DNA from: Deltaproteobacteria bacterium HGW-Deltaproteobacteria-6
Lineage (GTDB): Bacteria; Desulfobacterota; Syntrophia; Syntrophales; Smithellaceae
Assembly: GCA_002840435.1 (NCBI GenBank)
Contig: PHAT01000001.1
Location: forward strand, 490,300-554,299
Length of the DNA stretch: 64,000 nucleotides
Direction: 5' to 3'
Shown: positions 1 through 64,000 of the stretch, piece by piece
How positions within the stretch are numbered: the first letter of the stretch is position 1
Layout of the letters: every line of letters starts with the position of its first letter
Program-made: the position numbers and the translations under genes
Notes under the pieces: model-generated
The model's database searches: none
Told to the model about the DNA's origin: nothing
What the model saw: only the letters and a program-made list of their open reading frames with translations

Positions 1-440
1 TAATAAATCAGTTTATCTTTATCCGTCACATCATGAAGGCAGATCAGGCTGTAGCAATCGACAGGGCATACGTAGTCATATTGATCGAAGTTTGTGACAC
101 TCTTCAACCAGCGCGAAAACCGATAAACCTCTGGAAAAGCGACCATTAAACCTGTGCGGAATGAGCATCGTTTCAGTAAAGGATAAATAAGGTTTGAGGT
201 ATTTCTCATAATAAACCGGTACATCCTGAAGAAGAAGCCAAAGCCTTTATCTTCGAATATAAAGGTACGTGTGCCTGAATCAGAAAAAATAATGGGACAT
301 TCATCAAACGAATTTTTGCCAATATAGACATCCACAGAGATGCCTTTTTCAGCAAACATGCGGATGCTGTTGACAATCATTGAAGAAATGCCGAGAGGGT
401 AACGGCACAAAATGAAGGCCACATTTCTTGTATGAGTCAT
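1..440 (-). CDS. Partial glycosyltransferase-like protein (N-terminal part)
   Basis: A reading frame opens with ATG at 440 (MTHTRNVAFILCRYPLGISS) and stays open for 146 codons to the left edge, so the C-terminal part is outside the window. The hydrophobic first strand followed by a G-I-S-S-M loop and a helix resembles the N-terminal Rossmann half of GT-B (GT4-type) glycosyltransferases. No catalytic motif is visible in this part. It is the last visible gene of the minus-strand polysaccharide operon, 57 bp downstream of a GT2 gene. The gene call is fairly safe; the product is an inference from fold appearance and context. Confidence 0.6.
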   Translation of the reverse strand, partial: MTHTRNVAFILCRYPLGISSMIVNSIRMFAEKGISVDVYIGKNSFDECPIIFSDSGTRTFIFEDKGFGFFFRMYRFIMRNTSNLIYPLLKRCSFRTGLMVAFPEVYRFSRWLKSVTNFDQYDYVCPVDCYSLICLHDVTDKDKLIY

Positions 441-496
441 CTCATTGCATCCTATTTGATATCTCCGGTAAGGTTGGATTTCATATCCAAAACTGA

Positions 497-1510
497 TCAG
501 ATGTCGATTGCTCGCGTTTGCTTCGTGCTAATTTGTTCACTGTTTATCCAATCATCAATCTCTGTCATTTTTCGAAAACTTTCATTCTTATACAACTTCA
601 AATCATAAATATTCCTTTTGTGAAAATACATAAAGTTAGCAGGGAGAAAATGCCATGTGCGTCTCCTCATGGCTATTTGCAGGATTGTGAAGCAAAATGT
701 CTTTGCGATGCCGATAGTATTTCTTCTGAGCATTAATGAAAGAATTTTTGATTTATCTCTATGCTTTCTGTAATCGGTATACGAATCGCAAAACCCCTGA
801 TTGCCAATTCTCGTGATCAGGTACTCGAGAGTCATTCTGCTTGGCGGAATCATGTGATAAATAACTGATTTTGATGTGTAAGCAAATTTAACTCCCAGGT
901 TTTTTATTTTTATATTAAGACCCGTCTCTCCATCACCGATCCAGGTTCCGGCGGTATTTTCAGGATTAAAGCCGCCTGCCTGAAAAAACAGGTTCCGGCG
1001 GATGGCCTGGTGACAGCTGTATACAATATCATTTTTTGATATAATCAGTTCCTCCGGCTTGTCCTTTTCCGTCAGACTCAAATAGCCATTCCATAGGCAA
1101 CGGCGGACCCAGGGAGGTGGCTCTTTTTCAAACAATGGAAGAATAAGACCCGTTGCGCAACCGACTTCAGGAAATAAGTCGAATATTTTCACCAATTCAT
1201 CGAGCAGCGCCGGATCAGCTATCATATCATCATCGGTGAAATAGAGGATATCACCGATTGCCTGCTTTGCCGCGCTGTTTCTTGCGTAATGAACACCCTG
1301 GCGCTCCTCAAAAAAATATTTGACGGATGCGCGTGAATTGCCGACATAGCGTTCCACTATTTTCCGAGTATTATCGGTGGAATTATTATCCGCCACGATG
1401 ATTTCGTATTTGTTTTGCGGATAGTTCAATTCGAGGAAGCTGTCCATTGTTACTGACAGCATATGCGCACGATTATAAGTCGGAATGATGATCGATAAGA
1501 AAGGTTGCAT
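497..1510 (-). CDS. Family 2 glycosyltransferase
   Basis: GT-A fold glycosyltransferase, expected to transfer a sugar from a nucleotide donor to a growing surface glycan at the inner face of the membrane. The N-terminus reads LSIIIPTYNRAHML, followed by EIIVADNNSTDNT and the metal-binding FTDDDM motif. A later GDGETGL stretch resembles the acceptor-side acidic region. I chose the ATG at 1510 because GT2 homology begins directly after it and a GGA lies just upstream; the frame stays open to an ATG at 1585, which would add 25 unlikely residues. Sugar specificity cannot be read from sequence. Confidence 0.85.
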   Translation of the reverse strand: MQPFLSIIIPTYNRAHMLSVTMDSFLELNYPQNKYEIIVADNNSTDNTRKIVERYVGNSRASVKYFFEERQGVHYARNSAAKQAIGDILYFTDDDMIADPALLDELVKIFDLFPEVGCATGLILPLFEKEPPPWVRRCLWNGYLSLTEKDKPEELIISKNDIVYSCHQAIRRNLFFQAGGFNPENTAGTWIGDGETGLNIKIKNLGVKFAYTSKSVIYHMIPPSRMTLEYLITRIGNQGFCDSYTDYRKHRDKSKILSLMLRRNTIGIAKTFCFTILQIAMRRRTWHFLPANFMYFHKRNIYDLKLYKNESFRKMTEIDDWINSEQISTKQTRAIDI

Positions 1511-1606
1511 TATTTCCATCTGTATTTTGCTATTCAGATTATTCCCGCTGATGGTCCTGCGTCCTGATGCTTGGTTGAATTTCAAAGAATTAAGTCAAAA
1601 TTTATA

Positions 1607-2386
1607 TTACCAAATCCAGTGAAGCAATCTTCCGAATGTTATTAAATAAAAAATATGCAGCTTTTTTTCAGGAGGCAACATCTTACGGTATTTTTTAATT
1701 AATTGTTTAAATCGTTTTTTCCCCGAACCATCCTTTACATCCTCAAACGTTTTTGTCCCTTCAATATATCGATAATTACCGAATATTTTATCAACATAGA
1801 TGGGTTTTAAATACATTGCCGCTCTGAGTAAATAATCTAAATCCAGTGTGTAATGTTCGCTTGTGTCATACATACCTATCATGCTGTGCAGTGATTTATG
1901 ATAAAAATATGCTGATGGATTAACAGGGAAGGGAAATCTGGATTCATCGGCGGTCAACAGTTGCGTTAATTCAAGGTATGCAGGTTTGTTTGTGTAAAGG
2001 AATTTGTCATGATCCCCCCATACATTGCAGTTGCCCACAAGCAGTGAAGGTTCCGAGAGCTCTTTGATGATATCAAAAGCTTCCTGCAAAGCTCCTGGCT
2101 CGTAAAAATCGTCAACGTTGAGGATCCCGATAATGTCACCGCCGGCCATCAGGATTCCTTTATTCATGGCCTCGGACTGCCCATTATCCTTTTCCGATAT
2201 CCATCTGATGTGCTCATGTCGCTCCGCGTAACGCATGATGATATCCAGCGTGCCGTCAGAAGATCCACCATCGATGATGATGTGTTCCAGGTCTAAAAGC
2301 TTTTGTTCAACAACGTTCAGAATACATGATTCGATAAAGCGTATTCCGTTGAAGACAGGGGTTATGATAGACATCTTTCTAATCAT
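1607..2386 (-). CDS. Family 2 glycosyltransferase (WcaA/SpsA-like)
   Basis: A 259-residue compact GT-A glycosyltransferase with the opening SIITPVFNGIRFI, the donor motif HIIIDGGSSDGT and the metal-binding NVDDFY motif near residue 115. The length and the GGSSDGT signature match the GT2 subgroup common in O-antigen and capsule loci. It sits between a methyltransferase gene and another GT2 on the same strand and probably shares their transcript. It has no membrane segment, so it would be cytoplasmic and act on lipid-linked glycan. Donor and acceptor are unknown. Confidence 0.85.
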   Translation of the reverse strand: MIRKMSIITPVFNGIRFIESCILNVVEQKLLDLEHIIIDGGSSDGTLDIIMRYAERHEHIRWISEKDNGQSEAMNKGILMAGGDIIGILNVDDFYEPGALQEAFDIIKELSEPSLLVGNCNVWGDHDKFLYTNKPAYLELTQLLTADESRFPFPVNPSAYFYHKSLHSMIGMYDTSEHYTLDLDYLLRAAMYLKPIYVDKIFGNYRYIEGTKTFEDVKDGSGKKRFKQLIKKYRKMLPPEKKLHIFYLITFGRLLHWIW

Positions 2387-2419
2387 ATTGATTGAAACTT
2401 ACGATTGTTATAAACTTTT

Positions 2420-3382
2420 TTATTTGCGCAGCAGGAAGACATTATTGTCTCCAGTTTTTATTGCGTCAAATAATCGAGTAACGACATGCATTATCTTCAT
2501 GGCATGGATTAATTCAACAATTTTGAGAAATAATTTATCTTTCAGGCTGCGTGTGTCTTTTGATGACCAGAACTTACTGGGTTCTCCTGCTGAAGGATAG
2601 AAAAGTAAACTGCCTATTTGATAATATAACCATTTGGAACTTGTTATTGTGCTGTAACGTTCCAGCCTGAAGCCGGCCATTTCAGCAAGCCGCTTCATGG
2701 ATTCGTATGAAAAAAGTTGTAAATGATAGGGGACATGCCAATTTATCCATTTTTTCCCAAATATTCTGCTTCCCCAACCTTCGGGATTGGGAGTACAGAT
2801 AACGACGGTGCCGTTTTTTTTTAGTATTCGGGCAATGGCTGTCATAGATTCCATTGGTTGTGAAAAATGTTCAACAACCTGATCAAGGGTTATATAATCA
2901 AAATATCCTGTTTCATAATTATCGGGATTAAAAAGGCCGGCATGAAATTTACATCCAAATTTGTCCGCGACCCGTTGAACATTTTCGTCTGTTTCAACGC
3001 CAAATACTTCACAGTCTCGTTCCTTATGATATCCAAGCGTTTCACCATAACCACAACCAATATCTAAAATGCGTACATTACGGGGGACCCATCGATAAGC
3101 AAAACTGTTCTCGCCGTCAAGCCATGCGTGAAATCCTTTTCCCCTCTCTAACGGCGATATATTATCAGCATTGAAAGTTACTCGCGGATAGTAGGTGTTG
3201 TAAAGTGATGATAATTTATTATTAGAGAAATTTGCATTGAGGTGCTTATGTCCGCATTCCATACAAGAATACAAATCAAACGAACCAGGACACCCATAAC
3301 GATCGTCGGACAAATTTTGATAAAATACCGTCGCTTTCGAGGAGCAGACAGGACAGATTGAAAAGCTTATCTTATTCGTCAT
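2420..3382 (-). CDS. Class I SAM-dependent methyltransferase with N-terminal zinc-knuckle
   Basis: The 320-residue protein has an N-terminal CPVC...CMEC knuckle (residues about 10-40), followed by a Rossmann methyltransferase core with the SAM motif ILDIGCGYGETLGY and the acidic post-II motif VFGVETDE. A YITLDQVVEHFSQP motif IV follows. This architecture (zinc-binding head plus Methyltransf_23-type core) is frequent among sugar methyltransferases of surface-polysaccharide loci. It is one of five methyltransferases in this operon, which suggests a methylated glycan. Start is ATG at 3382 with a weak GGA upstream. Confidence 0.8.
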   Translation of the reverse strand: MTNKISFSICPVCSSKATVFYQNLSDDRYGCPGSFDLYSCMECGHKHLNANFSNNKLSSLYNTYYPRVTFNADNISPLERGKGFHAWLDGENSFAYRWVPRNVRILDIGCGYGETLGYHKERDCEVFGVETDENVQRVADKFGCKFHAGLFNPDNYETGYFDYITLDQVVEHFSQPMESMTAIARILKKNGTVVICTPNPEGWGSRIFGKKWINWHVPYHLQLFSYESMKRLAEMAGFRLERYSTITSSKWLYYQIGSLLFYPSAGEPSKFWSSKDTRSLKDKLFLKIVELIHAMKIMHVVTRLFDAIKTGDNNVFLLRK

Positions 3383-3403
3383 TATTCCGATAGGATTTTT
3401 GGT

Positions 3404-4522
3404 TTACATCTTCAAAAGTTTTTTTGCGGCATTGGCAACCGTTACTGGAGTTACCTTCTGTATACAGGCAAAATCGCCTTTGGGACATATCCAGTTACAA
3501 TGAAAACAATCCATCATTTCTGTTAAAATAATATGTTTATCAGAATCCCCCCAGGGAAAGAATCGTTTATAATGTGCACCGGAAACAATCCCTATTGTGG
3601 GTATCCCAGACGCAATGGCAATATGCAAGCCTGATGTATCCATACCGATCAAAAGATCGCACGATGAGATGTTCTTCGCTAATTCCCTTAAAGTTGTTTT
3701 TCCGACGAGATTAACAATTCCGGCTTCCCCGCATACTTTTCTGATTTCTAATTCTGCTTGATCGGTAAAATCTTTATCCGCCGCACTGCCTAATAGAACG
3801 TAAATGACTTTACCTCCTATCAGTTTTGTTAAAGTAAAATAATTTTTGGGATTCCAGCATTTAAATGAGAAAGACGCTCCGGGGAATAGACCAATAATTT
3901 TTGCATCCTGTTCCTTTGCCCAAATCAGAAAATTATTGTCCGAAGCCGATAACCAGAGTTGAGGCTGCAATTCCGCGACTGATGATATCCGACATCCCAA
4001 CAATCGAAGAAAATCCAAAGTAGTTATAAGTTCATGTTTCCAGGGATCATCGCCGGAAACGTCAAGGTAATCTGATAGGATTCTTTTCGGCTGTAGATCT
4101 TTAGGAAACCCATTTCGCGGCGCATTAACATTACAGCCTGTTATCCCATATATTTTTTTTGCCCTGAGATCCTGGGCAATCTTTAAGTAAGGCACATGCT
4201 GTGATTTGACAGGATATATAACTATGTCGAAAGTATGGTGAAATATATTGAATAATTGGTTTGATTTTCGAATAATCTGCTCGCCGATATGCAGGCGTCG
4301 GATTATTGGATTCTTTATTTTCCCCCACCATGTTAAATCATCAATTGAAATACAACTGTCAACGAAAGGACAGAGTTCAATTAAATTTACTATGTGCGGC
4401 TGGACAGCAAATGTAATATGAGCGGTTGGATATAAATTCCTGATGTGCTGAAGCGCACCGGTAAACAGGAGAACATCTCCGATGTTGTCCGGCCTGAGGA
4501 TGAGAATCCTTTTTCTACTCAT
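3404..4522 (-). CDS. Family 9 glycosyltransferase (heptosyltransferase-like)
   Basis: The protein (372 residues) belongs to the GT9 family of ADP-heptose:LPS transferases and relatives. It opens with KRILILRPDNIGDVLLFTGA, where the Asp of D-N-I-G-D is the usual catalytic residue. The C-terminal nucleotide-sugar half has LFPGASFSFKCWNP and the conserved SCDLLIGMDTSGLHIA segment. A cysteine-rich tail (C-x2-C-x3-C) follows, as in many GT9 enzymes. Its start overlaps the stop of the upstream pyruvyltransferase by 4 bp (ATGA), so the two are translationally coupled. Whether it transfers heptose or another sugar is not determinable here. Confidence 0.85.
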   Translation of the reverse strand: MSRKRILILRPDNIGDVLLFTGALQHIRNLYPTAHITFAVQPHIVNLIELCPFVDSCISIDDLTWWGKIKNPIIRRLHIGEQIIRKSNQLFNIFHHTFDIVIYPVKSQHVPYLKIAQDLRAKKIYGITGCNVNAPRNGFPKDLQPKRILSDYLDVSGDDPWKHELITTLDFLRLLGCRISSVAELQPQLWLSASDNNFLIWAKEQDAKIIGLFPGASFSFKCWNPKNYFTLTKLIGGKVIYVLLGSAADKDFTDQAELEIRKVCGEAGIVNLVGKTTLRELAKNISSCDLLIGMDTSGLHIAIASGIPTIGIVSGAHYKRFFPWGDSDKHIILTEMMDCFHCNWICPKGDFACIQKVTPVTVANAAKKLLKM

Positions 4523-5655
4523 TTGATGCGGAGCGCCTTGTTAATAACCGTAATGTAGTTATCCCAAACTTGATTCTGCAAAGAAAGAAGCCTATCCTTT
4601 TCAATGCTACCATCATTGATACCATTTTCTGTTGCTTCTTCAAGCATATCAGCATTAACATCTTTAACATAATATGTTGGAAGACCGATTTGTGAAACCA
4701 TCAAGAGTCGAGTATCCGTACAGACAGCTATGGAAGGTATTCCTATGCCAGCCAATGCAATTGATGCATGCATTCGGTTGCAAATGGCAAACGCAGATTC
4801 CGATAAAAGAGTTAGATATTCCCGTGGCGACTTTGGAAAATAGACTGGAAGTTCTGAATTAATCTTTTTAGTAAGAGCAAACTCTTTCTCATCATGGCAT
4901 AGAAAAGCCATCTTATGCCTTTTGGATAGTCGGGCAATGACTGTTTTTACAGTGTCTTCCCATTTCCGGTCATCGATTTCCTGATCCCACGCATAATGAC
5001 CGCCGCCACTCATATAATTAATAAGGATGTAGCCGGACTGCTTTACATTTAAAATATTTCCTTTTCCCACTAAGAACGCGCTGCATGGAATTAAGGGAAC
5101 TTCATAGCTCAGGGTTTTACATAACCTTTGAGAAAGATGATCACGAACCGTGGTTAATCGACAATAGCCGAGTATCGCCTTCAGATATTTATCGTCTCCA
5201 GGGGTGTCAATTATTAAAGGTTGTCTTTCCCAGGGATAGCAGGAGCCCGCAGCAAGGTTAAGAATTGGAATACTTTCATGCAGCCGGCCAGCAATATCTT
5301 TCCATAAGGGTGTGGCCCATTCATTATGACTGCAATTAGGCCAGAAAACAGGCGCACCACACTGAACAATTAAATCACAGCTATCAAAGCTGCTAAAACC
5401 AATCTTAGGAGCCATGAATTCAATGAACCTTCTGGCTAATCCTTTTCCCGGAATCTTCGGAATATGCGTAAGAGCGTCACGAAGATGAATGGGGTGCCAA
5501 AAAGGGTAAACGGAGAATGGATTATGTTTATTAACCGGGACGAACTCGATTTCATCTCCTTTAAAGACCTCCCGCAGGATGCGGCAGATGCCTTCACGTA
5601 TGAAGTCATCACCAATATTGGTATCCAGTGTTGTAATCAGCCCTATTCTTTTCAT
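4519..5655 (-). CDS. Polysaccharide pyruvyl transferase family protein
   Basis: Members of this family attach a pyruvate ketal from phosphoenolpyruvate to a sugar of an exopolysaccharide, O-antigen or cell-wall glycan. The 378-residue protein shows the family's N-terminal NIGDDFIREGI motif, the SCDLIVQCGAPVFWP strand-loop in the first half, and the conserved AICNRMHASIALAGIGIPS segment in the second half with its R-x-H. It lies 2 bp after a methyltransferase and overlaps the GT9 gene by 4 bp. A pyruvyl group would add negative charge to the exported glycan. Some family members act on other substrates. Confidence 0.8.
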   Translation of the reverse strand: MKRIGLITTLDTNIGDDFIREGICRILREVFKGDEIEFVPVNKHNPFSVYPFWHPIHLRDALTHIPKIPGKGLARRFIEFMAPKIGFSSFDSCDLIVQCGAPVFWPNCSHNEWATPLWKDIAGRLHESIPILNLAAGSCYPWERQPLIIDTPGDDKYLKAILGYCRLTTVRDHLSQRLCKTLSYEVPLIPCSAFLVGKGNILNVKQSGYILINYMSGGGHYAWDQEIDDRKWEDTVKTVIARLSKRHKMAFLCHDEKEFALTKKINSELPVYFPKSPREYLTLLSESAFAICNRMHASIALAGIGIPSIAVCTDTRLLMVSQIGLPTYYVKDVNADMLEEATENGINDGSIEKDRLLSLQNQVWDNYITVINKALRIK

Positions 5656-5657
5656 AG

Positions 5658-6512
5658 TCAGATATTGGAATCTTTGGTCAAGGCGTAGATGGCAAGGTAA
5701 GGTTTTCTTAATTTTTTATAATCGTGTGATTCTTCCATGAATGCATCGGATAGTTTATTGAAGAACCTACCCATGAAAAATGACCGCTTGCCGGCACCGA
5801 TAAGAAAAGCCATTCTCTTCTTGATATTATGTGCCGAATAGAATCTTTCTCCGATGTATGTCTTTTTTGCAATATTTAAACCAGTTGGCATAATAATCTG
5901 ATTGTACAAAGATTCTTCATCATAAAATCGCTGAAAAAATGTTTTAATTTGGGGTGTGCCTTTGACGGCATAAACATCTCCCTCGAGATATTCATTAAAT
6001 CTTGTTTTAAAGTAAGGAACCGAAAAAGCGAAAACACCGGAAGGGTTCAGCAGGCAAGGCACTACCCTTGATGCAAGGATATCGCCGCCATTTTCCGGGT
6101 GGATATGTTCGAATACAGAACAGGAAAAAATATAGTCAAAGGTTCCCAGGCGATAAACAGCGTCAAGACAGGTTATGTCTGCATTGATAGTATGCAGTCT
6201 GTTAAGACCGAGAACCGATGACTTCTGGCGAAAGTCCTCGAGTTCCGGCTCGTAGGAATTCAGATATGTTACATCCCATAAATCGGAATAACCGCCAAGC
6301 GAGAGTGATAGAAGCTGGGGCGAACCGATATCCAGAATTCTCAGTCTTTCATTCCTTCGTTTTAGAACGCCGCTCATGTCAAGAATGGCCGGGATTTCCT
6401 TGGTTCTTGTGTAATCAATGGGAATGAGAAGGGTGTAGAGAAATTTACGAAAATAATTTTTTGTAAGCTTATTTGCCGTAGCAATCAATATATCATAAGA
6501 ATTATTTTCCAC
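5658..6512 (-). CDS. Class I SAM-dependent methyltransferase
   Basis: A 284-residue methyltransferase whose SAM-binding motif I is degenerate but recognisable (LRILDIGSPQLLSLSL), followed by motif IV in FDYIFSCSVFEHIHPENG, typical of Methyltransf_11/25 proteins. No transmembrane segment is evident. The start codon lies inside the end of the upstream GT gene (11 bp overlap) and the stop is 2 bp before the pyruvyltransferase, so it is certainly co-transcribed. The substrate is presumably a sugar or the lipid-linked glycan, inferred only from context. Confidence 0.75.
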   Translation of the reverse strand: MENNSYDILIATANKLTKNYFRKFLYTLLIPIDYTRTKEIPAILDMSGVLKRRNERLRILDIGSPQLLSLSLGGYSDLWDVTYLNSYEPELEDFRQKSSVLGLNRLHTINADITCLDAVYRLGTFDYIFSCSVFEHIHPENGGDILASRVVPCLLNPSGVFAFSVPYFKTRFNEYLEGDVYAVKGTPQIKTFFQRFYDEESLYNQIIMPTGLNIAKKTYIGERFYSAHNIKKRMAFLIGAGKRSFFMGRFFNKLSDAFMEESHDYKKLRKPYLAIYALTKDSNI

Positions 6513-7434
6513 TTTTCAATCCGCGTATCCTTTTGAATAATCTTCGCTTTAAATGACTTTCTGCCGGTATGATCGACATGAATTCATTAAGATATCTCTG
6601 GTCTGCCAAGCAGTCCCGCATCATATATTCAGGATGATTTAACGGGAATATCATGTTGCCTTTTTCCAATGTTGCATAGGGATTATTCTTATCTGCCACG
6701 GTATGGGTGCCGTCTTTGGCGAAGCCGATGTTTGATATCAGATTTACCGAAGGAATCACCGATAAACCATGATGGATCATCTTTGCGAATCCCCATTGAT
6801 AATCCCAGGTATCAATTTTACCGGAATAGACCTCATCATAGAGATTCAACCGATATTCTGTTTCTTTCCCGTTCTGGCAAAATGCCGGATAAAGTTTTTC
6901 CCGCTTTATTTCCGGCCAAAGTTTCATGTCAACATCATAGTGCTGCCAGGCCCGCCGCCAGGAGGCCCATCCCCAGATAGGACCGTAATTTGAAAAAAAG
7001 TAACTGTGACCGAACCTGCGCCACTCTGTTAAAACATTTAAACCGCAAATCTGCATGATCCGGGTATCGTGCCGGTAGTATTCGAGCAATTCCCGGCAAT
7101 AGCTAAAAAAAGATTGATCCGGAAGACAATCGTCTTCCAGTATGATACCTTCTTCCACATGTTCAAAAAACCAGTTGATGGCTGAACTGACGGCCTTCCT
7201 GCAGCCAAGATTCTTCTCTTGAAACAGCATCAAGAGCTCACACGGCCAGTCAACCTCATCAATGATCTTTCGTGTTTGTTTACATAATTCCGCATCAGTT
7301 GAACTGTCGCTGCGAGGGCCGTCAGCGGCGACAAAAAGCCGCGCCGGTTTTGCCAAGCGGATGGCGTTAAAGACACGCTGCGTGGTGGTTGGGCGATTGA
7401 ATATGAGAAAGAGAACCGGTGTTTTTAGACTCAT
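6502..7434 (-). CDS. GT-A type glycosyltransferase (GNT-I/hemolysin-activator-like)
   Basis: A 310-residue protein of the nucleotide-diphospho-sugar transferase superfamily. It opens with TPVLFLIFNRPTTTQRVF, continues with ARLFVAADGPRSDS, and has the acidic metal site GIILEDDCLPD, followed by WGWASWRRAW. This set (FNRP, DGPR, EDDCLP, W-A-S-W) marks a bacterial GT family often annotated as hemolysin activation protein or nucleotide-diphospho-sugar transferase, found in O-antigen clusters. It overlaps the downstream methyltransferase gene by 11 bp. Donor sugar unknown. Confidence 0.8.
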   Translation of the reverse strand: MSLKTPVLFLIFNRPTTTQRVFNAIRLAKPARLFVAADGPRSDSSTDAELCKQTRKIIDEVDWPCELLMLFQEKNLGCRKAVSSAINWFFEHVEEGIILEDDCLPDQSFFSYCRELLEYYRHDTRIMQICGLNVLTEWRRFGHSYFFSNYGPIWGWASWRRAWQHYDVDMKLWPEIKREKLYPAFCQNGKETEYRLNLYDEVYSGKIDTWDYQWGFAKMIHHGLSVIPSVNLISNIGFAKDGTHTVADKNNPYATLEKGNMIFPLNHPEYMMRDCLADQRYLNEFMSIIPAESHLKRRLFKRIRGLKSGK

Positions 7435-7471
7435 AAAAGTTCCGACAGTTGCGAAGTTTTAAGTGAATATA

Positions 7472-8152
7472 TTATTTTTCACAATGTACATAGATTGTCT
7501 GGAAATTCCTGACTTCCATGTCAAGATTCTTGTCAAATTCTCTTGGTCTTACGGTCTTAAATCCGGTTTTTCTTAGAATGGCGTCGATATTATCTTCATC
7601 AAACATGTAGTGGTGGTGGCCGTCCATATATGCCATGTAATTTACGTAATCTATCTTTGAATGGTAATGATAAGCCGGCTCATAACGGCAAAACAGGGAA
7701 GGATCAAAATCAGCAGGGTTATGATACGCTTCAAGATACAACCTGGCGTTTGGTATTGCTGCGCTGAATATTCCTCCCGGTTTCAAAATTCGCAGACATT
7801 CATTGAGCAGGTTTATTAGATCGGGATATCTGAAGTGTTCAAGTAGATGGCTGGAATATATCATCTCAACGCAATTGTCAGGGAAGGGGAGGGGTTGTAA
7901 CAAATCCAGAGTCAGGTCGCACTGGCCGTTCATATCTACGTATGTCCAACCGACAATACCTCTATTCTGATCCGCACCAAGTTCAAGCTTGACAGGATTG
8001 TTGCTTTCCATGAGTGCGTCTATTTTACGGCGGTTTTTTTCAGCAATCTTCGCATTATTTTTTGCCATCGCATGCCATTGAAGGAGAAGATGTATCAGCT
8101 CTCTCAGACGGGGCGGGAGTATATCACCGACAATATTCTTAAAGATTGACAT
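7472..8152 (-). CDS. Class I SAM-dependent methyltransferase
   Basis: Methyltransf_11-like protein of about 226 residues. Residues after the N-terminal amphipathic helix show VKLELGADQNRGIVGW, the start typical of predicted SAM methyltransferases that modify polysaccharides. Motif IV follows in MIYSSHLLEHFRYPDL and a late GGIFSAAIPNARLYLEAY strand. I chose the ATG at 8152 (MSIFKNIVGDIL) over an ATG eight codons upstream, because the extra residues look unstructured. It lies between FkbM-type and GT-A genes in the same operon. Confidence 0.75.
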   Translation of the reverse strand: MSIFKNIVGDILPPRLRELIHLLLQWHAMAKNNAKIAEKNRRKIDALMESNNPVKLELGADQNRGIVGWTYVDMNGQCDLTLDLLQPLPFPDNCVEMIYSSHLLEHFRYPDLINLLNECLRILKPGGIFSAAIPNARLYLEAYHNPADFDPSLFCRYEPAYHYHSKIDYVNYMAYMDGHHHYMFDEDNIDAILRKTGFKTVRPREFDKNLDMEVRNFQTIYVHCEK

Positions 8153-8251
8153 AAAATGTCCTGTTGACCGTCTCAAAATATTGGCACCGCATCAGTTATG
8201 GCAGATTCTCTATAAGAAAGAAAATAATGGTACCGTTCATTGTGTGAAGAA

Positions 8252-8932
8252 TTATCGCCTTTGATACAGGATATCGGAATAGGATTTATCGATATTCAAT
8301 ATAGCAATGGGTTTATAAAGATTTCCAATTGCTGCTTCAATATCTTCTGCTTTTCGTACCTCAATCAGCATGAAATCAATCCGATGGTTAACAAAATCGA
8401 TGCCTTTAAGCACTTGCGCCTCATATCCCTCTACATCCAAAGAAAGAAGGTCGACATGTCCGATATGATGCTCGTTTAGTACTTGACTCAGTGTTTTCGC
8501 AGGGACACTGACAATATACGTTTCTTCACCCGTAATGAGATGCTGTTTACCGTTTTGGATGTGCTTTCGTTCATCCTCCGCACTGTTGAGCCCTCCCTTC
8601 ACAAGGCTCATCAAGTTACAATAGTTCATTTCAATGGTTTTCTCTTTATAATCAGAAGCAACCAGGGCGCAATTATCCACGATGCACTTGGGCCGGTTCT
8701 GCAGACATTTATCGGCCAATGCAGGGATGGCCTCAATCAGCAGGCCGCGCCATCCTCTGTATTTCTCAAAATACAGTGTGTTGCTGTATGTTATGCCATC
8801 ATTAGCGCCAACTTCAATAAAAACACCTTGTCGAAAATTGATGTAAGGCAACAGTTTTAAATCAAGCTGGTTCAGTGCATATGATTTTTTTATGAAATGG
8901 GACAGCAACGCCCTCAGGGAATCCTTAATCAT
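8252..8932 (-). CDS. FkbM family methyltransferase
   Basis: FkbM-type SAM-dependent methyltransferase of 226 residues. It has the family signature GVFIEVGANDGITYSNTLYF (SAM-binding loop), GWRGLLIEAIP and the later DLLSLDVEGYEAQVLKG motif. FkbM enzymes O-methylate polyketides and, in bacterial surface loci, sugars. The start codon overlaps the stop of the wzt-like gene by 4 bp, which makes it a good candidate for the chain-capping or tailoring enzyme linked to export. That functional link is inference from position. Confidence 0.85.
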   Translation of the reverse strand: MIKDSLRALLSHFIKKSYALNQLDLKLLPYINFRQGVFIEVGANDGITYSNTLYFEKYRGWRGLLIEAIPALADKCLQNRPKCIVDNCALVASDYKEKTIEMNYCNLMSLVKGGLNSAEDERKHIQNGKQHLITGEETYIVSVPAKTLSQVLNEHHIGHVDLLSLDVEGYEAQVLKGIDFVNHRIDFMLIEVRKAEDIEAAIGNLYKPIAILNIDKSYSDILYQRR

Positions 8933-10224
8933 GGAACGTCCACCCTAATTGTCCATTGCCCCATCAGCAGCAGAGGAGCTGAAGCTCCGAAGCCTTCTCT
9001 GCCTGTTCCATAAAAGTCACCCGCCTCAATGTCGAGGTAGCCGACGGCATTACGCGGCCAATCAGCTTCTTCTCCACTCACCGTAACACGTGCACCTATC
9101 TGGTAATGACCCATTGCAAGAGGAATCCTCTTAACAAGGCAATGGAATTGACCTTTAGGTGGCACCGTCTCAAAGGTTTGTCCGACATAAGAGCTGTATA
9201 ATACCGAGAGAGTTTCCTTATCACGGATCGAAAATCCGATATCAGCATCTCTCAACTGTTCCGAAGCTGGGGACTGGTAGCCAAAAACAAGGACTATATC
9301 CATTCCACTGCGGGCGGCGACCAGCTTATTACCGTGCACATCCTCAATATGAAAACTTGTCAATCTGATTATGCCATTTCCTGATCGATCCTTCCTCGCA
9401 GCCAACGGAATCTCTTCTATCACAGACGGGATTACCACCTCGAGATAGTATTGAATAGCCTTTGCGGTATTGCCCTGCATTGCGATGCGGCCATTATCCA
9501 TGAGTATGGCTTTTCCACACAGATTTTCGATAGCCGCCATATTATGGCTTACCAACAACACTGTTCGTCCTTCCTTTGTTACATCTCCCATCTTGCCTAG
9601 ACATTTTTTCTGAAACTGAGCATCCCCTACCGCCAGCACTTCATCTACTACTAATATCTCCGGTTCCAAATGTGCGGCAACTGCAAAAGCCAGACGCACA
9701 TACATGCCGCTGGAGTATCGTTTGACCGGTGTGTCCAGATATTTCTCTACCTCGGCAAAGGCGACTATTTCGTCAAACTTGCGTTTTATTTCCTGCCGCG
9801 TCATACCAAGAATAGTGCCATTAAGATAAATGTTTTCCCGTCCCGTCAATTCCGGATGAAAGCCTGTCCCAACTTCCAGCAGACTTGCTACACGGCCATT
9901 GATCGTCACCCGTCCGGATGAAGGTTCGGTAATACGGCTCAAGACCTTTAACAGCGTACTTTTTCCGGCGCCGTTGCGCCCGATGATTCCCACGGCTTCT
10001 CCGCGACGGACCTCAAAACTCACATCATTCAGCGCCCAGACTTCTTCCGTTGTATCGCCCTGGATGATGGGTTTCCCCTTTACCAGATCTTTTGTTTTAT
10101 CCCATACAATTCTGGCATTCTGCATAAGGACGTCGCGCAGAGCTGTGTAACCTCCCTGTTGTGATTGGTGGCCGATGATATATTTTTTGCCGAGATTTTC
10201 AGCTTTGATAATGACGTCGCTCAT
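8929..10224 (-). CDS. wzt: Polysaccharide ABC exporter, ATPase with C-terminal carbohydrate-binding domain
   Basis: Energises export of lipid-linked polysaccharide across the inner membrane. Residues 1-255 form the ABC ATPase, with Walker A GRNGAGKST (82-90), signature SSGMY (171-175) and Walker B ILVVDEVLAVG (190-200). The insert before Walker A is typical of Wzt/TagH/RfbB. Residues about 270-425 look like a Wzt C-terminal beta-sandwich (QLRDADIGFSIRDKETLSVLY...), which in studied systems binds the capped non-reducing end of the O-chain. The partner permease gene lies 10 bp upstream. Presence of this domain implies a chain-terminated glycan. Confidence 0.9.
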   Translation of the reverse strand: MSDVIIKAENLGKKYIIGHQSQQGGYTALRDVLMQNARIVWDKTKDLVKGKPIIQGDTTEEVWALNDVSFEVRRGEAVGIIGRNGAGKSTLLKVLSRITEPSSGRVTINGRVASLLEVGTGFHPELTGRENIYLNGTILGMTRQEIKRKFDEIVAFAEVEKYLDTPVKRYSSGMYVRLAFAVAAHLEPEILVVDEVLAVGDAQFQKKCLGKMGDVTKEGRTVLLVSHNMAAIENLCGKAILMDNGRIAMQGNTAKAIQYYLEVVIPSVIEEIPLAARKDRSGNGIIRLTSFHIEDVHGNKLVAARSGMDIVLVFGYQSPASEQLRDADIGFSIRDKETLSVLYSSYVGQTFETVPPKGQFHCLVKRIPLAMGHYQIGARVTVSGEEADWPRNAVGYLDIEAGDFYGTGREGFGASAPLLLMGQWTIRVDVP

Positions 10225-10234
10225 AAATCCTTAT

Positions 10235-11068
10235 TCATATAATATCTGCGAAAGTTTTTTCCATCTTGCGGAAGCGGGATATGCCAAGCCAGAGGAAGAA
10301 AATAATGATAGCAAGGCTGAGCAGAAAACCGGGGAGGTAAATGGAGCTCTCACCACCCAGAATACACCAGCGGAAACCATCGATCACCCCTACCATGGGA
10401 TTGAGACTGTAAATCAATCGCCATTGTTCCGGAACGACATTACTGCTGAATCCCACGGGAGAAACATAAAGACCGAACTGCACCACAAACGGGATAATGT
10501 AACGGAAATCACGGTATTTTACATTAAGTGCCGTAATCCATAAACCGGGACCAAGACTGGCCAGCAAAGCCAGGATGATGAAGAAAGGCAACAGAAGCAT
10601 TTGCCAGCCGGGCATGAATTGATAATAGATCATCATTCCGATCAGCATCACGAAACTGATGAAAAAATCTACTAAGGCGGGAATCATTGTCGCCGCGGGC
10701 ATGATCAGCCTGGGAAAGTAAATTTTGCTGATCAGATTCGTGTTGTTGATCAGGCTGTTTGAAGATTCACTCAGTGCGTTTGAGAAAAGGGACCAGGGGA
10801 GCATGGCGGCAAAGACCATCAAGGCATATGGCGCATTGCCGTCACTGGGAAGTTTGGCGATCTTGCTGAAAATGACGGTGAAGATAACCATCGTCAGAAA
10901 AGGTCTGAGAATCGCCCAGAGTATTCCAATAATGGTTTGTTTATAGCGTACGGATAGATCGCGCCATGCAAGAATCAGAAAAAGTTCCCGGTAACACCAT
11001 AGATCGCTCCAATAGTTTTTTTCCGTGCGGCCTGCTTCTATAATAATTTTGCTCATGAATTTAGGCAA
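10235..11068 (-). CDS. wzm: Polysaccharide ABC exporter, ABC-2 type permease
   Basis: A 277-residue ABC-2 permease with about six hydrophobic segments. The N-terminal cytoplasmic region YRELFLILAWRDLSVRYKQTIIGILWAILRPFLTM is the classic Wzm/TagG/KpsM-type entry (R-Y-x-Q-x-x-L-G-x-x-W). It would form the membrane channel together with the adjacent ATPase. No wzx flippase or wzy polymerase is visible in the window, consistent with an ABC-transporter-dependent glycan. The start ATG at 11068 is close to the preceding methyltransferase gene. Confidence 0.9.
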   Translation of the reverse strand: MPKFMSKIIIEAGRTEKNYWSDLWCYRELFLILAWRDLSVRYKQTIIGILWAILRPFLTMVIFTVIFSKIAKLPSDGNAPYALMVFAAMLPWSLFSNALSESSNSLINNTNLISKIYFPRLIMPAATMIPALVDFFISFVMLIGMMIYYQFMPGWQMLLLPFFIILALLASLGPGLWITALNVKYRDFRYIIPFVVQFGLYVSPVGFSSNVVPEQWRLIYSLNPMVGVIDGFRWCILGGESSIYLPGFLLSLAIIIFFLWLGISRFRKMEKTFADII

Positions 11069-11094
11069 TTATTCCTGATGATAATGATCGTATC

Positions 11095-11931
11095 CTACCT
11101 GGCCTTCAGGCAGAAACACACGCTCCATGTGTCTATGCCGATCGGTTTAGCTGTTTGCCATTCTTCCGCAGCTTGAACCGTAAACCCTGAAAGAGTTGCC
11201 CACAAGTCAATCTCCGGTTTGAAAAAATAGCGCATAGTGTGGGTTTCCTTTAATTCAAAGACAGTTTGACTGGCAAGATTTCGCACCAGCATATTGTAAT
11301 TTACATCCACACGATTTTCATTAGGGTGAAGAACCGGCTCGGCCAGGCGGGTTATTTCGATCTTTCCATCCGCCATCCGTTTGATTCTGACCTCGGGACG
11401 TTCGGTTAATACCGCCGGGCCGTACCAGACATCAAAGATAAAAATGCCGCCAGGTTTCAAGTGATGCCGGGCTGTGTCAAATGCCGCCGTTACGTCTTCG
11501 TTAGCCGTCTGGTAACTCATGACGTGAAAAAGCGAGATTACTGCATCATAATGTTCACGGAGGCGGACTTTGCGAATGTCGCCGGCACTGAAACTCAGAC
11601 GGCCGTCCGCCATATTCCTTTTGATTGCTGAAGATTGTGATTGACCCAGCATTTCCGGGCTGCGTTCGATCCCGTGAATTTTATATCCCCGTTCAGCCAG
11701 TGAGCAGGCATGTTTACCCGTGCCGGAACCCAGTTCGAGTATGGATTGGGCTGCCGGATGAAATTTTTGGATCAGGCCCGAAACATATTCTGCCTCCGTT
11801 TCATAGTTTTTATCCCGATAAAGCAGATCATAATATCCGGCATAGTCGGCGAATACCTCTGTGTTGGATGGAATCTTGTCATTTGATGTATTGTCCCGGC
11901 TTTCAGTCATGGGTGCAGGTCCTGATTTCAT
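11095..11931 (-). CDS. Class I SAM-dependent methyltransferase
   Basis: A 278-residue methyltransferase with clear motifs: SILELGSGTGKHACSLAERGY (SAM loop), IHGIERSPEML (acidic ribose-binding residue) and YDAVISLFHVMSYQT (motif IV). N-terminal FADYAGYYDLLYRDKNYETEAEYV is common to Methyltransf_25 enzymes acting on sugars. It follows the DegT aminotransferase gene with a 4 bp overlap. In several deoxysugar pathways an N-methyltransferase follows the aminotransferase, so N-methylation of an amino sugar is one reasonable hypothesis. Start could also be the internal ATG seven codons later. Confidence 0.8.
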   Translation of the reverse strand: MKSGPAPMTESRDNTSNDKIPSNTEVFADYAGYYDLLYRDKNYETEAEYVSGLIQKFHPAAQSILELGSGTGKHACSLAERGYKIHGIERSPEMLGQSQSSAIKRNMADGRLSFSAGDIRKVRLREHYDAVISLFHVMSYQTANEDVTAAFDTARHHLKPGGIFIFDVWYGPAVLTERPEVRIKRMADGKIEITRLAEPVLHPNENRVDVNYNMLVRNLASQTVFELKETHTMRYFFKPEIDLWATLSGFTVQAAEEWQTAKPIGIDTWSVCFCLKAR

Positions 11932-13097
11932 TGTATTTCGTTCAAAACGGCTTTTACCGAGTCACACACTTCGTCGATTTGCGCTTCCGTCAGCGTCAGT
12001 CCCGATGGCAGGTAGAGTCCCTGACGGGAGATGCGTTCGGTGACGGGGTAGTGTTCATTCCGGAAAAATCCCATATCGTGAAAAACGGGCTGCTCGTGCA
12101 TACCCAAAAAGAAGGGACGGGTTTCCACGCCTTTTCCCCTGAGCTGTTTTGCGAATCGCACGGCATCCACTCCCGTGGTTTCATCGAGAACAATGCCGTA
12201 CATCCAGTAAACTTGTCTGGCCCATGCTTCTTCCACGGGCAATTGAAGGACGGGGATACTCTGAAGTCGTTCCGTATATGCTTTTCCCATTCTGCGTTTT
12301 GTTGCAACGATTTCATCGATGCGTTCCAATTGGCCAAGTCCGATGGCGGCCTGCAGGTTGGTTATGCGGAAGTTGTGGCCAAGTTCTGTGTGAAGAAAAC
12401 GCTGTTCCGGACGGAAGCAGAGATTACGCAGGCCTCTTGCCTTTTCGGCATGGGCGATGTCATTAGTAAGAACCATGCCGCCTTCACCGGTAGTGATGAG
12501 TTTATTGGCGTAAAAACTGAAGACGCTGATATCTCCGAAACCTCCGCACTTTTTCCATCGGGGGTGCGCGGTATTTCTTCCTGTCAGATACTCGGCGCCA
12601 TGAACTTCGGCCGCATCTTCGATAATCTTCAGATTGTACTTTTTGGCGAGCGCCAGAATCGGGTCCATGTTCACGGGGTGGCCATAGATGTGAACCGGCA
12701 TAATGGCCTTGAGCTTGCCATCCCCCCTGTTTATTTCTGACTCAATCTTTTCCCGTACTTCTTCCACGTCCATGCACCAGGTGCGTGGATCACAATCTAC
12801 AAGGACAGGAATGCCACCGTTATAGAGAATTGCCTGTGCGCAGGAGATAATCGTGAAAGAGGGCATGATGACCTTGTCGCCTTTCTGCAGGTTGATACAC
12901 CCTATTGCCGCCTGGAGGGCAGCTGTGCCGTTGCTCATGGCGATGCCGTATTTCATGCCGCAGTAGTCGGCCCACTTCTGCTCGAATTCCTCAATGAAGT
13001 GGCCCGCGGAGGAAATCCATCCGGTGCGGAGACACTCGTTGACGTATTCGATTTCTTTTTCGCCGACCAGCGGTTCGCTTACCGGAATCATGTGCAA
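11928..13097 (-). CDS. DegT/DnrJ/EryC1/StrS-type sugar aminotransferase (perosamine-synthetase-like)
   Basis: PLP-dependent aminotransferase that converts a nucleotide-linked ketosugar into an aminosugar. The 389-residue protein shows the N-terminal IPVSEPLVGEKEIEYVNECL and TGWISSAG (substrate loop), an SNGTAALQAAIG PLP-phosphate site, KIIEDAAEVHGAEY with the cofactor aspartate, and SFYANKLITTGEGGM with the PLP-binding Lys199. The TGWISSAG start is close to GDP-perosamine synthetases, but specificity cannot be fixed without a tree. It overlaps both neighbours, by 4 and 10 bp, so it is firmly embedded in the operon. Confidence 0.88.
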   Translation of the reverse strand: MHMIPVSEPLVGEKEIEYVNECLRTGWISSAGHFIEEFEQKWADYCGMKYGIAMSNGTAALQAAIGCINLQKGDKVIMPSFTIISCAQAILYNGGIPVLVDCDPRTWCMDVEEVREKIESEINRGDGKLKAIMPVHIYGHPVNMDPILALAKKYNLKIIEDAAEVHGAEYLTGRNTAHPRWKKCGGFGDISVFSFYANKLITTGEGGMVLTNDIAHAEKARGLRNLCFRPEQRFLHTELGHNFRITNLQAAIGLGQLERIDEIVATKRRMGKAYTERLQSIPVLQLPVEEAWARQVYWMYGIVLDETTGVDAVRFAKQLRGKGVETRPFFLGMHEQPVFHDMGFFRNEHYPVTERISRQGLYLPSGLTLTEAQIDEVCDSVKAVLNEIQ

Positions 13098-13513
13098 CTT
13101 TCTTCCAGAAATTGCGTTTTATCGTTATCTCCTGCATAGGGACCCTGCTTGACTTCAATCATGGACGTTTCCTCCATCATCTCCAGTGAATGGCCGCCTC
13201 CGCAAAGCAGGATTATATCGCCTGTTTTAAGAAATTTCGCATCAATGAACTCATGGTTGGATGAAAAGAGGTTTACCTTGACTTTTCCCCGCTTGATGAA
13301 GAGAACCTCCTGTGTATAGAGAACCTGACGCACAAGGAGATTATGAACATGAGCGGAGATCTTGTGACCTGCAGGGCGCGTCATGGCGGCAACCTGCTGG
13401 GAAAAGTTGGCAGGCGTGAAGAAATGGATTCCCGGTTCATCGTATTCGGCGCGGATTATAAGGGCGATAGGCTCTATCCCGTGGGTGATGGTTTCAACAT
13501 CCTTATCGTTCAT
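13088..13513 (-). CDS. Cupin-fold protein of polysaccharide locus
   Basis: A 141-residue single-domain beta-barrel. ISAHVHNLLVRQVLYTQEVLFIKRGKVKVNLF and the later GDIILLCGGGHSLEMMEE stretch fit the two cupin motifs with metal-binding His and Glu residues. The tail VKQGPYAGDNDKT is seen in small cupins next to sugar aminotransferases. It is probably an accessory sugar isomerase or binding protein for the adjacent DegT enzyme, but no reaction can be assigned. It is the first gene of the tightly packed polysaccharide run; its upstream 160 bp gap should hold a promoter that I could not define. Confidence 0.65.
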   Translation of the reverse strand: MNDKDVETITHGIEPIALIIRAEYDEPGIHFFTPANFSQQVAAMTRPAGHKISAHVHNLLVRQVLYTQEVLFIKRGKVKVNLFSSNHEFIDAKFLKTGDIILLCGGGHSLEMMEETSMIEVKQGPYAGDNDKTQFLEESCT

Positions 13514-13677
13514 AATTGGTTATCTCCATACTTTTTTGTTTCCGGAATACAATTTTCACAATTGTCGGATCATGATTTGATGCATTCCAGATTCAGCTCC
13601 GCCCCGTGAGTTACATTAGTGACTGAAACTCTTGGTGCAAACCGGTGCTTTGCTGTGTCCTTTATTGCGTGAAACCG

Positions 13678-14229
13678 TTACTTCTTGTCCTGCCGCTCCC
13701 ACACCAGAAAGTACGGCCGGTTTTCCAGCGCAGGCATAAACGCCTTGAACTCTGTGCCGGTTAAGACTAGTGAGCGGATTTTGCGTTTGATATAGCGTTC
13801 AGTTTTTCTGCTTAAATCGTTCAGGTGATATTGGTCGATATTTCCCACCAGCACTAAATCTACAATTCCGGTATCCTTGCCTTCGGCATAATCATCGATG
13901 ATGTAGGCTTTCTCCAGATCTCCCAATCTTGTGAGGATGCTTTCAATAACCTGATCCAGTCCCATGACTTTGCTGACCATGGATCTCAGCTCAGGAAAAA
14001 GAGGATGATCGTTATTTGCAGTGTATAAAACGTTTCGTCCTTCTTTTTCCGAGGTGAGGAGCTTTGTTTTTGTAAGTTGGTTCAATTCTTCCCGGACTGC
14101 GTTGGACGATACATGAAGATCCTTTGAAAGCTCCCTGAGATAGGCTTTTGTGCCGGGATTGAAAAAAAAACGCACAAGCAGACTGATTCTGGTTTTTGAG
14201 GATATGAGTCCGGCAAAAAGGTCGGTCAT
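13678..14229 (-). CDS. wHTH transcriptional regulator with degenerate nucleotidyltransferase-like domain
   Basis: Residues 10-70 form an ArsR/MarR-like winged helix (YLRELSKDLHVSSNAVREEL, then a wing at LTSEKEGRNVLYTAN). Residues 105-165 resemble a MNT-type nucleotidyltransferase fold but the active site looks lost: a G-S is replaced by DDYAEG and only one aspartate remains. I chose ATG at 14229 because GGAG lies 7 bp upstream; the frame stays open further but would run across the promoter. A perfect inverted repeat over its -10 box suggests autoregulation. Location between the polysaccharide operon and a GT2 suggests control of surface glycan genes. Confidence 0.75.
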   Translation of the reverse strand: MTDLFAGLISSKTRISLLVRFFFNPGTKAYLRELSKDLHVSSNAVREELNQLTKTKLLTSEKEGRNVLYTANNDHPLFPELRSMVSKVMGLDQVIESILTRLGDLEKAYIIDDYAEGKDTGIVDLVLVGNIDQYHLNDLSRKTERYIKRKIRSLVLTGTEFKAFMPALENRPYFLVWERQDKK

Positions 14230-14242
14230 ATATGCTCCATTC

Positions 14243-14261
14243 TGAGTAGTTATCCTACTCA
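14243..14261. promoter_or_regulatory. Inverted-repeat operator at regulator promoter
   Basis: Perfect 7 bp arms TGAGTAG and CTACTCA separated by 5 bp (TTATC). The repeat overlaps the minus-strand -10 hexamer and ends 13 bp before the start codon of the wHTH gene. Dyads of this size at this position are typical autoregulatory operators. Binding by the adjacent regulator is an inference. Confidence 0.6.
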
Positions 14262-14285
14262 TAACACATGCAGAATAATTGTCAA
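14258..14285 (-). promoter_or_regulatory. Sigma70-type promoter of wHTH regulator gene
   Basis: On the minus strand a perfect -35 TTGACA (14280-14285) is followed after 16 bp by TATGAG (14258-14263). The transcript would start about 20 bp before the regulator's start codon, inside the inverted repeat, so repressor binding there would block transcription. Confidence 0.6.
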
Positions 14286-14478
14286 TCATTATTTGAGGGG
14301 GGAAGGTTTTCCGTAAGGCATGGTTTGCATTGATGAATACTGCGGATAAAATGCCTGGGTATTTCAAGATCGCTGTCCGATAGGTTTGGGGCCCGGCATC
14401 ATCAGCAGATGAGTCTCAGAGGCAAAAGGAGCCTGTAAGTAATGCGCAGTTGGATCGTGGCGTTCAGGGGAGGTTGAA

Positions 14479-15366
14479 TCAATCTTCTCTGCTTTCGCTT
14501 CTGTCGTAACGCAGCTGGGCGATCTGCTCCGATACGAGTCCCACCATGAAAATCACCACGGACATTGTGATGAGCATGGCCGATGTGGGGCCATAGCGGC
14601 CTTCCAGAAAAAGGATTTTGAACAGGCCATAGCCCACACCAGTGAGGAAAATGATTGCGCTCACCGGAAGGAAAACCCGCATGGGAGAAAAGAGGGTGGC
14701 GATCTTGAGGATAATCAGAAAAAAGCGAGAGCCATCCTGAAGCAGTTTTATCTTACTCTTGCCGATGCAGCGGTTTGTTGTGATGGGCACATATAAAAGA
14801 CTGTAACCAGACCGGAGGACTCCCATCGTGATGGTCGTCGGATAGGAAAAAGTATTTGGCAAAAGCGAAAGAAAATGGCGGGCAATATTTGTTTTAACAG
14901 CCCGGAACCCCGAGGTCAGGTCCTGTATTTTTCTTTTGCAGATATAAGACGCGAAAAGATTGTAGAATCCGTTCGCCAGGTTTCGATGCATGTAAGACTT
15001 GGAATCGCCGGTGCGCGCCCCGACCACCATATCGTACTTGTCGATATTTTTAAGCAGTTCAGGGATATCTTCCGGATTATGCTGGCCGTCGCCATCCATC
15101 ATGACGAGGATGCCTCCCATTGCCTGTCTGATGCCTGTCTTAACGGCTGCGCCGTTGCCGATATTGTACGGATGAGAGATTACCCGGGCGCCGGCATTTT
15201 TTGCACGAATGGCCGTTTCATCCTTTGAACCATCATTGATGACGAGGATTTCATAAGGGCGGTTCAATCGGTCCATCGTCAGCCGGACACGTCCGATGAC
15301 ATCAGCGATGATCGCCGCTTCATCATAAACCGGTATCAATATGGTAATATCCAGATCAGTATTCAT
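14479..15366 (-). CDS. Polyprenyl-phosphate-type family 2 glycosyltransferase with C-terminal membrane anchor
   Basis: A 295-residue DPM1/GtrB-like enzyme that usually charges undecaprenyl phosphate with a sugar. The GT-A domain has DITILIPVYDEAAIIADVI, EILVINDGSKDET and the metal site VMMDGDGQHNPEDI. Two hydrophobic segments near residues 228-250 and 260-285 give a C-terminal membrane hairpin, then a basic tail. It lies upstream of the regulator and the main polysaccharide operon on the same strand, separated from the regulator by about 250 bp. Such enzymes act in glycan modification or lipid-linked sugar donor synthesis. Confidence 0.85.
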   Translation of the reverse strand: MNTDLDITILIPVYDEAAIIADVIGRVRLTMDRLNRPYEILVINDGSKDETAIRAKNAGARVISHPYNIGNGAAVKTGIRQAMGGILVMMDGDGQHNPEDIPELLKNIDKYDMVVGARTGDSKSYMHRNLANGFYNLFASYICKRKIQDLTSGFRAVKTNIARHFLSLLPNTFSYPTTITMGVLRSGYSLLYVPITTNRCIGKSKIKLLQDGSRFFLIILKIATLFSPMRVFLPVSAIIFLTGVGYGLFKILFLEGRYGPTSAMLITMSVVIFMVGLVSEQIAQLRYDRSESRED

Positions 15367-15626
15367 TCAACATCCTCGGTATTTGCAAAAATATATATCT
15401 TTTATAATCGGCAATATCAAGTGTTATGGTTTGCAATGACCAAGAAAAATCACTCTGCCAGCCAAGTACGGCAAGGCAGAAAAACAAAATACTTAACTGA
15501 ATATGGAAACTCTGATATATTATTTGATCGAAGATGATCTTGTAAAAATGGATTATTCCAAGACCTATCGATTATGCACTCATTCTTTTTGGATAGCATT
15601 TCATAAAAAGGCGGGAGAGGATAAAC

Positions 15627-16976
15627 ATGTCGCTGATTGAAAAAATTATCGCCAGGGAAGCCAACCTTGGCGTAATAGGGCTTGGTTATGTTGGATTGCC
15701 GATCGTTATTGCGTTCTGCAGGGCAGGCTTCCCGGTTACAGGTTTCGATATCGATCCTGTAAAAGTGGGGATGCTGCGGCAGGGGAAAAGCTATATCAAA
15801 CATATAGACTTATCCTCAATAATGCCGGACAATGCTTCCGCCGGTTCAACACAAACTTCGGATCAAAAGCCGAAGATATCTTTTGCCGCAACTTCAGACT
15901 TCTCATTGCTCGCCAACATGGACTGCATTATAATATGCGTTCCAACACCGCTCGATAAGCATCGCGAGCCGGATATGTCTTTTGTATTCAATACGACGCG
16001 CTCCATCGCCGGTTACCTGCGGAAAGGACAGCTGATTGCTCTGGAATCGACCACTTACCCGGGAACAACTGACGAGGACATAAAAGCGATTCTGGAAGAA
16101 ACAGGATTAAAAGCGGGCATCGATTTTCACCTCGCTTTCTCTCCGGAAAGAGAAGACCCGAACAATAAGAATTATTCAACCGGTAACATCCCGAAAGTTG
16201 TCGGCGGTTATACGGCGCAATGTCTTAATGTTGCCGTTGCGCTTTATAATACGATAGTCGTGCGAACCATTCCGGTTTCATCGACAAAGGTGGCTGAAGC
16301 GGCAAAGCTTCTGGAAAATATCTACAGGTCGGTCAACATCGCACTGGTAAATGAATTGAAGATAATCTTCGATAAGATGGGCATTGATATCTGGGAAGTA
16401 ATTGAAGCAGCCAGTACAAAGCCTTTCGGATTTCAGGCTTTCTATCCGGGGCCTGGGCTGGGCGGACATTGTATTCCGATCGATCCGTTCTACCTGACGT
16501 GGAAAGTTCGTGAATTTGATTTTACCACCCGGTTTATAGAGCTGGCAGGTGAAATTAATACCAGTATGCCATACTATGTTGTGGATAAATCGACCGCGTA
16601 CCTGAACAGCAAAGGAAAATCAATGCAGGGCTCCCATATCCTCATCCTGGGAATGGCCTATAAAAAAGATATTGATGATCAGAGAGAATCGGCTTCACTA
16701 AAGATCGCCCGTCTTTTGAGGGAAAAAGGCGCTGCAATAGAATACAGCGATATGCACGTTCCTCATTGCCGGGGACACCGCCATTATCCCGATATCGATA
16801 TGAGTTCCGTTGAACTTACTGAAGACCGCTTGAAAAGCGCCGACGTGGTGCTTCTGCTGACCGATCATTCAGCCTTTGATTATGAATTTATTGAAAAGCA
16901 TGCCCAATGTATCATCGACACCCGCAATGCCTTCGCTAAGCGGGGTATCCAGAGCAAGAAAATCCGGAAAGCGTGA
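15627..16976 (+). CDS. wbpA: Nucleotide-sugar 6-dehydrogenase (UDP-GlcNAc/ManNAc type)
   Basis: NAD-dependent four-electron oxidation of a UDP-hexosamine to the uronic acid. The N-terminal Rossmann site is LGVIGLGYVGLPIVIAF (14-30) with acidic DID at 41-43. The middle domain has ENIYRSVNIALVNEL, and the catalytic cysteine is C282 in GGHCIPIDPFYLTWK. The C-terminal third (ILILGMAYKKDIDDQRES) is the UDP-binding domain. The K-x-x-x-I-D-D-x-R-E-S form and 449-residue length suit the WbpA/WecC/TviB group rather than UDP-glucose dehydrogenase; exact substrate is not certain. It is divergent from the GT2 gene and probably supplies the surface-glycan pathway. Confidence 0.85.
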   Translation: MSLIEKIIAREANLGVIGLGYVGLPIVIAFCRAGFPVTGFDIDPVKVGMLRQGKSYIKHIDLSSIMPDNASAGSTQTSDQKPKISFAATSDFSLLANMDCIIICVPTPLDKHREPDMSFVFNTTRSIAGYLRKGQLIALESTTYPGTTDEDIKAILEETGLKAGIDFHLAFSPEREDPNNKNYSTGNIPKVVGGYTAQCLNVAVALYNTIVVRTIPVSSTKVAEAAKLLENIYRSVNIALVNELKIIFDKMGIDIWEVIEAASTKPFGFQAFYPGPGLGGHCIPIDPFYLTWKVREFDFTTRFIELAGEINTSMPYYVVDKSTAYLNSKGKSMQGSHILILGMAYKKDIDDQRESASLKIARLLREKGAAIEYSDMHVPHCRGHRHYPDIDMSSVELTEDRLKSADVVLLLTDHSAFDYEFIEKHAQCIIDTRNAFAKRGIQSKKIRKA

Positions 16977-17017
16977 GATCCTGTTGTTTCAATCATTTTA
17001 CTTGAAACAGCAAAAGT

Positions 17018-19168
17018 TCAGCGATCCACAAGTTGCCAGGAACTATTTACACTCACATTACCATCACCATCGGCATCTATATTTCCAGCACTCATGTAAG
17101 AAACAGAAGACAATGCCGCTGCTGTCGAACAAGAGTTGTTTGTATAAATATTAACGACAGACGCATCATTGTATCTGACCTGAAAATCGTTGCCGCTCCG
17201 TATTCTGGAACAGCTTCCATAATTTCCGCCTCGTACATAGAAGCTGCTGCTTCTGGAATTGCGAACATAGTATCGGTTGGGTAATACTTTAAAGCTTGCC
17301 TGGCAGGTGCTGCTTCCGCTGGTGTTTGAGACGTTTAATGTGAACGTCCTCTCTCCGGCATTGGTTTGAACTGCCGTGGTGCAGGAGCCGCCGGCAGGAT
17401 TTGGGCTTCCGCATGTGCCGCCGGGCGAAGATGTCCAACTTGCGGTTGCCGCACTGCCGGAAACATTCCATGTCAAAGCCGCTGTGCCGTTATATGGTAC
17501 TATATTCTGACCGGCCGTAAGCGTACATGAGGGAGGACCGGGAGTTTGTGTTATAGTGAAACTCTGGTCGCCGATCGAAATGGTGCCGGTCCTGAGTGCA
17601 CTGGTTGTGTTTTGGGTAATGCTGTAATTCACTGTGCCGCTGCCGGTTTTTTTGACATTATCATCTGTAACCGTTATCCAGGACTTATTACTATGTGCTT
17701 TCCATTGGCAGGATGAGAGCGCCGTTGTCACACTGACGGTGCCGGTGCCGGCGCTATATGTATGGGAAGCATTTGCCGGGGCGATGGAGATGGTGGGGAA
17801 ATAAATTGAAAAGTTAGTGATCGAAATGGTTTGTGTAACCGTACCGCTGCCTTCGGTAAAGCCGAAAAGAATGTTATTCAGCATATTACTGTAAGTTTCC
17901 GACAACGTAACGGTCCGGTTTATTTTAGGCGGATAGCTTGCATTGGAATACGGCGTATAAATGTCCTGAAAATATACGTATTCGCCGGCAGTGCAGGCGG
18001 TGAAAGGGGAATTGTTGATTTCGCAATCGACCCAGACTTTTATTTGATAGGTATATGCGGTTGGATTTCTGAGAACCTCAAGGCGGACCCGGTGCCATCC
18101 GGTATCTTCCATCCAATTGTATGTGCCGCCGTTTGCGGATCTTGATCGTTCATAATAACCGCCCAGTCCTGATCCATAGCCGCTTAAAGAAGAATTGTAT
18201 GGATTTGAGGTAGATCCATCACCTGCGCCATGATACGTGTCGTCCATAGACGCCTGAGGGTAAGAGCTCCCGGCGTTGGATCCGGAATAACACATAAAAG
18301 TCGATGCAGGATTCTTCCCCCAGAGCATCAAAGCAATATGGTTGCTTGTATTTCCGCCGCTGCCGCTGGTGTCATAGCTGCCTGCATTATCATACCGGCC
18401 GCTGGAACAAATGTCGCAGTATCCCGACTCACCGTTGGGGCAAGCGACGCAGTATGTGCTGTTATAACAGACGTTGCGGGTATTGCTTGGATACAAGTCA
18501 AATTCGACGGCAAACTTGGGAGGTTGCAGCCCCAGCTTGTCGGTTGTGTTGCCCGGTCCGGCATAACCCAGCAGGGATCCCATCGAGAAGCCGTTACTTG
18601 GAATACCGCCGCGGTCGGAAATCGTATTGTTGCCGGCGTTCATAACGGCAAAGGCAAATCCGTCGCCACCGGGCCCTAAAACACCATTGCTCATAACAGC
18701 GTCGCTCCGCGTGCTGGTATCCGCCAGCGTTTTAAATTCAAAATAAGCACGGAACCCGATTCCAAAGGGGCATACGCCGTCTGCACATGGATTGCACACG
18801 TTTGACGACGAACTGGAACCGGCATACCAGATAGCTCCCGACGTTTCACTTTCCGAGTTGATCAAGGTGATGGTTCCGCTTGCTGAATCAACGGAAATAG
18901 CCGTGTCGGTATTTTCAACCGGTGGAAATTCTTGTGCAGTAGTTGGATCAGTCAATGGCGTGGATGTGGATGTGTTCTGAGCATCCGTATCCGTTCCTTT
19001 TGATTTCCCGCTGACGCCAAAATTTTTCTTATCCTTTACGAGTGAACCCGATTGGTTATATTTATAAGTAGGTGAAGATGACGTCATGATTTTTTGCGCT
19101 GCGAGAGAAAATGCAGGTAAATAAAGACTAAATAATAAAGCAATTAAGATGGATAATATTTTATTCAT
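17018..19168 (-). CDS. Secreted multidomain lectin-like putative pilus adhesin
   Basis: A 716-residue exported protein with a Sec signal peptide (1-23, cleavage near SLAAQ). Residues 110-455 show L-type lectin/concanavalin-like hallmarks: GDGFAFAVMNAG (168-179), MGSLLGYAGPG (196-206) and KFAVEFDLYPSN (218-229), interrupted by a Cys-rich loop. Residues 463-543 look like a BACON/all-beta binding module (SWITVTDDN...RTGTISIG...FTITQTPG). Residues 547-628 look like an Ig-like module. The C-terminus ends in a calcium-loop-like DADGDGNVS. It is last in a cassette of four minor-pilin genes, so a pilus-tip adhesin is the natural inference. Ligand unknown. Confidence 0.7.
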   Translation of the reverse strand: MNKILSILIALLFSLYLPAFSLAAQKIMTSSSPTYKYNQSGSLVKDKKNFGVSGKSKGTDTDAQNTSTSTPLTDPTTAQEFPPVENTDTAISVDSASGTITLINSESETSGAIWYAGSSSSSNVCNPCADGVCPFGIGFRAYFEFKTLADTSTRSDAVMSNGVLGPGGDGFAFAVMNAGNNTISDRGGIPSNGFSMGSLLGYAGPGNTTDKLGLQPPKFAVEFDLYPSNTRNVCYNSTYCVACPNGESGYCDICSSGRYDNAGSYDTSGSGGNTSNHIALMLWGKNPASTFMCYSGSNAGSSYPQASMDDTYHGAGDGSTSNPYNSSLSGYGSGLGGYYERSRSANGGTYNWMEDTGWHRVRLEVLRNPTAYTYQIKVWVDCEINNSPFTACTAGEYVYFQDIYTPYSNASYPPKINRTVTLSETYSNMLNNILFGFTEGSGTVTQTISITNFSIYFPTISIAPANASHTYSAGTGTVSVTTALSSCQWKAHSNKSWITVTDDNVKKTGSGTVNYSITQNTTSALRTGTISIGDQSFTITQTPGPPSCTLTAGQNIVPYNGTAALTWNVSGSAATASWTSSPGGTCGSPNPAGGSCTTAVQTNAGERTFTLNVSNTSGSSTCQASFKVLPNRYYVRNSRSSSFYVRGGNYGSCSRIRSGNDFQVRYNDASVVNIYTNNSCSTAAALSSVSYMSAGNIDADGDGNVSVNSSWQLVDR

Positions 19169-19201
19169 AAATTTCTCCTGGTTGCCGGCCGCCAGAGTTC
19201 A

Positions 19202-20164
19202 TTATTCGCCGAAAGTTCCATTTGAGGTAAAACCAATAACCCTGCCCACATAGACGGGATTGATGTCTTTCTCGATACTTTGCAGGATATTCCATTTATT
19301 AGTGCTGTTAATGGATTGCATGTTGGTTAGTTTTACTGTTGTATTTGATGTGTCGATAATGCGTAAATCATACTGGTAAGAATATGAATTTTTATTCTTT
19401 ATAATGAATATTGCACCTTTTCGCGGCGGAAATAACTTTGCCGCGTCAAGATCCGTATATTTAAGAATTAAAGTGCTGCCTTCCGCGGAAGGCAGCGGCG
19501 GCACGACGGTGTAGTTGGCGCATCCTATATAAAATTCATCTCCTTCTAAAATATTTTCCGCAAATTCGGTCGATTCTACAGTGAATGTAAACGGTGTGCC
19601 GTCAGCGTCTGCGTCAGGTATGCCATCAGAGTTGGCATCAATAAAAGTAATGCCGGTATATGACGTGGAAGTATTCGTTGACCACGCGGGATCTCTATTT
19701 TCATCTCTAATAATCAGATAACCTTTGGAAGGAAAGGTCAGCTCTTTGTCCGTATCAGCATCCGCAGGCGGAACACCGCCCGGCAGATGGAGTTTAAGGG
19801 TAGTTGAAGTTGAACCGGATTTATCGGAAGACGTTACATAAAACCAGTACGGATTGCTCTTAATTTTTATTTTTCCATCGCTTCCGGGTATGCTGATTTG
19901 CATATTATGAAGAGCAACCAGCTTCGCATTTTTCTGCTCCGCGGCATTATACTCGCTTGCCGCAATCCTTATGCCCGATTCGGAAAGATAAAACGCCCGT
20001 GACGCCCGCTGGGCGACAACCTGATTAAACATGGCGGTGGACGTCAGCGCATAAATGGCGGCACCGATCGTGGCAATAGCGATCATGACGATGATGATCA
20101 CTAACAGGGTTGCGCCCTTTTGTCTGCTTTTTCCATTGACGTATTTTATTTTTAAAGCGTTCAT
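19202..20164 (-). CDS. PilX-like minor pilin/pilus assembly protein
   Basis: A 320-residue protein with the PilX_N pattern: short basic leader, KGATLLVIIIVMIAIATIGAA membrane helix (about 17-38), then RASRAFYLSESGIRIAASEY. It lacks the usual Glu5 of major pilins, as PilX-type proteins often do. The C-terminal 240 residues are beta-rich and of unknown function. Gene order FimT-PilV-PilW-PilX-large adhesin matches minor-pilin operons that prime type IV pilus assembly. It is paralogous to the plus-strand protein at 23498-24808, which shares RAYYVAESGINYAL. The start follows the PilW-like gene by 13 bp. Confidence 0.78.
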   Translation of the reverse strand: MNALKIKYVNGKSRQKGATLLVIIIVMIAIATIGAAIYALTSTAMFNQVVAQRASRAFYLSESGIRIAASEYNAAEQKNAKLVALHNMQISIPGSDGKIKIKSNPYWFYVTSSDKSGSTSTTLKLHLPGGVPPADADTDKELTFPSKGYLIIRDENRDPAWSTNTSTSYTGITFIDANSDGIPDADADGTPFTFTVESTEFAENILEGDEFYIGCANYTVVPPLPSAEGSTLILKYTDLDAAKLFPPRKGAIFIIKNKNSYSYQYDLRIIDTSNTTVKLTNMQSINSTNKWNILQSIEKDINPVYVGRVIGFTSNGTFGE

Positions 20165-20177
20165 TTTTTATCTCGGG

Positions 20178-20768
20178 TTACTGGATATTCGGTGCAGTAA
20201 TAATACCGCTTCCCCGGGGATTAATGCTGCTATGGAAATACAAAGGTGCGCTGTCGGGAAAATCCAAGGCAATCTGAATTTTTATGGTTGCCAGACTGTT
20301 CAGTCCATCTGTTGTGGTCCAGGTGCAACTGGCCGTTTCGTTTTGCTTGCAATAGCTGAGGAATGTTTTCCCGTCATTGCCGGCGTTTAAGCCGGCAATC
20401 AGAACCTGTGCGCCGGATACCAGGGGAACCGTATCAGTTGCTTCCAGGGTTAAATTTGTGCCGGTTCTTTTTATCCTGTATTGACATCCCTCATCCAATA
20501 AGCAAGATGGTGAATTTCTGGGTGTGGTGAAATCAATTTGATCGGCGGAAGCAAGGGATATGTTGGTAATATTAGTTAATTCTGTATTGAGGCGTGTCAT
20601 GGCCAACTGTGCTTTTTGTGAAGTCTGATTGGCATTTTGGGCAAAAAAATAACCCTGCACACCGTAAACGATCACGTTGCTTAAAACAAAAGCAACGATG
20701 CCCAGAATCATCAGCACTGCTATCAATTCGATTATGGTGAATCCCGGATTTTCTCTTAATCGTTTCAC
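20178..20768 (-). CDS. PilW-like minor prepilin
   Basis: A 196-residue prepilin. The cleavage and methylation motif is NPG|FTIIELIAVLMILGIVAFV, with Glu5 present, followed by the N-terminal helix. The segment QKAQLAMTRLNTELTNITN matches the corresponding region of the plus-strand protein at 22995-23495, so the two are paralogues. It carries two Cys pairs that may form disulfides. It lies 7 bp after the PilV-like gene and 13 bp before the PilX-like gene. It would be processed by PilD prepilin peptidase and built into the pilus base or tip. Confidence 0.78.
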   Translation of the reverse strand: MKRLRENPGFTIIELIAVLMILGIVAFVLSNVIVYGVQGYFFAQNANQTSQKAQLAMTRLNTELTNITNISLASADQIDFTTPRNSPSCLLDEGCQYRIKRTGTNLTLEATDTVPLVSGAQVLIAGLNAGNDGKTFLSYCKQNETASCTWTTTDGLNSLATIKIQIALDFPDSAPLYFHSSINPRGSGIITAPNIQ

Positions 20769-20775
20769 TTCACAC

Positions 20776-21171
20776 CTAATTGGTAAATATGCTCTGTAAA
20801 ATTTGTTGTCCGTCGGTCAAAGTAACAATAAGGACATTTTTCGTGACACCGGTGAGCGAAAAGGTACAGGAGGTATTGGCGGCATCAACAATACTTTTTC
20901 CATCAATCTGCAGATTATCAACATGAGATTCCTTGAAAGCGCATAAATCGACTGGGGTTTCTTCCGTGGCGCCATCCAGGGCCTGCCGGTATGCATGGGT
21001 CAGCAGTTCCATCTGCTCAATCAGTCGATGCTGTTTTTTTACGAGACCGGTGGAAATGGGGCTGTTTGTATAGGCGGTCCTCATATAAGTGATAAAAAGT
21101 GTTGCAGATATGGACACAATAATTATGATCACAATGACTTCAATGAGCGTGAATCCCATACTTCGCTTCAT
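20776..21171 (-). CDS. PilV/GspI-like minor prepilin
   Basis: A 131-residue prepilin with a six-residue leader (MKRSMG|FTLIEVIVIIIIVSIS), Glu5 and a hydrophobic helix. The short globular domain has two cysteines (LCAFKESH and TSCTFSL). Its start overlaps the stop of the upstream GspH/FimT-like gene by 4 bp. Its size and second position in the cassette match PilV or GspI. It aligns by position and by a C-terminal hydrophobic strand to the plus-strand gene at 22535-22984. Confidence 0.75.
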   Translation of the reverse strand: MKRSMGFTLIEVIVIIIIVSISATLFITYMRTAYTNSPISTGLVKKQHRLIEQMELLTHAYRQALDGATEETPVDLCAFKESHVDNLQIDGKSIVDAANTSCTFSLTGVTKNVLIVTLTDGQQILQSIFTN

Positions 21172-21707
21172 GGTATGTATCCCGTCAATGGCGTTATTTT
21201 TACGGCAACACTGGGAGAAGTGGCATTGAAAGGCTGGATGTTGATCTCCATGACACTCGTCAAAGGTGTTTTGGTTGTGACGTCAGTAAATGCCGAATAA
21301 GGAATCCCTCGATTGTCAAAATATATTGTGAAAGGCGACGTAATCTTTATTTTTTTCATATCAAGATTTATTCTCCTGTCGGAATCAATAAAATTATCGT
21401 CTTCCGGCAGTCGTATGGCATCTGCGATGTTTGTTCCTTTGAAGAGCCAATAACGGCTTCCATTACAGCTTATTCCACATATAACGGGAACGCCGGGAGC
21501 AGTGGGATTAGAATTCATGGCCATGGTTTGAGCATATCGCAGATGGGATTTTAAAGCATCCGCACCGGTATAGACTTCCGCATTATAATTGACGGAACGG
21601 CTGACGGCAATGGCCGACAAAATGCCGATTATTATCAGAACGGCAATAATCTCTATTATCGTAAAACCATATTTGTCTTTTAATATTTTCTGCAATCTTA
21701 TACTCAT
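21168..21707 (-). CDS. FimT/GspH-like minor prepilin
   Basis: About 179 residues when started at the ATG at 21707 (MSIRLQKILKDKYG|FTIIEIIAVLIIIGILSAI). The open frame reaches upstream to an ATG at 21977, but this would put an 88-residue extension before the prepilin leader, incompatible with PilD processing. An ATG at 21713 is equally possible. No strong ribosome site is visible for any of them. The GspH-type core includes SHLRYAQTMAMNS and IYFDNRGIPYS, and it ends in TGYIP, shared with TGFIP of its plus-strand paralogue. It is the first gene of the minus-strand pilin cassette. Confidence 0.72.
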   Translation of the reverse strand: MSIRLQKILKDKYGFTIIEIIAVLIIIGILSAIAVSRSVNYNAEVYTGADALKSHLRYAQTMAMNSNPTAPGVPVICGISCNGSRYWLFKGTNIADAIRLPEDDNFIDSDRRINLDMKKIKITSPFTIYFDNRGIPYSAFTDVTTKTPLTSVMEINIQPFNATSPSVAVKITPLTGYIP

Positions 21708-22091
21708 TTTCATTGCACAGGCCGTTTTGATAAAATTCTGCGTGGAGTTGATTAACGTAATGCATGATAAAACGGTCGGTGTTGTTATTATCAAAGCAAT
21801 AAATAATACTGGAAGAATCATCACTTCTTCTATACAGGTGTTAGCCGTAAAAAGACTGTATGTGAAGTAATCATATTCCATATACAAAATGATTATCTTT
21901 TGCGACTGGAGTATAGCTTTTTGTTTAAAAATATCAAGTGATATTTCCAGAAAGATCTTTAGGAAAAATGCAGTCAATATGATAAAATATTAAAGAAATG
22001 ATCGGCAAACAAACTTTACGGACGATGATTGGCGAGGTCAGATCTTTATGAGGAATTACTTTGTGAAAAACCCGTGGCGGTCAAAAATATA
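21708..22091. promoter_or_regulatory. Divergent intergenic region between two minor-pilin cassettes
   Basis: About 380 bp separate the FimT-like starts that I prefer on the two strands. It is AT-rich and must hold the promoters of both cassettes. I could not place a convincing sigma70 or sigma54 site. Open frames enter it from both sides, but neither extension looks like protein belonging to a prepilin. Confidence 0.4.
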
Positions 22092-22538
22092 ATGAGCAGA
22101 GCATATCTCAAAATCATTAAAAAACAGGATGGATTCACGATCATTGAAGTTATTGCTGTTTTTGTAATCATCGGCATTCTGGCGGCTCTCTCTCTCTCAA
22201 GAATCGCATCCACACAGAGTTATACCGCTTTATCGGAAGTGGATATCCTGAAAATGCACCTTCGCTATGCGCAGCTTCGCGCTCTTAGCGATGATAAAAC
22301 CTGGGGCATATCTTTTGCCGGGAATACCTATACTCTTTTGCGGGATGGAAGCGCCGCGCCATATAATTTACCGAATGAGGCTTCACCAACCCACACATTG
22401 CCCAACGAAGTAACTGTTTCCGGAGCTACCGTCACCTTTGATGAATGGGGCAGTCCGGGTGTCAGCGATATTGCGATCACCGTCTCACCAGGCGGAGGAG
22501 TGGTCACCATCATTAAGAATACAGGATTTATTCCATGA
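22092..22538 (+). CDS. FimT/GspH-like minor prepilin (second cassette)
   Basis: The 148-residue prepilin starts at the ATG at 22092 (MSRAYLKIIKKQDG|FTIIEVIAVFVIIGILAAL); the frame extends upstream to a TTG at 22029, which would lengthen the leader by 21 residues. The core has LKMHLRYAQLRALSDD and VTFDEWGSPG, the GspH fold pattern, and ends in NTGFIP. The same N- and C-terminal features occur in the divergent gene at 21168-21707, so this is a duplicated cassette. It overlaps the next gene by 4 bp. Confidence 0.75.
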   Translation: MSRAYLKIIKKQDGFTIIEVIAVFVIIGILAALSLSRIASTQSYTALSEVDILKMHLRYAQLRALSDDKTWGISFAGNTYTLLRDGSAAPYNLPNEASPTHTLPNEVTVSGATVTFDEWGSPGVSDIAITVSPGGGVVTIIKNTGFIP

Positions 22539-22984
22539 AAACGCAGGCGAAAGAAAAATCAACCGGCTTCACACTTATTGAAGTGATTATTACGCTTGTG
22601 GTTGCCGCTATTGTCGGCACAATGATGTTCACAACTCTGGGGTCATCCCTGACGAAAAGTTCGGATCCCTTCTTCCGCATGCAGACGTCTTTGGGTCTCC
22701 AGCGGGTTATGGAAAACTTCGTGACAGCTAACGAAAAATACTATGCCGGTGATCTGCCCGGGCTCCGGGCCGCAATTGCCGGGGTGTCGCCGGTACCGGT
22801 TAACGGAAATGAAGGAGCAACGCTAACCAACAGTTTTGGCACATATACCATTGTGGAAAACCGCTTTATCAAGTTTGTTTCAAACATGGAAGAAACTGCA
22901 GGCGCCAGTGATCCGCAAAATCTGCTTAAGGTGACCATTAAAAACAGCAATAACGAAACACTGACGTACATCTTTGCCGGGTAA
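22535..22984 (+). CDS. PilV/GspI-like minor prepilin (second cassette)
   Basis: A 149-residue prepilin with leader MKTQAKEKSTG|FTLIEVIITLVVAAIVG. The Glu5 is present and the helix is followed by a beta-rich domain ending TYIFAG. It overlaps the upstream FimT-like gene by 4 bp and its stop overlaps the open frame of the next. Its position matches the PilV-like gene of the divergent cassette. It is cysteine-free, in contrast to its counterpart. Confidence 0.75.
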   Translation: MKTQAKEKSTGFTLIEVIITLVVAAIVGTMMFTTLGSSLTKSSDPFFRMQTSLGLQRVMENFVTANEKYYAGDLPGLRAAIAGVSPVPVNGNEGATLTNSFGTYTIVENRFIKFVSNMEETAGASDPQNLLKVTIKNSNNETLTYIFAG

Positions 22985-22994
22985 AGGCTTGACG

Positions 22995-23495
22995 ATGAAA
23001 TACATTTTTAGAACAGAAAAAGGGTTCAGTCTGCTGGAAATGATTATTGTCATGATGATGATTGGCATTATGGCAGCTCTGGCCGCTTTGGGGTATGTTC
23101 AGGTCGTCAAAGGGATGGTCTTTACAAAAATGAATGCGGCTACCACTCAAAAAGGACAAATCGCCATAACGAAGCTGGTCAAGGAATTCGCTAATATCAG
23201 CATTAGTTCAATCAGCGCTGCCAGTGGGACATCCATCACTTTTCAAACGGTGAAGAACGGCGCATCCAGCCCCAGCACGACGGTAACGGTTTCAGGAAGT
23301 ACAATCACCTTCGGCGGAGATGTTTTAACAGACCAGGTGAGCGGATTTACGCTTAATTATTATGATAATTATGATAGTACAGCTCAAACCACCTGGCAAT
23401 CTTCACGGCGCATCATCGAAATCGCGATCAGGTTAACGGGGGCGGACGGCGTCGTTTCAGAATTCACGGCGCGGGTAAAACCGAGGAATTTATAG
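22995..23495 (+). CDS. PilW-like minor prepilin (second cassette)
   Basis: About 166 residues starting at ATG 22995 (MKYIFRTEKG|FSLLEMIIVMMMIGIMAAL); an upstream in-frame ATG at 22974 gives seven more residues. Glu5 is present. The segment QKGQIAITKLVKEFANIS is similar to QKAQLAMTRLNTELTNIT in the divergent cassette, which proves common descent for at least this pair. The C-terminal half is beta-rich and has no cysteines. It lies 2 bp before the PilX-like gene. Confidence 0.77.
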   Translation: MKYIFRTEKGFSLLEMIIVMMMIGIMAALAALGYVQVVKGMVFTKMNAATTQKGQIAITKLVKEFANISISSISAASGTSITFQTVKNGASSPSTTVTVSGSTITFGGDVLTDQVSGFTLNYYDNYDSTAQTTWQSSRRIIEIAIRLTGADGVVSEFTARVKPRNL

Positions 23496-23497
23496 AT

Positions 23498-24808
23498 ATG
23501 AACAAGATAAGAGATGAAAAAATGCGTCAAAAAGGAGCGGTCTTGATCACGCTGATTGTAGCCATGGTGATTACAACCCTGGCCGGAAGCGCCATGCTCT
23601 ATTATTCCACAACTTCCACCTATGGAGAGTTATTTACCAACCGGCAGGAGCGGGCCTATTATGTTGCAGAGTCCGGCATCAACTATGCTCTTCAAAAATA
23701 CCTTGCCAATAATGCCAATCTTTATCCCGAGTCCGCGCCCTTAACAGGCATTCTAAGCAATGGTGATCAATTTAAAGCCACGAGTGCTATCGTATCCAAA
23801 GGCAGTCCGGCTGCGGACTGGCTGGTGATTAAATCGACGGGAACCGCAGGATCAGGATGGCTGACAACCCGGCAACTTGTAACTAAGGAAATGAAAAAGA
23901 TATTGGCAACTCCCCCCGGATTGCCGCCCGTAACAACCGATTCCTCCGGTGTTCCCATCGGTTTCGATACGAATACCAATTCTGTACTGGATCCAACCTG
24001 GACCGAGGTTCCTAATCCGAACACTCAAGAGATTACATTAACCTCCGGAGGTGATCTTCTCTTTAAAGGGACAGAAGCAACCATTAATCTGAATCCAACG
24101 ACTGTTAATCTTTGTGAAGCATGGGCAAGCAATGGCAATCTTTCCAGTTATTTTTTACAGGTGAAGCTTAAGAATTCCTCTAACCCTCAACATTTTTTAG
24201 TAGGGCTTTCTTTCCGGGTGCGGGATGCTACCCTCAGCAGTGACAGCTACGGTTTCTCTTTCTTTCGGTATGACATCTCTAATAATTGCAACCGAGATTG
24301 GTGTAAGAACACCTACGGCGTCCAGAGAAATTTAAATGCAAACAGCAAAGTTTATGCCGTCCTTTGGAAAAGAGTATCAAATCAGTACACGATCCTTGCT
24401 TATGCCGAAATGGTTTCTTCCTATGGTGTTGTAAGTAATGGTGACATATTAGATTGGTCAGCTCTGTTAATTCGGGTGAATGAAAGATCTGATGGTAAGA
24501 ATTATATCAAAGCATACGTTAAGGCGCCAACCGTTCCGGCGACCGGAACAATCGATTGGAGTCTTTCCAACTTTAAACCGGTTGTATGGACCACAACTTG
24601 CACCCTGACTTCATGCACGCCAGTGACCCCGTTTACAGAGGTTGTCGACAGTACTTTTCTGTCATCCGGTTTTTGCAACGGCGCCACCCAGAATCGCCCA
24701 GAAATTGGTGTGCATGGTTTCTATGATGCGCAATGTAATAATTGCCAATTTTTTGATGATTTCGGCGTAGCAGTTATGGGAACAAGCGGCGGAAGCAGCC
24801 AATATTGA
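23498..24808 (+). CDS. PilX-like protein with large C-terminal beta-rich domain
   Basis: A 436-residue protein. The N-terminus has a PilX_N membrane helix (RQKGAVLITLIVAMVITTLAG) followed by RAYYVAESGINYALQKYLA, matching its divergent paralogue at 19202-20164. Residues about 185-430 form an extra domain rich in beta strands and aromatic residues (FLQVKLKNSSNPQHFLVGLSFRV..., ending CQFFDDFGVAVMG) that resembles a jelly-roll/LamG-type fold. In this cassette the adhesive-looking domain is fused to PilX, whereas the other cassette has a separate lectin-like protein. Start could be the internal ATG eight codons later. Function of the domain is inferred. Confidence 0.72.
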   Translation: MNKIRDEKMRQKGAVLITLIVAMVITTLAGSAMLYYSTTSTYGELFTNRQERAYYVAESGINYALQKYLANNANLYPESAPLTGILSNGDQFKATSAIVSKGSPAADWLVIKSTGTAGSGWLTTRQLVTKEMKKILATPPGLPPVTTDSSGVPIGFDTNTNSVLDPTWTEVPNPNTQEITLTSGGDLLFKGTEATINLNPTTVNLCEAWASNGNLSSYFLQVKLKNSSNPQHFLVGLSFRVRDATLSSDSYGFSFFRYDISNNCNRDWCKNTYGVQRNLNANSKVYAVLWKRVSNQYTILAYAEMVSSYGVVSNGDILDWSALLIRVNERSDGKNYIKAYVKAPTVPATGTIDWSLSNFKPVVWTTTCTLTSCTPVTPFTEVVDSTFLSSGFCNGATQNRPEIGVHGFYDAQCNNCQFFDDFGVAVMGTSGGSSQY

Positions 24809-24856
24809 TTGGTGTTATATTCTTCTATTACGTCAACCAGGAAATGACAGGCCAGT

Positions 24857-25756
24857 ATGATGGGTAACTATCATGTCACATACTCAAAGCTTTTGGATAT
24901 CAGCGAAAAGTCCGATATCATCGCGGAGGTAAAAATTATCGCATCGCTGATTGCGCCTCGCTTTGACTTCAGGCATTTCGATGCGGCGTATCAGAATGTC
25001 GAGCGGTTATTTGACGGGACGTATGAAGGCTATCGCCAATGCAATACTCAGTATCACGATTTCGGTCATACATTAATGGTTTTGCTGGCGATGGCTCGCC
25101 TGATGCACGGCGCATCTTTGCAGGAGATCCATTTTTCAGAGAAGGACATCAATCTGGGTTTAATCAGCGCCCTGATGCATGATACCGGCTATATTCAATC
25201 CGCCGATGATTTTGTGGGTACAGGCGCAAAACATACACTCATTCACATCAGACGAAGCATTCAATTTGTTCAGCATCACTATAAAGACAATGATTATTTT
25301 GCCGGGGATATGAACAATTTCCGCGATATCTTAAACTGTACGGGTGTTCAAACAATGGTTGCCGATGTATCATTCAAATCGGATAATATCGCCCTGCTGG
25401 GTAAGATGCTGGGGACAGCGGATTTACTGGGCCAAATGGCAGACCGTTTTTACCTGGAAAAGCTGGTGCTCCTCTATAATGAATTTAAAGAAGGCGGCGT
25501 GCCGGGCTTTGACAGTGAAATTGATCTTTTCCGGAAAACCGTCAGCTTTTATAAATGGATAAAGGCACGATTTGAAAGTGAGTTTGGCAACGTCAGCCGG
25601 TTTATGATTTCTCACTTCAAAGAACGCTGGAATATCGACGGTAATGTCTATGAAGAATCGATTAATAACAACATCAACTATCTTAAATTTGTTCTCAAAA
25701 GCTCTCAGAAAGACATTTATCACTCCCTGCGCCGTAATGTGATTTCCTATCAATAA
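24857..25756 (+). CDS. HD-domain metal-dependent phosphohydrolase-like protein
   Basis: The 299-residue protein shows the HD-superfamily metal ligands QYHDFGHT (H67, D68, H71) and ALMHDTGY (H108, D109) in an otherwise helical domain. No GYP motif follows, so it is not a typical c-di-GMP hydrolase; it is closer to the HD/PDE family of cyclic-nucleotide or nucleotide phosphohydrolases. It sits 49 bp after the second pilin cassette on the same strand and may be co-transcribed with it. Substrate is unknown. Confidence 0.75.
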   Translation: MMGNYHVTYSKLLDISEKSDIIAEVKIIASLIAPRFDFRHFDAAYQNVERLFDGTYEGYRQCNTQYHDFGHTLMVLLAMARLMHGASLQEIHFSEKDINLGLISALMHDTGYIQSADDFVGTGAKHTLIHIRRSIQFVQHHYKDNDYFAGDMNNFRDILNCTGVQTMVADVSFKSDNIALLGKMLGTADLLGQMADRFYLEKLVLLYNEFKEGGVPGFDSEIDLFRKTVSFYKWIKARFESEFGNVSRFMISHFKERWNIDGNVYEESINNNINYLKFVLKSSQKDIYHSLRRNVISYQ

Positions 25757-25797
25757 AGCGATGAACCCATAAGAATAAACATTTAGACAGTTTTGTC

Positions 25798-25896
25798 ATT
25801 CCCGCGAATAACCGGATAACCTGAAGGTTACACGAGGTCACGAGTGCGGAATCCAGTTATTTAGGTATGTTGCGGATTCCCGCGGTTACGGGAATG
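25798..25896. repeat. REP/MITE-like palindromic repeat
   Basis: Terminal inverted arms CATTCCCG (25798-25805) and CGGGAATG (25889-25896) enclose about 83 bp, with an internal TAACC/GGTTA hairpin (25817-25830) and a perfect ATTCCCG/CGGGAAT hairpin (25876-25895). Repeats built on CATTCCCGCG are common in many proteobacterial genomes. It contains no gene and lies between the HD-domain gene and pepA. It may also end transcripts, although no T-run follows. Confidence 0.55.
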
Positions 25897-25928
25897 GCGG
25901 GTAGCGGCCTATTCGCCTGGCATCATAA

Positions 25929-25956
25929 TTGACTTTTCTTATTGATATGTTATGAG
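25929..25956 (+). promoter_or_regulatory. Likely pepA promoter
   Basis: TTGACT (25929-25934) is followed after 16 bp by TATGAG (25951-25956), about 45 bp upstream of the pepA start. A short CCCC/GGGG hairpin (25964-25974) then lies in the leader, ahead of a strong ribosome site AAGGAGG. The -10 sequence is identical to that of the regulator promoter at 14258. Confidence 0.4.
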
Positions 25957-26001
25957 TAAAAATCCCCAAAGGGGAAAGGTTTATCGTAAAAGGAGGTTCG
26001 T

Positions 26002-27501
26002 GTGAATATTACGGTTAAAAAAGGAAATATTGCCGATTCAAAAACGCAGGCCATCATATTGGCTCTTTGTGAAGATGAAAAGAAGTTATCCGGTGATGCT
26101 GCACATATCGATCAAAAGAGCGGGGGAATGCTTAGCGATATTTTGAAGAGCGGTGATTTCAGCGCCAAAACGTCTCAAATATCAGTTATTTATACCAGAA
26201 ACTCAATCTCGGCCAAAAGAATCGCTCTGGTCGGTCTTGGCAGGAAGAGTGAATTAACCCTGGAAAAAATTCGCAATGCTTTTGCCAGGGTTATGCAGAA
26301 TCTGCGGGGGTTGAATGTTAAAGAAGCCGCGACGGTTATGGATTGGAATCTTCTGCACGGACATAAAGAAAAAATTATTGCCGCGGTGGCGGAAGGGGCC
26401 ATTCTGGGTCAGTATCAATACACGCCATATAAGACTGTCGGCCGTGATGAACTCAAAGATATGCGGTTGCTGGAAATTGTGGCGGCATCGAGGGATTATT
26501 CAGTGGTCCTGGATGAAGTCAAAAAAACGAACATCATTACCAATGCGGTTTATTTCGCCCGTGATCTCATTTCGGCGCCGGCCAATGAGATGACGCCTTC
26601 GATTATGGCTGAACATGCCATGAAAATTGCAAAAAGAAAAAATGTCTCATGCCGTGTGCTGGATAAAGGGAAAATGAAAGTATTGGGGATGAATGCTCTG
26701 CTGGGTGTGGCGGCAGGCAGCCACCAACCGCCAAAACTCATCATATTGGAATACACCGGCGGAAAAAAAGGCGATGCGCCGATTGTTCTTGTCGGTAAAG
26801 GTCTGACTTTCGACAGCGGCGGTATTTCCATAAAGCCTGCGGAAAAAATGGATGAAATGAAAACAGACATGTCCGGCGGCGCAGCGGTTATGGCAACAAT
26901 CATGGCAGTGGCCGATCTCAAATTACCAATCAACATTGTAGGCATTGTGCCGGCAACGGAAAACATGTCCGGCGGCGGCGCCTTGAAACCGGGAGATATC
27001 TTAAGATCGTACTCCGGTCAGACAATTGAAGTTTTAAACACGGACGCCGAGGGACGTTTGATTCTGGCAGATGCCCTGTTCTATGCATCCAAGTATAAAC
27101 CGGCGGCTATTATTGACATTGCTACCCTGACCGGCGGATGTGTTGTGGCGCTGGGTGAAGATGTGATCGGTATGCTCGGAACTGATGATCAGATCAAAAA
27201 AGAACTCAATCAGGCGGCGAAGATGACCGGTGAACTGGTCTGGGAACTGCCCCTCTGGGACAGCTATTCCGAATTGATTAATAGCGATATCGCCGATTAT
27301 AAAAACAGCGCCGGGCGTCTGGCAAGCCCGATCACGGCAGCGGCATTCCTTAGCAAATTTGTCGGAGGCTGTCCCTGGGTGCATCTGGATATAGCGGGGC
27401 CTGCCTGGACAAGCAAGGATAAAGCCTATATTCCCAAAGGCGCGTCGGGCGTGACAGTCCGACTGCTTTGTGAATATTTGCAGAATATTGTAAAAAAATA
27501 G
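26002..27501 (+). CDS. pepA: Leucyl aminopeptidase (M17)
   Basis: A cytosolic dimetal aminopeptidase that removes N-terminal residues from peptides. The 499-residue length is typical. The catalytic half has the M17 signatures LVGKGLTFDSGGISIKPAEK (metal-binding Asp and Lys), MKTDMSGGAAV and the family hallmark NTDAEGRLILADAL. The N-terminal 170 residues form the regulatory alpha/beta domain. Start is GTG at 26002, backed by AAGGAGG six bases upstream. The gene is followed after 2 bp by a pair of peptide-transporter ATPase genes, suggesting a role in using imported peptides. Confidence 0.95.
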   Translation: MNITVKKGNIADSKTQAIILALCEDEKKLSGDAAHIDQKSGGMLSDILKSGDFSAKTSQISVIYTRNSISAKRIALVGLGRKSELTLEKIRNAFARVMQNLRGLNVKEAATVMDWNLLHGHKEKIIAAVAEGAILGQYQYTPYKTVGRDELKDMRLLEIVAASRDYSVVLDEVKKTNIITNAVYFARDLISAPANEMTPSIMAEHAMKIAKRKNVSCRVLDKGKMKVLGMNALLGVAAGSHQPPKLIILEYTGGKKGDAPIVLVGKGLTFDSGGISIKPAEKMDEMKTDMSGGAAVMATIMAVADLKLPINIVGIVPATENMSGGGALKPGDILRSYSGQTIEVLNTDAEGRLILADALFYASKYKPAAIIDIATLTGGCVVALGEDVIGMLGTDDQIKKELNQAAKMTGELVWELPLWDSYSELINSDIADYKNSAGRLASPITAAAFLSKFVGGCPWVHLDIAGPAWTSKDKAYIPKGASGVTVRLLCEYLQNIVKK

Positions 27502-27503
27502 CT

Positions 27504-28493
27504 ATGAATTCTCTTCTGGAAATTAAGAATTTAAAGACGGTATTTTCAACGGGCAGAGGCATCATCAAGGCTGTTGACGGTGTTTCGCTGACTTTGAATG
27601 CCGGTGAAACGCTGGGTATTGTGGGAGAATCCGGATGCGGCAAAACCATGCTGGCGCTTTCCCTGATGAGGTTGATTCCGGTCAACGGCAAAATAGCCGG
27701 AGGCCATGTGTTTTTCGATGGTCAGGACTTGTTGTTATTATCCGAAGAGGCAATGCGGGACAAACGGGGCAGGGACATTGCCATGATCTTTCAGGAACCG
27801 ATGACATCACTCAATCCTGTCTTGCGCGTAGGCGAACAGATTGCGGAGGCGATCCGTCTGCACCAGCATGTTTCGAATGCGGAAGCGCTTGCCCTGAGCG
27901 AAAAGCTCTTGGGGGAAGTCGGCATTTCCGAACCCGAAAGAAGGGTAAAAGATTATCCTCATCAACTCAGCGGGGGCATGCGTCAACGTGTCATGATTGC
28001 CATGGCCATGTCGTGTCACCCCAAATTACTGCTGGCGGATGAACCGACAACGGCTCTGGATGTGACCATCCAGGCCCAGATTCTGAATTTGATTTCCGAT
28101 CTGAAGGAGAAGAATAATATGGCTGTTGTTCTGATCACGCACGATCTGGGGATAGTCGCCGAAGCGGCGCAAAAGGTGGCGGTCATGTATGCAGGCAGGA
28201 TTGTGGAGACTGCGGATGTTGAAAGATTATTTGCGCGTCCGCTTCATCCTTACACACGCGGGTTGATGGAGTCACGCCCCTCCGCATGTTCAGCTACGGA
28301 GACTTCAGGCGAAGCCTATTTAAAGACTATACCGGGAACTGTTCCCAGTTTATATGATCTTCCTCCCGGCTGCCATTTTTCCCCACGCTGCAACCTGGTT
28401 GAGGACGTATGCCGCGTTTCTGAGCCGGAGTTGCTGGAAATTGAAGAAGGTCATTTTGCCTCCTGCTTCATTGCTCAAAGAATCATAAAATAA
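27504..28493 (+). CDS. Oligopeptide/dipeptide ABC transporter ATPase (OppD/DppD-like)
   Basis: An ABC ATPase of 329 residues with Walker A GESGCGKTM, Q-loop and signature LSGGMRQRVMIAMA. Walker B is LLLADEPTTALD. The C-terminal oligo_HPY extension (HPYTRGLMESRP...PPGCHFSPRC...) with the Cys cluster that can hold an iron-sulfur centre is diagnostic of OppD/DppD. No permease or binding-protein gene accompanies it here, which is unusual. It starts 2 bp after pepA and ends 17 bp before the OppF-like gene. Confidence 0.9.
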   Translation: MNSLLEIKNLKTVFSTGRGIIKAVDGVSLTLNAGETLGIVGESGCGKTMLALSLMRLIPVNGKIAGGHVFFDGQDLLLLSEEAMRDKRGRDIAMIFQEPMTSLNPVLRVGEQIAEAIRLHQHVSNAEALALSEKLLGEVGISEPERRVKDYPHQLSGGMRQRVMIAMAMSCHPKLLLADEPTTALDVTIQAQILNLISDLKEKNNMAVVLITHDLGIVAEAAQKVAVMYAGRIVETADVERLFARPLHPYTRGLMESRPSACSATETSGEAYLKTIPGTVPSLYDLPPGCHFSPRCNLVEDVCRVSEPELLEIEEGHFASCFIAQRIIK

Positions 28494-28510
28494 GGAGTCC
28501 CATTATTCGC

Positions 28511-29476
28511 ATGGCGTCTGTCTTGATAGATATTCAAAAACTTGAAAAAAAATTTATCCTGGGCGGCGGATTTCTGCAAAGCAGCCCCAGGATTATCCGG
28601 GCGGTGGACGGTGTCGATCTGAAAATCTTTGAGGGAGAAACGCTGGGACTCGTCGGAGAGTCCGGATGCGGCAAATCAACGCTGGCGCGTTTGTTAATAA
28701 GACTGGAAGAGCCGGATGCCGGCGGCGCATACTTTAAAGATCAGAATATCTTTGCGCTTTCTTCAAAAGATTTAAAAGCCTACCGTCGCCGCGTACAAAT
28801 GATTTTTCAGGATCCGTATTCTTCGCTCAACCCCAGAAAGTCGGCAATCAGTATCATTCAGGAACCGCTAACGATTCATCGGATTGCCGACCGTGAGCAA
28901 AACAGGGAGACAGCCCGCAAACTAATGACCAAAGTCGGTCTGAACGAGGAGCAGGCCAAACGTTATCCGCATGAATTCAGTGGCGGGCAAAGGCAGCGTA
29001 TCGGCATTGCTCGATCTCTGGCGCTTCAGCCTGCGCTGGTTATTGCCGATGAACCAGTATCCGCACTTGATGCATCTATTCAGGCACAAATATTAAATCT
29101 GCTCAAAGATTTGAAAGAAGATTTCGGATTGACCTACTTGTTTATTTCCCATGATCTCAATGTCATTCGCCATGTCTCTGATCGGATTGCGGTGATGTAT
29201 ATGGGACGCATTGCCGAGCTGGCGAACACAAAGGATCTTTATGAAGCACCACTTCATCCTTATACGCGAATGCTGCTGGCGGCCATGCCATCCTGTGATC
29301 CGCAAAAGAAAAAAAGGGAAATGATGATTCGCGGAGAAGCGGGGGAGGCGGATGGCAAGGGGTGTAATTTCAAAAATCGTTGCGCCTATAAAATAGCTGT
29401 TTGTGAAGACGTGACACCGCAACTTCAGCCGAATCGTGAAAGCTTGTGTGCGTGTCATCGTGCAGGGGAAATTTAA
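28511..29476 (+). CDS. Oligopeptide/dipeptide ABC transporter ATPase (OppF/DppF-like)
   Basis: The partner ATPase (321 residues), with Walker [15 protein letters not shown], signature [17 protein letters not shown], Walker [13 protein letters not shown] and the C-terminal oligo_HPY region including the [15 protein letters not shown] Cys cluster. The start ATG at 28511 gives [11 protein letters not shown]. It would form a heterodimer with the upstream OppD-like ATPase. The absence of a neighbouring permease or solute-binding gene means the membrane partners must be encoded elsewhere, or the pair serves another ABC system. Confidence 0.9.
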
Positions 29477-29481
29477 CAGTC

Positions 29482-30102
29482 ATGAGTCAGGAAGAAAAAG
29501 TATTCTGGAAAAACGGCAAACTTACCGGTGAAGGATTATGGCGTAAGCAAACGGGTTCTGCCGGCGTGGTGATTTGTCATCCGCATCCCCTGATGGGCGG
29601 GTCCATGCACAACAATGTTGTGGAGGCAGTCCGGGATGCATTTTCGTCCGGCAACTATTCCACATTGCGATTTAACTTCCGAGGTGTTGGAGGGAGCACC
29701 GGCCGTTATGATGACGGCAGGGGAGAACAAGAGGATATTTTATCGGCCTGTGAATTTTTGAAAAATCAAGGCATCGAAAAAATAATTCTGGCCGGCTATT
29801 CTTTCGGGGCATGGGTTTGCTGCCGTCTGTTAAAAGATAAAACCCCTGATATTTCTTCGGTCATCCTGATATCTCCTCCGCAAAAATATTTTGAATTTGA
29901 CTGGCGTGATCTGGATAATACCGTGGAATTAATTATATCGGGAGACAGTGATCAATTCTGTGACCTGAAAGAATTAACGATCAGCGCTGCAAATATTCAT
30001 GCCGGATTAGCAATTCTGGAGAACACCGATCACTTTTATGCCGGTAAAGAAGAACAATTGGCTGAACATTTGAAACGATATATTTATGAAAAAAAAGCTT
30101 GA
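29482..30102 (+). CDS. Alpha/beta hydrolase (COG2945-like)
   Basis: About 206 residues from the ATG at 29482 (MSQEEKVFW); an upstream in-frame ATG at 29446 overlaps the OppF-like gene and is less likely. It has VVICHPHPLMGGSMHNNVV, LRFNFRGVGGSTG and the nucleophile elbow ILAGYSFGAWVC (Ser in G-Y-S-F-G). A late NTDHFY supplies the catalytic His. Small hydrolases of this type are cytosolic and have broad esterase activities; the real substrate is unknown. It is followed by a terminator-like hairpin at 30225. Confidence 0.78.
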   Translation: MSQEEKVFWKNGKLTGEGLWRKQTGSAGVVICHPHPLMGGSMHNNVVEAVRDAFSSGNYSTLRFNFRGVGGSTGRYDDGRGEQEDILSACEFLKNQGIEKIILAGYSFGAWVCCRLLKDKTPDISSVILISPPQKYFEFDWRDLDNTVELIISGDSDQFCDLKELTISAANIHAGLAILENTDHFYAGKEEQLAEHLKRYIYEKKA

Positions 30103-30224
30103 TTTTATTAAAAATGGTGTTATTCTTCGAGCCAATGTGAGAACGAAAAGGCACAGGGCAATAGTATAGATGGTTTTTGTTAGGAAATTAGTAGTGCAGA
30201 AATTGTTTTACACAAAGAGTTATT

Positions 30225-30272
30225 AACCGCAGAGAATTCTTAAATCAAGAAAAAGAATTCGTGCGGTTTTTT
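30225..30272 (+). terminator. Hairpin with T-run between hydrolase and csp genes
   Basis: AACCGCA (30225-30231) pairs with TGCGGTT (30262-30268), and GAATTCTT (30234-30241) with AAGAATTC (30253-30260), closed by an 11 nt loop; six Ts (30267-30272) follow. It can end the upstream operon, but it also lies 58 bp before the csp start, so it could act as a cold-shock leader if csp transcription starts upstream. Confidence 0.6.
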
Positions 30273-30329
30273 AGTTTCTGAGGGGCTCTAACCTGAAGAA
30301 ACAAATTTTTGAAAGGGGGACTTTTAGCA

Positions 30330-30530
30330 TTGGCAGAAGGAAAAGTGAAGTGGTTTAACGAGAAGAAGGGGTTTGGTTTTATTGAAAACGATGAGGGCGG
30401 AGATGTATTTGTTCATTATAGTGCCATTTCCGGAACCGGATTTAAGACTCTTTATGAGGGTCAGAGAATTCGTTTCGACGTTGAACAGGGTAACAAAGGA
30501 CCCAGCGCAACAAATGTTCAACCACTATAA
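30330..30530 (+). CDS. Cold-shock protein (CspA family)
   Basis: A 66-residue cold-shock domain, an RNA chaperone that melts mRNA structure. RNP1 is [16 protein letters not shown] and RNP2 is DVFVHYSAI. The chosen start is TTG at 30330: GGGGGA lies just upstream and 66 residues is the usual family size. An earlier TTG at 30309 adds seven residues and is less likely. A terminator follows at 30559-30586, so it is monocistronic. Confidence 0.9.
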
Positions 30531-30558
30531 TCATTCCTATTAATTAACATTAAGCAAA

Positions 30559-30586
30559 ATGCCCCGTTTCACGGGGCATTTTTTTT
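30559..30586 (+). terminator. Rho-independent terminator of csp
   Basis: Perfect 9 bp stem ATGCCCCGT (30559-30567) / ACGGGGCAT (30571-30579) with a 3 nt TTC loop and a run of eight Ts (30579-30586), 29 bp after the csp stop codon. Confidence 0.9.
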
Positions 30587-30685
30587 ACGTATCATGAAAC
30601 GGTCCACCGCCGGCGGACGCAGGTCGCTGTGTTTGATGAAGTCGTGATTTCCATTCCGCGCGGGAGGATTTGAGACGCAATAGTC

Positions 30686-31597
30686 ATGAAAAAAAATCTG
30701 ATTGTCATACTGGGGCCGACTGCATCCGGAAAAACATCGCTTGCGGTCAGACTGGCTGCGGATCTCAAAGGCGAAGTTATTTCGGCGGATTCGCGTCAGG
30801 TTTATCGGGGAATGGATATCGGGACGGGAAAAGATCTATCCGAATTTCAGATTAATGGCGGAGTCATTCCTTATCATTTAATTGACATTCTTGAGCCGGA
30901 GATGGAGTTCAATGTATTTGAGTTTCAGAAACAATTTTATGACATCTTCAATACCCTGCAGATGAAAGACATTCTGCCTGTCCTGGTCGGAGGTACCGGT
31001 CTCTATCTGGAATCCGTCTTGACTGATTATGCAATGCCTCAAGCACAGCAGGATGATTGTTTAAGAGAAGAGCTTGCCGACAAATCAGTAGGTGAGCTTC
31101 AAAACATGCTTCTGGCTATGAAACCTGATTTGCATAACAGAACGGATCTGGAAGACAGGGATCGTCTCATTCGAAAAATTGAAATTGAAAAAGCCAGAAA
31201 TAATTCGTCAGGTAAAAAACGGCAAATACCCGTTATTCATGCGGGAATATTCGGAATCCACTGGGAGAGGGATGTGCTCCGCCGGAGAATTGCGGAAAGG
31301 CTCAGACAAAGGATGGATGAGGGAATGATTGAAGAGGTGTCCCGATTGCATGAACAGGGACTGTCCTGGGAGCGGCTGGACAGCTTCGGCCTGGAGTACC
31401 GCTATATCGCAAGGTATCTGAAAGATGAAATAGCCAAGGATGAGATGATTGCTAAACTTCGGATCGCTATCGGGCAGTTCGCTAAAAGACAAATGACGTG
31501 GTTTCGGCGTATGGAAAAAAAAGGTGTGCCCATTGAGTGGATTCCAGCAAATGACTATCCTGCCCTTCATCGCCGTGTCATGGAAATACTGTCATGA
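30686..31597 (+). CDS. miaA: tRNA dimethylallyltransferase
   Basis: Transfers a dimethylallyl group to A37 of tRNAs that read UNN codons. The 303-residue enzyme shows Walker A GPTASGKTSLAVRLA, SADSRQVYRGMDIGTGK (substrate-binding Asp and Arg), and VGGTGLYLESV. The C-terminal KRQMTWFRRM motif is typical. It overlaps the start of the next gene by 4 bp. Its partner miaB is not seen in the window. Confidence 0.95.
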   Translation: MKKNLIVILGPTASGKTSLAVRLAADLKGEVISADSRQVYRGMDIGTGKDLSEFQINGGVIPYHLIDILEPEMEFNVFEFQKQFYDIFNTLQMKDILPVLVGGTGLYLESVLTDYAMPQAQQDDCLREELADKSVGELQNMLLAMKPDLHNRTDLEDRDRLIRKIEIEKARNNSSGKKRQIPVIHAGIFGIHWERDVLRRRIAERLRQRMDEGMIEEVSRLHEQGLSWERLDSFGLEYRYIARYLKDEIAKDEMIAKLRIAIGQFAKRQMTWFRRMEKKGVPIEWIPANDYPALHRRVMEILS

Positions 31598-32955
31598 AAA
31601 AAGCTTCCTTACTGAACGATTATCTGAACCGATATGCCACGGGATTTCCATGGAAACTGATGGCCGGGAATCTCGACAACATCGAACAGGTTGTTGTTAT
31701 TCCTGCTTATGCGGAAAGAGACCTGATTTTTGCCACATTGGCTTCTATCGCCGCCAACGACGATGCTGCTCTGGAAAAAACCCTGATCCTGTGTGTCATT
31801 AACAATAAGGCAGCCGCGGCAGACGCCGATAAAGAAAATAATACGCAGACCATCGCAGGGCTTACCGCCTTAATGAATAAACATCCGTTTGAACCGCTCA
31901 TGCTTGCCGATGATTTCCGCACGTTATTACAAATGATAGCAGACCGGCCGTTAAGACTGGGTTTCATGGATGCTTCTTCCCCCGGTTTGGAAATCCCTTC
32001 TCATGTCGGCGGCGTGGGGATGGCCCGTAAAATCGGTATGGATATGGCTTTGCGTCTGCTTATGAGTCCCGGCGGCGGACCGCGCTTGATTTTGAGTCTG
32101 GATGCAGACACACTTGTAAAGTCTGACTATCTATCGTCGGTTCGAAATATTTTTGCCACCTGCAAGGCTCAAACAGGCATTGTTGCCTATGCGCATCAAA
32201 TGCCTGCCGACAAAATGGGACAGATGGCGATTTGTTGCTATGAAATCTTCCTGCGTTACTGGGTATTAGGCCTGCACTATGCCGGATCACCCTATGCCTT
32301 TCATTCAATAGGTTCAACGATTGTGACAACGGCCGATAGTTATCTTGCTGTGCGGGGAATGAATCGCCGTGAAGCGGGAGAGGATTTTTATTTTTTAAAT
32401 AAACTGGCCAAAATAGGTCCGATCCGTCAAATCGGGGAAACAGTGGTTTATCCATCCGCGCGTGTCTCGCAACGGGTTCCCTTTGGCACGGGAGCGGCAG
32501 TTGGAAAAACTGTTTCCGGCGAAGAACAAGAACACCGTCTTTATGATCCGAGGATATTCATTGTTCTGAAAGAATGGATCGATTTGATGGGAAAATCTTT
32601 TAACAGTCCAACGGATCAGATTATTAAACGCGCGCGGGATATCGATCAGGGATTGGAATCTTTTTTAATTGCCCGCGGTTTCCTGTCGGTCTGGCCGAAG
32701 ATACGCGGAAACTTAAAGGATAAAAAAACCTATGAAAGGCAGTTTCACAACTGGTTTGATGGTTTTGAAACATTAAAGATGATCAACTATCTGACAAAAG
32801 AATATTATCCACGTATCGGCCTGTTGCCGGCAGTAAAGAAAATTCTGGAACTGCATAACAAAGGGTGTCCCGCCGATACGTTTGATGGTAACATTTCAGA
32901 TCAGGAAAATCTCATGCGGGTTCTGCTTTATCTCAGAGAGCGTAAGGAAATCTGA
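31594..32955 (+). CDS. GT2-like glycosyltransferase-fold protein of unknown substrate
   Basis: The 453-residue protein has a GT-A-like core: QVVVIPAYAERDLIFATLASIAAN resembles the GT2 first strand, and LILSLDADTLVKSDYL carries a D-x-D metal site. The C-terminal 150 residues are charged and without known match. GT2-type proteins attached to miaA are not a common arrangement. I see no signal peptide or membrane segment. Acceptor and sugar are unknown. Confidence 0.65.
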   Translation: MKKASLLNDYLNRYATGFPWKLMAGNLDNIEQVVVIPAYAERDLIFATLASIAANDDAALEKTLILCVINNKAAAADADKENNTQTIAGLTALMNKHPFEPLMLADDFRTLLQMIADRPLRLGFMDASSPGLEIPSHVGGVGMARKIGMDMALRLLMSPGGGPRLILSLDADTLVKSDYLSSVRNIFATCKAQTGIVAYAHQMPADKMGQMAICCYEIFLRYWVLGLHYAGSPYAFHSIGSTIVTTADSYLAVRGMNRREAGEDFYFLNKLAKIGPIRQIGETVVYPSARVSQRVPFGTGAAVGKTVSGEEQEHRLYDPRIFIVLKEWIDLMGKSFNSPTDQIIKRARDIDQGLESFLIARGFLSVWPKIRGNLKDKKTYERQFHNWFDGFETLKMINYLTKEYYPRIGLLPAVKKILELHNKGCPADTFDGNISDQENLMRVLLYLRERKEI

Positions 32956-33056
32956 ACCTGCTGGAAAAAAAGGATAATCTTCTTGACTAGCCGGGATGAT
33001 TTCGCATATAGCTCAAATCTCAGTTTATGGCGGTTGACGATATCGGGAGGACATTC

Positions 33057-34136
33057 ATGATTGAAAATATTTTCAGAAATGGTTTGACTGTTTTAATGGT
33101 CATGATGATAGCTGTAACATTTGGCTGTGGCAAAAAAGAAGAACCCGCTCCTGTGTCTCCGGATCAAAACGCAAATAAAGCGCAGCCTGCACCGCCTGTC
33201 AGTCAGGATAATGCATTGATAACACCGTCCATGATAACTCCGCAGCAAGTTGATCCCAAGGATATCGCCGTCAGTGTTGACGGCGTCATGTTAAAAAAGG
33301 ATGTCCTGGCCAGAAGCGTCAAGGCAAAATTGAATCTCTATAAAGATAAAATTCCCGCTGACAAGCAGAAAGAAGCTCAGGAGGGGATTAAAAAGCAGAT
33401 GGTAGAAGAGTTTGTCATACGAACACTCTTAACCAACGAAGCCAACAGTAAAAAAATTACAGCATCGGATAAGGAGATTCAGTCGGCCTTAAATCAGATC
33501 AAGGCGAATCTTCCACCCGATAAAAAAATCGAAGATTTTCTCAAAGAGAACCATTATTCCCGTGAAGACATTGCCTTGGAGATAAAAATCAGAAAGCTGA
33601 TTGAAATGGAAGCCGGCAGGAAGGCAAAACCGACAGAAAAAGAAATCAATAAATTCTACAAGGATAATAAGGGGAAATTTACGACGCAGGATACGGTTCA
33701 CGCACGTCATATATTGATTACAATTGACGCTAAAGATGACGAAAAAATAAAATCTGAAAAAAAAGCAAAGATAGAAAATTTGCGTAAGCAGATTGTGGAA
33801 GGCGCGGATTTTGCCGAAATCGCTAAAAACAACTCCGATTGTCCCAGTAAAGAAAATGGCGGCGATCTGGGCGAAATTAAAAAAGGTCAGACAGTCAAAC
33901 CCTTTGAAGATGCCGCTTTTTCGCAGGAGAAAGATGCGATTGGTCCCGTCGTGACCACGGAATTCGGCCATCACATCATTCAGGTTCTGGGGCGTAATCC
34001 GGGAAAGACCGTCAAATTGGATGAAGTTAGGCCTAGTATAGCTCAATTTCTTGAACAGCAAAAGCAGGCGCAGGCATTTTCTCAGATGACGGCCAGGTTG
34101 AAGAAAAACGCGGTTATCATTTATTACGAGAAATAA
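33057..34136 (+). CDS. PpiC-type peptidyl-prolyl isomerase lipoprotein (PrsA/SurA-like)
   Basis: Periplasmic chaperone-isomerase. The start is ATG at 33057, preceded by GGGAGG with a good spacing; an earlier ATG at 33027 is in the same frame but has none. Signal sequence MIENIFRNGLTVLMVMMIAVTFGC ends at a near-consensus lipobox (Cys24). A linker rich in Pro/Gln leads to a SurA-like N-domain, then a rotamase domain at about 214-313 (VHARHILI...GADFAEIAKNNSDCPSKENGGDLGEIKKGQTVKPFEDAAF). The MBL-fold gene starts in its stop codon (1 bp overlap). Confidence 0.85.
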   Translation: MIENIFRNGLTVLMVMMIAVTFGCGKKEEPAPVSPDQNANKAQPAPPVSQDNALITPSMITPQQVDPKDIAVSVDGVMLKKDVLARSVKAKLNLYKDKIPADKQKEAQEGIKKQMVEEFVIRTLLTNEANSKKITASDKEIQSALNQIKANLPPDKKIEDFLKENHYSREDIALEIKIRKLIEMEAGRKAKPTEKEINKFYKDNKGKFTTQDTVHARHILITIDAKDDEKIKSEKKAKIENLRKQIVEGADFAEIAKNNSDCPSKENGGDLGEIKKGQTVKPFEDAAFSQEKDAIGPVVTTEFGHHIIQVLGRNPGKTVKLDEVRPSIAQFLEQQKQAQAFSQMTARLKKNAVIIYYEK

Positions 34137-35038
34137 TGAGAACTAGGAAAGCAGGTCAGATTCGCGAAGGTTTCTGGCTTTTGGGCACCGAAGAATCCTG
34201 CGTCTATTTACTGGCGGGAAAAAAATCATCCGCTCTGATCAGCGCCGGATTGAGCTATATTCTGCCGGATGTATTTCGCCAGATCACGTCTTTCGGTATT
34301 GCCGAGAAAAGAATAGAACATCTAATCATACTGCACGCTCATTTCGATCATGTCGGTGTAGTCCCTTTTCTTAAAAGAAAATACCCGGATTTAAAAATTT
34401 ATGCTTCGTCACGGGGATGGGAAGTTCTGGAGAAACCGAAAGCGATTTCGGTGATCAATGAATTTACGCTCAAAGTCTGTCGCAGGGTGCGTGGCAATGC
34501 AGACATTCTGTCAACATTTGACTGGCAATGGCGCGAAGATGTGAGCGGAGAAAAATTGAAACAAAACAGTTGTATTGATCTGGGTGGCAGACAACTTGAA
34601 ATTCATGAGACGCCGGGGCACTCTTCCTGTTCGATTTCCGTCTATGTCCCTGAATTAAGATCTTTATTGCCGTCAGACGCCGTGGCTATCCCGTATCGGG
34701 ACGAGTATGTCATTGCCGCCGGATCAAGCTTCGAGGCCTATCAAAAAAGTCTTGATGAACTGGCCGGACTTGATGTGGAAATCTTGTGCGCGGATCACTA
34801 TGGATACATTACCGGAGCAGAAGCGGCACAGTATATCGGGCAAAGTAAGACAGGCGCATATCAAATGTTTGATAAGTTACGTTTGACGCTCAGCACCGAG
34901 GGCAGCGTCGAAAGAGCGGCAGCCCTGTTGGTTGATCGTCATTTTAAGCAAAGACCGGATTACTTTGTTCATCCGGATATTCTTCTTGGAACTTATACGC
35001 AAATGTTAAAACAGTTTGCCCGTTCTCAAGAGGAGTAA
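34136..35038 (+). CDS. Metallo-beta-lactamase-fold hydrolase
   Basis: A 300-residue MBL-superfamily enzyme with the metal motif HAHFDH (H67, H69, D71, H72) and later GHSSCSISV (metal-binding His) and LCADHYG. It is cytosolic and contains no signal peptide. Its ATG shares a base with the TAA of the PpiC-lipoprotein gene, so the two are coupled. Members cleave thioesters, phosphodiesters or act as glyoxalase II; the reaction is not known here. It converges on panB. Confidence 0.8.
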   Translation: MRTRKAGQIREGFWLLGTEESCVYLLAGKKSSALISAGLSYILPDVFRQITSFGIAEKRIEHLIILHAHFDHVGVVPFLKRKYPDLKIYASSRGWEVLEKPKAISVINEFTLKVCRRVRGNADILSTFDWQWREDVSGEKLKQNSCIDLGGRQLEIHETPGHSSCSISVYVPELRSLLPSDAVAIPYRDEYVIAAGSSFEAYQKSLDELAGLDVEILCADHYGYITGAEAAQYIGQSKTGAYQMFDKLRLTLSTEGSVERAAALLVDRHFKQRPDYFVHPDILLGTYTQMLKQFARSQEE

Positions 35039-35040
35039 TT

Positions 35041-35859
35041 TTATTTAAAACTGTGTTCAGCGTCCGGGAAAGCGCTTGTTTTCACATCCTGGATGTAGTG
35101 CTTGACGGCGTTTTTTATTTCAAGATTTAAATTAACATATTTTTTGACAAACTTCGGCGTCATCCTGTCATACATTCCGAGCATGTCATTGACCACCAGC
35201 ACCTGTCCGTCACAGTGAACACCGGCACCTATGCCGATAGTAGGAATGGACAGAGCGGCCGTGATTTCCGCCGCCAGTTTTTCCGGTACGCATTCCAATA
35301 CCACTGAAAATGCGCCTGCTTCTTCCAGAATTATTGCGTCCTGCAGGATTGCATCAGCCGCATCTTCCTTTTTGCCCTGGACTTTATAACCACCCAACTG
35401 GTGGACGGATTGCGGTGTTAGCCCCAAATGGGCCATGACGGGAATCCCGGCATAGGTCATTTTGTGGACAATTTCAGCGTGCTCCCGGCCGCCTTCCAGT
35501 TTGACCGCTTGAGCATCGGCTTCTTTTAAGAAGCGTCCGGCATTGGCCAGCGCCGTCGCTGGAGATACCTGATATGATAAAAATGGCATATCCGCGACAA
35601 TCATGGCTTTGCGTGAACCCCTGGCGACCGCCTGTGTATGATGCAGCATATCTTCCATGGTTACGGGAAGCGTTGAGTCGTAACCCAGCACTACCATACC
35701 CAGAGAATCACCCACCAGGATGATGTCAATGTCACTTTCATCCAGAATGGCAGCCATCCCGTAATCATAGGCTGTCAGCATCGTTATTTTTTCTCTCTGT
35801 GCTTTCATTTTTTTGATATCAAGAATAGTTTTGCGGTTGATCTTAGTTTGTGTGCTCAT
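35041..35859 (-). CDS. panB: 3-methyl-2-oxobutanoate hydroxymethyltransferase
   Basis: First committed step of pantothenate synthesis, adding a hydroxymethyl group from methylenetetrahydrofolate to 2-oxoisovalerate. The 272-residue protein has KITMLTAYDYGMAAILDE, ILVGDSLGMVVLGYDSTLPVTMEDMLHHTQAV (metal-binding aspartates) and PTIGIGAGVHCDGQVLVVNDMLG, all diagnostic. Its start lies inside the DUF2520 gene (17 bp overlap) and both are read from the putative pan leader. panC and panD are not in the window. Confidence 0.95.
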   Translation of the reverse strand: MSTQTKINRKTILDIKKMKAQREKITMLTAYDYGMAAILDESDIDIILVGDSLGMVVLGYDSTLPVTMEDMLHHTQAVARGSRKAMIVADMPFLSYQVSPATALANAGRFLKEADAQAVKLEGGREHAEIVHKMTYAGIPVMAHLGLTPQSVHQLGGYKVQGKKEDAADAILQDAIILEEAGAFSVVLECVPEKLAAEITAALSIPTIGIGAGVHCDGQVLVVNDMLGMYDRMTPKFVKKYVNLNLEIKNAVKHYIQDVKTSAFPDAEHSFK

Positions 35860-36748
35860 TATTTGCTCCTTTCAACAGCTTTATCATTATTTTTGCCTGA
35901 CGCGGACTCAATGTTCCTTTTTGACGTGCGAGTTCGACCGCAACCATTCCCAGATTGGAGTACAATGATGAGAAGCCGGGAAGATTACGGGCCATAGCTT
36001 CGATATGTTTTTGAACGGTTCCTGAATCGCCGCGGGCAATCGGCCCGGTAAGCGCATTTGAACAACCTTGTTTTTCAATATTTTTTAAACTGCCGTAAAC
36101 CAGCGGCAGGTAGGCTCTGCGGGCATCTTTTTCAGAAATACCTATGGATAAGTAAATGGATTCAACGATGCTCATTAATGAAACCAGATAATTCGATGCA
36201 ATGCAGGCCGCTGCGTGATAAAGAGGTTTTTGTTCAGGTGTTATATAGATGGGAATCCCCCCGAGGTCGCGGACAATATCCGACGAATTTTTTTTTACGC
36301 CGGCAGCTGCCGTTACACCGAAATAGCTGCCGGGAATATTTGAGATTGCACTATCGATGGAAGAAAAACTTTGCAGCGGATGAATGCTGGCAACCAGTGC
36401 CCCGGCCCTTGCGGCGGGTGCAAGAAGGTCAAGTCCCCCCGCACCGCTCAGATGAAAAATCTTTTTACTCTTCACGGAGTAACCATCGACAATTTCCGCA
36501 CAGACAGACGCGATAAGATCATCGGGGGTTGTAATCAGAATGCAATCGGCCAGACCCGCAGCCTGGGACGGGTATCGGCAGCAAACAGCACCTGTTATGT
36601 AGGATTGTGCTCTTTTTAAATGAGCAGAGGAGGGATCGGCAATAGCCTTAATAGCGTGGCCGGCTTTTTTTAAAAGAAATCCGATGGCCGTTCCGACCAT
36701 TCCGGTTCCGATAATGGCAAACTCAAAAGATTGTTCTTTTCTCATCAT
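35843..36748 (-). CDS. Rossmann-fold and DUF2520 protein, candidate ketopantoate reductase
   Basis: A 301-residue NAD(P)-binding protein. The N-terminal IGTGMVGTAIGFLLKKAGHAIKAIADPS is a G-x-G-x-x-G dinucleotide site, followed by PDDLIASVCAEIV and HLSGAGGLD. The C-terminal half is helical, LYHAAACIASNYLVSLMSIVES and GPIARGDSGTVQKHIEAM, matching DUF2520, a relative of ProC/KPR reductases. Because it precedes panB in the same transcript, it may reduce ketopantoate in place of PanE. This is inference. The start is one of two adjacent ATGs at 36748/36745, with GGAGAG just upstream. Confidence 0.8.
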   Translation of the reverse strand: MMRKEQSFEFAIIGTGMVGTAIGFLLKKAGHAIKAIADPSSAHLKRAQSYITGAVCCRYPSQAAGLADCILITTPDDLIASVCAEIVDGYSVKSKKIFHLSGAGGLDLLAPAARAGALVASIHPLQSFSSIDSAISNIPGSYFGVTAAAGVKKNSSDIVRDLGGIPIYITPEQKPLYHAAACIASNYLVSLMSIVESIYLSIGISEKDARRAYLPLVYGSLKNIEKQGCSNALTGPIARGDSGTVQKHIEAMARNLPGFSSLYSNLGMVAVELARQKGTLSPRQAKIMIKLLKGANNEHTN

Positions 36749-36762
36749 TTCTCTCCAATGAT

Positions 36763-36823
36763 AAAAAAAAAGGTCTCCCGCAGCGTAAGGAAGACCCGAA
36801 TTCGACAGTTTTTGTTGGCTCCC
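36763..36823 (-). promoter_or_regulatory. Putative pan-operon leader with terminator/antiterminator switch
   Basis: Reading on the minus strand, GGGAGCC (36817-36823) can pair with GGTCTTCC (36789-36796, one bulged U and one wobble). The same GGTCTTCC pairs instead with GGGAGACC (36772-36779, 8 bp with one wobble, 9 nt loop), which is followed by nine Ts (36763-36771). Two mutually exclusive hairpins, the second a terminator 15 nt before the start codon, form a classic attenuator. It precedes DUF2520-panB, the position of the 'pan' RNA motif in deltaproteobacteria. Identity with that motif is unproved. Confidence 0.6.
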
Positions 36824-36861
36824 GTCTCAGTCTGTAACAAGTGATCCAAGCGGTTGATTAT

Positions 36862-36890
36862 TTTCTAACATACCGCACCGGTGCAGTCAA
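36862..36890 (-). promoter_or_regulatory. Promoter of the DUF2520-panB leader
   Basis: On the minus strand TTGACT (36885-36890) precedes TAGAAA (36862-36867) with 17 bp spacing. Transcription would begin near 36855, giving a leader of about 105 nt that contains the switch hairpins. Confidence 0.45.
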
Positions 36891-36970
36891 ATGATATTTC
36901 TGCAAATCTTATCAACAAAGAACCTTGTTTTTGCACGGTCTCTCGGCTATACAAAGTAAAGGAAAATAAT

Positions 36971-37615
36971 ATGACAAAAGTGGATCTAATGATATTTGAT
37001 TTTGACGGTACGATCGCGGATACGGGTGCAGACCTTGTGTCATCCATTAATCACACCCTGACGTCCATGCGGCTTGAGCCGAAACCAGCCGAAGAAATCA
37101 TCAGTTTTGTGGGCGACGGTATGAAAATGTTGATTGAAAGATCGCTCGGAGAAAAAGCAACGGATCGCCTGGAAGAGGCGATGAACATTTTCAGCGGTTA
37201 TTACGAAAAGCATATGATGGACAAGACTGTTCTTTGCCCGCAGATAGAAAATGTCTTGAAATATTTTAGCCATAAAATGAAGGTGATCCTGACCAATAAA
37301 CGCCGCCATTTAACCATAGCCCTTGCCCGGGGACTTCATATTGATCGTTATTTCATGGAGATTGTGGGCGCCGATTCCACACCATTTCAGAAACCGGATA
37401 AGCGCGTGGTAGAATATCTCCTCGAAAAATATAACGTAGCACCACGGAAAGCCCTGATTATCGGGGATGGGGCCAATGATATCGCGGTGGCTAAAAATGC
37501 GGGGATATTATCCTGTGCCTATTTAAACGGGCTGGGGAACAGACAGAAACTTCTTACAATGGAAGCCGATTTTTATTGTGAGAGGCTCATGGAAATCAAT
37601 TCTTTGTTTCAATAA
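36971..37615 (+). CDS. gph: HAD-family phosphatase, phosphoglycolate phosphatase-like
   Basis: A 214-residue HAD hydrolase starting at ATG 36971, with AAGGA upstream; an upstream in-frame ATG at 36881 would add 30 residues across the divergent promoter region and is rejected. Motif I is MIFDFDGTIADT (nucleophile D10, acid D12), motif II LTNKRR, and motif III/IV KPDKRVVEY...LIIGDGANDIAVAKNAG. The cap domain (helical, residues 15-85) is Gph-like. It overlaps tilS by 1 bp. Substrate could be another small phosphate ester. Confidence 0.8.
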   Translation: MTKVDLMIFDFDGTIADTGADLVSSINHTLTSMRLEPKPAEEIISFVGDGMKMLIERSLGEKATDRLEEAMNIFSGYYEKHMMDKTVLCPQIENVLKYFSHKMKVILTNKRRHLTIALARGLHIDRYFMEIVGADSTPFQKPDKRVVEYLLEKYNVAPRKALIIGDGANDIAVAKNAGILSCAYLNGLGNRQKLLTMEADFYCERLMEINSLFQ

Positions 37616-38994
37616 TGATTGAAAAAATTGAACAAACCATAAATAAATATCGACTGCTGGAAAATGGCGACCGCGTCGTTGTCGCCTTATCCGGAGGCGC
37701 CGATTCCTGCGCGCTGTTATTCAGCTTACTCGCTATTTCTGAAACATGTTGTCTGAAAATAATTGTCGCTCATTTCAATCATGGGTTGCGGCATGACCAA
37801 TCGAATGAAGATGAGGTATTTTGTAAGAATCTGGCGCGCAGATCCGGCCTGCTCTTTGTGTCGGAAAAAATGCGCCAGCCTGCTATTCCCAGAGGCCTGT
37901 CACCTGAAGATTATTTTCGTCAGGAAAGGTATCACTTTTTGGATAAAGTTGCCGCGGACAACGGGGCGAATAAAATTGCCCTTGGTCATCATCTGGAAGA
38001 TCAGGCGGAGACAGTATTGCTCAACTTTCTGCGCGGCAGTGGATTAGACGGACTCAAAGGTATGCTCCCGATGAGGGAAAACAGGTACATTCGTCCGCTG
38101 ATGGAAGTATCGCGACAGGAAATTATCAATTTCCTGAAAGTTGCCGGGATTGCATATCGCGAGGACAGTTCCAATAACAGCGCTGTTTATTTGCGAAACC
38201 GTATCCGCGGAGAGCTGATACCCTTTCTTAAAGAAAGATATAATCCACAAATTGAACGCAATCTGGTGAGAATGGCGGAGATTATTCGCCGGGATGATGA
38301 TTTCATGTGCGGCTACGTCAACGCAATCCTGGCATCGTCTTCTATTCAAAAAAAGAAGGATGAAATGTCATTTTCGGCACAATATTTCAGAACGCTCCAT
38401 GTATCTTTGGGTTACAGACTCATCAAAGCTCTCCTGGAATATCTGGCACCTGCGGGCAAAGGTTTTTCATCTTCTCATATTCAATCGCTTGTCGATCTGG
38501 CCGCAGGCAGTTCGGCGGGAAAGTCAGTTTCATTGCCCTATGGTCTTCATGCTCTAAAAGAATATGACCGTATCTTCATCAGGTCCAGCAGGATCGAAAA
38601 AGTACGGGATTACGCATATCCCTTAACAATACCGGCGACAGTTGATTTAAAAGAAAGAGGTATTATCTTATCCCTGAAATGGGGGGCTGCTGATGAAATT
38701 GATTTTAATAGCAGTCAGAAAACGTATCTCGATGGGGATAAGATTAAAGAACCACTGATTATTCGAAATCGCAGACGCGGTGACTGGTTCGAACCTCTGG
38801 GAACAAAAGGAACTCAAAAAATAAAAAAACTGCTCATTGACCGGAAAATACCGAGATCTGAACGTGACAGGATTGCGCTGATTGCTGATCAGGAATCAGT
38901 GATCTGGATTGAAAACATGCACTTGAATGAAAGAATTAAAGTATCATCTGAAACAAAAAAAATTTTAATTCTCGAAATTCGATCCTCCTCATGA
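37615..38994 (+). CDS. tilS: tRNA(Ile)-lysidine synthetase
   Basis: ATP-dependent formation of lysidine at C34 of tRNA-Ile(CAU), needed to read AUA. The 459-residue protein has the PP-loop SGGADS (26-31), AHFNHGLR, and the conserved DQAETVLLNFLRGSGLDGLKGM block, followed by RPLMEVSRQEI and the C-terminal domain with RRRGDWFEPLGTKGTQKIKKLLID. The last block is the TilS C-terminal signature. Start is one base into the gph stop. Confidence 0.95.
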   Translation: MIEKIEQTINKYRLLENGDRVVVALSGGADSCALLFSLLAISETCCLKIIVAHFNHGLRHDQSNEDEVFCKNLARRSGLLFVSEKMRQPAIPRGLSPEDYFRQERYHFLDKVAADNGANKIALGHHLEDQAETVLLNFLRGSGLDGLKGMLPMRENRYIRPLMEVSRQEIINFLKVAGIAYREDSSNNSAVYLRNRIRGELIPFLKERYNPQIERNLVRMAEIIRRDDDFMCGYVNAILASSSIQKKKDEMSFSAQYFRTLHVSLGYRLIKALLEYLAPAGKGFSSSHIQSLVDLAAGSSAGKSVSLPYGLHALKEYDRIFIRSSRIEKVRDYAYPLTIPATVDLKERGIILSLKWGAADEIDFNSSQKTYLDGDKIKEPLIIRNRRRGDWFEPLGTKGTQKIKKLLIDRKIPRSERDRIALIADQESVIWIENMHLNERIKVSSETKKILILEIRSSS

Positions 38995-39083
38995 AGGAGT
39001 AAGCCTGTATAAGAAAATATTTGAGTTAAATTGGATATTATTATAAAGATCAGGAAACATACTTAATTTTAAGGAGAAAGATA

Positions 39084-40898
39084 TTGAATCAGTTTCAAAA
39101 AAATATAGCACTTGTGCTGACGGTGCTTCTGGTTTTTTTGCTCGTCTGGCAGTTGTTTAATCAGCAGAAGTCGAGCGCCAAAGACATTAATTACACCGAA
39201 ATGTTATCCCACCTGAATAATGGCGAGATCATGGAAGTAACCATACAGGGGGATGCCATAACAGGTAAACTGGCTACTGGAAATACTTTTAAAGCATATG
39301 CTCCTAAAGATGATGAACTGATTGGCATGTTCAGGGCAAAAAACGTTAAAATTACAGCAAAACCGCTGGAAGAAAATCCCTGGTATATGATTTTCATTTC
39401 ATGGTTTCCCATGCTTCTACTCATCGGGGTGTGGATATTCTTTATGCGTCAGATGCAGTCGGGCGGCGGTAAAGCGATGTCTTTCGGCAAGAGCAGAGCA
39501 CGCCTGATTACCGATAAATCCAAGAAGGTAACGTTTGCCGATGTGGCAGGTATCAATGAAGCAAAAGCTGAACTCGAAGAAGTGATCGACTTTTTAAAAG
39601 ATCCCAAAAAATACACCAAACTCGGTGGCCGTATTCCCAAGGGATTATTGCTGGTGGGACCTCCCGGAACAGGTAAAACGCTTCTGGCACGCGCGATTGC
39701 CGGCGAGGCTGATGTTCCTTTTCTGAGTATCAGCGGTTCTGATTTTGTGGAAATGTTCGTCGGAGTCGGCGCGTCCCGCGTGCGGGATTTGTTCAGTCAG
39801 GCCAAAAAGAACGCACCCTGCATTATCTTTATCGATGAAATTGACGCCGTCGGGCGTCACCGCGGCGCGGGTTTAGGCGGCGGCCATGATGAAAGAGAAC
39901 AAACCCTTAATCAATTGCTGGTGGAAATGGATGGATTTGAGTCCAATGAAGGCGTGATTCTGGTTTCCGCAACCAACCGTCCGGATGTTCTGGATCCGGC
40001 GCTTTTGCGGCCGGGACGTTTTGATCGTCAGGTGGTTGTCCCTCTACCGGATGTGAAAGGCCGGGAGAAAATATTTGAAGTGCACGCGCGCAAGGCGCCT
40101 GTTGCGGAAGATGTCGATTTTGCCATTCTGGCGCGGGGAACACCCGGCACGTCAGGCGCCGATATTGAGAATCTCGTCAATGAGGCGGTTTTAAATGCCG
40201 CCAGATTGAATAAAGACAAAGTCAACATGGTCGACTTTGAATTCGCGAAAGATAAGGTCCTGATGGGTGCCGAAAGAAGGACCATGGTTATCAGTGACAT
40301 GGAGAAACGCAACACGGCCTACCATGAAGCCGGTCACACCCTAGTTGCCCGTTTGATTCCAGGAACAGATCCGATCCACAAGGTGACGATCATTCCGCGA
40401 GGCAGAGCCCTGGGATTGACGCAGCAATTGCCGATTGATGAGAAACACACCTATCCCAGTCAATACCTGGAAAATAATATTGCCATATTGCTGGGCGGCC
40501 GCGCCGCTGAAGAGATTGTACTGAAAGATTACACCACAGGTGCCGGCAACGATATCGAAAGAGCCACCAATCTTGCACGGAAAATGGTGTGTGAATGGGG
40601 GATGAGCCCGATCATGGGACCGCTGAGCTATGGCAAGAAGGAAGAGCAAATCTTTTTAGGTCGTGAATTTGCCACACACAAGGATTACAGCGAGGATACA
40701 GCAAAGCATATCGATGAGGAAGTTGTATCCATTGTGAAGCGCAACTACGATAAAGCATTGTCGCTTTTGAACGAGCATATTGAAATTCTGCACAAAATAT
40801 CCAGCGAGCTTCTGGAAAAAGAGGTTCTCAATAGCACGGAAATCGATGAAATCATCGGCAGCGCACTGCCTGCTCAACCAGTCGAAACGAATCAATAG
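39084..40898 (+). CDS. ftsH: ATP-dependent membrane zinc protease FtsH
   Basis: Membrane-anchored AAA+ protease that degrades membrane and regulatory proteins. The 604-residue protein has TM helices at about 8-24 and 101-121, Walker A GPPGTGKT (192-199), Walker B IIFIDEID (247-254), the second region of homology [18 protein letters not shown] and the zinc site HEAGH (414-418). Start is TTG at 39084 with AAGGAGA upstream. A strong hairpin follows. It is preceded by tilS, as in many proteobacteria. Confidence 0.97.
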
Positions 40899-40936
40899 AT
40901 GAGGGTCTGTCTATCCGGATTCTAATATAAACTTCG

Positions 40937-40981
40937 ATGACCGGCAAAGAATGTTCTTACCGCACATTATTTGCCGGTCAT
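40937..40981 (+). terminator. Terminator-like hairpin after ftsH
   Basis: Perfect 12 bp stem ATGACCGGCAAA (40937-40948) / TTTGCCGGTCAT (40970-40981) with a 21 nt loop, 39 bp after the ftsH stop. Only a short, broken T-tract follows, so it may stabilise the ftsH mRNA rather than stop polymerase. Confidence 0.55.
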
Positions 40982-41035
40982 TTATAATGCAAACGGTTTT
41001 ACTTTTTTCATCATCGATCTTTTAAGGTTTCTCTT

Positions 41036-42226
41036 TTGAAGATAGTTAAAATTAATAATTCTAATGAAGCTGTTGAAATATTCCGGAAAATCGGCGTAGA
41101 CCCCTATGGAATCAGCGCGATGGCGCCCAAAACCCAACATGTTAATATCCTCTTGAAAGCGCAATCCTGCAAAGTAGCCAATATTCTGAAGCAGGAAATG
41201 CTGGCGCTGAACGGTGATGCCGCAGTCGCGCGTGGCAGTGTTGCCTGTTCAATTGACACAACAGATGTGCTGCTCATGGGAACTCTCAAACAGGTGAGTG
41301 CCCTGAGTAAAAAAATAGAAAAGCAGCCTTTCGGATTGGATGCCATCGCAAAGGATATTCTGAATCTTCTGGGAAATATTGAACAAGATCGATATATTTT
41401 AAAAACATCGCGACGAAAAATAGTTTTGGGCGAGAAAACATTGATCATGGGAATATTAAATATCACCCCGGATTCTTTTTCCGACGGCAACATTTACTTA
41501 GATCCACAAAAGGCCATTGGGCGCGCTCTGCAAATGGCGGATGAAGGCGCTGATATTATCGATATTGGTGGAGAATCTACAAGACCTGGATCAAAATCAG
41601 TCACTTTGCGCCAGGAGATTACCAGAGTTGTTCCCATTATTGAATTTTTATCACGGAAACTGAAGATTCCCATTTCAGTGGATACGACAAAGTCGCAAGT
41701 AGCGCAAAAAGCATTGGAAGCCGGAGCAGAAATCATTAATGATATCAGTTCGCTCGGCGATAATAAAATGGCCTCCGTCATCCGGAAGGCCTCTGCTGCA
41801 TTGATCTTGATGCATATGAGGGGCACACCTGCAAACATGCAAACCGGAAATCTGGTCTATGAAGATTTAATGCATGAAATTAATTGTTTTCTGGAAGATA
41901 GATGCCGCAAAGCCGTTGCGGCGGGGATTGGCAGAAACCAGCTGGTGGTTGATCCGGGAATCGGATTTGGAAAAACTTACGAGGATAACTGCCGGATAAT
42001 AAAAAGTTTAAGCGAACTGAAAATATTGGGTCTGCCATTGTTGATCGGACCATCACGCAAAGCTTTTATCGGCAAGATCACAGGTGGTGCGCCTGCAGAA
42101 AGAACCGATGGGACAGCCGCTGCCGTTTCAGCGGCTATTATGAACGGCTGCAATATTGTCCGGGTTCATGATGTGGCTGTTATAAAAAAAGTTGCCGCAA
42201 TGACGGATGCAATCGTTCAAGCTTAG
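41036..42226 (+). CDS. folP: Dihydropteroate synthase with N-terminal extension
   Basis: Joins pABA to dihydropterin pyrophosphate in folate synthesis. The DHPS TIM barrel begins near residue 130: TLIMGILNITPDSFSDG, ADIIDIGGESTRPGSK, PISVDTTK, and RVHDV at the end. The N-terminal 130 residues precede the barrel as an additional alpha/beta domain of unknown role. Start is TTG at 41036 with AAGG upstream. It heads a run acpS-tsaE-lysC on the same strand with short gaps. Confidence 0.93.
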   Translation: MKIVKINNSNEAVEIFRKIGVDPYGISAMAPKTQHVNILLKAQSCKVANILKQEMLALNGDAAVARGSVACSIDTTDVLLMGTLKQVSALSKKIEKQPFGLDAIAKDILNLLGNIEQDRYILKTSRRKIVLGEKTLIMGILNITPDSFSDGNIYLDPQKAIGRALQMADEGADIIDIGGESTRPGSKSVTLRQEITRVVPIIEFLSRKLKIPISVDTTKSQVAQKALEAGAEIINDISSLGDNKMASVIRKASAALILMHMRGTPANMQTGNLVYEDLMHEINCFLEDRCRKAVAAGIGRNQLVVDPGIGFGKTYEDNCRIIKSLSELKILGLPLLIGPSRKAFIGKITGGAPAERTDGTAAAVSAAIMNGCNIVRVHDVAVIKKVAAMTDAIVQA

Positions 42227-42235
42227 AGAGAACCT

Positions 42236-42613
42236 ATGATATACGGAATCGGCATCGATTTGGTGGAAAACGACCGCATAAAAAGAATTATTCAAAAATG
42301 GGGCAATAAATTTTTATCACGGGTCTTTTCCGACAGGGAAATAGCTTATTGCGAACGTCATACCCAGGCGTCCATTCATTATGGAGCACGTTTTGCCGTA
42401 AAAGAATCATTTCTGAAAGCCATTGGTACAGGCCTCGGACGTGGCGTGAAATTGATGGAAATAGAGGTCGTCAATGAAGAGAGCGGAAAGCCGGAAATAA
42501 ATTTGTCCGGTGGTGCACGGGAATATTTTGTAAAAGCCGGGATCGAAAAAATACATCTGAGTATTACCCATACAAATAAATATGCATCCGCGATGGTTTT
42601 ACTGGAAAAATAA
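42236..42613 (+). CDS. acpS: Holo-[acyl-carrier-protein] synthase
   Basis: Transfers 4'-phosphopantetheine from CoA to ACP. The 125-residue protein has GIGIDLVENDRIKRI (metal Asp8) and FAVKESFLKAIGTGL, the standard AcpS signature, and ends in LSITHTNKYASAMVLLE. Start ATG is 10 bp after folP. This enzyme uses CoA, so its position near panB in the window is metabolic coincidence rather than co-transcription. Confidence 0.95.
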   Translation: MIYGIGIDLVENDRIKRIIQKWGNKFLSRVFSDREIAYCERHTQASIHYGARFAVKESFLKAIGTGLGRGVKLMEIEVVNEESGKPEINLSGGAREYFVKAGIEKIHLSITHTNKYASAMVLLEK

Positions 42614-42643
42614 TGATTTCATGATAAATATACAGATAATTTT

Positions 42644-43129
42644 ATGAAAGAAAATACCGCTCTTGTTGAAATAGAATCCGAAAGCTCCAGGCAGACATAT
42701 GCAATTGGTTTTGCCGTAGGGGCAAAGGCCGGGGAAGGGGATATCTTTGCATTATCGGGTGAACTGGGTGCGGGAAAGACATGCTTTACAGGCGGATTGG
42801 CCCGTGGCCTGGGTGTAAGCGAAGATTATACTATTACCAGTCCGACCTTTACCCTGATTAATGAGTATCCGGGGCGATGCAGGCTTTACCATTTTGATGT
42901 TTATCGATTGAATCAGATTGGCGAACTGGATGATCTGGGTTATGATGAATATGTATCGGGAAAAGGCGTAGTTGCTATTGAATGGGCGGAAAAAATTGCC
43001 GATGCTTTACCGACTGGTGCTATAGTAATTAACTTTACTTACATTGATGAAAACAAAAGAGTTATAAGTATCAGCGGACCTCAAAAAAGAGTTAGGGAAA
43101 TAGTAAAAGATATCAAGACGGAGGTTTAA
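42644..43129 (+). CDS. tsaE: tRNA threonylcarbamoyladenosine synthesis ATPase TsaE
   Basis: ATPase partner of TsaB/TsaD in forming t6A37 in ANN-decoding tRNAs. The 161-residue protein shows the P-loop SGELGAGKTCFTGGLARGL, TSPTFTLINEY (switch) and YHFDVYRL, plus VVAIEWAEKI (Walker B). It is preceded by acpS and followed by lysC after 2 bp. Confidence 0.93.
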   Translation: MKENTALVEIESESSRQTYAIGFAVGAKAGEGDIFALSGELGAGKTCFTGGLARGLGVSEDYTITSPTFTLINEYPGRCRLYHFDVYRLNQIGELDDLGYDEYVSGKGVVAIEWAEKIADALPTGAIVINFTYIDENKRVISISGPQKRVREIVKDIKTEV

Positions 43130-43131
43130 AT

Positions 43132-44352
43132 ATGGGGTTGATTGTTCAAAAATTTGGTGGGACATCGGTAGCAAATATTGAGAAGATAAAAAATGTGGCG
43201 GCCAAGGCTATTCGAGAAAAGAACGCCGGCCATGATGTTGTGGTTGTGCTCTCCGCGATGGCGGGAGAAACCAACAGACTGATCGATCTGGCGCATAGTG
43301 CGACTGATTCTCCGGATGAAAGAGAGTACGACTCCTTGATCTCAACAGGGGAGCAAGTAACGATCACCTTGCTGGCTATCGTACTGAATTCGATGGGATA
43401 TCGTTCTCGATCCTTTCTCGGATTTCAGGTTAAAATATTAACGGATAATTCCTATAAAAAGGCAAGGATATCGCTGATCGATACGGATGTTATCGAGAAT
43501 GAAATAAAGAAAGGCACCATTGTTGTCGTGGCTGGTTTTCAGGGAGTTGATGAGGATAATAACATTACAACACTGGGCCGTGGCGGTTCAGATACGAGCG
43601 CGGTGGCTCTGGCTGCGGCGCTTAAAGCGGAACGATGTGATATTTTCACGGATGTCGACGGTGTTTACACAACCGACCCCAACATCTGCGCAAAAGCCAG
43701 AAGGCTGGATAAAATATCCTACGATGAAATGCTGGAAATGGCCATGACAGGAGCGAAGGTTTTGCAGCCCCGATCTGTAGAAATGGCTAAAAAATATGAT
43801 GTGCCCGTTTATGTAAAATCAACCTTTTCTGACGAAGGCGGAACACTTGTAACCAAGGAGGATAAAGAAATGGAGAAAGAAGTACTGTCAGGGATCACAT
43901 ACGACCGTGATCAGGCAAAAATAACTGTAATTCATATTCCGGATAAACCGGGGATAGCTGCAAATTTATTTACGGCTTTATCCGAACGAAATATCAGTGT
44001 CGATATGATTATTCAAAACGCCAGTGCTGAAGGCTTTACCGATATCACATTCACCGTGTCGAAAAAGGAAATGAAAGAAGCGCAGAAGATTGTTGAAGCA
44101 ACAGCTAAAGACATTGGCGCTAAAAGTGTGACAGTGGACGATGACGTTGCAAAGATATCAATCATCGGTGTAGGTATGGTGAGTCATTCCGGTGTCGCGG
44201 CTAAAATGTTTAAGACCATGTCGGATGAAGCCATCAATATCATGATGATCAGTACATCGGAAATAAAAATATCCTGCATCATCCAGAGGAAATATACGGA
44301 ATTGGCCGTTATGGCGCTTCATGATGCGTTTAATCTGGAAAAGAAAAAGTAA
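43132..44352 (+). CDS. lysC: Aspartate kinase
   Basis: Phosphorylates aspartate at the head of Lys/Thr/Met synthesis. The 406-residue monofunctional enzyme has the KFGGTSVANIEKIKNVA signature, GRGGSDTSAVALAAAL and DVDGVYTTDPN. The C-terminal part contains two ACT domains (TVIHIPDKPGIAANLFTALS and ISIIGVGMVSHSGVAAKMFK). A ribosome site GGAGG lies just upstream of ATG 43132. ACT domains imply feedback control by lysine and/or threonine. Confidence 0.96.
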   Translation: MGLIVQKFGGTSVANIEKIKNVAAKAIREKNAGHDVVVVLSAMAGETNRLIDLAHSATDSPDEREYDSLISTGEQVTITLLAIVLNSMGYRSRSFLGFQVKILTDNSYKKARISLIDTDVIENEIKKGTIVVVAGFQGVDEDNNITTLGRGGSDTSAVALAAALKAERCDIFTDVDGVYTTDPNICAKARRLDKISYDEMLEMAMTGAKVLQPRSVEMAKKYDVPVYVKSTFSDEGGTLVTKEDKEMEKEVLSGITYDRDQAKITVIHIPDKPGIAANLFTALSERNISVDMIIQNASAEGFTDITFTVSKKEMKEAQKIVEATAKDIGAKSVTVDDDVAKISIIGVGMVSHSGVAAKMFKTMSDEAINIMMISTSEIKISCIIQRKYTELAVMALHDAFNLEKKK

Positions 44353-44354
44353 GA

Positions 44355-44918
44355 ATGATGATGTTTGCGCATCAGGTAAAGGGAATAATCGCGGTATCTC
44401 TTGTTTTAGCGTTTATTCCCTTTATTAATTTTTTAACGCAAAATCAGCTGGACTTAGAAAGTCCGGCGCTATCCACCTCCGATTGCAAAAGTCTTACGAT
44501 TGAAATCGCCGCCGAAAATGGAGAGTCCGGCATCTTTTTTGTTAAACCGGAAACTTCAGTCAATCAAATGTTTTCACAACTTGGAATTAAAAGAATCATC
44601 GCCGAAGACATTAAACTGAAAAACGGAATGAAAGTACGCCTTCTGAATGAAGAAGATCATCGGGGCATGGTCATTGAGAGACTAGAAGCAGCTAAAAGAC
44701 TGGCATTGAGAATGCCTCTGGATATTAATTCGGCAGACATTGATGAATTAATATTGGTTCCCGGTGTTGGAGAAGCATTATCTGCAAACATCATAACATG
44801 GCGGGAGAAAATCGGACGGTTTGAAAAGTTAGAACAACTGATGGATATAAATGGGATCAAGGAAAAGAAATTTTTAAAATTGAAGCAATATTTCTATATT
44901 GATGCGCTGTCCCCATAG
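44355..44918 (+). CDS. ComEA-like helix-hairpin-helix protein
   Basis: A 187-residue protein with an N-terminal hydrophobic segment (residues 9-27) that anchors or exports it. A beta-rich stretch follows (SLTIEIAAENGESGIFFVKPETSVN). The C-terminal 65 residues are two helix-hairpin-helix motifs (INSADIDELILVPGVGEALSANIITWREKIG and LMDINGIKEKKFLKLKQYF). ComEA of competent bacteria binds DNA at the outer face, but many deltaproteobacterial homologues have no known role. It starts 3 bp after lysC. Confidence 0.75.
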   Translation: MMMFAHQVKGIIAVSLVLAFIPFINFLTQNQLDLESPALSTSDCKSLTIEIAAENGESGIFFVKPETSVNQMFSQLGIKRIIAEDIKLKNGMKVRLLNEEDHRGMVIERLEAAKRLALRMPLDINSADIDELILVPGVGEALSANIITWREKIGRFEKLEQLMDINGIKEKKFLKLKQYFYIDALSP

Positions 44919-44921
44919 AAT

Positions 44922-45545
44922 TTATGTTTTACTGTATGAATCATACAAAGAAAGTACGCGCCTTATATAATTTTGTGTTTCACGGTAAGGCGGTACGCCG
45001 TAATTGTACTTAGCCACAGCTCCTTCGCCCGCATTATAAGCGGCAAGTGCGAGCGTCAAGTTTCCTCGGTAAAGATTCAAAAGGTAACGCAGATAACGAG
45101 CGCCGCCTTCGATGTTATTGCCGGGATGAAAAACATCATCAACTTTCAGGGCTGAAGCGGTCTGCGGCATCAATTGCATGAGTCCTTTTGCACCGGCGCG
45201 TGAAACGGCATGATGATTAAAATTGGATTCCGCTTTGATGACGGCTTTAATCAAGGCGACATCCAGATTAAATTTACTGGCTGCCTGGGCAATAATAGTG
45301 TCATATTGACGAATATTACTGACTTTGGGGAAAAGAATTCTTTTTTCTTTAAGAATCATTACGTATTTGGCGTTAGTATTGGAAGGTACGTTCGTCAGAT
45401 GAATTACGCCATCGTTGTCCTCGTATTTATAAATATCGGCGAAAGCCGGAACAACATAGGACAGCAGCAGAACCACTAAAACCAAAAAGACTGATGGCAG
45501 TGTTCCAAATAATTTTAAAAATGTTATGTTTGTCTTAGAGATCAT
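44922..45545 (-). CDS. Lytic transglycosylase with DUF4124 and SLT domains
   Basis: The 207-residue exported protein has an N-terminal hydrophobic signal (residues 10-36), a DUF4124 stretch (DIYKYEDNDGVIHLTNVPSN) and a C-terminal SLT domain: LIKAVIKAESNFNHHAVSRAGAKGLMQLMPQTA, with the catalytic Glu in A-E-S-N-F, and ALAAYNAGEGAV. This is the Slt/MltC-type combination common in deltaproteobacteria. It cleaves peptidoglycan between MurNAc and GlcNAc. It converges with the lysC operon. Confidence 0.9.
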   Translation of the reverse strand: MISKTNITFLKLFGTLPSVFLVLVVLLLSYVVPAFADIYKYEDNDGVIHLTNVPSNTNAKYVMILKEKRILFPKVSNIRQYDTIIAQAASKFNLDVALIKAVIKAESNFNHHAVSRAGAKGLMQLMPQTASALKVDDVFHPGNNIEGGARYLRYLLNLYRGNLTLALAAYNAGEGAVAKYNYGVPPYRETQNYIRRVLSLYDSYSKT

Positions 45546-45757
45546 GGTTTTATCATACGTTAATGAGAAATATAATTCAAGCAGAAATATTCCTATCGTT
45601 CATGCCGGAGTTCCATTTCAAGCATGACATTCTGATACTTTATCGAATTTCGATGAAAAAATCTTTGATAACTCTCGTGGTGGACAGATTTTTTGTTTGT
45701 TCTTGACATGATTTCGCGATGGTGGTAATGACCTCAGCACTTTAAAAGACAGTATGT

Positions 45758-45834
45758 CGGGGCGTGGCGCAGTCTGGTAGCGTATCTGAATGGGGTTCAG
45801 AGGGCCGGTGGTTCAAATCCACTCGCCCCGACCA
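45758..45834 (+). tRNA. tRNA-Pro (GGG anticodon)
   Basis: 77 nt with acceptor stem CGGGGCG/CGCCCCG, D-arm, anticodon stem TCTGA/TCAGA with loop ATGGGGT (anticodon GGG, reads CCC/CCT), T-arm with GTTCAAATCC, and a genomic CCA end. A TTGACA (45703-45708) lies 50 bp upstream as possible -35. Confidence 0.95.
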
Positions 45835-45845
45835 ATGAAAATAAA

Positions 45846-45878
45846 ATGGATTAGCAGGTAACTGCTAATCCATTTTTT
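45846..45878 (+). terminator. Terminator of tRNA-Pro
   Basis: Perfect 12 bp stem ATGGATTAGCAG (45846-45857) / CTGCTAATCCAT (45862-45873) with a 4 nt GTAA loop and a run of six Ts, 12 bp past the tRNA CCA end. Confidence 0.9.
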
Positions 45879-46046
45879 ATATCCACAAAATCGCAGCAAT
45901 ATGTAAAATATGTTTATCAGATTGGAGGTATTCCACTGGATGTTGAGGGATGGATAGGATATTTATATGGTATTACAACTGAATTGAACAATATACGGGA
46001 CAACCGGTTTTTAAATTATCCGAAAACTATAACTCAAGATACCTGA
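45855..46046 (+). pseudogene. Possible gene remnant, no start codon
   Basis: A stop-to-stop frame of about 63 codons (reading QQYVKYVYQIGGIP, then LDVEGWIGYLYG) looks like a piece of a folded protein. It begins inside the tRNA terminator and has no usable start codon or ribosome site. I recognise no family. Treat as weak evidence for a decayed gene. Confidence 0.2.
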
Positions 46047-46488
46047 TGGTACAGAAAGATGGCGCAGAAAGAAGAGAGCTGCAATGCATTTTCATCCATA
46101 AGCTGTAGTCAGCTCATTTAACAACTGCTTTTCTGGCAGTTTAGCATTACCATTAATACCCACCGATGTTCCTCTAATTACCTCCAGTGAAATGGTGTAA
46201 CTTCATTCACATCATACGGGCATTGCAGCACTCTTCACCTTTAATCTACTGCTGCTTGCTGTTAATGTCAAGTAGTGTATCGAATATGGATTTCTAAGGT
46301 GCTTCGGATAGTTTGGGCGTATTTCATAATTGTCTTCGGGAGCCACGCACAATGGTTTTTCTGTCAATTGTTATTTGGATTGATTTGTAATCAACGAGAA
46401 TGTATAAGAAAATCATCCATATGGTTAAGAAGATAGCCATATTACAAATTAAATTCGAAAAGAACGTAAATTTCCAGCAATCCATCTC

Positions 46489-48246
46489 ATGAGGTGCGGT
46501 TTGACGACTCCAAATATTCCTGCAGCTGATCCTTTTACACAACATGTCCGGCCTGGCGGCATATCTCGCCTATTTCCAATTATCTCAACACTGCGAAGTT
46601 ATCAACGCGACTGGGTGTTACCCGATATTGCTGCAGGACTGGTGCTTACCGCCATTCTGGTTCCTGTCGGAATGGGCTATGCCGCAGCCTCGGGCTTACC
46701 TGCCATTTACGGCCTGTATGCCACAATCGCTCCGCTGATCGTGTATGCCATCTTTGGACCAAGCCGTATCCTGGTTCTGGGGCCGGACTCTGCACTGGCT
46801 GCAATCATTGCGGCAACGATTCTGCCGCTGGCTGCAGGTAATGCTGATAAGGCGGTGGCCTTGGCCTCCATGCTTGCTGTTTTATCGGGGGTGTTATGTA
46901 TCCTGGCGGGTTTGGCAAAGTTCGGTTTTATAACCGATCTTCTATCGAGGCCTATTCGAGACGGTTATCTAAACGGAATTGCGCTGACGGTATTGATTGG
47001 CCAGTTGCCGAAGATCTTCGGCTTTTCCGTAAGTGGAAGTAATTTTATAAAAGAAGCAAACAATCTTGTGCAAGGTATTTTGAATAGACAAATCAACTGG
47101 ACGGCTTGTGTCATTGGTTTGTCCTGTCTCATTGTGATTCTCGGATGCAAGCGGTTGGTCCCGAGAATTCCGGGTGTGTTGATTGCTGTAGCCGGTGCAA
47201 CGATCTCTGTTTCTTTGCTGGATTTGTCCGCCAGAGCGGGAATTGCCGTATGCGGTCCGTTGCCGCAAGGTATGCCTCAATTCACAATTCCAACTGTTTC
47301 GCTTTCCGAGTTAAGCACCTTATGTGCTGCCGCCGTTGCCATCGCACTCGTGTCTTTTGCCGATACGAGCGCACTTTCACGAACGTTTGCTCACCGGACA
47401 GGCTCTGAGGTTGACAGCAATCAGGAAATCATTGCTCTCGGTGCAGCCAATGTTGCAGCCGGATTGTTTCAGGGATTTCCCGTAAGCAGCAGCGCGTCGC
47501 GAACGCCAGTAGCTGAAGCCGCCGGCGCTAAGACCCAACTTACCGGTGTGGTCGGGGCAGTGTCTATAGCGCTCTTATTGATATATACCCCGGGGCTTTT
47601 ACAGAACCTGCCTCAGGCCGCGCTCGGCGCTATTGTAATTGCCGCCTGCATCAATCTGGTTGAAATTCGAAGTGTCCTGCGTCTTTATCAACTGCGGCGC
47701 GATGAGTTTGTGTTATCCTTTGTTTGTTTTTTCGGTGTGGTGATACTGGGCGTTATTCAGGGTATCTTTATTGCCGTCGGTCTGGCACTGCTCGCCTTCA
47801 TTTGGCGTGCATGGCAGCCTTATGATGCCGTGCTCGGTCACGTGGATGGCCTGAAAAGCTATCACGATATTTCCCGTCATCCTGAAGCCAAACGCATTGA
47901 GGGACTAGTGCTTTTCCGTTGGGATGCGCCGCTGTTTTTTGCCAACGCCGAAATATTCCGCAATCAGGTGCTGCGCGCGATAGCCAACGCCCCGACACAG
48001 ACTAAATGGGTTGTCGTTGCAGCTGAACCGATTACGGACGTGGATATTACGGCTGCCGATGTGCTGGCCGATCTCGATCAAACGTTACATCAGGCCGGTA
48101 TGGATTTATTTTTTGCAGAGATGAAAGGACCGGTGAAAGACAGTTTAAAACGTTATGGTCTGTTCAACAGGCTGGGCATCGAGAATTTCTTTCCTACTAT
48201 TGATCAAGCTGTTGAGCGTTATTTGATCGTGCACAAAATCGAATAA
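46489..48246 (+). CDS. SulP family anion transporter with STAS domain
   Basis: Inner-membrane anion permease. The 585-residue protein begins its membrane domain with AGLVLTAILVPVGMGYAAASGLPAIYGLYA, the SulP signature, and contains roughly ten hydrophobic segments. The C-terminal part (about 450-575) is a STAS domain (EGLVLFRWDAPLFFANAEIFRNQVLRAI). Sulfate is the usual substrate, bicarbonate and others are possible. Start ATG 46489 lacks a clear ribosome site; an internal TTG at 46501 cannot be excluded. The gene stands alone after a gene-poor region. Confidence 0.88.
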   Translation: MRCGLTTPNIPAADPFTQHVRPGGISRLFPIISTLRSYQRDWVLPDIAAGLVLTAILVPVGMGYAAASGLPAIYGLYATIAPLIVYAIFGPSRILVLGPDSALAAIIAATILPLAAGNADKAVALASMLAVLSGVLCILAGLAKFGFITDLLSRPIRDGYLNGIALTVLIGQLPKIFGFSVSGSNFIKEANNLVQGILNRQINWTACVIGLSCLIVILGCKRLVPRIPGVLIAVAGATISVSLLDLSARAGIAVCGPLPQGMPQFTIPTVSLSELSTLCAAAVAIALVSFADTSALSRTFAHRTGSEVDSNQEIIALGAANVAAGLFQGFPVSSSASRTPVAEAAGAKTQLTGVVGAVSIALLLIYTPGLLQNLPQAALGAIVIAACINLVEIRSVLRLYQLRRDEFVLSFVCFFGVVILGVIQGIFIAVGLALLAFIWRAWQPYDAVLGHVDGLKSYHDISRHPEAKRIEGLVLFRWDAPLFFANAEIFRNQVLRAIANAPTQTKWVVVAAEPITDVDITAADVLADLDQTLHQAGMDLFFAEMKGPVKDSLKRYGLFNRLGIENFFPTIDQAVERYLIVHKIE

Positions 48247-48334
48247 TATGAGTTAAATAGCCTGATAATATTGTTGAATATTCTGAGGAATTGATCACTG
48301 CAGACTCAAATACTTTTCAGAAATTTCAAAATAG

Positions 48335-49930
48335 TCAGTTTTCGAGCTGAAACCCCTTTTTGTTAAAGAGATTAAGGCATATATCGGCCACATTTTTATC
48401 ATAAATGATGCCCCTGTTTTCCTGTATCTCATTCAAGGCTTTTGCTATTCCAAGAGCCGGTCTGTATGGTCTGGGGGATGCCATAGCCTCGACGACGTCG
48501 GCAATCGCTATGATTCTCGACTCTATGAGGATCTGGTCCCCGGAGAGACCTCGAGGATAACCTGAGCCGTTCATTCTTTCGTGATGCTCATAGACGATTT
48601 CGGCGACAGGGTATTTATATTCTATGTTTTTTAATATTTCATAACCGGCACTCGCATGCTGCTTCAGGATGTTAAATTCGTGTGCGCTAATTTTCCCGGG
48701 CCGGCTGAGAAACTCTGCAGGTACATATATTTTCCCGATATCGTGAAGCAAACCTGCCGTCTGGATAGCCTTGGTGTGATCTTCACTAAAATTCATTTCT
48801 TTAGAAATTGCTACAGCAAGTTTTGTTACTCTTGCCTGGTGACCTGCGGTATAGGGGTCTCTCACTTCAACGGTCATGGAGAGTGCGCCGGTAGTTTCAT
48901 CTAAAACTCGTCGTAATGTAATCTCAGCGGTAATATCGATAACGGTTCCCTGGTAATAAATGAAATTGCCCCTTTCATCATAAATTGCCCGAAGGTTCAT
49001 AGAAACCCATATCTTGCTTTTATCTTTTTTATAAAATTGCGTCTCAAATCCTTTAACGTATCCGTTTGGTTTTAGAAGTTTTATGAGCTCCAGGCGCCGG
49101 GACGTATCTACATATAGATTTTTGATATTTGACGTTAAAGAAATATATTCTTCCGGTGATGCATAGCCCAGCAAACCAGCCAACGCTGCATTGGCCATGA
49201 TGCACTTCCCATCTATGGTTGTCTGGAATATGCCCTCTATGGCTCCCTCAACAATACTCCGGTATTTTGTTTCGCTTTCTTTTATTCCCTCCTCATTGAC
49301 CTTGCGCTCTACAATCTCAAATAGCAGATCATCATTGGTCTTGATCAGATCACGCGTTCTTTCCCGAACCTCTTTTTCGAGTTGATCATGGGATTCCTGT
49401 AACGCCCTTTCTGCATCCTTCTTTTCTGTTATGTCATTTCCAATGCAAATAATTTCAACCACTCGTCCTTTTTCATCAAGAACCGCCCTGTTCGTCCATA
49501 GGATCCAGACTCTGCTCCCGTCTTTCTTTATGTTTTGATTTTCGCTTCTCATGTGTTTTCCGGTATTTTGACAGATCGATTTAATAAAAGCGGTGAGATC
49601 ACGACCCGATGATTCAACTTCCGGGACGATAGTTCCAATTACATTTTTCCTGATTATTTCTTTGCTTGCATATCTGAAATATTTCCGGGCAAACTTATTC
49701 ATGAATAAAATATTTCCAGCAGTGTCAATGCGAAGAATAATGCTGTTTGCAAACTCAACAAGTTCACGGTATTCATTTTTGCTTTTCTTCAATATTTCGA
49801 CCGAATGCTTATAATGAACTTCAGATTTTTTAATCCGTTGGATTGATTTGTGCATCTGTTCAATTTTATTTAGCAGTTGCTCTTTTGTCATGGCTCCATT
49901 CCAGGCTCTGATCATAGAATAAAGTAGCAT
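48335..49930 (-). CDS. PAS-PAS-HD-GYP signalling phosphodiesterase
   Basis: The 531-residue protein has two PAS domains (about 55-170 and 225-340, each ending in a D-I-T PAC motif), linked by a coiled coil (170-215), and a C-terminal HD-GYP domain (345-525). HD is H396-D397 and the GYP loop is G457-Y458-P459 within HHERMNGSGYPRG. HD-GYP proteins typically degrade c-di-GMP. No membrane segment is predicted, so it senses internal or diffusible cues through PAS. The start may be the ATG at 49891. It lies 41 bp after a small HATPase-like gene on the same strand. Confidence 0.87.
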   Translation of the reverse strand: MLLYSMIRAWNGAMTKEQLLNKIEQMHKSIQRIKKSEVHYKHSVEILKKSKNEYRELVEFANSIILRIDTAGNILFMNKFARKYFRYASKEIIRKNVIGTIVPEVESSGRDLTAFIKSICQNTGKHMRSENQNIKKDGSRVWILWTNRAVLDEKGRVVEIICIGNDITEKKDAERALQESHDQLEKEVRERTRDLIKTNDDLLFEIVERKVNEEGIKESETKYRSIVEGAIEGIFQTTIDGKCIMANAALAGLLGYASPEEYISLTSNIKNLYVDTSRRLELIKLLKPNGYVKGFETQFYKKDKSKIWVSMNLRAIYDERGNFIYYQGTVIDITAEITLRRVLDETTGALSMTVEVRDPYTAGHQARVTKLAVAISKEMNFSEDHTKAIQTAGLLHDIGKIYVPAEFLSRPGKISAHEFNILKQHASAGYEILKNIEYKYPVAEIVYEHHERMNGSGYPRGLSGDQILIESRIIAIADVVEAMASPRPYRPALGIAKALNEIQENRGIIYDKNVADICLNLFNKKGFQLEN

Positions 49931-49971
49931 AAAGTGATTGATTAAAAAACATGTTTTGTAGAAAAGGACAA

Positions 49972-50418
49972 TCAGGCAAGAGAGCCGGGGGGAGTACTGA
50001 TCGTAAGAGTAAAACGATTCGTCCCATCGTGGAGCAGAATGTAACGCAAATCATCAATGCAGTCATGAGCAAGTTTCAGGCCCACTGCTTCAAAAGTTGT
50101 CGATGCAAAGGATTCTTCCTTACCAGGCATAAAATGTTTTTCCAGTAACCCCTGTGGACCATGGTGTTCAATGATAATGAGAAGAGTTGCGTTTTCCTGT
50201 CGGTAAGTTATCATAATCCTTGAAGGGTGTTTTTCCTGTTTGACCATTTTTAGACAATATCCAAAAACTTCTTCTAGAGCCAGTGCGGTCTTGAGTATTT
50301 CAGCCTTTGCTAAACCGCACTGATTGCCGATATTTTCCGTTATCTTTTGTATTAAGGTCAGCATTCGGATGTCTGGCATTACGGTTACACTGATGATGTC
50401 TTTGGGGTGGTGGTACAT
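49972..50418 (-). CDS. Degenerate RsbW-like histidine-kinase-type ATPase
   Basis: A 148-residue single-domain protein with the HATPase_c_2/RsbW layout: IQKITENIGNQCGL helix, ALALEEVFGYCLK in the N-box place, and HDGTNRFTLTIS at the end. The N-box Asn is replaced by Gly/Tyr and the D-x-G-x-G box is degraded to HHGPQG, so ATP binding is doubtful. It precedes the PAS-HD-GYP gene and likely works with it as a regulator or anti-sigma-type partner. No sigma factor gene is nearby. Confidence 0.6.
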   Translation of the reverse strand: MYHHPKDIISVTVMPDIRMLTLIQKITENIGNQCGLAKAEILKTALALEEVFGYCLKMVKQEKHPSRIMITYRQENATLLIIIEHHGPQGLLEKHFMPGKEESFASTTFEAVGLKLAHDCIDDLRYILLHDGTNRFTLTISTPPGSLA

Positions 50419-50948
50419 AGGCTATCCTTTCCGCTTGGCGGCAAATAAAGCATATCACAGCTCGTTAATATTACAGTACCATAAATCTTCAATTTGCAAA
50501 CAGTCGCCCTTGCGTTTTGCTTCTTATTTACGGCCACATGCGCCATATTCAATATCATCTGGTTGTTTGTGGTCAAGTAAAAGATGACATAGCCCCTGTT
50601 GTACGTGCAATATTTATCAGATTCTTCTAAGTATCCTGAGTGTTACTTTCTTCGAGATTCGCAAATTTACAAGGCACCTTGAAATAAAATTTGCGATAAA
50701 CAAGAGGAACTATTCAGCAACTAGTTGAATATATATGATTAATGTTAGAAAGAAGGGGCAGATATTTATATATTTCAGCTGGAGAATAAAAGTAAATAGA
50801 TTTTAAGCAAGGGTCATCTTTTTCTTGCATTAAAGGGAATTATCATTTACAGGAAAAGCGTAATTTGATTGATTTTGTTGCAGTGCGCCGATGTTAATCC
50901 GCGTTGACATTTTAAATATTGAATATAAGATTCCAAAATCATCAAAAG
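50419..50948. other. Intergenic region upstream of tRNA-Leu
   Basis: About 530 bp, AT-rich, with no gene that I can support on either strand. It must hold the promoter of the minus-strand RsbW-like gene on the left and the tRNA-Leu promoter on the right. Short frames here have no protein-like features. Confidence 0.4.
50904..50931 (+). promoter_or_regulatory. Promoter of tRNA-Leu
   Basis: Perfect -35 TTGACA (50904-50909), 16 bp spacer, then TAAGAT (50926-50931). Transcription would begin about 10 bp before the mature tRNA 5' end. Confidence 0.6.
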
Positions 50949-51033
50949 GCGAGAGTGGCGGAATTGGCAGACGCACTGGACTTAGGATCCAGCGGGTAAA
51001 ACCTTAGGAGTTCAAGTCTCCTCTCTCGCACCA
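50949..51033 (+). tRNA. tRNA-Leu (TAG anticodon)
   Basis: 85 nt with acceptor stem GCGAGAG/CTCTCGC, anticodon stem CTGGA/TCCAG and loop CTTAGGA (anticodon TAG), a long variable arm as expected for class II tRNA, T-arm and genomic CCA. It lies 43 bp upstream of tig. Confidence 0.95.
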
Positions 51034-51076
51034 GAATGAATGAGCATTATAATTAAAATATAAGGAGAAAAAAGTA

Positions 51077-52399
51077 GTGAGCGAGCTTTCCGTAAAACTA
51101 GAAGATATCAGTCAGGTTAAGAAAAAGATGTCATTTGAAGTGCCTTGGGCTTTTGTGAAAGATGAGCTGGAAAATGTTTATCGTGATATTGGGAAAAAGG
51201 CTAAGATTAAGGGTTTCCGTCCGGGTAAAATTCCGCGTAAGGTGCTTGAAAATTATTTTAAGGCCGATGCGGAAGGGGAGGCTATTACCAATATCGTCAA
51301 CAAATACTATTGGCAGGAACTTGATAACCTCGGAATAGTAACGCTTTCTCGTCCGGAAATCGAGCAGGATGGATTGAAGGAAAATACGGATTTTTCATTC
51401 AGCGCTTCGTTTGAGACAGAACCCGATTTTGAACCGCAAGGCTATCAGGGGTTGGAATTAGAGAAACTTAATATCACCATATCGGAAGAAGACCTGGATA
51501 AGCGTCTTCAGGAAGTCCGTAAGATGTTTGCCACCATGCAGGATGTCACAGAGGACCGTCAGGCAGTGATGGGAGATTTCGTATTAATTGATTTTTCGGG
51601 GAAATTGGATGGCCAGGCGCTTCCCGAACTCCAATCTGAAAATTTCATGCTGGAGCTGGGCTCAAAGAGATTTATTCCTGGGTTTGAAGAGCAGCTTGTT
51701 GGAATGAAAAATGGCGAGTCTAAGGATGTTAATGTAACTTTTCCGGAAGATTATCATGAGAAAAAAATGGCTGGAAAAGATGTTACGTTCAACGTGACAT
51801 TAAAAGGGCTCAAAGAACAAAAATTACCTGAAATAGATGAAAACTTTATAAAAAATTTCGACAAGTACAATACTCTGGAAGACTTAAAGAATGATGTTAA
51901 AAAATCAATGGAGGATCAGTGTAAGCGCCAGAGCGACGCGGAGTTAAGAGATAAGATAACAGAAGCCATTGTAAAAGCCAATGAGTTTGAAGCGCCGCCG
52001 TCATTGGTAGAGCGCCAGATTTTCTATATGATAAGTGACACGCAAAAAAGAATGAAATCTGCCGGGATGGATGAAAAAAACGCAATGGAATTGAGCTTCC
52101 GTATGCATGACCAATTTAAACAGGATGCGGAAAAAACGGTCAAATCTTTTCTGCTTCTCAAAAAGATAGCCGAAAAAGAAGCCATTTCGGTGTCTGATAA
52201 TGATCTTGACAATCATTTCAGGGAATTAGCTGAAATACATCATACGGATTATGAAGTCGTTAAAAGCGCTTATGATAACGAAGAGAGAATGAATTCTCTG
52301 AAATCGGAAATTATTCAGAAAAAGGTATTTGACTTTATTGAGCAGCGGGCCAATATTAAAGCAGTCGAGAAAATCGGAATGGCGCAGGAGGCTGTTTAA
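51077..52399 (+). CDS. tig: Trigger factor
   Basis: Ribosome-bound peptidyl-prolyl isomerase and chaperone for nascent chains. The 440-residue protein has the N-terminal ribosome-binding signature [13 protein letters not shown], the FKBP-type domain (residues about 155-240, [16 protein letters not shown]...) and a long helical C-terminal arm. Start is GTG at 51077 after AAGGAG. It opens the classic tig-clpP-clpX-lon protein quality-control block and overlaps clpP by one base. Confidence 0.96.
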
Positions 52400-53016
52400 T
52401 GAATTTAATACCCATGGTGGTAGAACAGGATGGGCGAGGTGAAAGAGCATTCGACATCTATTCCCGTCTTTTAAAGGACAGAATCATATTTCTGGGAACT
52501 GCCATTGATGATAACGTGGCAAATGTGGTCGTCGCACAAATGCTTTATCTGGAAGCCGAGGATCCGGATAAAGAAATATTTTTCTACCTGAATTCTCCCG
52601 GTGGCAGCGTCAGCTCGGGCATGGCGATATATGATACGATGCAGTATATTAAACCTCAGATTAACACGGTATGCATGGGGCAATCGGCCAGTATGGCGGC
52701 AATACTTCTGGCGGCCGGTGAGAAAGGGAAAAGGTTTGCATTGCCGCATTCGCGAATATTAATCCATCAGCCTTTAGGTGGATTTCAGGGGCAAGCTACG
52801 GATATTGACATTCAGGCCAGGGAAATTTTAAGATTAAAAGACGAATTAAATAAAATTCTTTCTGAGTTAACAGGTCAGCCACTGGAGAAAATCATGAATG
52901 ATACGGAGCGTGATTACTTCATGACCAGTCAGCAGGCTAAAGAATATGGTTTGATTGACGAAATAGTAGTTAGAAAACCGGCAATAACCGGAGTGAATAA
53001 AGGAGAAGTTAAGTGA
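52399..53016 (+). CDS. clpP: ATP-dependent Clp protease proteolytic subunit
   Basis: Serine protease barrel of ClpXP. The 205-residue protein has the catalytic Ser98 (GQSASMAA), His123 (LIHQPLGG) and the Asp in a later helix; [21 protein letters not shown] is the conserved block. It overlaps tig by 1 bp and clpX by 4 bp, so all three are probably one transcript. Confidence 0.97.
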
Positions 53017-54272
53017 TCAAAAGAAGTAAAGATAATCGAGGGCAAGGTATGCTATTTTGTTCATTTTGCGGGAAAATGCAAAGCGAAGTACGCAAGTTAG
53101 TTGCCGGCCCGACTGCTTATATTTGTGATGAATGTATTGAATTGTGCCGATGTATTGTTGAAGAAGAAGAGAAAACGGTAGAAAAAGGCCCCAAAAATGT
53201 TTTGCCTGAACCGAAAGAAATCAAGAAATTCCTTGATTCCTATGTTATTGGGCAGGAAAAAACAAAGAAAATTCTATCTGTTGCAGTTTATAATCATTAT
53301 AAAAGACTGTTCTCCAATGTCAGTTCAACAGATGGTGTTGAAATTCAGAAAAGCAATGTCCTTTTGGTAGGTCCTACCGGATCGGGAAAAACGTTACTTG
53401 CCAAGACATTAGCAAAGTTTCTTAATGTTCCCTTTACGATAGCGGATGCTACAACCTTGACCGAGGCAGGTTATGTAGGTGAGGATGTTGAAAATATTAT
53501 CCTGAGTCTGCTGCAAAATGCGGATTACGATGTCGCGCGGGCCTCAAAAGGAATTGTTTATATTGATGAAATAGATAAAATAGCAAAAAAATCAGGCAAT
53601 CCATCCATTACCCGTGATGTCTCCGGAGAAGGTGTTCAGCAGGCCTTGTTGAAAATTATGGAAGGAACGATGGCCAATATTCCGCCGAAAGGTGGCCGCA
53701 AGCATCCGCAACAGGAATTCATTCAGGTAGATACGACTAATATACTATTTATTTGCGGGGGTGCATTCAACGATCTGGAAACAATTATTTCCAAACGTAT
53801 TGGAACTAACACTATGGGGTTTGGCGCGGAAATCAAAAGCAAGAAAGAAAAAAGAATAGGCGAGCTGCTGGTGGATGTTCGTTCTGAAGATCTGCTCAAG
53901 TTCGGTCTTATTCCCGAATTTATCGGACGCCTTCCCGTCATTTCCACGCTTGATGATCTGGACGAATCCGCTCTTGTTCGTATTTTAATGGAACCTAAAG
54001 ATTCTATCATCAAACAATATAAGAAATTGTTCGAATTAGAAAACGTCAATCTGAAATTCACCGACGGTGCACTGAGGTGCGTTGCCAAATTGTCCATGGA
54101 AAGAAAATCCGGAGCACGCGGTTTACGTTCCATTTTAGAAAACACAATGCTCGAAGTGATGTATGATATTCCGTCACAACGGGATATAAAAGAATGTGTG
54201 ATCAGCGAAGAAGTTGTTCTCAATAAGGAAAAACCTATTTTGATATACGACACAAAATCTGAATCCGCATAA
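53013..54272 (+). CDS. clpX: ATP-dependent Clp protease ATP-binding subunit ClpX
   Basis: AAA+ unfoldase that feeds substrates to ClpP. The 419-residue protein has an N-terminal zinc finger (C16, C19, C38, C41), Walker [17 protein letters not shown], Walker [12 protein letters not shown] and the [16 protein letters not shown] segment. The start is GTG at 53013, overlapping the clpP stop, with AAGGAG just upstream. Confidence 0.97.
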
Positions 54273-54296
54273 CAAATAATTATTTAGGAAAAATGA

Positions 54297-56705
54297 ATGA
54301 CCGAAGAACAAAGTTATAATAATCAAAATAAAACAAACATCATTCCACTTTTGCCTCTCCGGGATGTCGTTGTCTTTCCGCATATGATTGTGCCCTTATT
54401 TGTAGGTCGTGAGAAGTCCATCGCTGCGTTGGAATCCGCCATGAAATATGAAAAAGGGATTTTCATGGTAGCCCAGAAAAACGCGAAAAAAGATGATCCT
54501 GCTGAAGAAGACATTTACCGGGTTGGAACGATCGGCATTATTATTCAATTGCTGCGGCTGCCTGATGGAACGGTAAAAGTGCTGGTTGAAGGTAAAACAC
54601 GCGGTACTATCCAGGAATATCTTAAGAATGATGATTTCTTTCTTGTAAAAGTCGCTGATATTGAAGATGTTGATGATGATCCCAATGATGTCAGAAAACA
54701 GGCACTGATGCGCAGCATCAAAGAATCCTTCGAACTCTATTTGAAACTGAGCAAAAAAGTACATGTGGAAATGATGGGAACAATTGCGGCAATTGAAGAC
54801 CCGTCCAAGCTTGCTGATGTGGTAGTTACACATCTGAATGTGAAGCTGGAAGATAAACAGAAGATCATGGAAATCTATAACATCAGTGAACGGCTGGAAG
54901 CTATTTATTCACTGATGCTCTCTGAGATAGAGATTCTGCAGGTTGAAGAAAAAATTAAGCGCCGCGTCAAAAAGCAGATGGAGAAAACTCAGAAGGATTA
55001 CTATCTGAATGAGCAAATGCGCGCCATTCAGAAAGAAATGGGCGAGAAAGATGATTTCAAGAATGAAATAGCGGATCTTGAAAAGCGTCTCAAGCAAAAG
55101 AAACTCTCCGAAGAAGCCACAAAAAAAGTACGCCAGGAAATTAAAAAACTTCAAATGATGTCGCCCATGTCGGCGGAAGCTACCGTTGTTCGAAATTACA
55201 TCGATTGGCTGTTGGATATGCCATGGTCGGAAGTCACGGAGAATAAGTACACTTTGAAAGAATCGGAAAATATTCTTGATGAAGACCATTATGGCTTGAA
55301 AAAGGTTAAGGAACGGATTATTGAATATCTGGCTGTTCAATCCCTGGTTAAAAAAAATAAGGGACCGATTCTTTGTCTGGTTGGACCTCCCGGTGTTGGG
55401 AAAACGTCAATCGCCAAATCAGTGGCCCGGGCAACAAATCGAAAGTTTGTTCGCATCTCTCTGGGTGGTGTCCGCGATGAAGCGGAAATCCGTGGTCATC
55501 GCAGAACCTATATTGGCGCCATGCCGGGGAAGATCATCCAGTCTCTGAAAAAAGCGGGTTCGAATAATCCCGTCTTCTGTTTGGATGAAGTAGATAAGCT
55601 CAGTTCCGATTTTAGAGGCGATCCCTCTTCAGCGCTGCTTGAGGTGCTTGACCCAGAACAGAATGTTGCATTCAATGATAATTATCTGGATGTTGATTAT
55701 AATTTATCCGATATTATGTTCATCACGACAGCCAACGTACTGCAAACGATACCGGCCCCGTTACAGGACAGAATGGAAGTAATCCGTATTGCCGGTTATA
55801 CCGAACAGGAAAAACTTCAAATTGCAACAAAATTCCTGCTGACAAAGGAAACGGAAGCTAATGGTCTGGTTGCCGATAATATTGAATTTACGAAAGGCGC
55901 CGTGCTGCGCATTATCCGGGAATATACCAGGGAAGCAGGGGTGCGCAATCTGGAGCGGGAGATCGCATCAGTCTGCCGTAAAGTGGCCAAAGAAATAGTC
56001 AGTAACGGCGCCAGGAAAAAAATTATCATCGGCTCTAAAAGCATCCAGAAGTATTTAGGCGTTCCAAAATTCCGGCATGGTGAAACAGAAGAGAAGAATC
56101 AGATTGGATTGACAACCGGATTAGCCTGGACGGAAGTCGGCGGCGAATTGCTGGCGATTGAAGCATCTATCATGGAAGGAACGGGCCGAATGGTCATGAC
56201 AGGTAAACTGGGCGACGTTATGCAGGAATCGGTTCAGGCAGCTCTGACCTATATCCGTGCTAGAGCCGAAAAATTTGGTTTGCCGAAAAACTTTTACAAG
56301 AAAATAGATATTCACGTCCATGTACCTGAGGGAGCGATTCCCAAAGACGGCCCGTCCGCGGGAATTGCAATGGCTACGTCCATTGCATCAGCCCTTATGA
56401 AGAAGAAGGTCCGTGCAGATATGGCAATGACGGGTGAAATAACGTTAAGAGGAAGGGTGTTGCCTATAGGTGGATTAAAAGAAAAGATTCTTGCAGCCCA
56501 CCGTGGGAATATAAAAATGGTCATTATTCCTAAAGACAATGAAAAGGACCTGACGGAAGTACCGCAAAACGTCCAGCACGCCCTGAAAATCGTTTTTGTC
56601 GATCACATTGACGAGGTGCTGGATATCGCATTTGTAAATGATGGCGATGTTTTTAACAATGCTGCAAAAACCGATATGCAGGTTAGCGCCCAGCCTGTGA
56701 ATTAA
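54297..56705 (+). CDS. lon: ATP-dependent protease La (Lon)
   Basis: The 802-residue cytosolic serine protease degrades misfolded and regulatory proteins. It has an N-terminal Lon domain ([26 protein letters not shown]), a coiled middle part, Walker [10 protein letters not shown], and a proteolytic domain with the catalytic Ser in [14 protein letters not shown] and the catalytic Lys in [10 protein letters not shown]. The start ATG at 54297 has AGGA upstream. It closes the protein quality-control block. Confidence 0.97.
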
Positions 56706-56727
56706 CGGAGATTTCTGATTTTATAGC

Positions 56728-56756
56728 TTGACAAGAAATCTCAATATTGCTAGAAG
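56728..56756 (+). promoter_or_regulatory. Promoter of tRNA-Val/tRNA-Asp
   Basis: TTGACA (56728-56733), a 17 bp spacer, then TAGAAG (56751-56756), about 24 bp before tRNA-Val. The -35 lies inside an inverted repeat (GAGATTTC/GAAATCTC) after lon, which may terminate lon transcription. Confidence 0.6.
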
Positions 56757-56780
56757 CCATGCAGCTTTTTTTGGGCATGT

Positions 56781-56856
56781 GGGCGGGTAGCTCAGTTGGA
56801 AGAGCGCCACGCTTACACCGTGGATGTCACAGGTTCGAGCCCTGTCCCGCCTACCA
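56781..56856 (+). tRNA. tRNA-Val (TAC anticodon)
   Basis: 76 nt with acceptor stem GGGCGGG/CCCGCCT (one wobble), D-arm GCTCAGTTGGAAGAGC, anticodon stem CCACG/CGTGG with loop CTTACAC (anticodon TAC), T-arm with GGTTCGAGCC and a genomic CCA. It lies 27 bp before tRNA-Asp. Confidence 0.95.
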
Positions 56857-56883
56857 GAAAAAGAATATGAATAATGATTTTTT

Positions 56884-56960
56884 GGGGTCATAGTTAAGTT
56901 GGTTATAACGCCGGCCTGTCACGCCGGAGGGCAGGGGTTCAAGTCCCCTTGGCCCCGCCA
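56884..56960 (+). tRNA. tRNA-Asp (GTC anticodon)
   Basis: 77 nt with acceptor stem GGGGTCA/TGGCCCC, anticodon stem CCGGC/GCCGG and loop CTGTCAC (anticodon GTC), T-arm GGGGTTCAAGTCCCC, discriminator G and CCA. A strong terminator follows 10 bp later. Confidence 0.95.
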
Positions 56961-56969
56961 TAAAATCAA

Positions 56970-57001
56970 AGGGAGTCGGCTTATTGCGGCTCCCTTTTTT
57001 T
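56970..57001 (+). terminator. Terminator after tRNA-Val/tRNA-Asp
   Basis: Stem AGGGAGTCG (56970-56978) / CGGCTCCCT (56987-56995), 9 bp with one wobble, 8 nt loop, then seven Ts. Confidence 0.85.
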
Positions 57002-57095
57002 GTGATACATTCTTTCGATAAGGGTGATTGACATAATCTGTTGAGCATGTTTAATAAGTATCTAAATTATTATCGAAAAAGAGGTTGCAGGAAAA

Positions 57096-57968
57096 GTGGA
57101 TTATGAAGGAATGATCATACGCCCGCCCAGTGAGGCGCATAGTTTGCTTTTGCAGGTTACTGTAGGCTGTTCACACAACCGATGCACGTTCTGCGGCACA
57201 TACCGGCAAAAGAAATTCAAGATAAAATCCATGGAACGGATAGAGAAGGATTTGCGGGAAGCCGGAAGTTACGGCCATATTGAAAAGCTTTTCTTGTGCG
57301 ACGGAGACGCGCTAATTATACCTCAACCCAGACTGGAAGAAATTCTGTTCATGATAAAACGCTATCTTCCGAAACAGGAACGGATTGGCAGCTATGCTAA
57401 TGCAAAAAGTATTTTGAGAAAATCGATTGATGATCTAAAAAAACTCAGCGAACTGGGTTTAAAAATTATTTATTTAGGCGTGGAAACGGGTAATGCCGAA
57501 TTACTCAAGAATATTGACAAAGGTGCAACACGCGAACAAATGGTCGAAGCGGCAAAGCGCATCCATGAAGCAGGTATCGAGCTTTCGGCGACGGTAATTC
57601 TTGGTGTAGGCGGCATTGAAAAAAGCATCGAACATGCCATGGATACGGCGAGTCTTCTGACAGACATGGATCCGGATTATGTGGGTGCGTTGACGCTCAT
57701 GCTCGTGCCCCAAACACCTCTTTACAATGATTACATGTCCGGACGATTTGTTCTCCCGGATAAAATTGGATTTATCCGGGAATTGCATTTGATGATTGCC
57801 CACTCTAATCTTACAGACTGCTATTTTACATCCAATCACGCATCCAACTATCTACCGATCAAAGCGCGTTTACCACGGCAGAAAGAAATAATATTAAAAA
57901 TGATCGCTTCAGTTATTGATGAAAAAGATTTGAGCAGAATGCGGCCTGAGTATTTACGCGGACTATGA
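57096..57968 (+). CDS. Radical SAM protein (CX4CX2C variant)
   Basis: A 290-residue radical SAM enzyme. VTVGCSHNRCTFCGTYR carries the [4Fe-4S] cysteines (C25, C30, C33) with C-x4-C-x2-C spacing rather than the usual C-x3-C-x2-C. The TIM-barrel core includes KLFLCDGDALII and LKIIYLGVETGNAELLKNI (SAM-binding region). No extra iron-sulfur or B12 domain is seen. Start is GTG at 57096 with AGGA upstream. Reaction unknown; homologues are often annotated as coproporphyrinogen-oxidase-like or Elp3-like. Confidence 0.82.
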   Translation: MDYEGMIIRPPSEAHSLLLQVTVGCSHNRCTFCGTYRQKKFKIKSMERIEKDLREAGSYGHIEKLFLCDGDALIIPQPRLEEILFMIKRYLPKQERIGSYANAKSILRKSIDDLKKLSELGLKIIYLGVETGNAELLKNIDKGATREQMVEAAKRIHEAGIELSATVILGVGGIEKSIEHAMDTASLLTDMDPDYVGALTLMLVPQTPLYNDYMSGRFVLPDKIGFIRELHLMIAHSNLTDCYFTSNHASNYLPIKARLPRQKEIILKMIASVIDEKDLSRMRPEYLRGL

Positions 57969-57991
57969 TCTCGTGAGAAATTATAACGGAC

Positions 57992-58816
57992 ATGAAGAAA
58001 ATTTCTAATGTATTTTTCTGGCACAAACAGGAACATATTCGCCGTGAAATATTTTCGATATTGGCCAAAGGTCAGAAAAGCGGCGTTTTGGATGATGCCT
58101 CCAGAAAGATGATCGAAAATATTCTGGATTTTACATCGATCCTGGTACGGGAGATTATGATTCCACGAACGGACATCGTTTCGATCAGTGCGGATGACAC
58201 GCCGGAAGAAATTATCAGGGAACTTGCCAAAGCCTGTTATACACGAATTCCCGTACATCGGGGGTCGATTGATAATATCATCGGCATATTGAATGTTAAA
58301 GACCTGCTCAAATCCTGGTCGCAGAATATGACAACCGTAGATATTCTGTCCCATCTGACAAAGCCCTATTACATTCCGGAAACGAAAAATGCTCATTTAT
58401 TGTTTTACGAGTTTAAAAACAATAAAAAACATATTGCTATTGTCATCGATGAATATGGCGGTACGTCCGGGCTTATCACCCTTGAGGATTTACTGGAAGA
58501 GATTGTCGGTGATATCCGGGATGAACATGAAGAAAATACCGATGGCGAAGACATTATCCAAACTGTTGAGGGGGCCATTATCGTTGACGGCCGCACAGAA
58601 ATTGAAAAGATTGAGGAATACCTGAATATCAGCCTGGAAAGAGGCAGGTATGAAACGATCAGCGGTCTTATTTTAAATACGATTCGAAGAATCCCGCATC
58701 AGGGAGAAATATTTCAAATAGAAGGAATGAATATTACCATCGAAAATGCTGATGAGCGTACTATCAAAAAAGTAAAAATAAAAAAAATGGATGATGATAA
58801 TTTAAATGAAAAATAA
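57992..58816 (+). CDS. corC: CorC/HlyC-type CBS domain protein
   Basis: A 274-residue protein with two CBS domains (IMIPRTDIVSISADDTPEEIIREL... and MTTVDILSHLTKPYYIPETKN...) and a C-terminal CorC_HlyC transporter-associated domain (EDIIQTVEGAIIVDGRTEIEKIEEYL). There is no membrane domain, so it is the cytosolic CorC (YbeX) type. It overlaps lnt by 11 bp. In E. coli ybeX sits with ybeY and lnt; here ybeY is 5 kb away at the window edge. Confidence 0.9.
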   Translation: MKKISNVFFWHKQEHIRREIFSILAKGQKSGVLDDASRKMIENILDFTSILVREIMIPRTDIVSISADDTPEEIIRELAKACYTRIPVHRGSIDNIIGILNVKDLLKSWSQNMTTVDILSHLTKPYYIPETKNAHLLFYEFKNNKKHIAIVIDEYGGTSGLITLEDLLEEIVGDIRDEHEENTDGEDIIQTVEGAIIVDGRTEIEKIEEYLNISLERGRYETISGLILNTIRRIPHQGEIFQIEGMNITIENADERTIKKVKIKKMDDDNLNEK

Positions 58817-60374
58817 ATACTCAAAAACCATACCGGATCCTTCAGACAAGAAACTCAATAGCCGGAGCATTTATTTTGCCTTACTCAGCGGCATTTTTCT
58901 TTTTTTATCATTTCCAAAATTCGGATTGGGATTCATAGCCTGGATTTCTTTTGTTCCTCTGTTTATTGCCCTGCGGGATGTCTCATCTTTGCGCAGAGCA
59001 TTGTTTTTGGGATGGATTACAGGCCTTTCGGCATGTACTGGAATTCTTTACTGGATTGCATATGTCATTGTGAATTACGGCAATCTTCCCCTGTATCTGG
59101 GGGTGATGATCATGCTGTTGCTTGCCTGCTATCTAAGCATCTATTTTGCTTTATTTGCCGCAGGAATAGTATATTTACGAAAAAAGGTTCCTCTGTATCT
59201 TGTTGCACCGGTCTTATGGGTCTGTCTGGAATATGCAAAGTCAAAGTTGTTTACCGGATTCCCTTGGGAAAATCTGGGTTATTCACAGTTTAGTAATATA
59301 TTTTTCATTCAGAGTGCAGATATTGCGGGTGTATTTGGAATTTCATTTCTGATTATTCTTTTAAATGTCGCATTTTTTGAAATCATTGCACAAAGAACAA
59401 AAAAGTCTTTCGTCCTTGCCACGATTGTGTTGTTTATATGGTCGGGTGTTTATGGATATGGTATCTTGAGGATAAATCAGATCAACAAAGCTTTAAAAGA
59501 GGTTCCTGAAATGGATGTATCCCTGATTCAGGGAAACATCGATCAATCGATCAAATGGAATACGAATTTTCAAAAAGAAACCATCAATATTTACGAGGAA
59601 CTGTCTTTACGTCGTCCTGCGGCCAATGGGGGCTTGATGGTCTGGCCGGAAACAGCCGTGCCTTTTAACTTTCAGGATGAAAACGAATTGCAGCGTCAGG
59701 TAAAGGAGCTGCCGGTTAAAACAAAAAGCTGGTTCATCTTCGGTTCTATGAGCTATGCGACGGGAACCAATAATACCGATTATTTCAACAGTGCCTATTT
59801 GCTTTCTCCACAAGGCAAGATTAATGGTAGATATGACAAGGTACATCTCGTCCCTTACGGAGAATATGTGCCGCTAAGGACGTTGTTCCCCTTTATCAGC
59901 AGCCTTGCTGCGGGAATCGGTGATTTTGCCGAGGGAAAAGGTTTTTATCCTTTGGCCATGGGTGACAGAAAAATTGGTGTGATGATCTGTTACGAAGGCA
60001 TTTTGCCGGAAGCAGCCAGAATGTATAAGAATGCTGCCGCCGAATTACTGGTAAATATTACCAATGATGCCTGGTTTGGAAAAACATCGGCCCCCTATCA
60101 ACACCTGTCCATGTCTGTTTTCAGAGCAGTGGAAACACGGCTCTATCTTGTACGCGCCGCGAATACCGGCATCTCTGCAATAGTTGATCCGACCGGAAAG
60201 ATTATTGCACAAACCGAAATATTTAAAAAAGACTCGATTCATGGTCGCGTTAAGTTTATTATGTTGCCGACTTTTTACGCGAGATATGGCGATTTACTGG
60301 TGGGGGTCAGTTTTATATGTCTGGCCGGTTTTTTCTTATGGAGTTTTAAGGGGAGGAAAAGAAATGTCAGTTGA
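58806..60374 (+). CDS. lnt: Apolipoprotein N-acyltransferase
   Basis: Inner-membrane enzyme that N-acylates the mature lipoprotein cysteine. The 522-residue protein has about six N-terminal membrane helices and a periplasmic nitrilase-fold domain whose E-K-C triad is visible: MVWPETAVPF (Glu), GRYDKVHLVPYGEYVP (Lys) and IGVMICYEGILPE (Cys). It matches the usual length. It overlaps corC and the start of prfB by 11 bp each, so these three form an operon. Confidence 0.95.
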   Translation: MKNKYSKTIPDPSDKKLNSRSIYFALLSGIFLFLSFPKFGLGFIAWISFVPLFIALRDVSSLRRALFLGWITGLSACTGILYWIAYVIVNYGNLPLYLGVMIMLLLACYLSIYFALFAAGIVYLRKKVPLYLVAPVLWVCLEYAKSKLFTGFPWENLGYSQFSNIFFIQSADIAGVFGISFLIILLNVAFFEIIAQRTKKSFVLATIVLFIWSGVYGYGILRINQINKALKEVPEMDVSLIQGNIDQSIKWNTNFQKETINIYEELSLRRPAANGGLMVWPETAVPFNFQDENELQRQVKELPVKTKSWFIFGSMSYATGTNNTDYFNSAYLLSPQGKINGRYDKVHLVPYGEYVPLRTLFPFISSLAAGIGDFAEGKGFYPLAMGDRKIGVMICYEGILPEAARMYKNAAAELLVNITNDAWFGKTSAPYQHLSMSVFRAVETRLYLVRAANTGISAIVDPTGKIIAQTEIFKKDSIHGRVKFIMLPTFYARYGDLLVGVSFICLAGFFLWSFKGRKRNVS

Positions 60375-61504
60375 AAACATGCAGGAAGTCATCAGCGATT
60401 TGAAAAGAAGAATTCAATATGTCGGAGAATGTCTTTGACGTCGACGAACTGGAATTAAAAGTTAAAGATCTGGAAATTTTATCCACGAAAAAAGATTTCT
60501 GGGATGATCAGGAGAAAGCCCGATCCATCCTGCAGAAAAAAACGAAATTATCCGACTCGCTTTCGCACTGGAAAAGATTTCAACGCCAGATAACGGATTC
60601 TGAAAACTTATGGATTATTGCCTCTGAAGAAAAAGACGAACAGGTTCTGAACGATCTCGCTTCTGAGCTGGAGCAGTTGTCTTCCGATGTTAAGCTAGAA
60701 GAACTCAAAATGATGCTCGCAAGCGAGCAGGACCCGATGAATGCAATTATATCGATTCATGCCGGTGCGGGCGGAACGGAAGCACAGGACTGGGCGGAAA
60801 TGCTGCTTCGCATGTATCTGCGCTGGGCTGAAAAAAGAAATTACAAAACAAATATTATTGATTATTTGCCCGGGGATGAAGCCGGCGTCAAAAGCGTATC
60901 TTTCACACTGGAAGGCGAATATGCCTATGGTTATGCAAAGGCTGAAATCGGGATTCATCGACTGGTCCGTATTTCACCATTTGATGCGGGAGCCAGACGT
61001 CATACCTCCTTTGCTTCCGTATTTGTATATCCTGAAGTCGATGATGAAATAAAAATAGAGATCAATGAAGATGATCTGAGAATTGATACCTTCCGATCGG
61101 GAGGCAAAGGCGGACAGCATGTCAATAAAACGGATTCTGCTGTCAGAATTACCCATTTGCCGACAGGTATTGTCGTTCAGTGTCAGAATGAAAGATCTCA
61201 ACATAAGAATAAAGCAATGGCCATGAAATATCTAAAATCCAGGCTCTATGAAAGAGAGCTCGAACAGAAGAATGAAAAGCTCGACGAAGAAAATAAACTG
61301 AAAAAAGATATCGCCTGGGGCAGTCAGATTCGTTCCTATGTTTTACATCCATACAAAATGGTTAAAGATCATCGGACGAATCTGGAAACCGGCAATACTC
61401 AGAAAGTACTGGACGGAGATATCGATGATTTTATCCAAGCTTACCTCATGTTTATCGGGAATCGGGGATCGAATCCACCCGGTATCGGCCAGATAAATAA
61501 ATAA
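60364..61504 (+). CDS. prfB: Peptide chain release factor 2 (programmed +1 frameshift)
   Basis: RF2 releases polypeptides at UGA and UAA. A first frame starts at ATG 60364 and ends after 24 codons at CTT-TGA (TGA at 60436-60438). Synthesis continues in the +1 frame from GAC at 60437 to 61504. CTTTGAC is the classic slippery stop of prfB, with GGAG upstream as the internal Shine-Dalgarno. The full product is about 379 residues. RF2 signatures are ISPFDAGARRHTSFAS (SPF tripeptide) and RSGGKGGQHVNKTDSA (GGQ). The start overlaps the lnt stop by 11 bp. Confidence 0.95.
60434..60439 (+). other. prfB programmed frameshift site
   Basis: The sequence CTTTGAC spans 60433-60439. In-frame UGA stops translation when RF2 is plentiful; the ribosome slips +1 on CUU when RF2 is scarce, giving autoregulation. 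A GGAG upstream of the slip codon is the usual stimulator, here spaced about 5-6 bases instead of 3. Confidence 0.9.
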
Positions 61505-61665
61505 TAATACATGAGATTATTATTATTGTTTTGGTTAATACATAAAATATGCTATAAATCGCAACAATATTATATTTGCTCGGGGAAGAAACAGAGTGGA
61601 TTATTCTTCGCTCGGAGAAACAATGTGTTTAATGATGAAATCAAAAAAATCAGGAGACCTCGTAC

Positions 61666-63618
61666 ATGCTGAAATGTAAAAAATATATTCCATATATCTG
61701 CCTTATACTCTGCTTGAATGTTGCCATTTTACTGTTGACCGGCTTTCGGGTTCAAGCCGAGATTGATCATCTGAATGACATCCACATGAGTAACAAGATA
61801 GCAGCTAATAACCAAAATCTCATTTTGTCGCAAATGACGGTTAATTCTGACAAGGACAATCTATCGGATGATTCAAAAGAAGATTCAGCCGCTGAAGATG
61901 TTAAAGCAGGAGTTGAAGAAGAGCAGGATCTGATGGAAAATGCCCTTGAATTACTCGAAATGGCTGACAACTACTGGAAAAACGGTGATATCGAAAATAC
62001 CTTAAATCAACTGGATAAAGCCTATGCTTTACTTCTGGACACGAATGGCGATGTGGAAATTGCCAGACAGAAGGATGATCTACGCCTCTTGATTTCCCGG
62101 CGTATCCTGGCAGTTTATTCATCTCAGCAGACGCGTACAAATGGTAAAGCCAGTGAGATCCCTCTTTCAATGAATGCCGATATTGAAAAAGAGATTCGTT
62201 CATTCCAGGGCCCGGAAAGGGAATTCTTTATATCTTCATATCATCGATCCGGAATGTACAAGGAAATTATTGTCGCTGAATTAAAAAAAGCAGGTGTGCC
62301 TGAAGAACTTTTCTGGCTGCCTCTGGTAGAGAGCGGTTTTAAAGTGAGCGCTTATTCCCGCGCCAGGGCTCTTGGTTTGTGGCAGTTTATCCCCTCAACA
62401 GGTTATAAATTCGGTTTGACACGTGATGAATGGGTAGACGAGCGCATGGATGTTTTAAAGTCCACTCATGCTGCCATTGCTTATTTAAAAGAACTTCACT
62501 CCATGTTTGGTGATTGGATGACTGTTCTGGCATCTTATAACTGCGGTGAGGGTAGGGTGTTGCGAGTTATATCCAGACAACATATAAATTATTTTGACCG
62601 TTTCTGGGATCTGTATTCTAAATTACCCAATGAAACGGCTCGTTATGTTCCGCGCTTTCTTGCAACGTTACACATTATTAAAAATCCCGGCAAGTATGGA
62701 TTTGACTTAAAACCAACAGCAGATTCTTTGATAAATTATGAATCGGTCAAAATCAACAAAATGATGAAGCTGTCGGATTTAGCATCCAAAATGGAAGTGT
62801 CCGAAGACGTTATTAACATACTCAACGCTGAACTCAGATACAGAACAACGCCTAATCATGAATATACCATCAAAATTCCCAAAGACTCCATCCAGAAGTT
62901 TAATTTGGTTTATAACGATATTCCGGAAACGGAAAGGCCGATGTTCAGTTACAGAAGCAAAAGCAGTGGCAGCCGTTCCTCTTATATCAGACATCGCGTT
63001 CGGCCTGGTGAAACAGTGGCGTCTATAGCGAAAAGATACCGGGTGTCCTCTCAATCGATATTTCAGTCCAATCGCATCAATAAGCAGAAGAGATTGGCAA
63101 AAGGTAGAATTATTCGAATCCCGATTGACGGCGTAGAAACAGCAAGCGTAAAGCAAAAACCTGCCGGCAGTGGTAAAAATACTGCAGCTCGTAAAACGTC
63201 CGGTTCAACCCAGGCGCAAACATACAAAGTGAAAAAGGGCGATTCTCTGCTCAGTATCGCTAACAAATTTCATATCCCCGTGGCCAAACTCAAAAAAATG
63301 AATAATTTAAAAACAAATTCCATTCAGGCAGGACGGAAACTGAAAATATCACATGAGGATGTCAGTGATAATAGCGAAGGACAACAGATAAAGGACAATA
63401 ATTTAGTAAAGTCCGCGGGAAAACAGAATGTTGTCGGTAAAACGTTGACGGATAAAGATGTCGCTCAGTTGGGTACCAACAAGCATATTGTTACCAAAGG
63501 CGAAAGCCTGTCCATTATTTCCAAAAAATACAAAATTGAAATGGCGAAATTAGTACAGATGAATAATCTGTCCGATAATAATTCAATTACACCGGGACAG
63601 GTTCTTATTGTTAAATAG
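61666..63618 (+). CDS. MltD-like membrane-bound lytic transglycosylase with three LysM domains
   Basis: Peptidoglycan-cleaving enzyme. A signal sequence (residues 1-32) leads to a charged helical region (60-160), an SLT domain (about 180-330, catalytic Glu222 in LPLVESGF; LGLWQFIPSTGYKFG; LASYNCGEGRV) and three LysM domains near residues 443-487, 519-562 and 607-649. These bind the glycan chains. The 650-residue length is larger than E. coli MltD (about 450). Start is ATG 61666. The only gap of note is a low-complexity linker between LysM 1 and 2. A convergent ybeY follows. Confidence 0.92.
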   Translation: MLKCKKYIPYICLILCLNVAILLLTGFRVQAEIDHLNDIHMSNKIAANNQNLILSQMTVNSDKDNLSDDSKEDSAAEDVKAGVEEEQDLMENALELLEMADNYWKNGDIENTLNQLDKAYALLLDTNGDVEIARQKDDLRLLISRRILAVYSSQQTRTNGKASEIPLSMNADIEKEIRSFQGPEREFFISSYHRSGMYKEIIVAELKKAGVPEELFWLPLVESGFKVSAYSRARALGLWQFIPSTGYKFGLTRDEWVDERMDVLKSTHAAIAYLKELHSMFGDWMTVLASYNCGEGRVLRVISRQHINYFDRFWDLYSKLPNETARYVPRFLATLHIIKNPGKYGFDLKPTADSLINYESVKINKMMKLSDLASKMEVSEDVINILNAELRYRTTPNHEYTIKIPKDSIQKFNLVYNDIPETERPMFSYRSKSSGSRSSYIRHRVRPGETVASIAKRYRVSSQSIFQSNRINKQKRLAKGRIIRIPIDGVETASVKQKPAGSGKNTAARKTSGSTQAQTYKVKKGDSLLSIANKFHIPVAKLKKMNNLKTNSIQAGRKLKISHEDVSDNSEGQQIKDNNLVKSAGKQNVVGKTLTDKDVAQLGTNKHIVTKGESLSIISKKYKIEMAKLVQMNNLSDNNSITPGQVLIVK

Positions 63619-63632
63619 AAGCACTGAACAAG

Positions 63633-64000
63633 CTAGACATCATCAGATTTTGTTAATAATTGAAAAAGTTCATTTTCTTTTCTTTTCATTTTAAGAGCAT
63701 TAGCCTTAGACGTATTGACGTGGTTATAGCCTAAGAGATGCAAAAGCCCATGGATGATCAGGAACAGGATCTCTTCATCAAAGGTGAGATGGCCCTTCTT
63801 CGCATCCCGGCTTGCAGTGTCAACGGAAATAACGACATCCCCCAGCAGTTCAGGATTGATGCCGCCGAATTCACCTTCTTGAAGAGAAAAGGAAATAACA
63901 TTGGTGGGTCGGTCTTTTGATAAGTATATCTTATTGATGATCTGAATAGCCGCGTCATCGACAAAAGTAATGCTGATTTCCTTATTCGCGCAATCCAACA
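63633..64000 (-). CDS. ybeY: Endoribonuclease YbeY (partial, N-terminus outside window)
   Basis: Single-strand endoribonuclease involved in rRNA maturation. The visible 122 residues include the zinc motif HGLLHLLGYNH and the flanking SFSLQEG, GDVVISVDTA. YbeY is about 150 residues long and the beginning (about 30 residues) is missing to the right, so the first codons seen here are internal. Its expected neighbour is a PhoH-like gene beyond the edge. Confidence 0.9.
   Translation of the reverse strand, partial: LDCANKEISITFVDDAAIQIINKIYLSKDRPTNVISFSLQEGEFGGINPELLGDVVISVDTASRDAKKGHLTFDEEILFLIIHGLLHLLGYNHVNTSKANALKMKRKENELFQLLTKSDDV

Follow-up and report, generated by a model that had tools for sequence, protein, structure and literature searches.

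Gene content of the locus

The window analyzed here, a stretch of 64,000 nucleotides, carries two four-gene sets of minor pilins, hereafter cassettes A and B, each arranged in the order FimT, PilV, PilW and PilX and diverging from a single center of 378 bp. Two mirrored cassettes had been proposed in the original prediction, and every gene was indeed found, on the strands and in the order described there, as were the three motif pairs quoted in its support (TGYIP/TGFIP, QKAQLAMTRL/QKGQIAITKL and RAFYLSESGI/RAYYVAESGI). Cassette A lies on the reverse strand and comprises FimT/GspH-like (21168-21713), PilV-like (20776-21171), PilW-like (20178-20768) and PilX-like (19202-20164) genes. Cassette B, on the forward strand, comprises FimT/GspH-like (22092-22538), PilV-like (22535-22984) and PilW-like (22995-23495) genes, together with a PilX-like gene (23498-24808) whose 436-aa product bears a long C-terminal extension. 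The open frame of the A FimT gene extends back to 21977, its likely start being 21713; since the likely start of the B FimT gene is 22092, the center was placed at 21714-22091, a region with 67% A+T.

The prepilin signal N_methyl scores above the Pfam cut-off of 21.2 bits in five of the six FimT, PilV and PilW products (23.3 and 21.7 bits for FimT and PilW of A; 28.5, 26.3 and 24.7 bits for FimT, PilV and PilW of B), the exception being the PilV of A, which falls slightly below it at 21.1 bits. Neither PilX product matches PilX_N (PF14341) at E<=1, and that of B matches no Pfam family at this threshold; the name PilX-like is hence based on gene order, the [KR]G start and the ESG motif, contained in A within RAFYLSESGI. 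Relatives of the A PilW are found in genomes G023 and G027 at 53-57%, and the PilW and PilX of B reach 65% and 62% to those of G010. Cassette A also contains a fifth gene (17018-19168, reverse strand), without counterpart in B (z 1.2 against the B PilX), which encodes a candidate tip protein of 716 aa with a signal peptide recognized by eye, a conserved core, a BACON domain (Pfam, 26.2 bits; cut-off 25) and a PKD-like domain below threshold (20.2 bits; cut-off 23.5).

To the right of cassette B lie a gene for an HD-domain protein (24857-25756, forward strand; HD 20.7 bits, slightly below the cut-off of 22) and a block on the same strand (26002-30102) composed, as named by eye, of a pepA-like gene, opp-type transporter ATPase genes and one further gene. 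Both serve as conserved landmarks: the HD gene has matches in 23 of 51 genomes of the family (E<=1e-20), some of which are distant paralogues at 33-34%, and the genes of the block are found at 44-80% in relatives. Positions 1-16976, which separate the pilA genes from cassette A, hold a polysaccharide cluster identified with Pfam, with glycosyltransferases, a Wzt/Wzm-type (ABC-type) exporter, a DegT aminotransferase and a UDP-glucose/GDP-mannose dehydrogenase. Base composition was discarded as evidence of transfer, because G+C content (43% in the A pilins, 49% in the A tip gene, 47% in the B pilins and 42-48% in neighboring genes) does not set A apart as foreign.

The pilus machinery linked to the cassettes is found beyond the left end of the window, in locus L049 of the same contig, and comprises a PilQ secretin, a PilB-type ATPase, a PilC/GspF protein, a sigma-54 regulator and two pilA-like pilins, along with a gene that we take to encode an ExeA-like ATPase. 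The secretin scores as PilQ (287.7 bits; cut-off 284.35) and not as MshL (100.6 bits; cut-off 250.2), on which grounds an identity with the MSHA system was rejected. The linked ATPase has PilB as its best match but stays below the cut-off, as does the PilC/GspF protein for its types. With the FimU/FimT, PilV, PilW, PilX order and linked pilus machine genes, the locus has features of a type IVa minor-pilin tip cluster. PilY1 (PF05567) was not detected among the ten proteins encoded by the cassettes and their neighbors, and the sole match in the genome, a canonical PilY1 gene, lies on another contig (C10), so that the A and B sets may be accessory; in the strict sense the locus is therefore no minor pilin/PilY1 cluster.

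Relationship between the two cassettes

Compared with 200 shuffles for each pair, the proteins in the same position of the two cassettes are significantly alike (z 24.6 for FimT, 23.5 for PilW, 18.6 for PilX and 11.2 for PilV). Once the N-terminal prepilin segment is removed, PilW (z 14.5), FimT (7.4) and PilX (7.0) still exceed the shuffles, whereas PilV does not (z -0.7). Crossed pairs also score through this segment, as with A PilV and B FimT (z 10.1) or A PilW and B FimT (9.3), and the pair of A FimT and B PilX reaches z 4.9 even without it. The pairing of the PilV genes therefore rests on gene order, given that its score, as in crossed pairs, comes from the prepilin segment.

Phylogenetic analysis places the two sets far apart. 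The concatenated tree comprises 48 cassettes, L119, L088 (the second half of a second cassette in G010) and the distant loci L090, L091 and L093-L095 being omitted; the FimT of L063, split into two short frames, was dropped by length, and PilX rows are lacking for L070 and L086. In this tree A falls in a clade of eight members (support 100/100) and B in a separate deep clade of 17 (100/100). The rows of A and B are likewise apart in all four single-gene trees (98-99), and the eight-row A clade is recovered with FimT (98), PilV (99) and PilX (99). A sister relationship between A and B is rejected by the AU test (delta lnL 480.7, p 6e-61). A and B are old sets that evolved separately, and neither is a simple copy of the other.

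The closest kin of each cassette also differ. B is sister to the cassette of G010, of the same genus (100/100; 98 with PilV), and the nearest kin of A are found in G027, G023 and G022, all of other genera. Grouping A with the same-genus A cassettes of G017 and G006 is rejected (delta lnL 48.2, AU p 5.6e-5) in a test for which the group was chosen after the larger tree was known; the branch that separates them has support of 99/96 in the 48-cassette tree and of only 88/89 in a smaller one. In the tree of the flanking genes (HD, pepA, oppD and oppF; seven rows) the genus stays together (100/100).

Cassette exchange among relatives

In several relatives the cassette is bordered by the pilA region on one side and the HD/pepA block on the other, and cassettes of both types occur in this position. 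Next to the HD gene, an A cassette is found in G017, G006 and G021 and a B cassette in G010, G016 and G033, while G074 and G030 present mosaics in which an A-type tip core is joined to PilX. The B cassette of G072 lies on another contig, the interval from the pilA genes to the HD gene of this genome giving no cassette match. In G023 two contigs each begin with part of one B-type PilX, and one of them continues to the HD gene of that genome. Profile matches to PilW (E<=1e-8) are present in 39 of the 51 family genomes, some of them being lone pilin genes and not cassettes; a scan of named genomes returned seven loci, none of them close.

Among the 11 pairs of genomes compared, the case for cassette exchange rests on two. 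G033 and G074 lie near each other in the flank tree, with flanks identical at 84% and 88-90%, and yet the intervening region of G033 (8077-12326) has no nucleotide match in G074 at E<=1e-5. The B-type G016 and the A-type G017 are also close in that tree, the position of G016 depending solely on its HD gene (20% of the columns) and its contig stopping before the left flank, and their right flanks are 84-89% identical. Moreover, G016 holds, immediately 3' of its B-type PilX, a relic of 44 residues from the end of a G017-type A tip gene (57% in protein, E 3.7e-8; 71% in DNA, E 3e-9), and G021 has two extra tip-gene fragments behind its intact tip gene. We read this scar and these fragments as apparent traces of in-place replacement. 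At the level of genome comparison, the two pairs show whole-cassette exchange between close relatives at the HD/pepA site, a process that may proceed by recombination in the conserved flanks.

Judged by the trees, cassettes of the A and B sides occur together in three of the 51 family genomes (G000, G022 and G023). In G022 and G023 they are on separate contigs, the A cassette of G022 lying next to the left-hand TPR landmark and its B cassette next to pepA. The adjacent pair is found only in the genome of the window, with the proviso that the contigs of G010, G016, G022 and G023 end at the cassette; on this count of one in 51, several relatives being broken at the cassette, the two sets are not a widely conserved fixed unit, and the refutation that the original prediction had tied to such conservation does not apply. 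Co-occurrence of A and B was discarded as evidence in itself, as their overlap is not clearly beyond chance (P 0.07).

The shared center

A sigma-70-like site for cassette A is found at 21937-21910 (10 of 12 positions matching), in a region where promoter-like sites are near chance (24 found against 17.3 expected, sd 3.9). A palindrome at 21929-21946 was rejected as a candidate operator, given that 39 of 500 shuffles were equally good, and the upstream regions of window A, window B and the cassettes of six relatives share no common stretch at E 0.05. The search returned neither a regulator of tip choice nor a significant operator. Near many of the relatives' cassettes, by eye, a gene for an ECF sigma factor is present (matches in 24 of the 77 loci scanned, some of which overlap or have no cassette), usually accompanied by a gene for an anti-sigma-like membrane protein, likewise recognized by eye. 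Neither gene is found within the window, and a search of the window's own genome with the cassette-linked ECF sigma factor gave only matches of 26-36%.

The suggestion that the two sets might be switchable received no support. The inverted repeats listed around the cassettes do not exceed 26 nt, the short ones not having been scored against chance, and the one with arms at 21132-21156 and 22131-22155 (25 nt, 92%) is coding sequence of the prepilin motif. No serine recombinase (PF00239) was found in the genome and no tyrosine recombinase (PF00589) in the window, the nearest of the latter on the contig lying about 51 kb from the cassettes.

Discussion

Taken together, these results make it probable that the locus is a type IVa pilus tip-cassette site in which B is the resident set, A was probably acquired, and the two provide alternative tips for one pilus. 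Under this interpretation, the interval from the pilA region to the HD/pepA block would house a single four-pilin set with an adhesin-like domain; complete sets replace one another there between species, as the comparison of genomes shows. The resident set here would be B; A, from a different and older lineage, would most likely have come from another genus of the family, the direction and route of this transfer being conjectural, and would have been placed beside B in the opposite orientation, such that both are read outward from the 378-bp center. Each set would be expected to build a tip complex, led by PilX, to prime PilA assembly and display an adhesin of its own, presumably the separate 716-aa protein in A and the PilX extension in B, and the tip in use would depend on transcription from the shared center. 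The simplest model is thus one of two tip complexes on one fiber, putatively chosen by expression from the center: with the sets back to back where relatives hold either one, the tip could be exchanged or chosen.

The notion of alternative pilus tips, already present in the original prediction, is supported by gene content, by the precedent of Myxococcus xanthus considered below and by the fusion of tip core and PilX in relatives. A separate gene in the A cassettes, the tip core is joined to PilX in four (L067, L100, L071 and L116) of the ten distinct ORFs that hold it (E<=1e-8; L125 excluded as a repeat of L098), which supports a position of the A protein next to PilX at the tip. Profile searches against solved structures with the tip protein and the B PilX yielded nothing credible (best E 0.31 and 0.57), and both tip-protein structure models have a pLDDT too low for use (31 and 36).

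The origin of the mirror arrangement can be accounted for in other ways. Local inverted duplication, as originally proposed, would explain the common gene order on both strands and the significant scores of the pairs, but it is contradicted by the trees and the AU test: A and B are not mutual closest relatives but fall into separate deep clades, and each has closer kin elsewhere. A local origin is thereby refuted, leaving it a negligible probability, and only a very ancient duplication is conceivable. It is also conceivable that A and B were old neighbors in the ancestor of the family, of which most species lost one and the window genome kept both, as the three genomes with both types and the arrangement in G022, where A adjoins the TPR landmark on one contig and B adjoins pepA on another, might suggest. 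We regard this as unlikely, however, since the A of the window branches apart from the same-genus A cassettes, the scar in G016 indicates replacement rather than mere loss, and co-occurrence has a P of 0.07.

The other alternatives concern how the two sets are used. The genome has three GspF/PilC-type systems, and the two pilA genes left of the window are divergent and 44% alike, whereas pilA genes are in tandem in G017, G006, G021 and G033; for these reasons A and B might not share one fiber and could serve different filaments, each being paired with a pilA of its own or with a further type IV filament machine. Two pilA genes are also present, though, in relatives whose site holds a single cassette (L059, L060, L061 and L065), and just one pilQ-B-C set is linked to the locus, which renders this explanation decidedly unlikely. 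Choice of the tip by a phase-variable inversion is, in our view, highly improbable. Its appeal lies in the inversion of A relative to the usual direction, in a G030 block (anti-sigma-like gene and cassette) that is inverted with respect to the order in G074, and in a 19-nt repeat (95%; 15400-15418 and 27286-27304), not tested against shuffles, that encloses both cassettes, other short inverted repeats also being present. Yet the right arm of the 19-nt repeat falls inside pepA, and the lack of repeats above 26 nt and of a serine recombinase, together with the distance to the tyrosine recombinase, argues against such a switch.

In favoring alternative tips for one pilus, it is useful to consider known systems. 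Pseudomonas aeruginosa has a single minor-pilin set with PilY1, and its FimU-PilVWXE/PilY1 tip complex has the same pilin types and, by gene order, the same roles as the sets described here. The MSHA cluster mshC-D-O-P-Q presents a similar order with a large non-pilin protein last, this likeness being one of arrangement and not of compared sequences; the secretin linked to the present locus, however, scores as PilQ and not as MshL. The closest parallel is found in M. xanthus, for which two reports describe three minor-pilin/PilY1 clusters with one major pilin, propose alternative tips and state that cluster 1 or cluster 3 by itself suffices for pili (PMC7541494, PMC9109919); in the former, four minor pilins and PilY1 constitute the priming and tip complex, and the authors' model has PilX adjoining the adhesin (PMC7541494). 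A 2026 survey further suggests a horizontal origin for PilY1.3 (PMC13190605).

The present locus resembles M. xanthus clusters 1-3 in combining one major pilin with more than one FimU/PilV/PilW/PilX set and a large tip protein for each, and in that a horizontal origin is suggested for one set (PMC13190605). Multiple tips per genome were therefore already known from these clusters. The M. xanthus clusters are separate, each with PilY1, while here two sets without PilY1 share one center, and, unlike in M. xanthus, relatives swap whole sets at one site. A limited literature search found no report of complete sets being exchanged at a single site with a scar left behind, or of two rival sets around one center. 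Pilus tips determine what cells adhere to. Gain of a tip set in M. xanthus had been inferred from PilY1 trees, whereas replacement is seen here between conserved flanks, once with a scar, and the combination of replacement in relatives with one two-set genome allows tip exchange to be tested directly, both by comparison and by gene removal. We advance only tentatively, as somewhat short of an even prospect, the wider proposal that the gap from pilA to HD/pepA is a family-wide tip-exchange site and that the window captures a rare two-set state, one center driving a foreign and a resident rival tip for the same pilus.

Fused PilW-PilX frames

A separate observation concerns the PilW and PilX genes of relatives, which in 14 loci form one frame of 900-1360 aa, the 900-aa frame being cut by the end of its stretch. 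All 14 fused frames contain, between the PilW and PilX halves, the CFI-box (13 by pattern, and L079 by NCBIfam NF041770 with 78.7 bits, a family that also matches L073 and L074); a full-text literature search for "CFI-box" returned 0 papers. The element is lacking in 35 of 36 separate PilW frames, among which at least L086 and L119 are cut by contig ends, and the exception, L070, is likewise cut by a contig end. Ahead of the PilX helix, all 14 fused frames also have a [KR]G site with S, A or G as the next residue. The hydrophobic segment after the CFI-box would return the chain to the cytoplasm, and the fused frame apparently encodes a two-pilin polyprotein with a topology-restoring hairpin.

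Fused PilW-PilX frames in relatives

PilW and PilX are encoded by a single long frame in 14 loci of relatives, including L073 (6715-10422), L076 (184-3510), L074 (9825-13778) and L079 (10109-13807). The two halves are linked through a CFI-box (NF041770) together with a second membrane segment, and the PilX half is preceded by a prepilin-type site. The CFI-box is present in all 14 fusions, whereas it occurs in only one of 36 separate PilW frames, and that frame is cut by the end of its contig. The fused frame is likely to encode a minor-pilin polyprotein.

Other pilin genes and remnants

To the left of the window, the same contig carries two pilA-like genes (L049:7420-7839, minus strand; L049:8340-8729, plus strand) that share only 44% likeness and, like the two cassettes, are divergently oriented, in contrast to the tandem pilA-like genes of family genomes G017, G006, G021 and G033. 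On another contig of this genome, C10, a PilY1 gene (L051:7605-10853) with pilin-like genes upstream might constitute a third tip set.

At the G016 locus (L064), a 44-residue remnant of an A-type tip gene, the kind that closes cassette A, lies 3' of the PilX stop of a B-type cassette; next comes an ATPase-like frame, encoded on the opposite strand. In G010 (L063), FimT is split over two short frames, just upstream of which a repeated IS-like sequence, recognized by eye, occupies the contig end; nothing of this kind was found in the window.

Genes adjoining the cassettes

DegT-type aminotransferases and other polysaccharide genes recur near the cassettes (window 1-16976, L056, L057, L066 and L067). 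ECF sigma factor genes, identified by eye, adjoin many minor-pilin cassettes in relatives, usually accompanied by a gene for an anti-sigma-like membrane protein (L067:8200-8775 and 13213-13854; L100:2-490 and 662-1276; L060:8374-8919; and further loci); the window contains no such ECF sigma factor gene. Comparison of L067:8200-14287 with L100:1-4771 reveals that the block formed by the anti-sigma-like gene and the cassette is inverted in G030 relative to G074, and that in G030 this block has the sigma gene on one side and the HD gene, the conserved right-hand landmark of the site, on the other.
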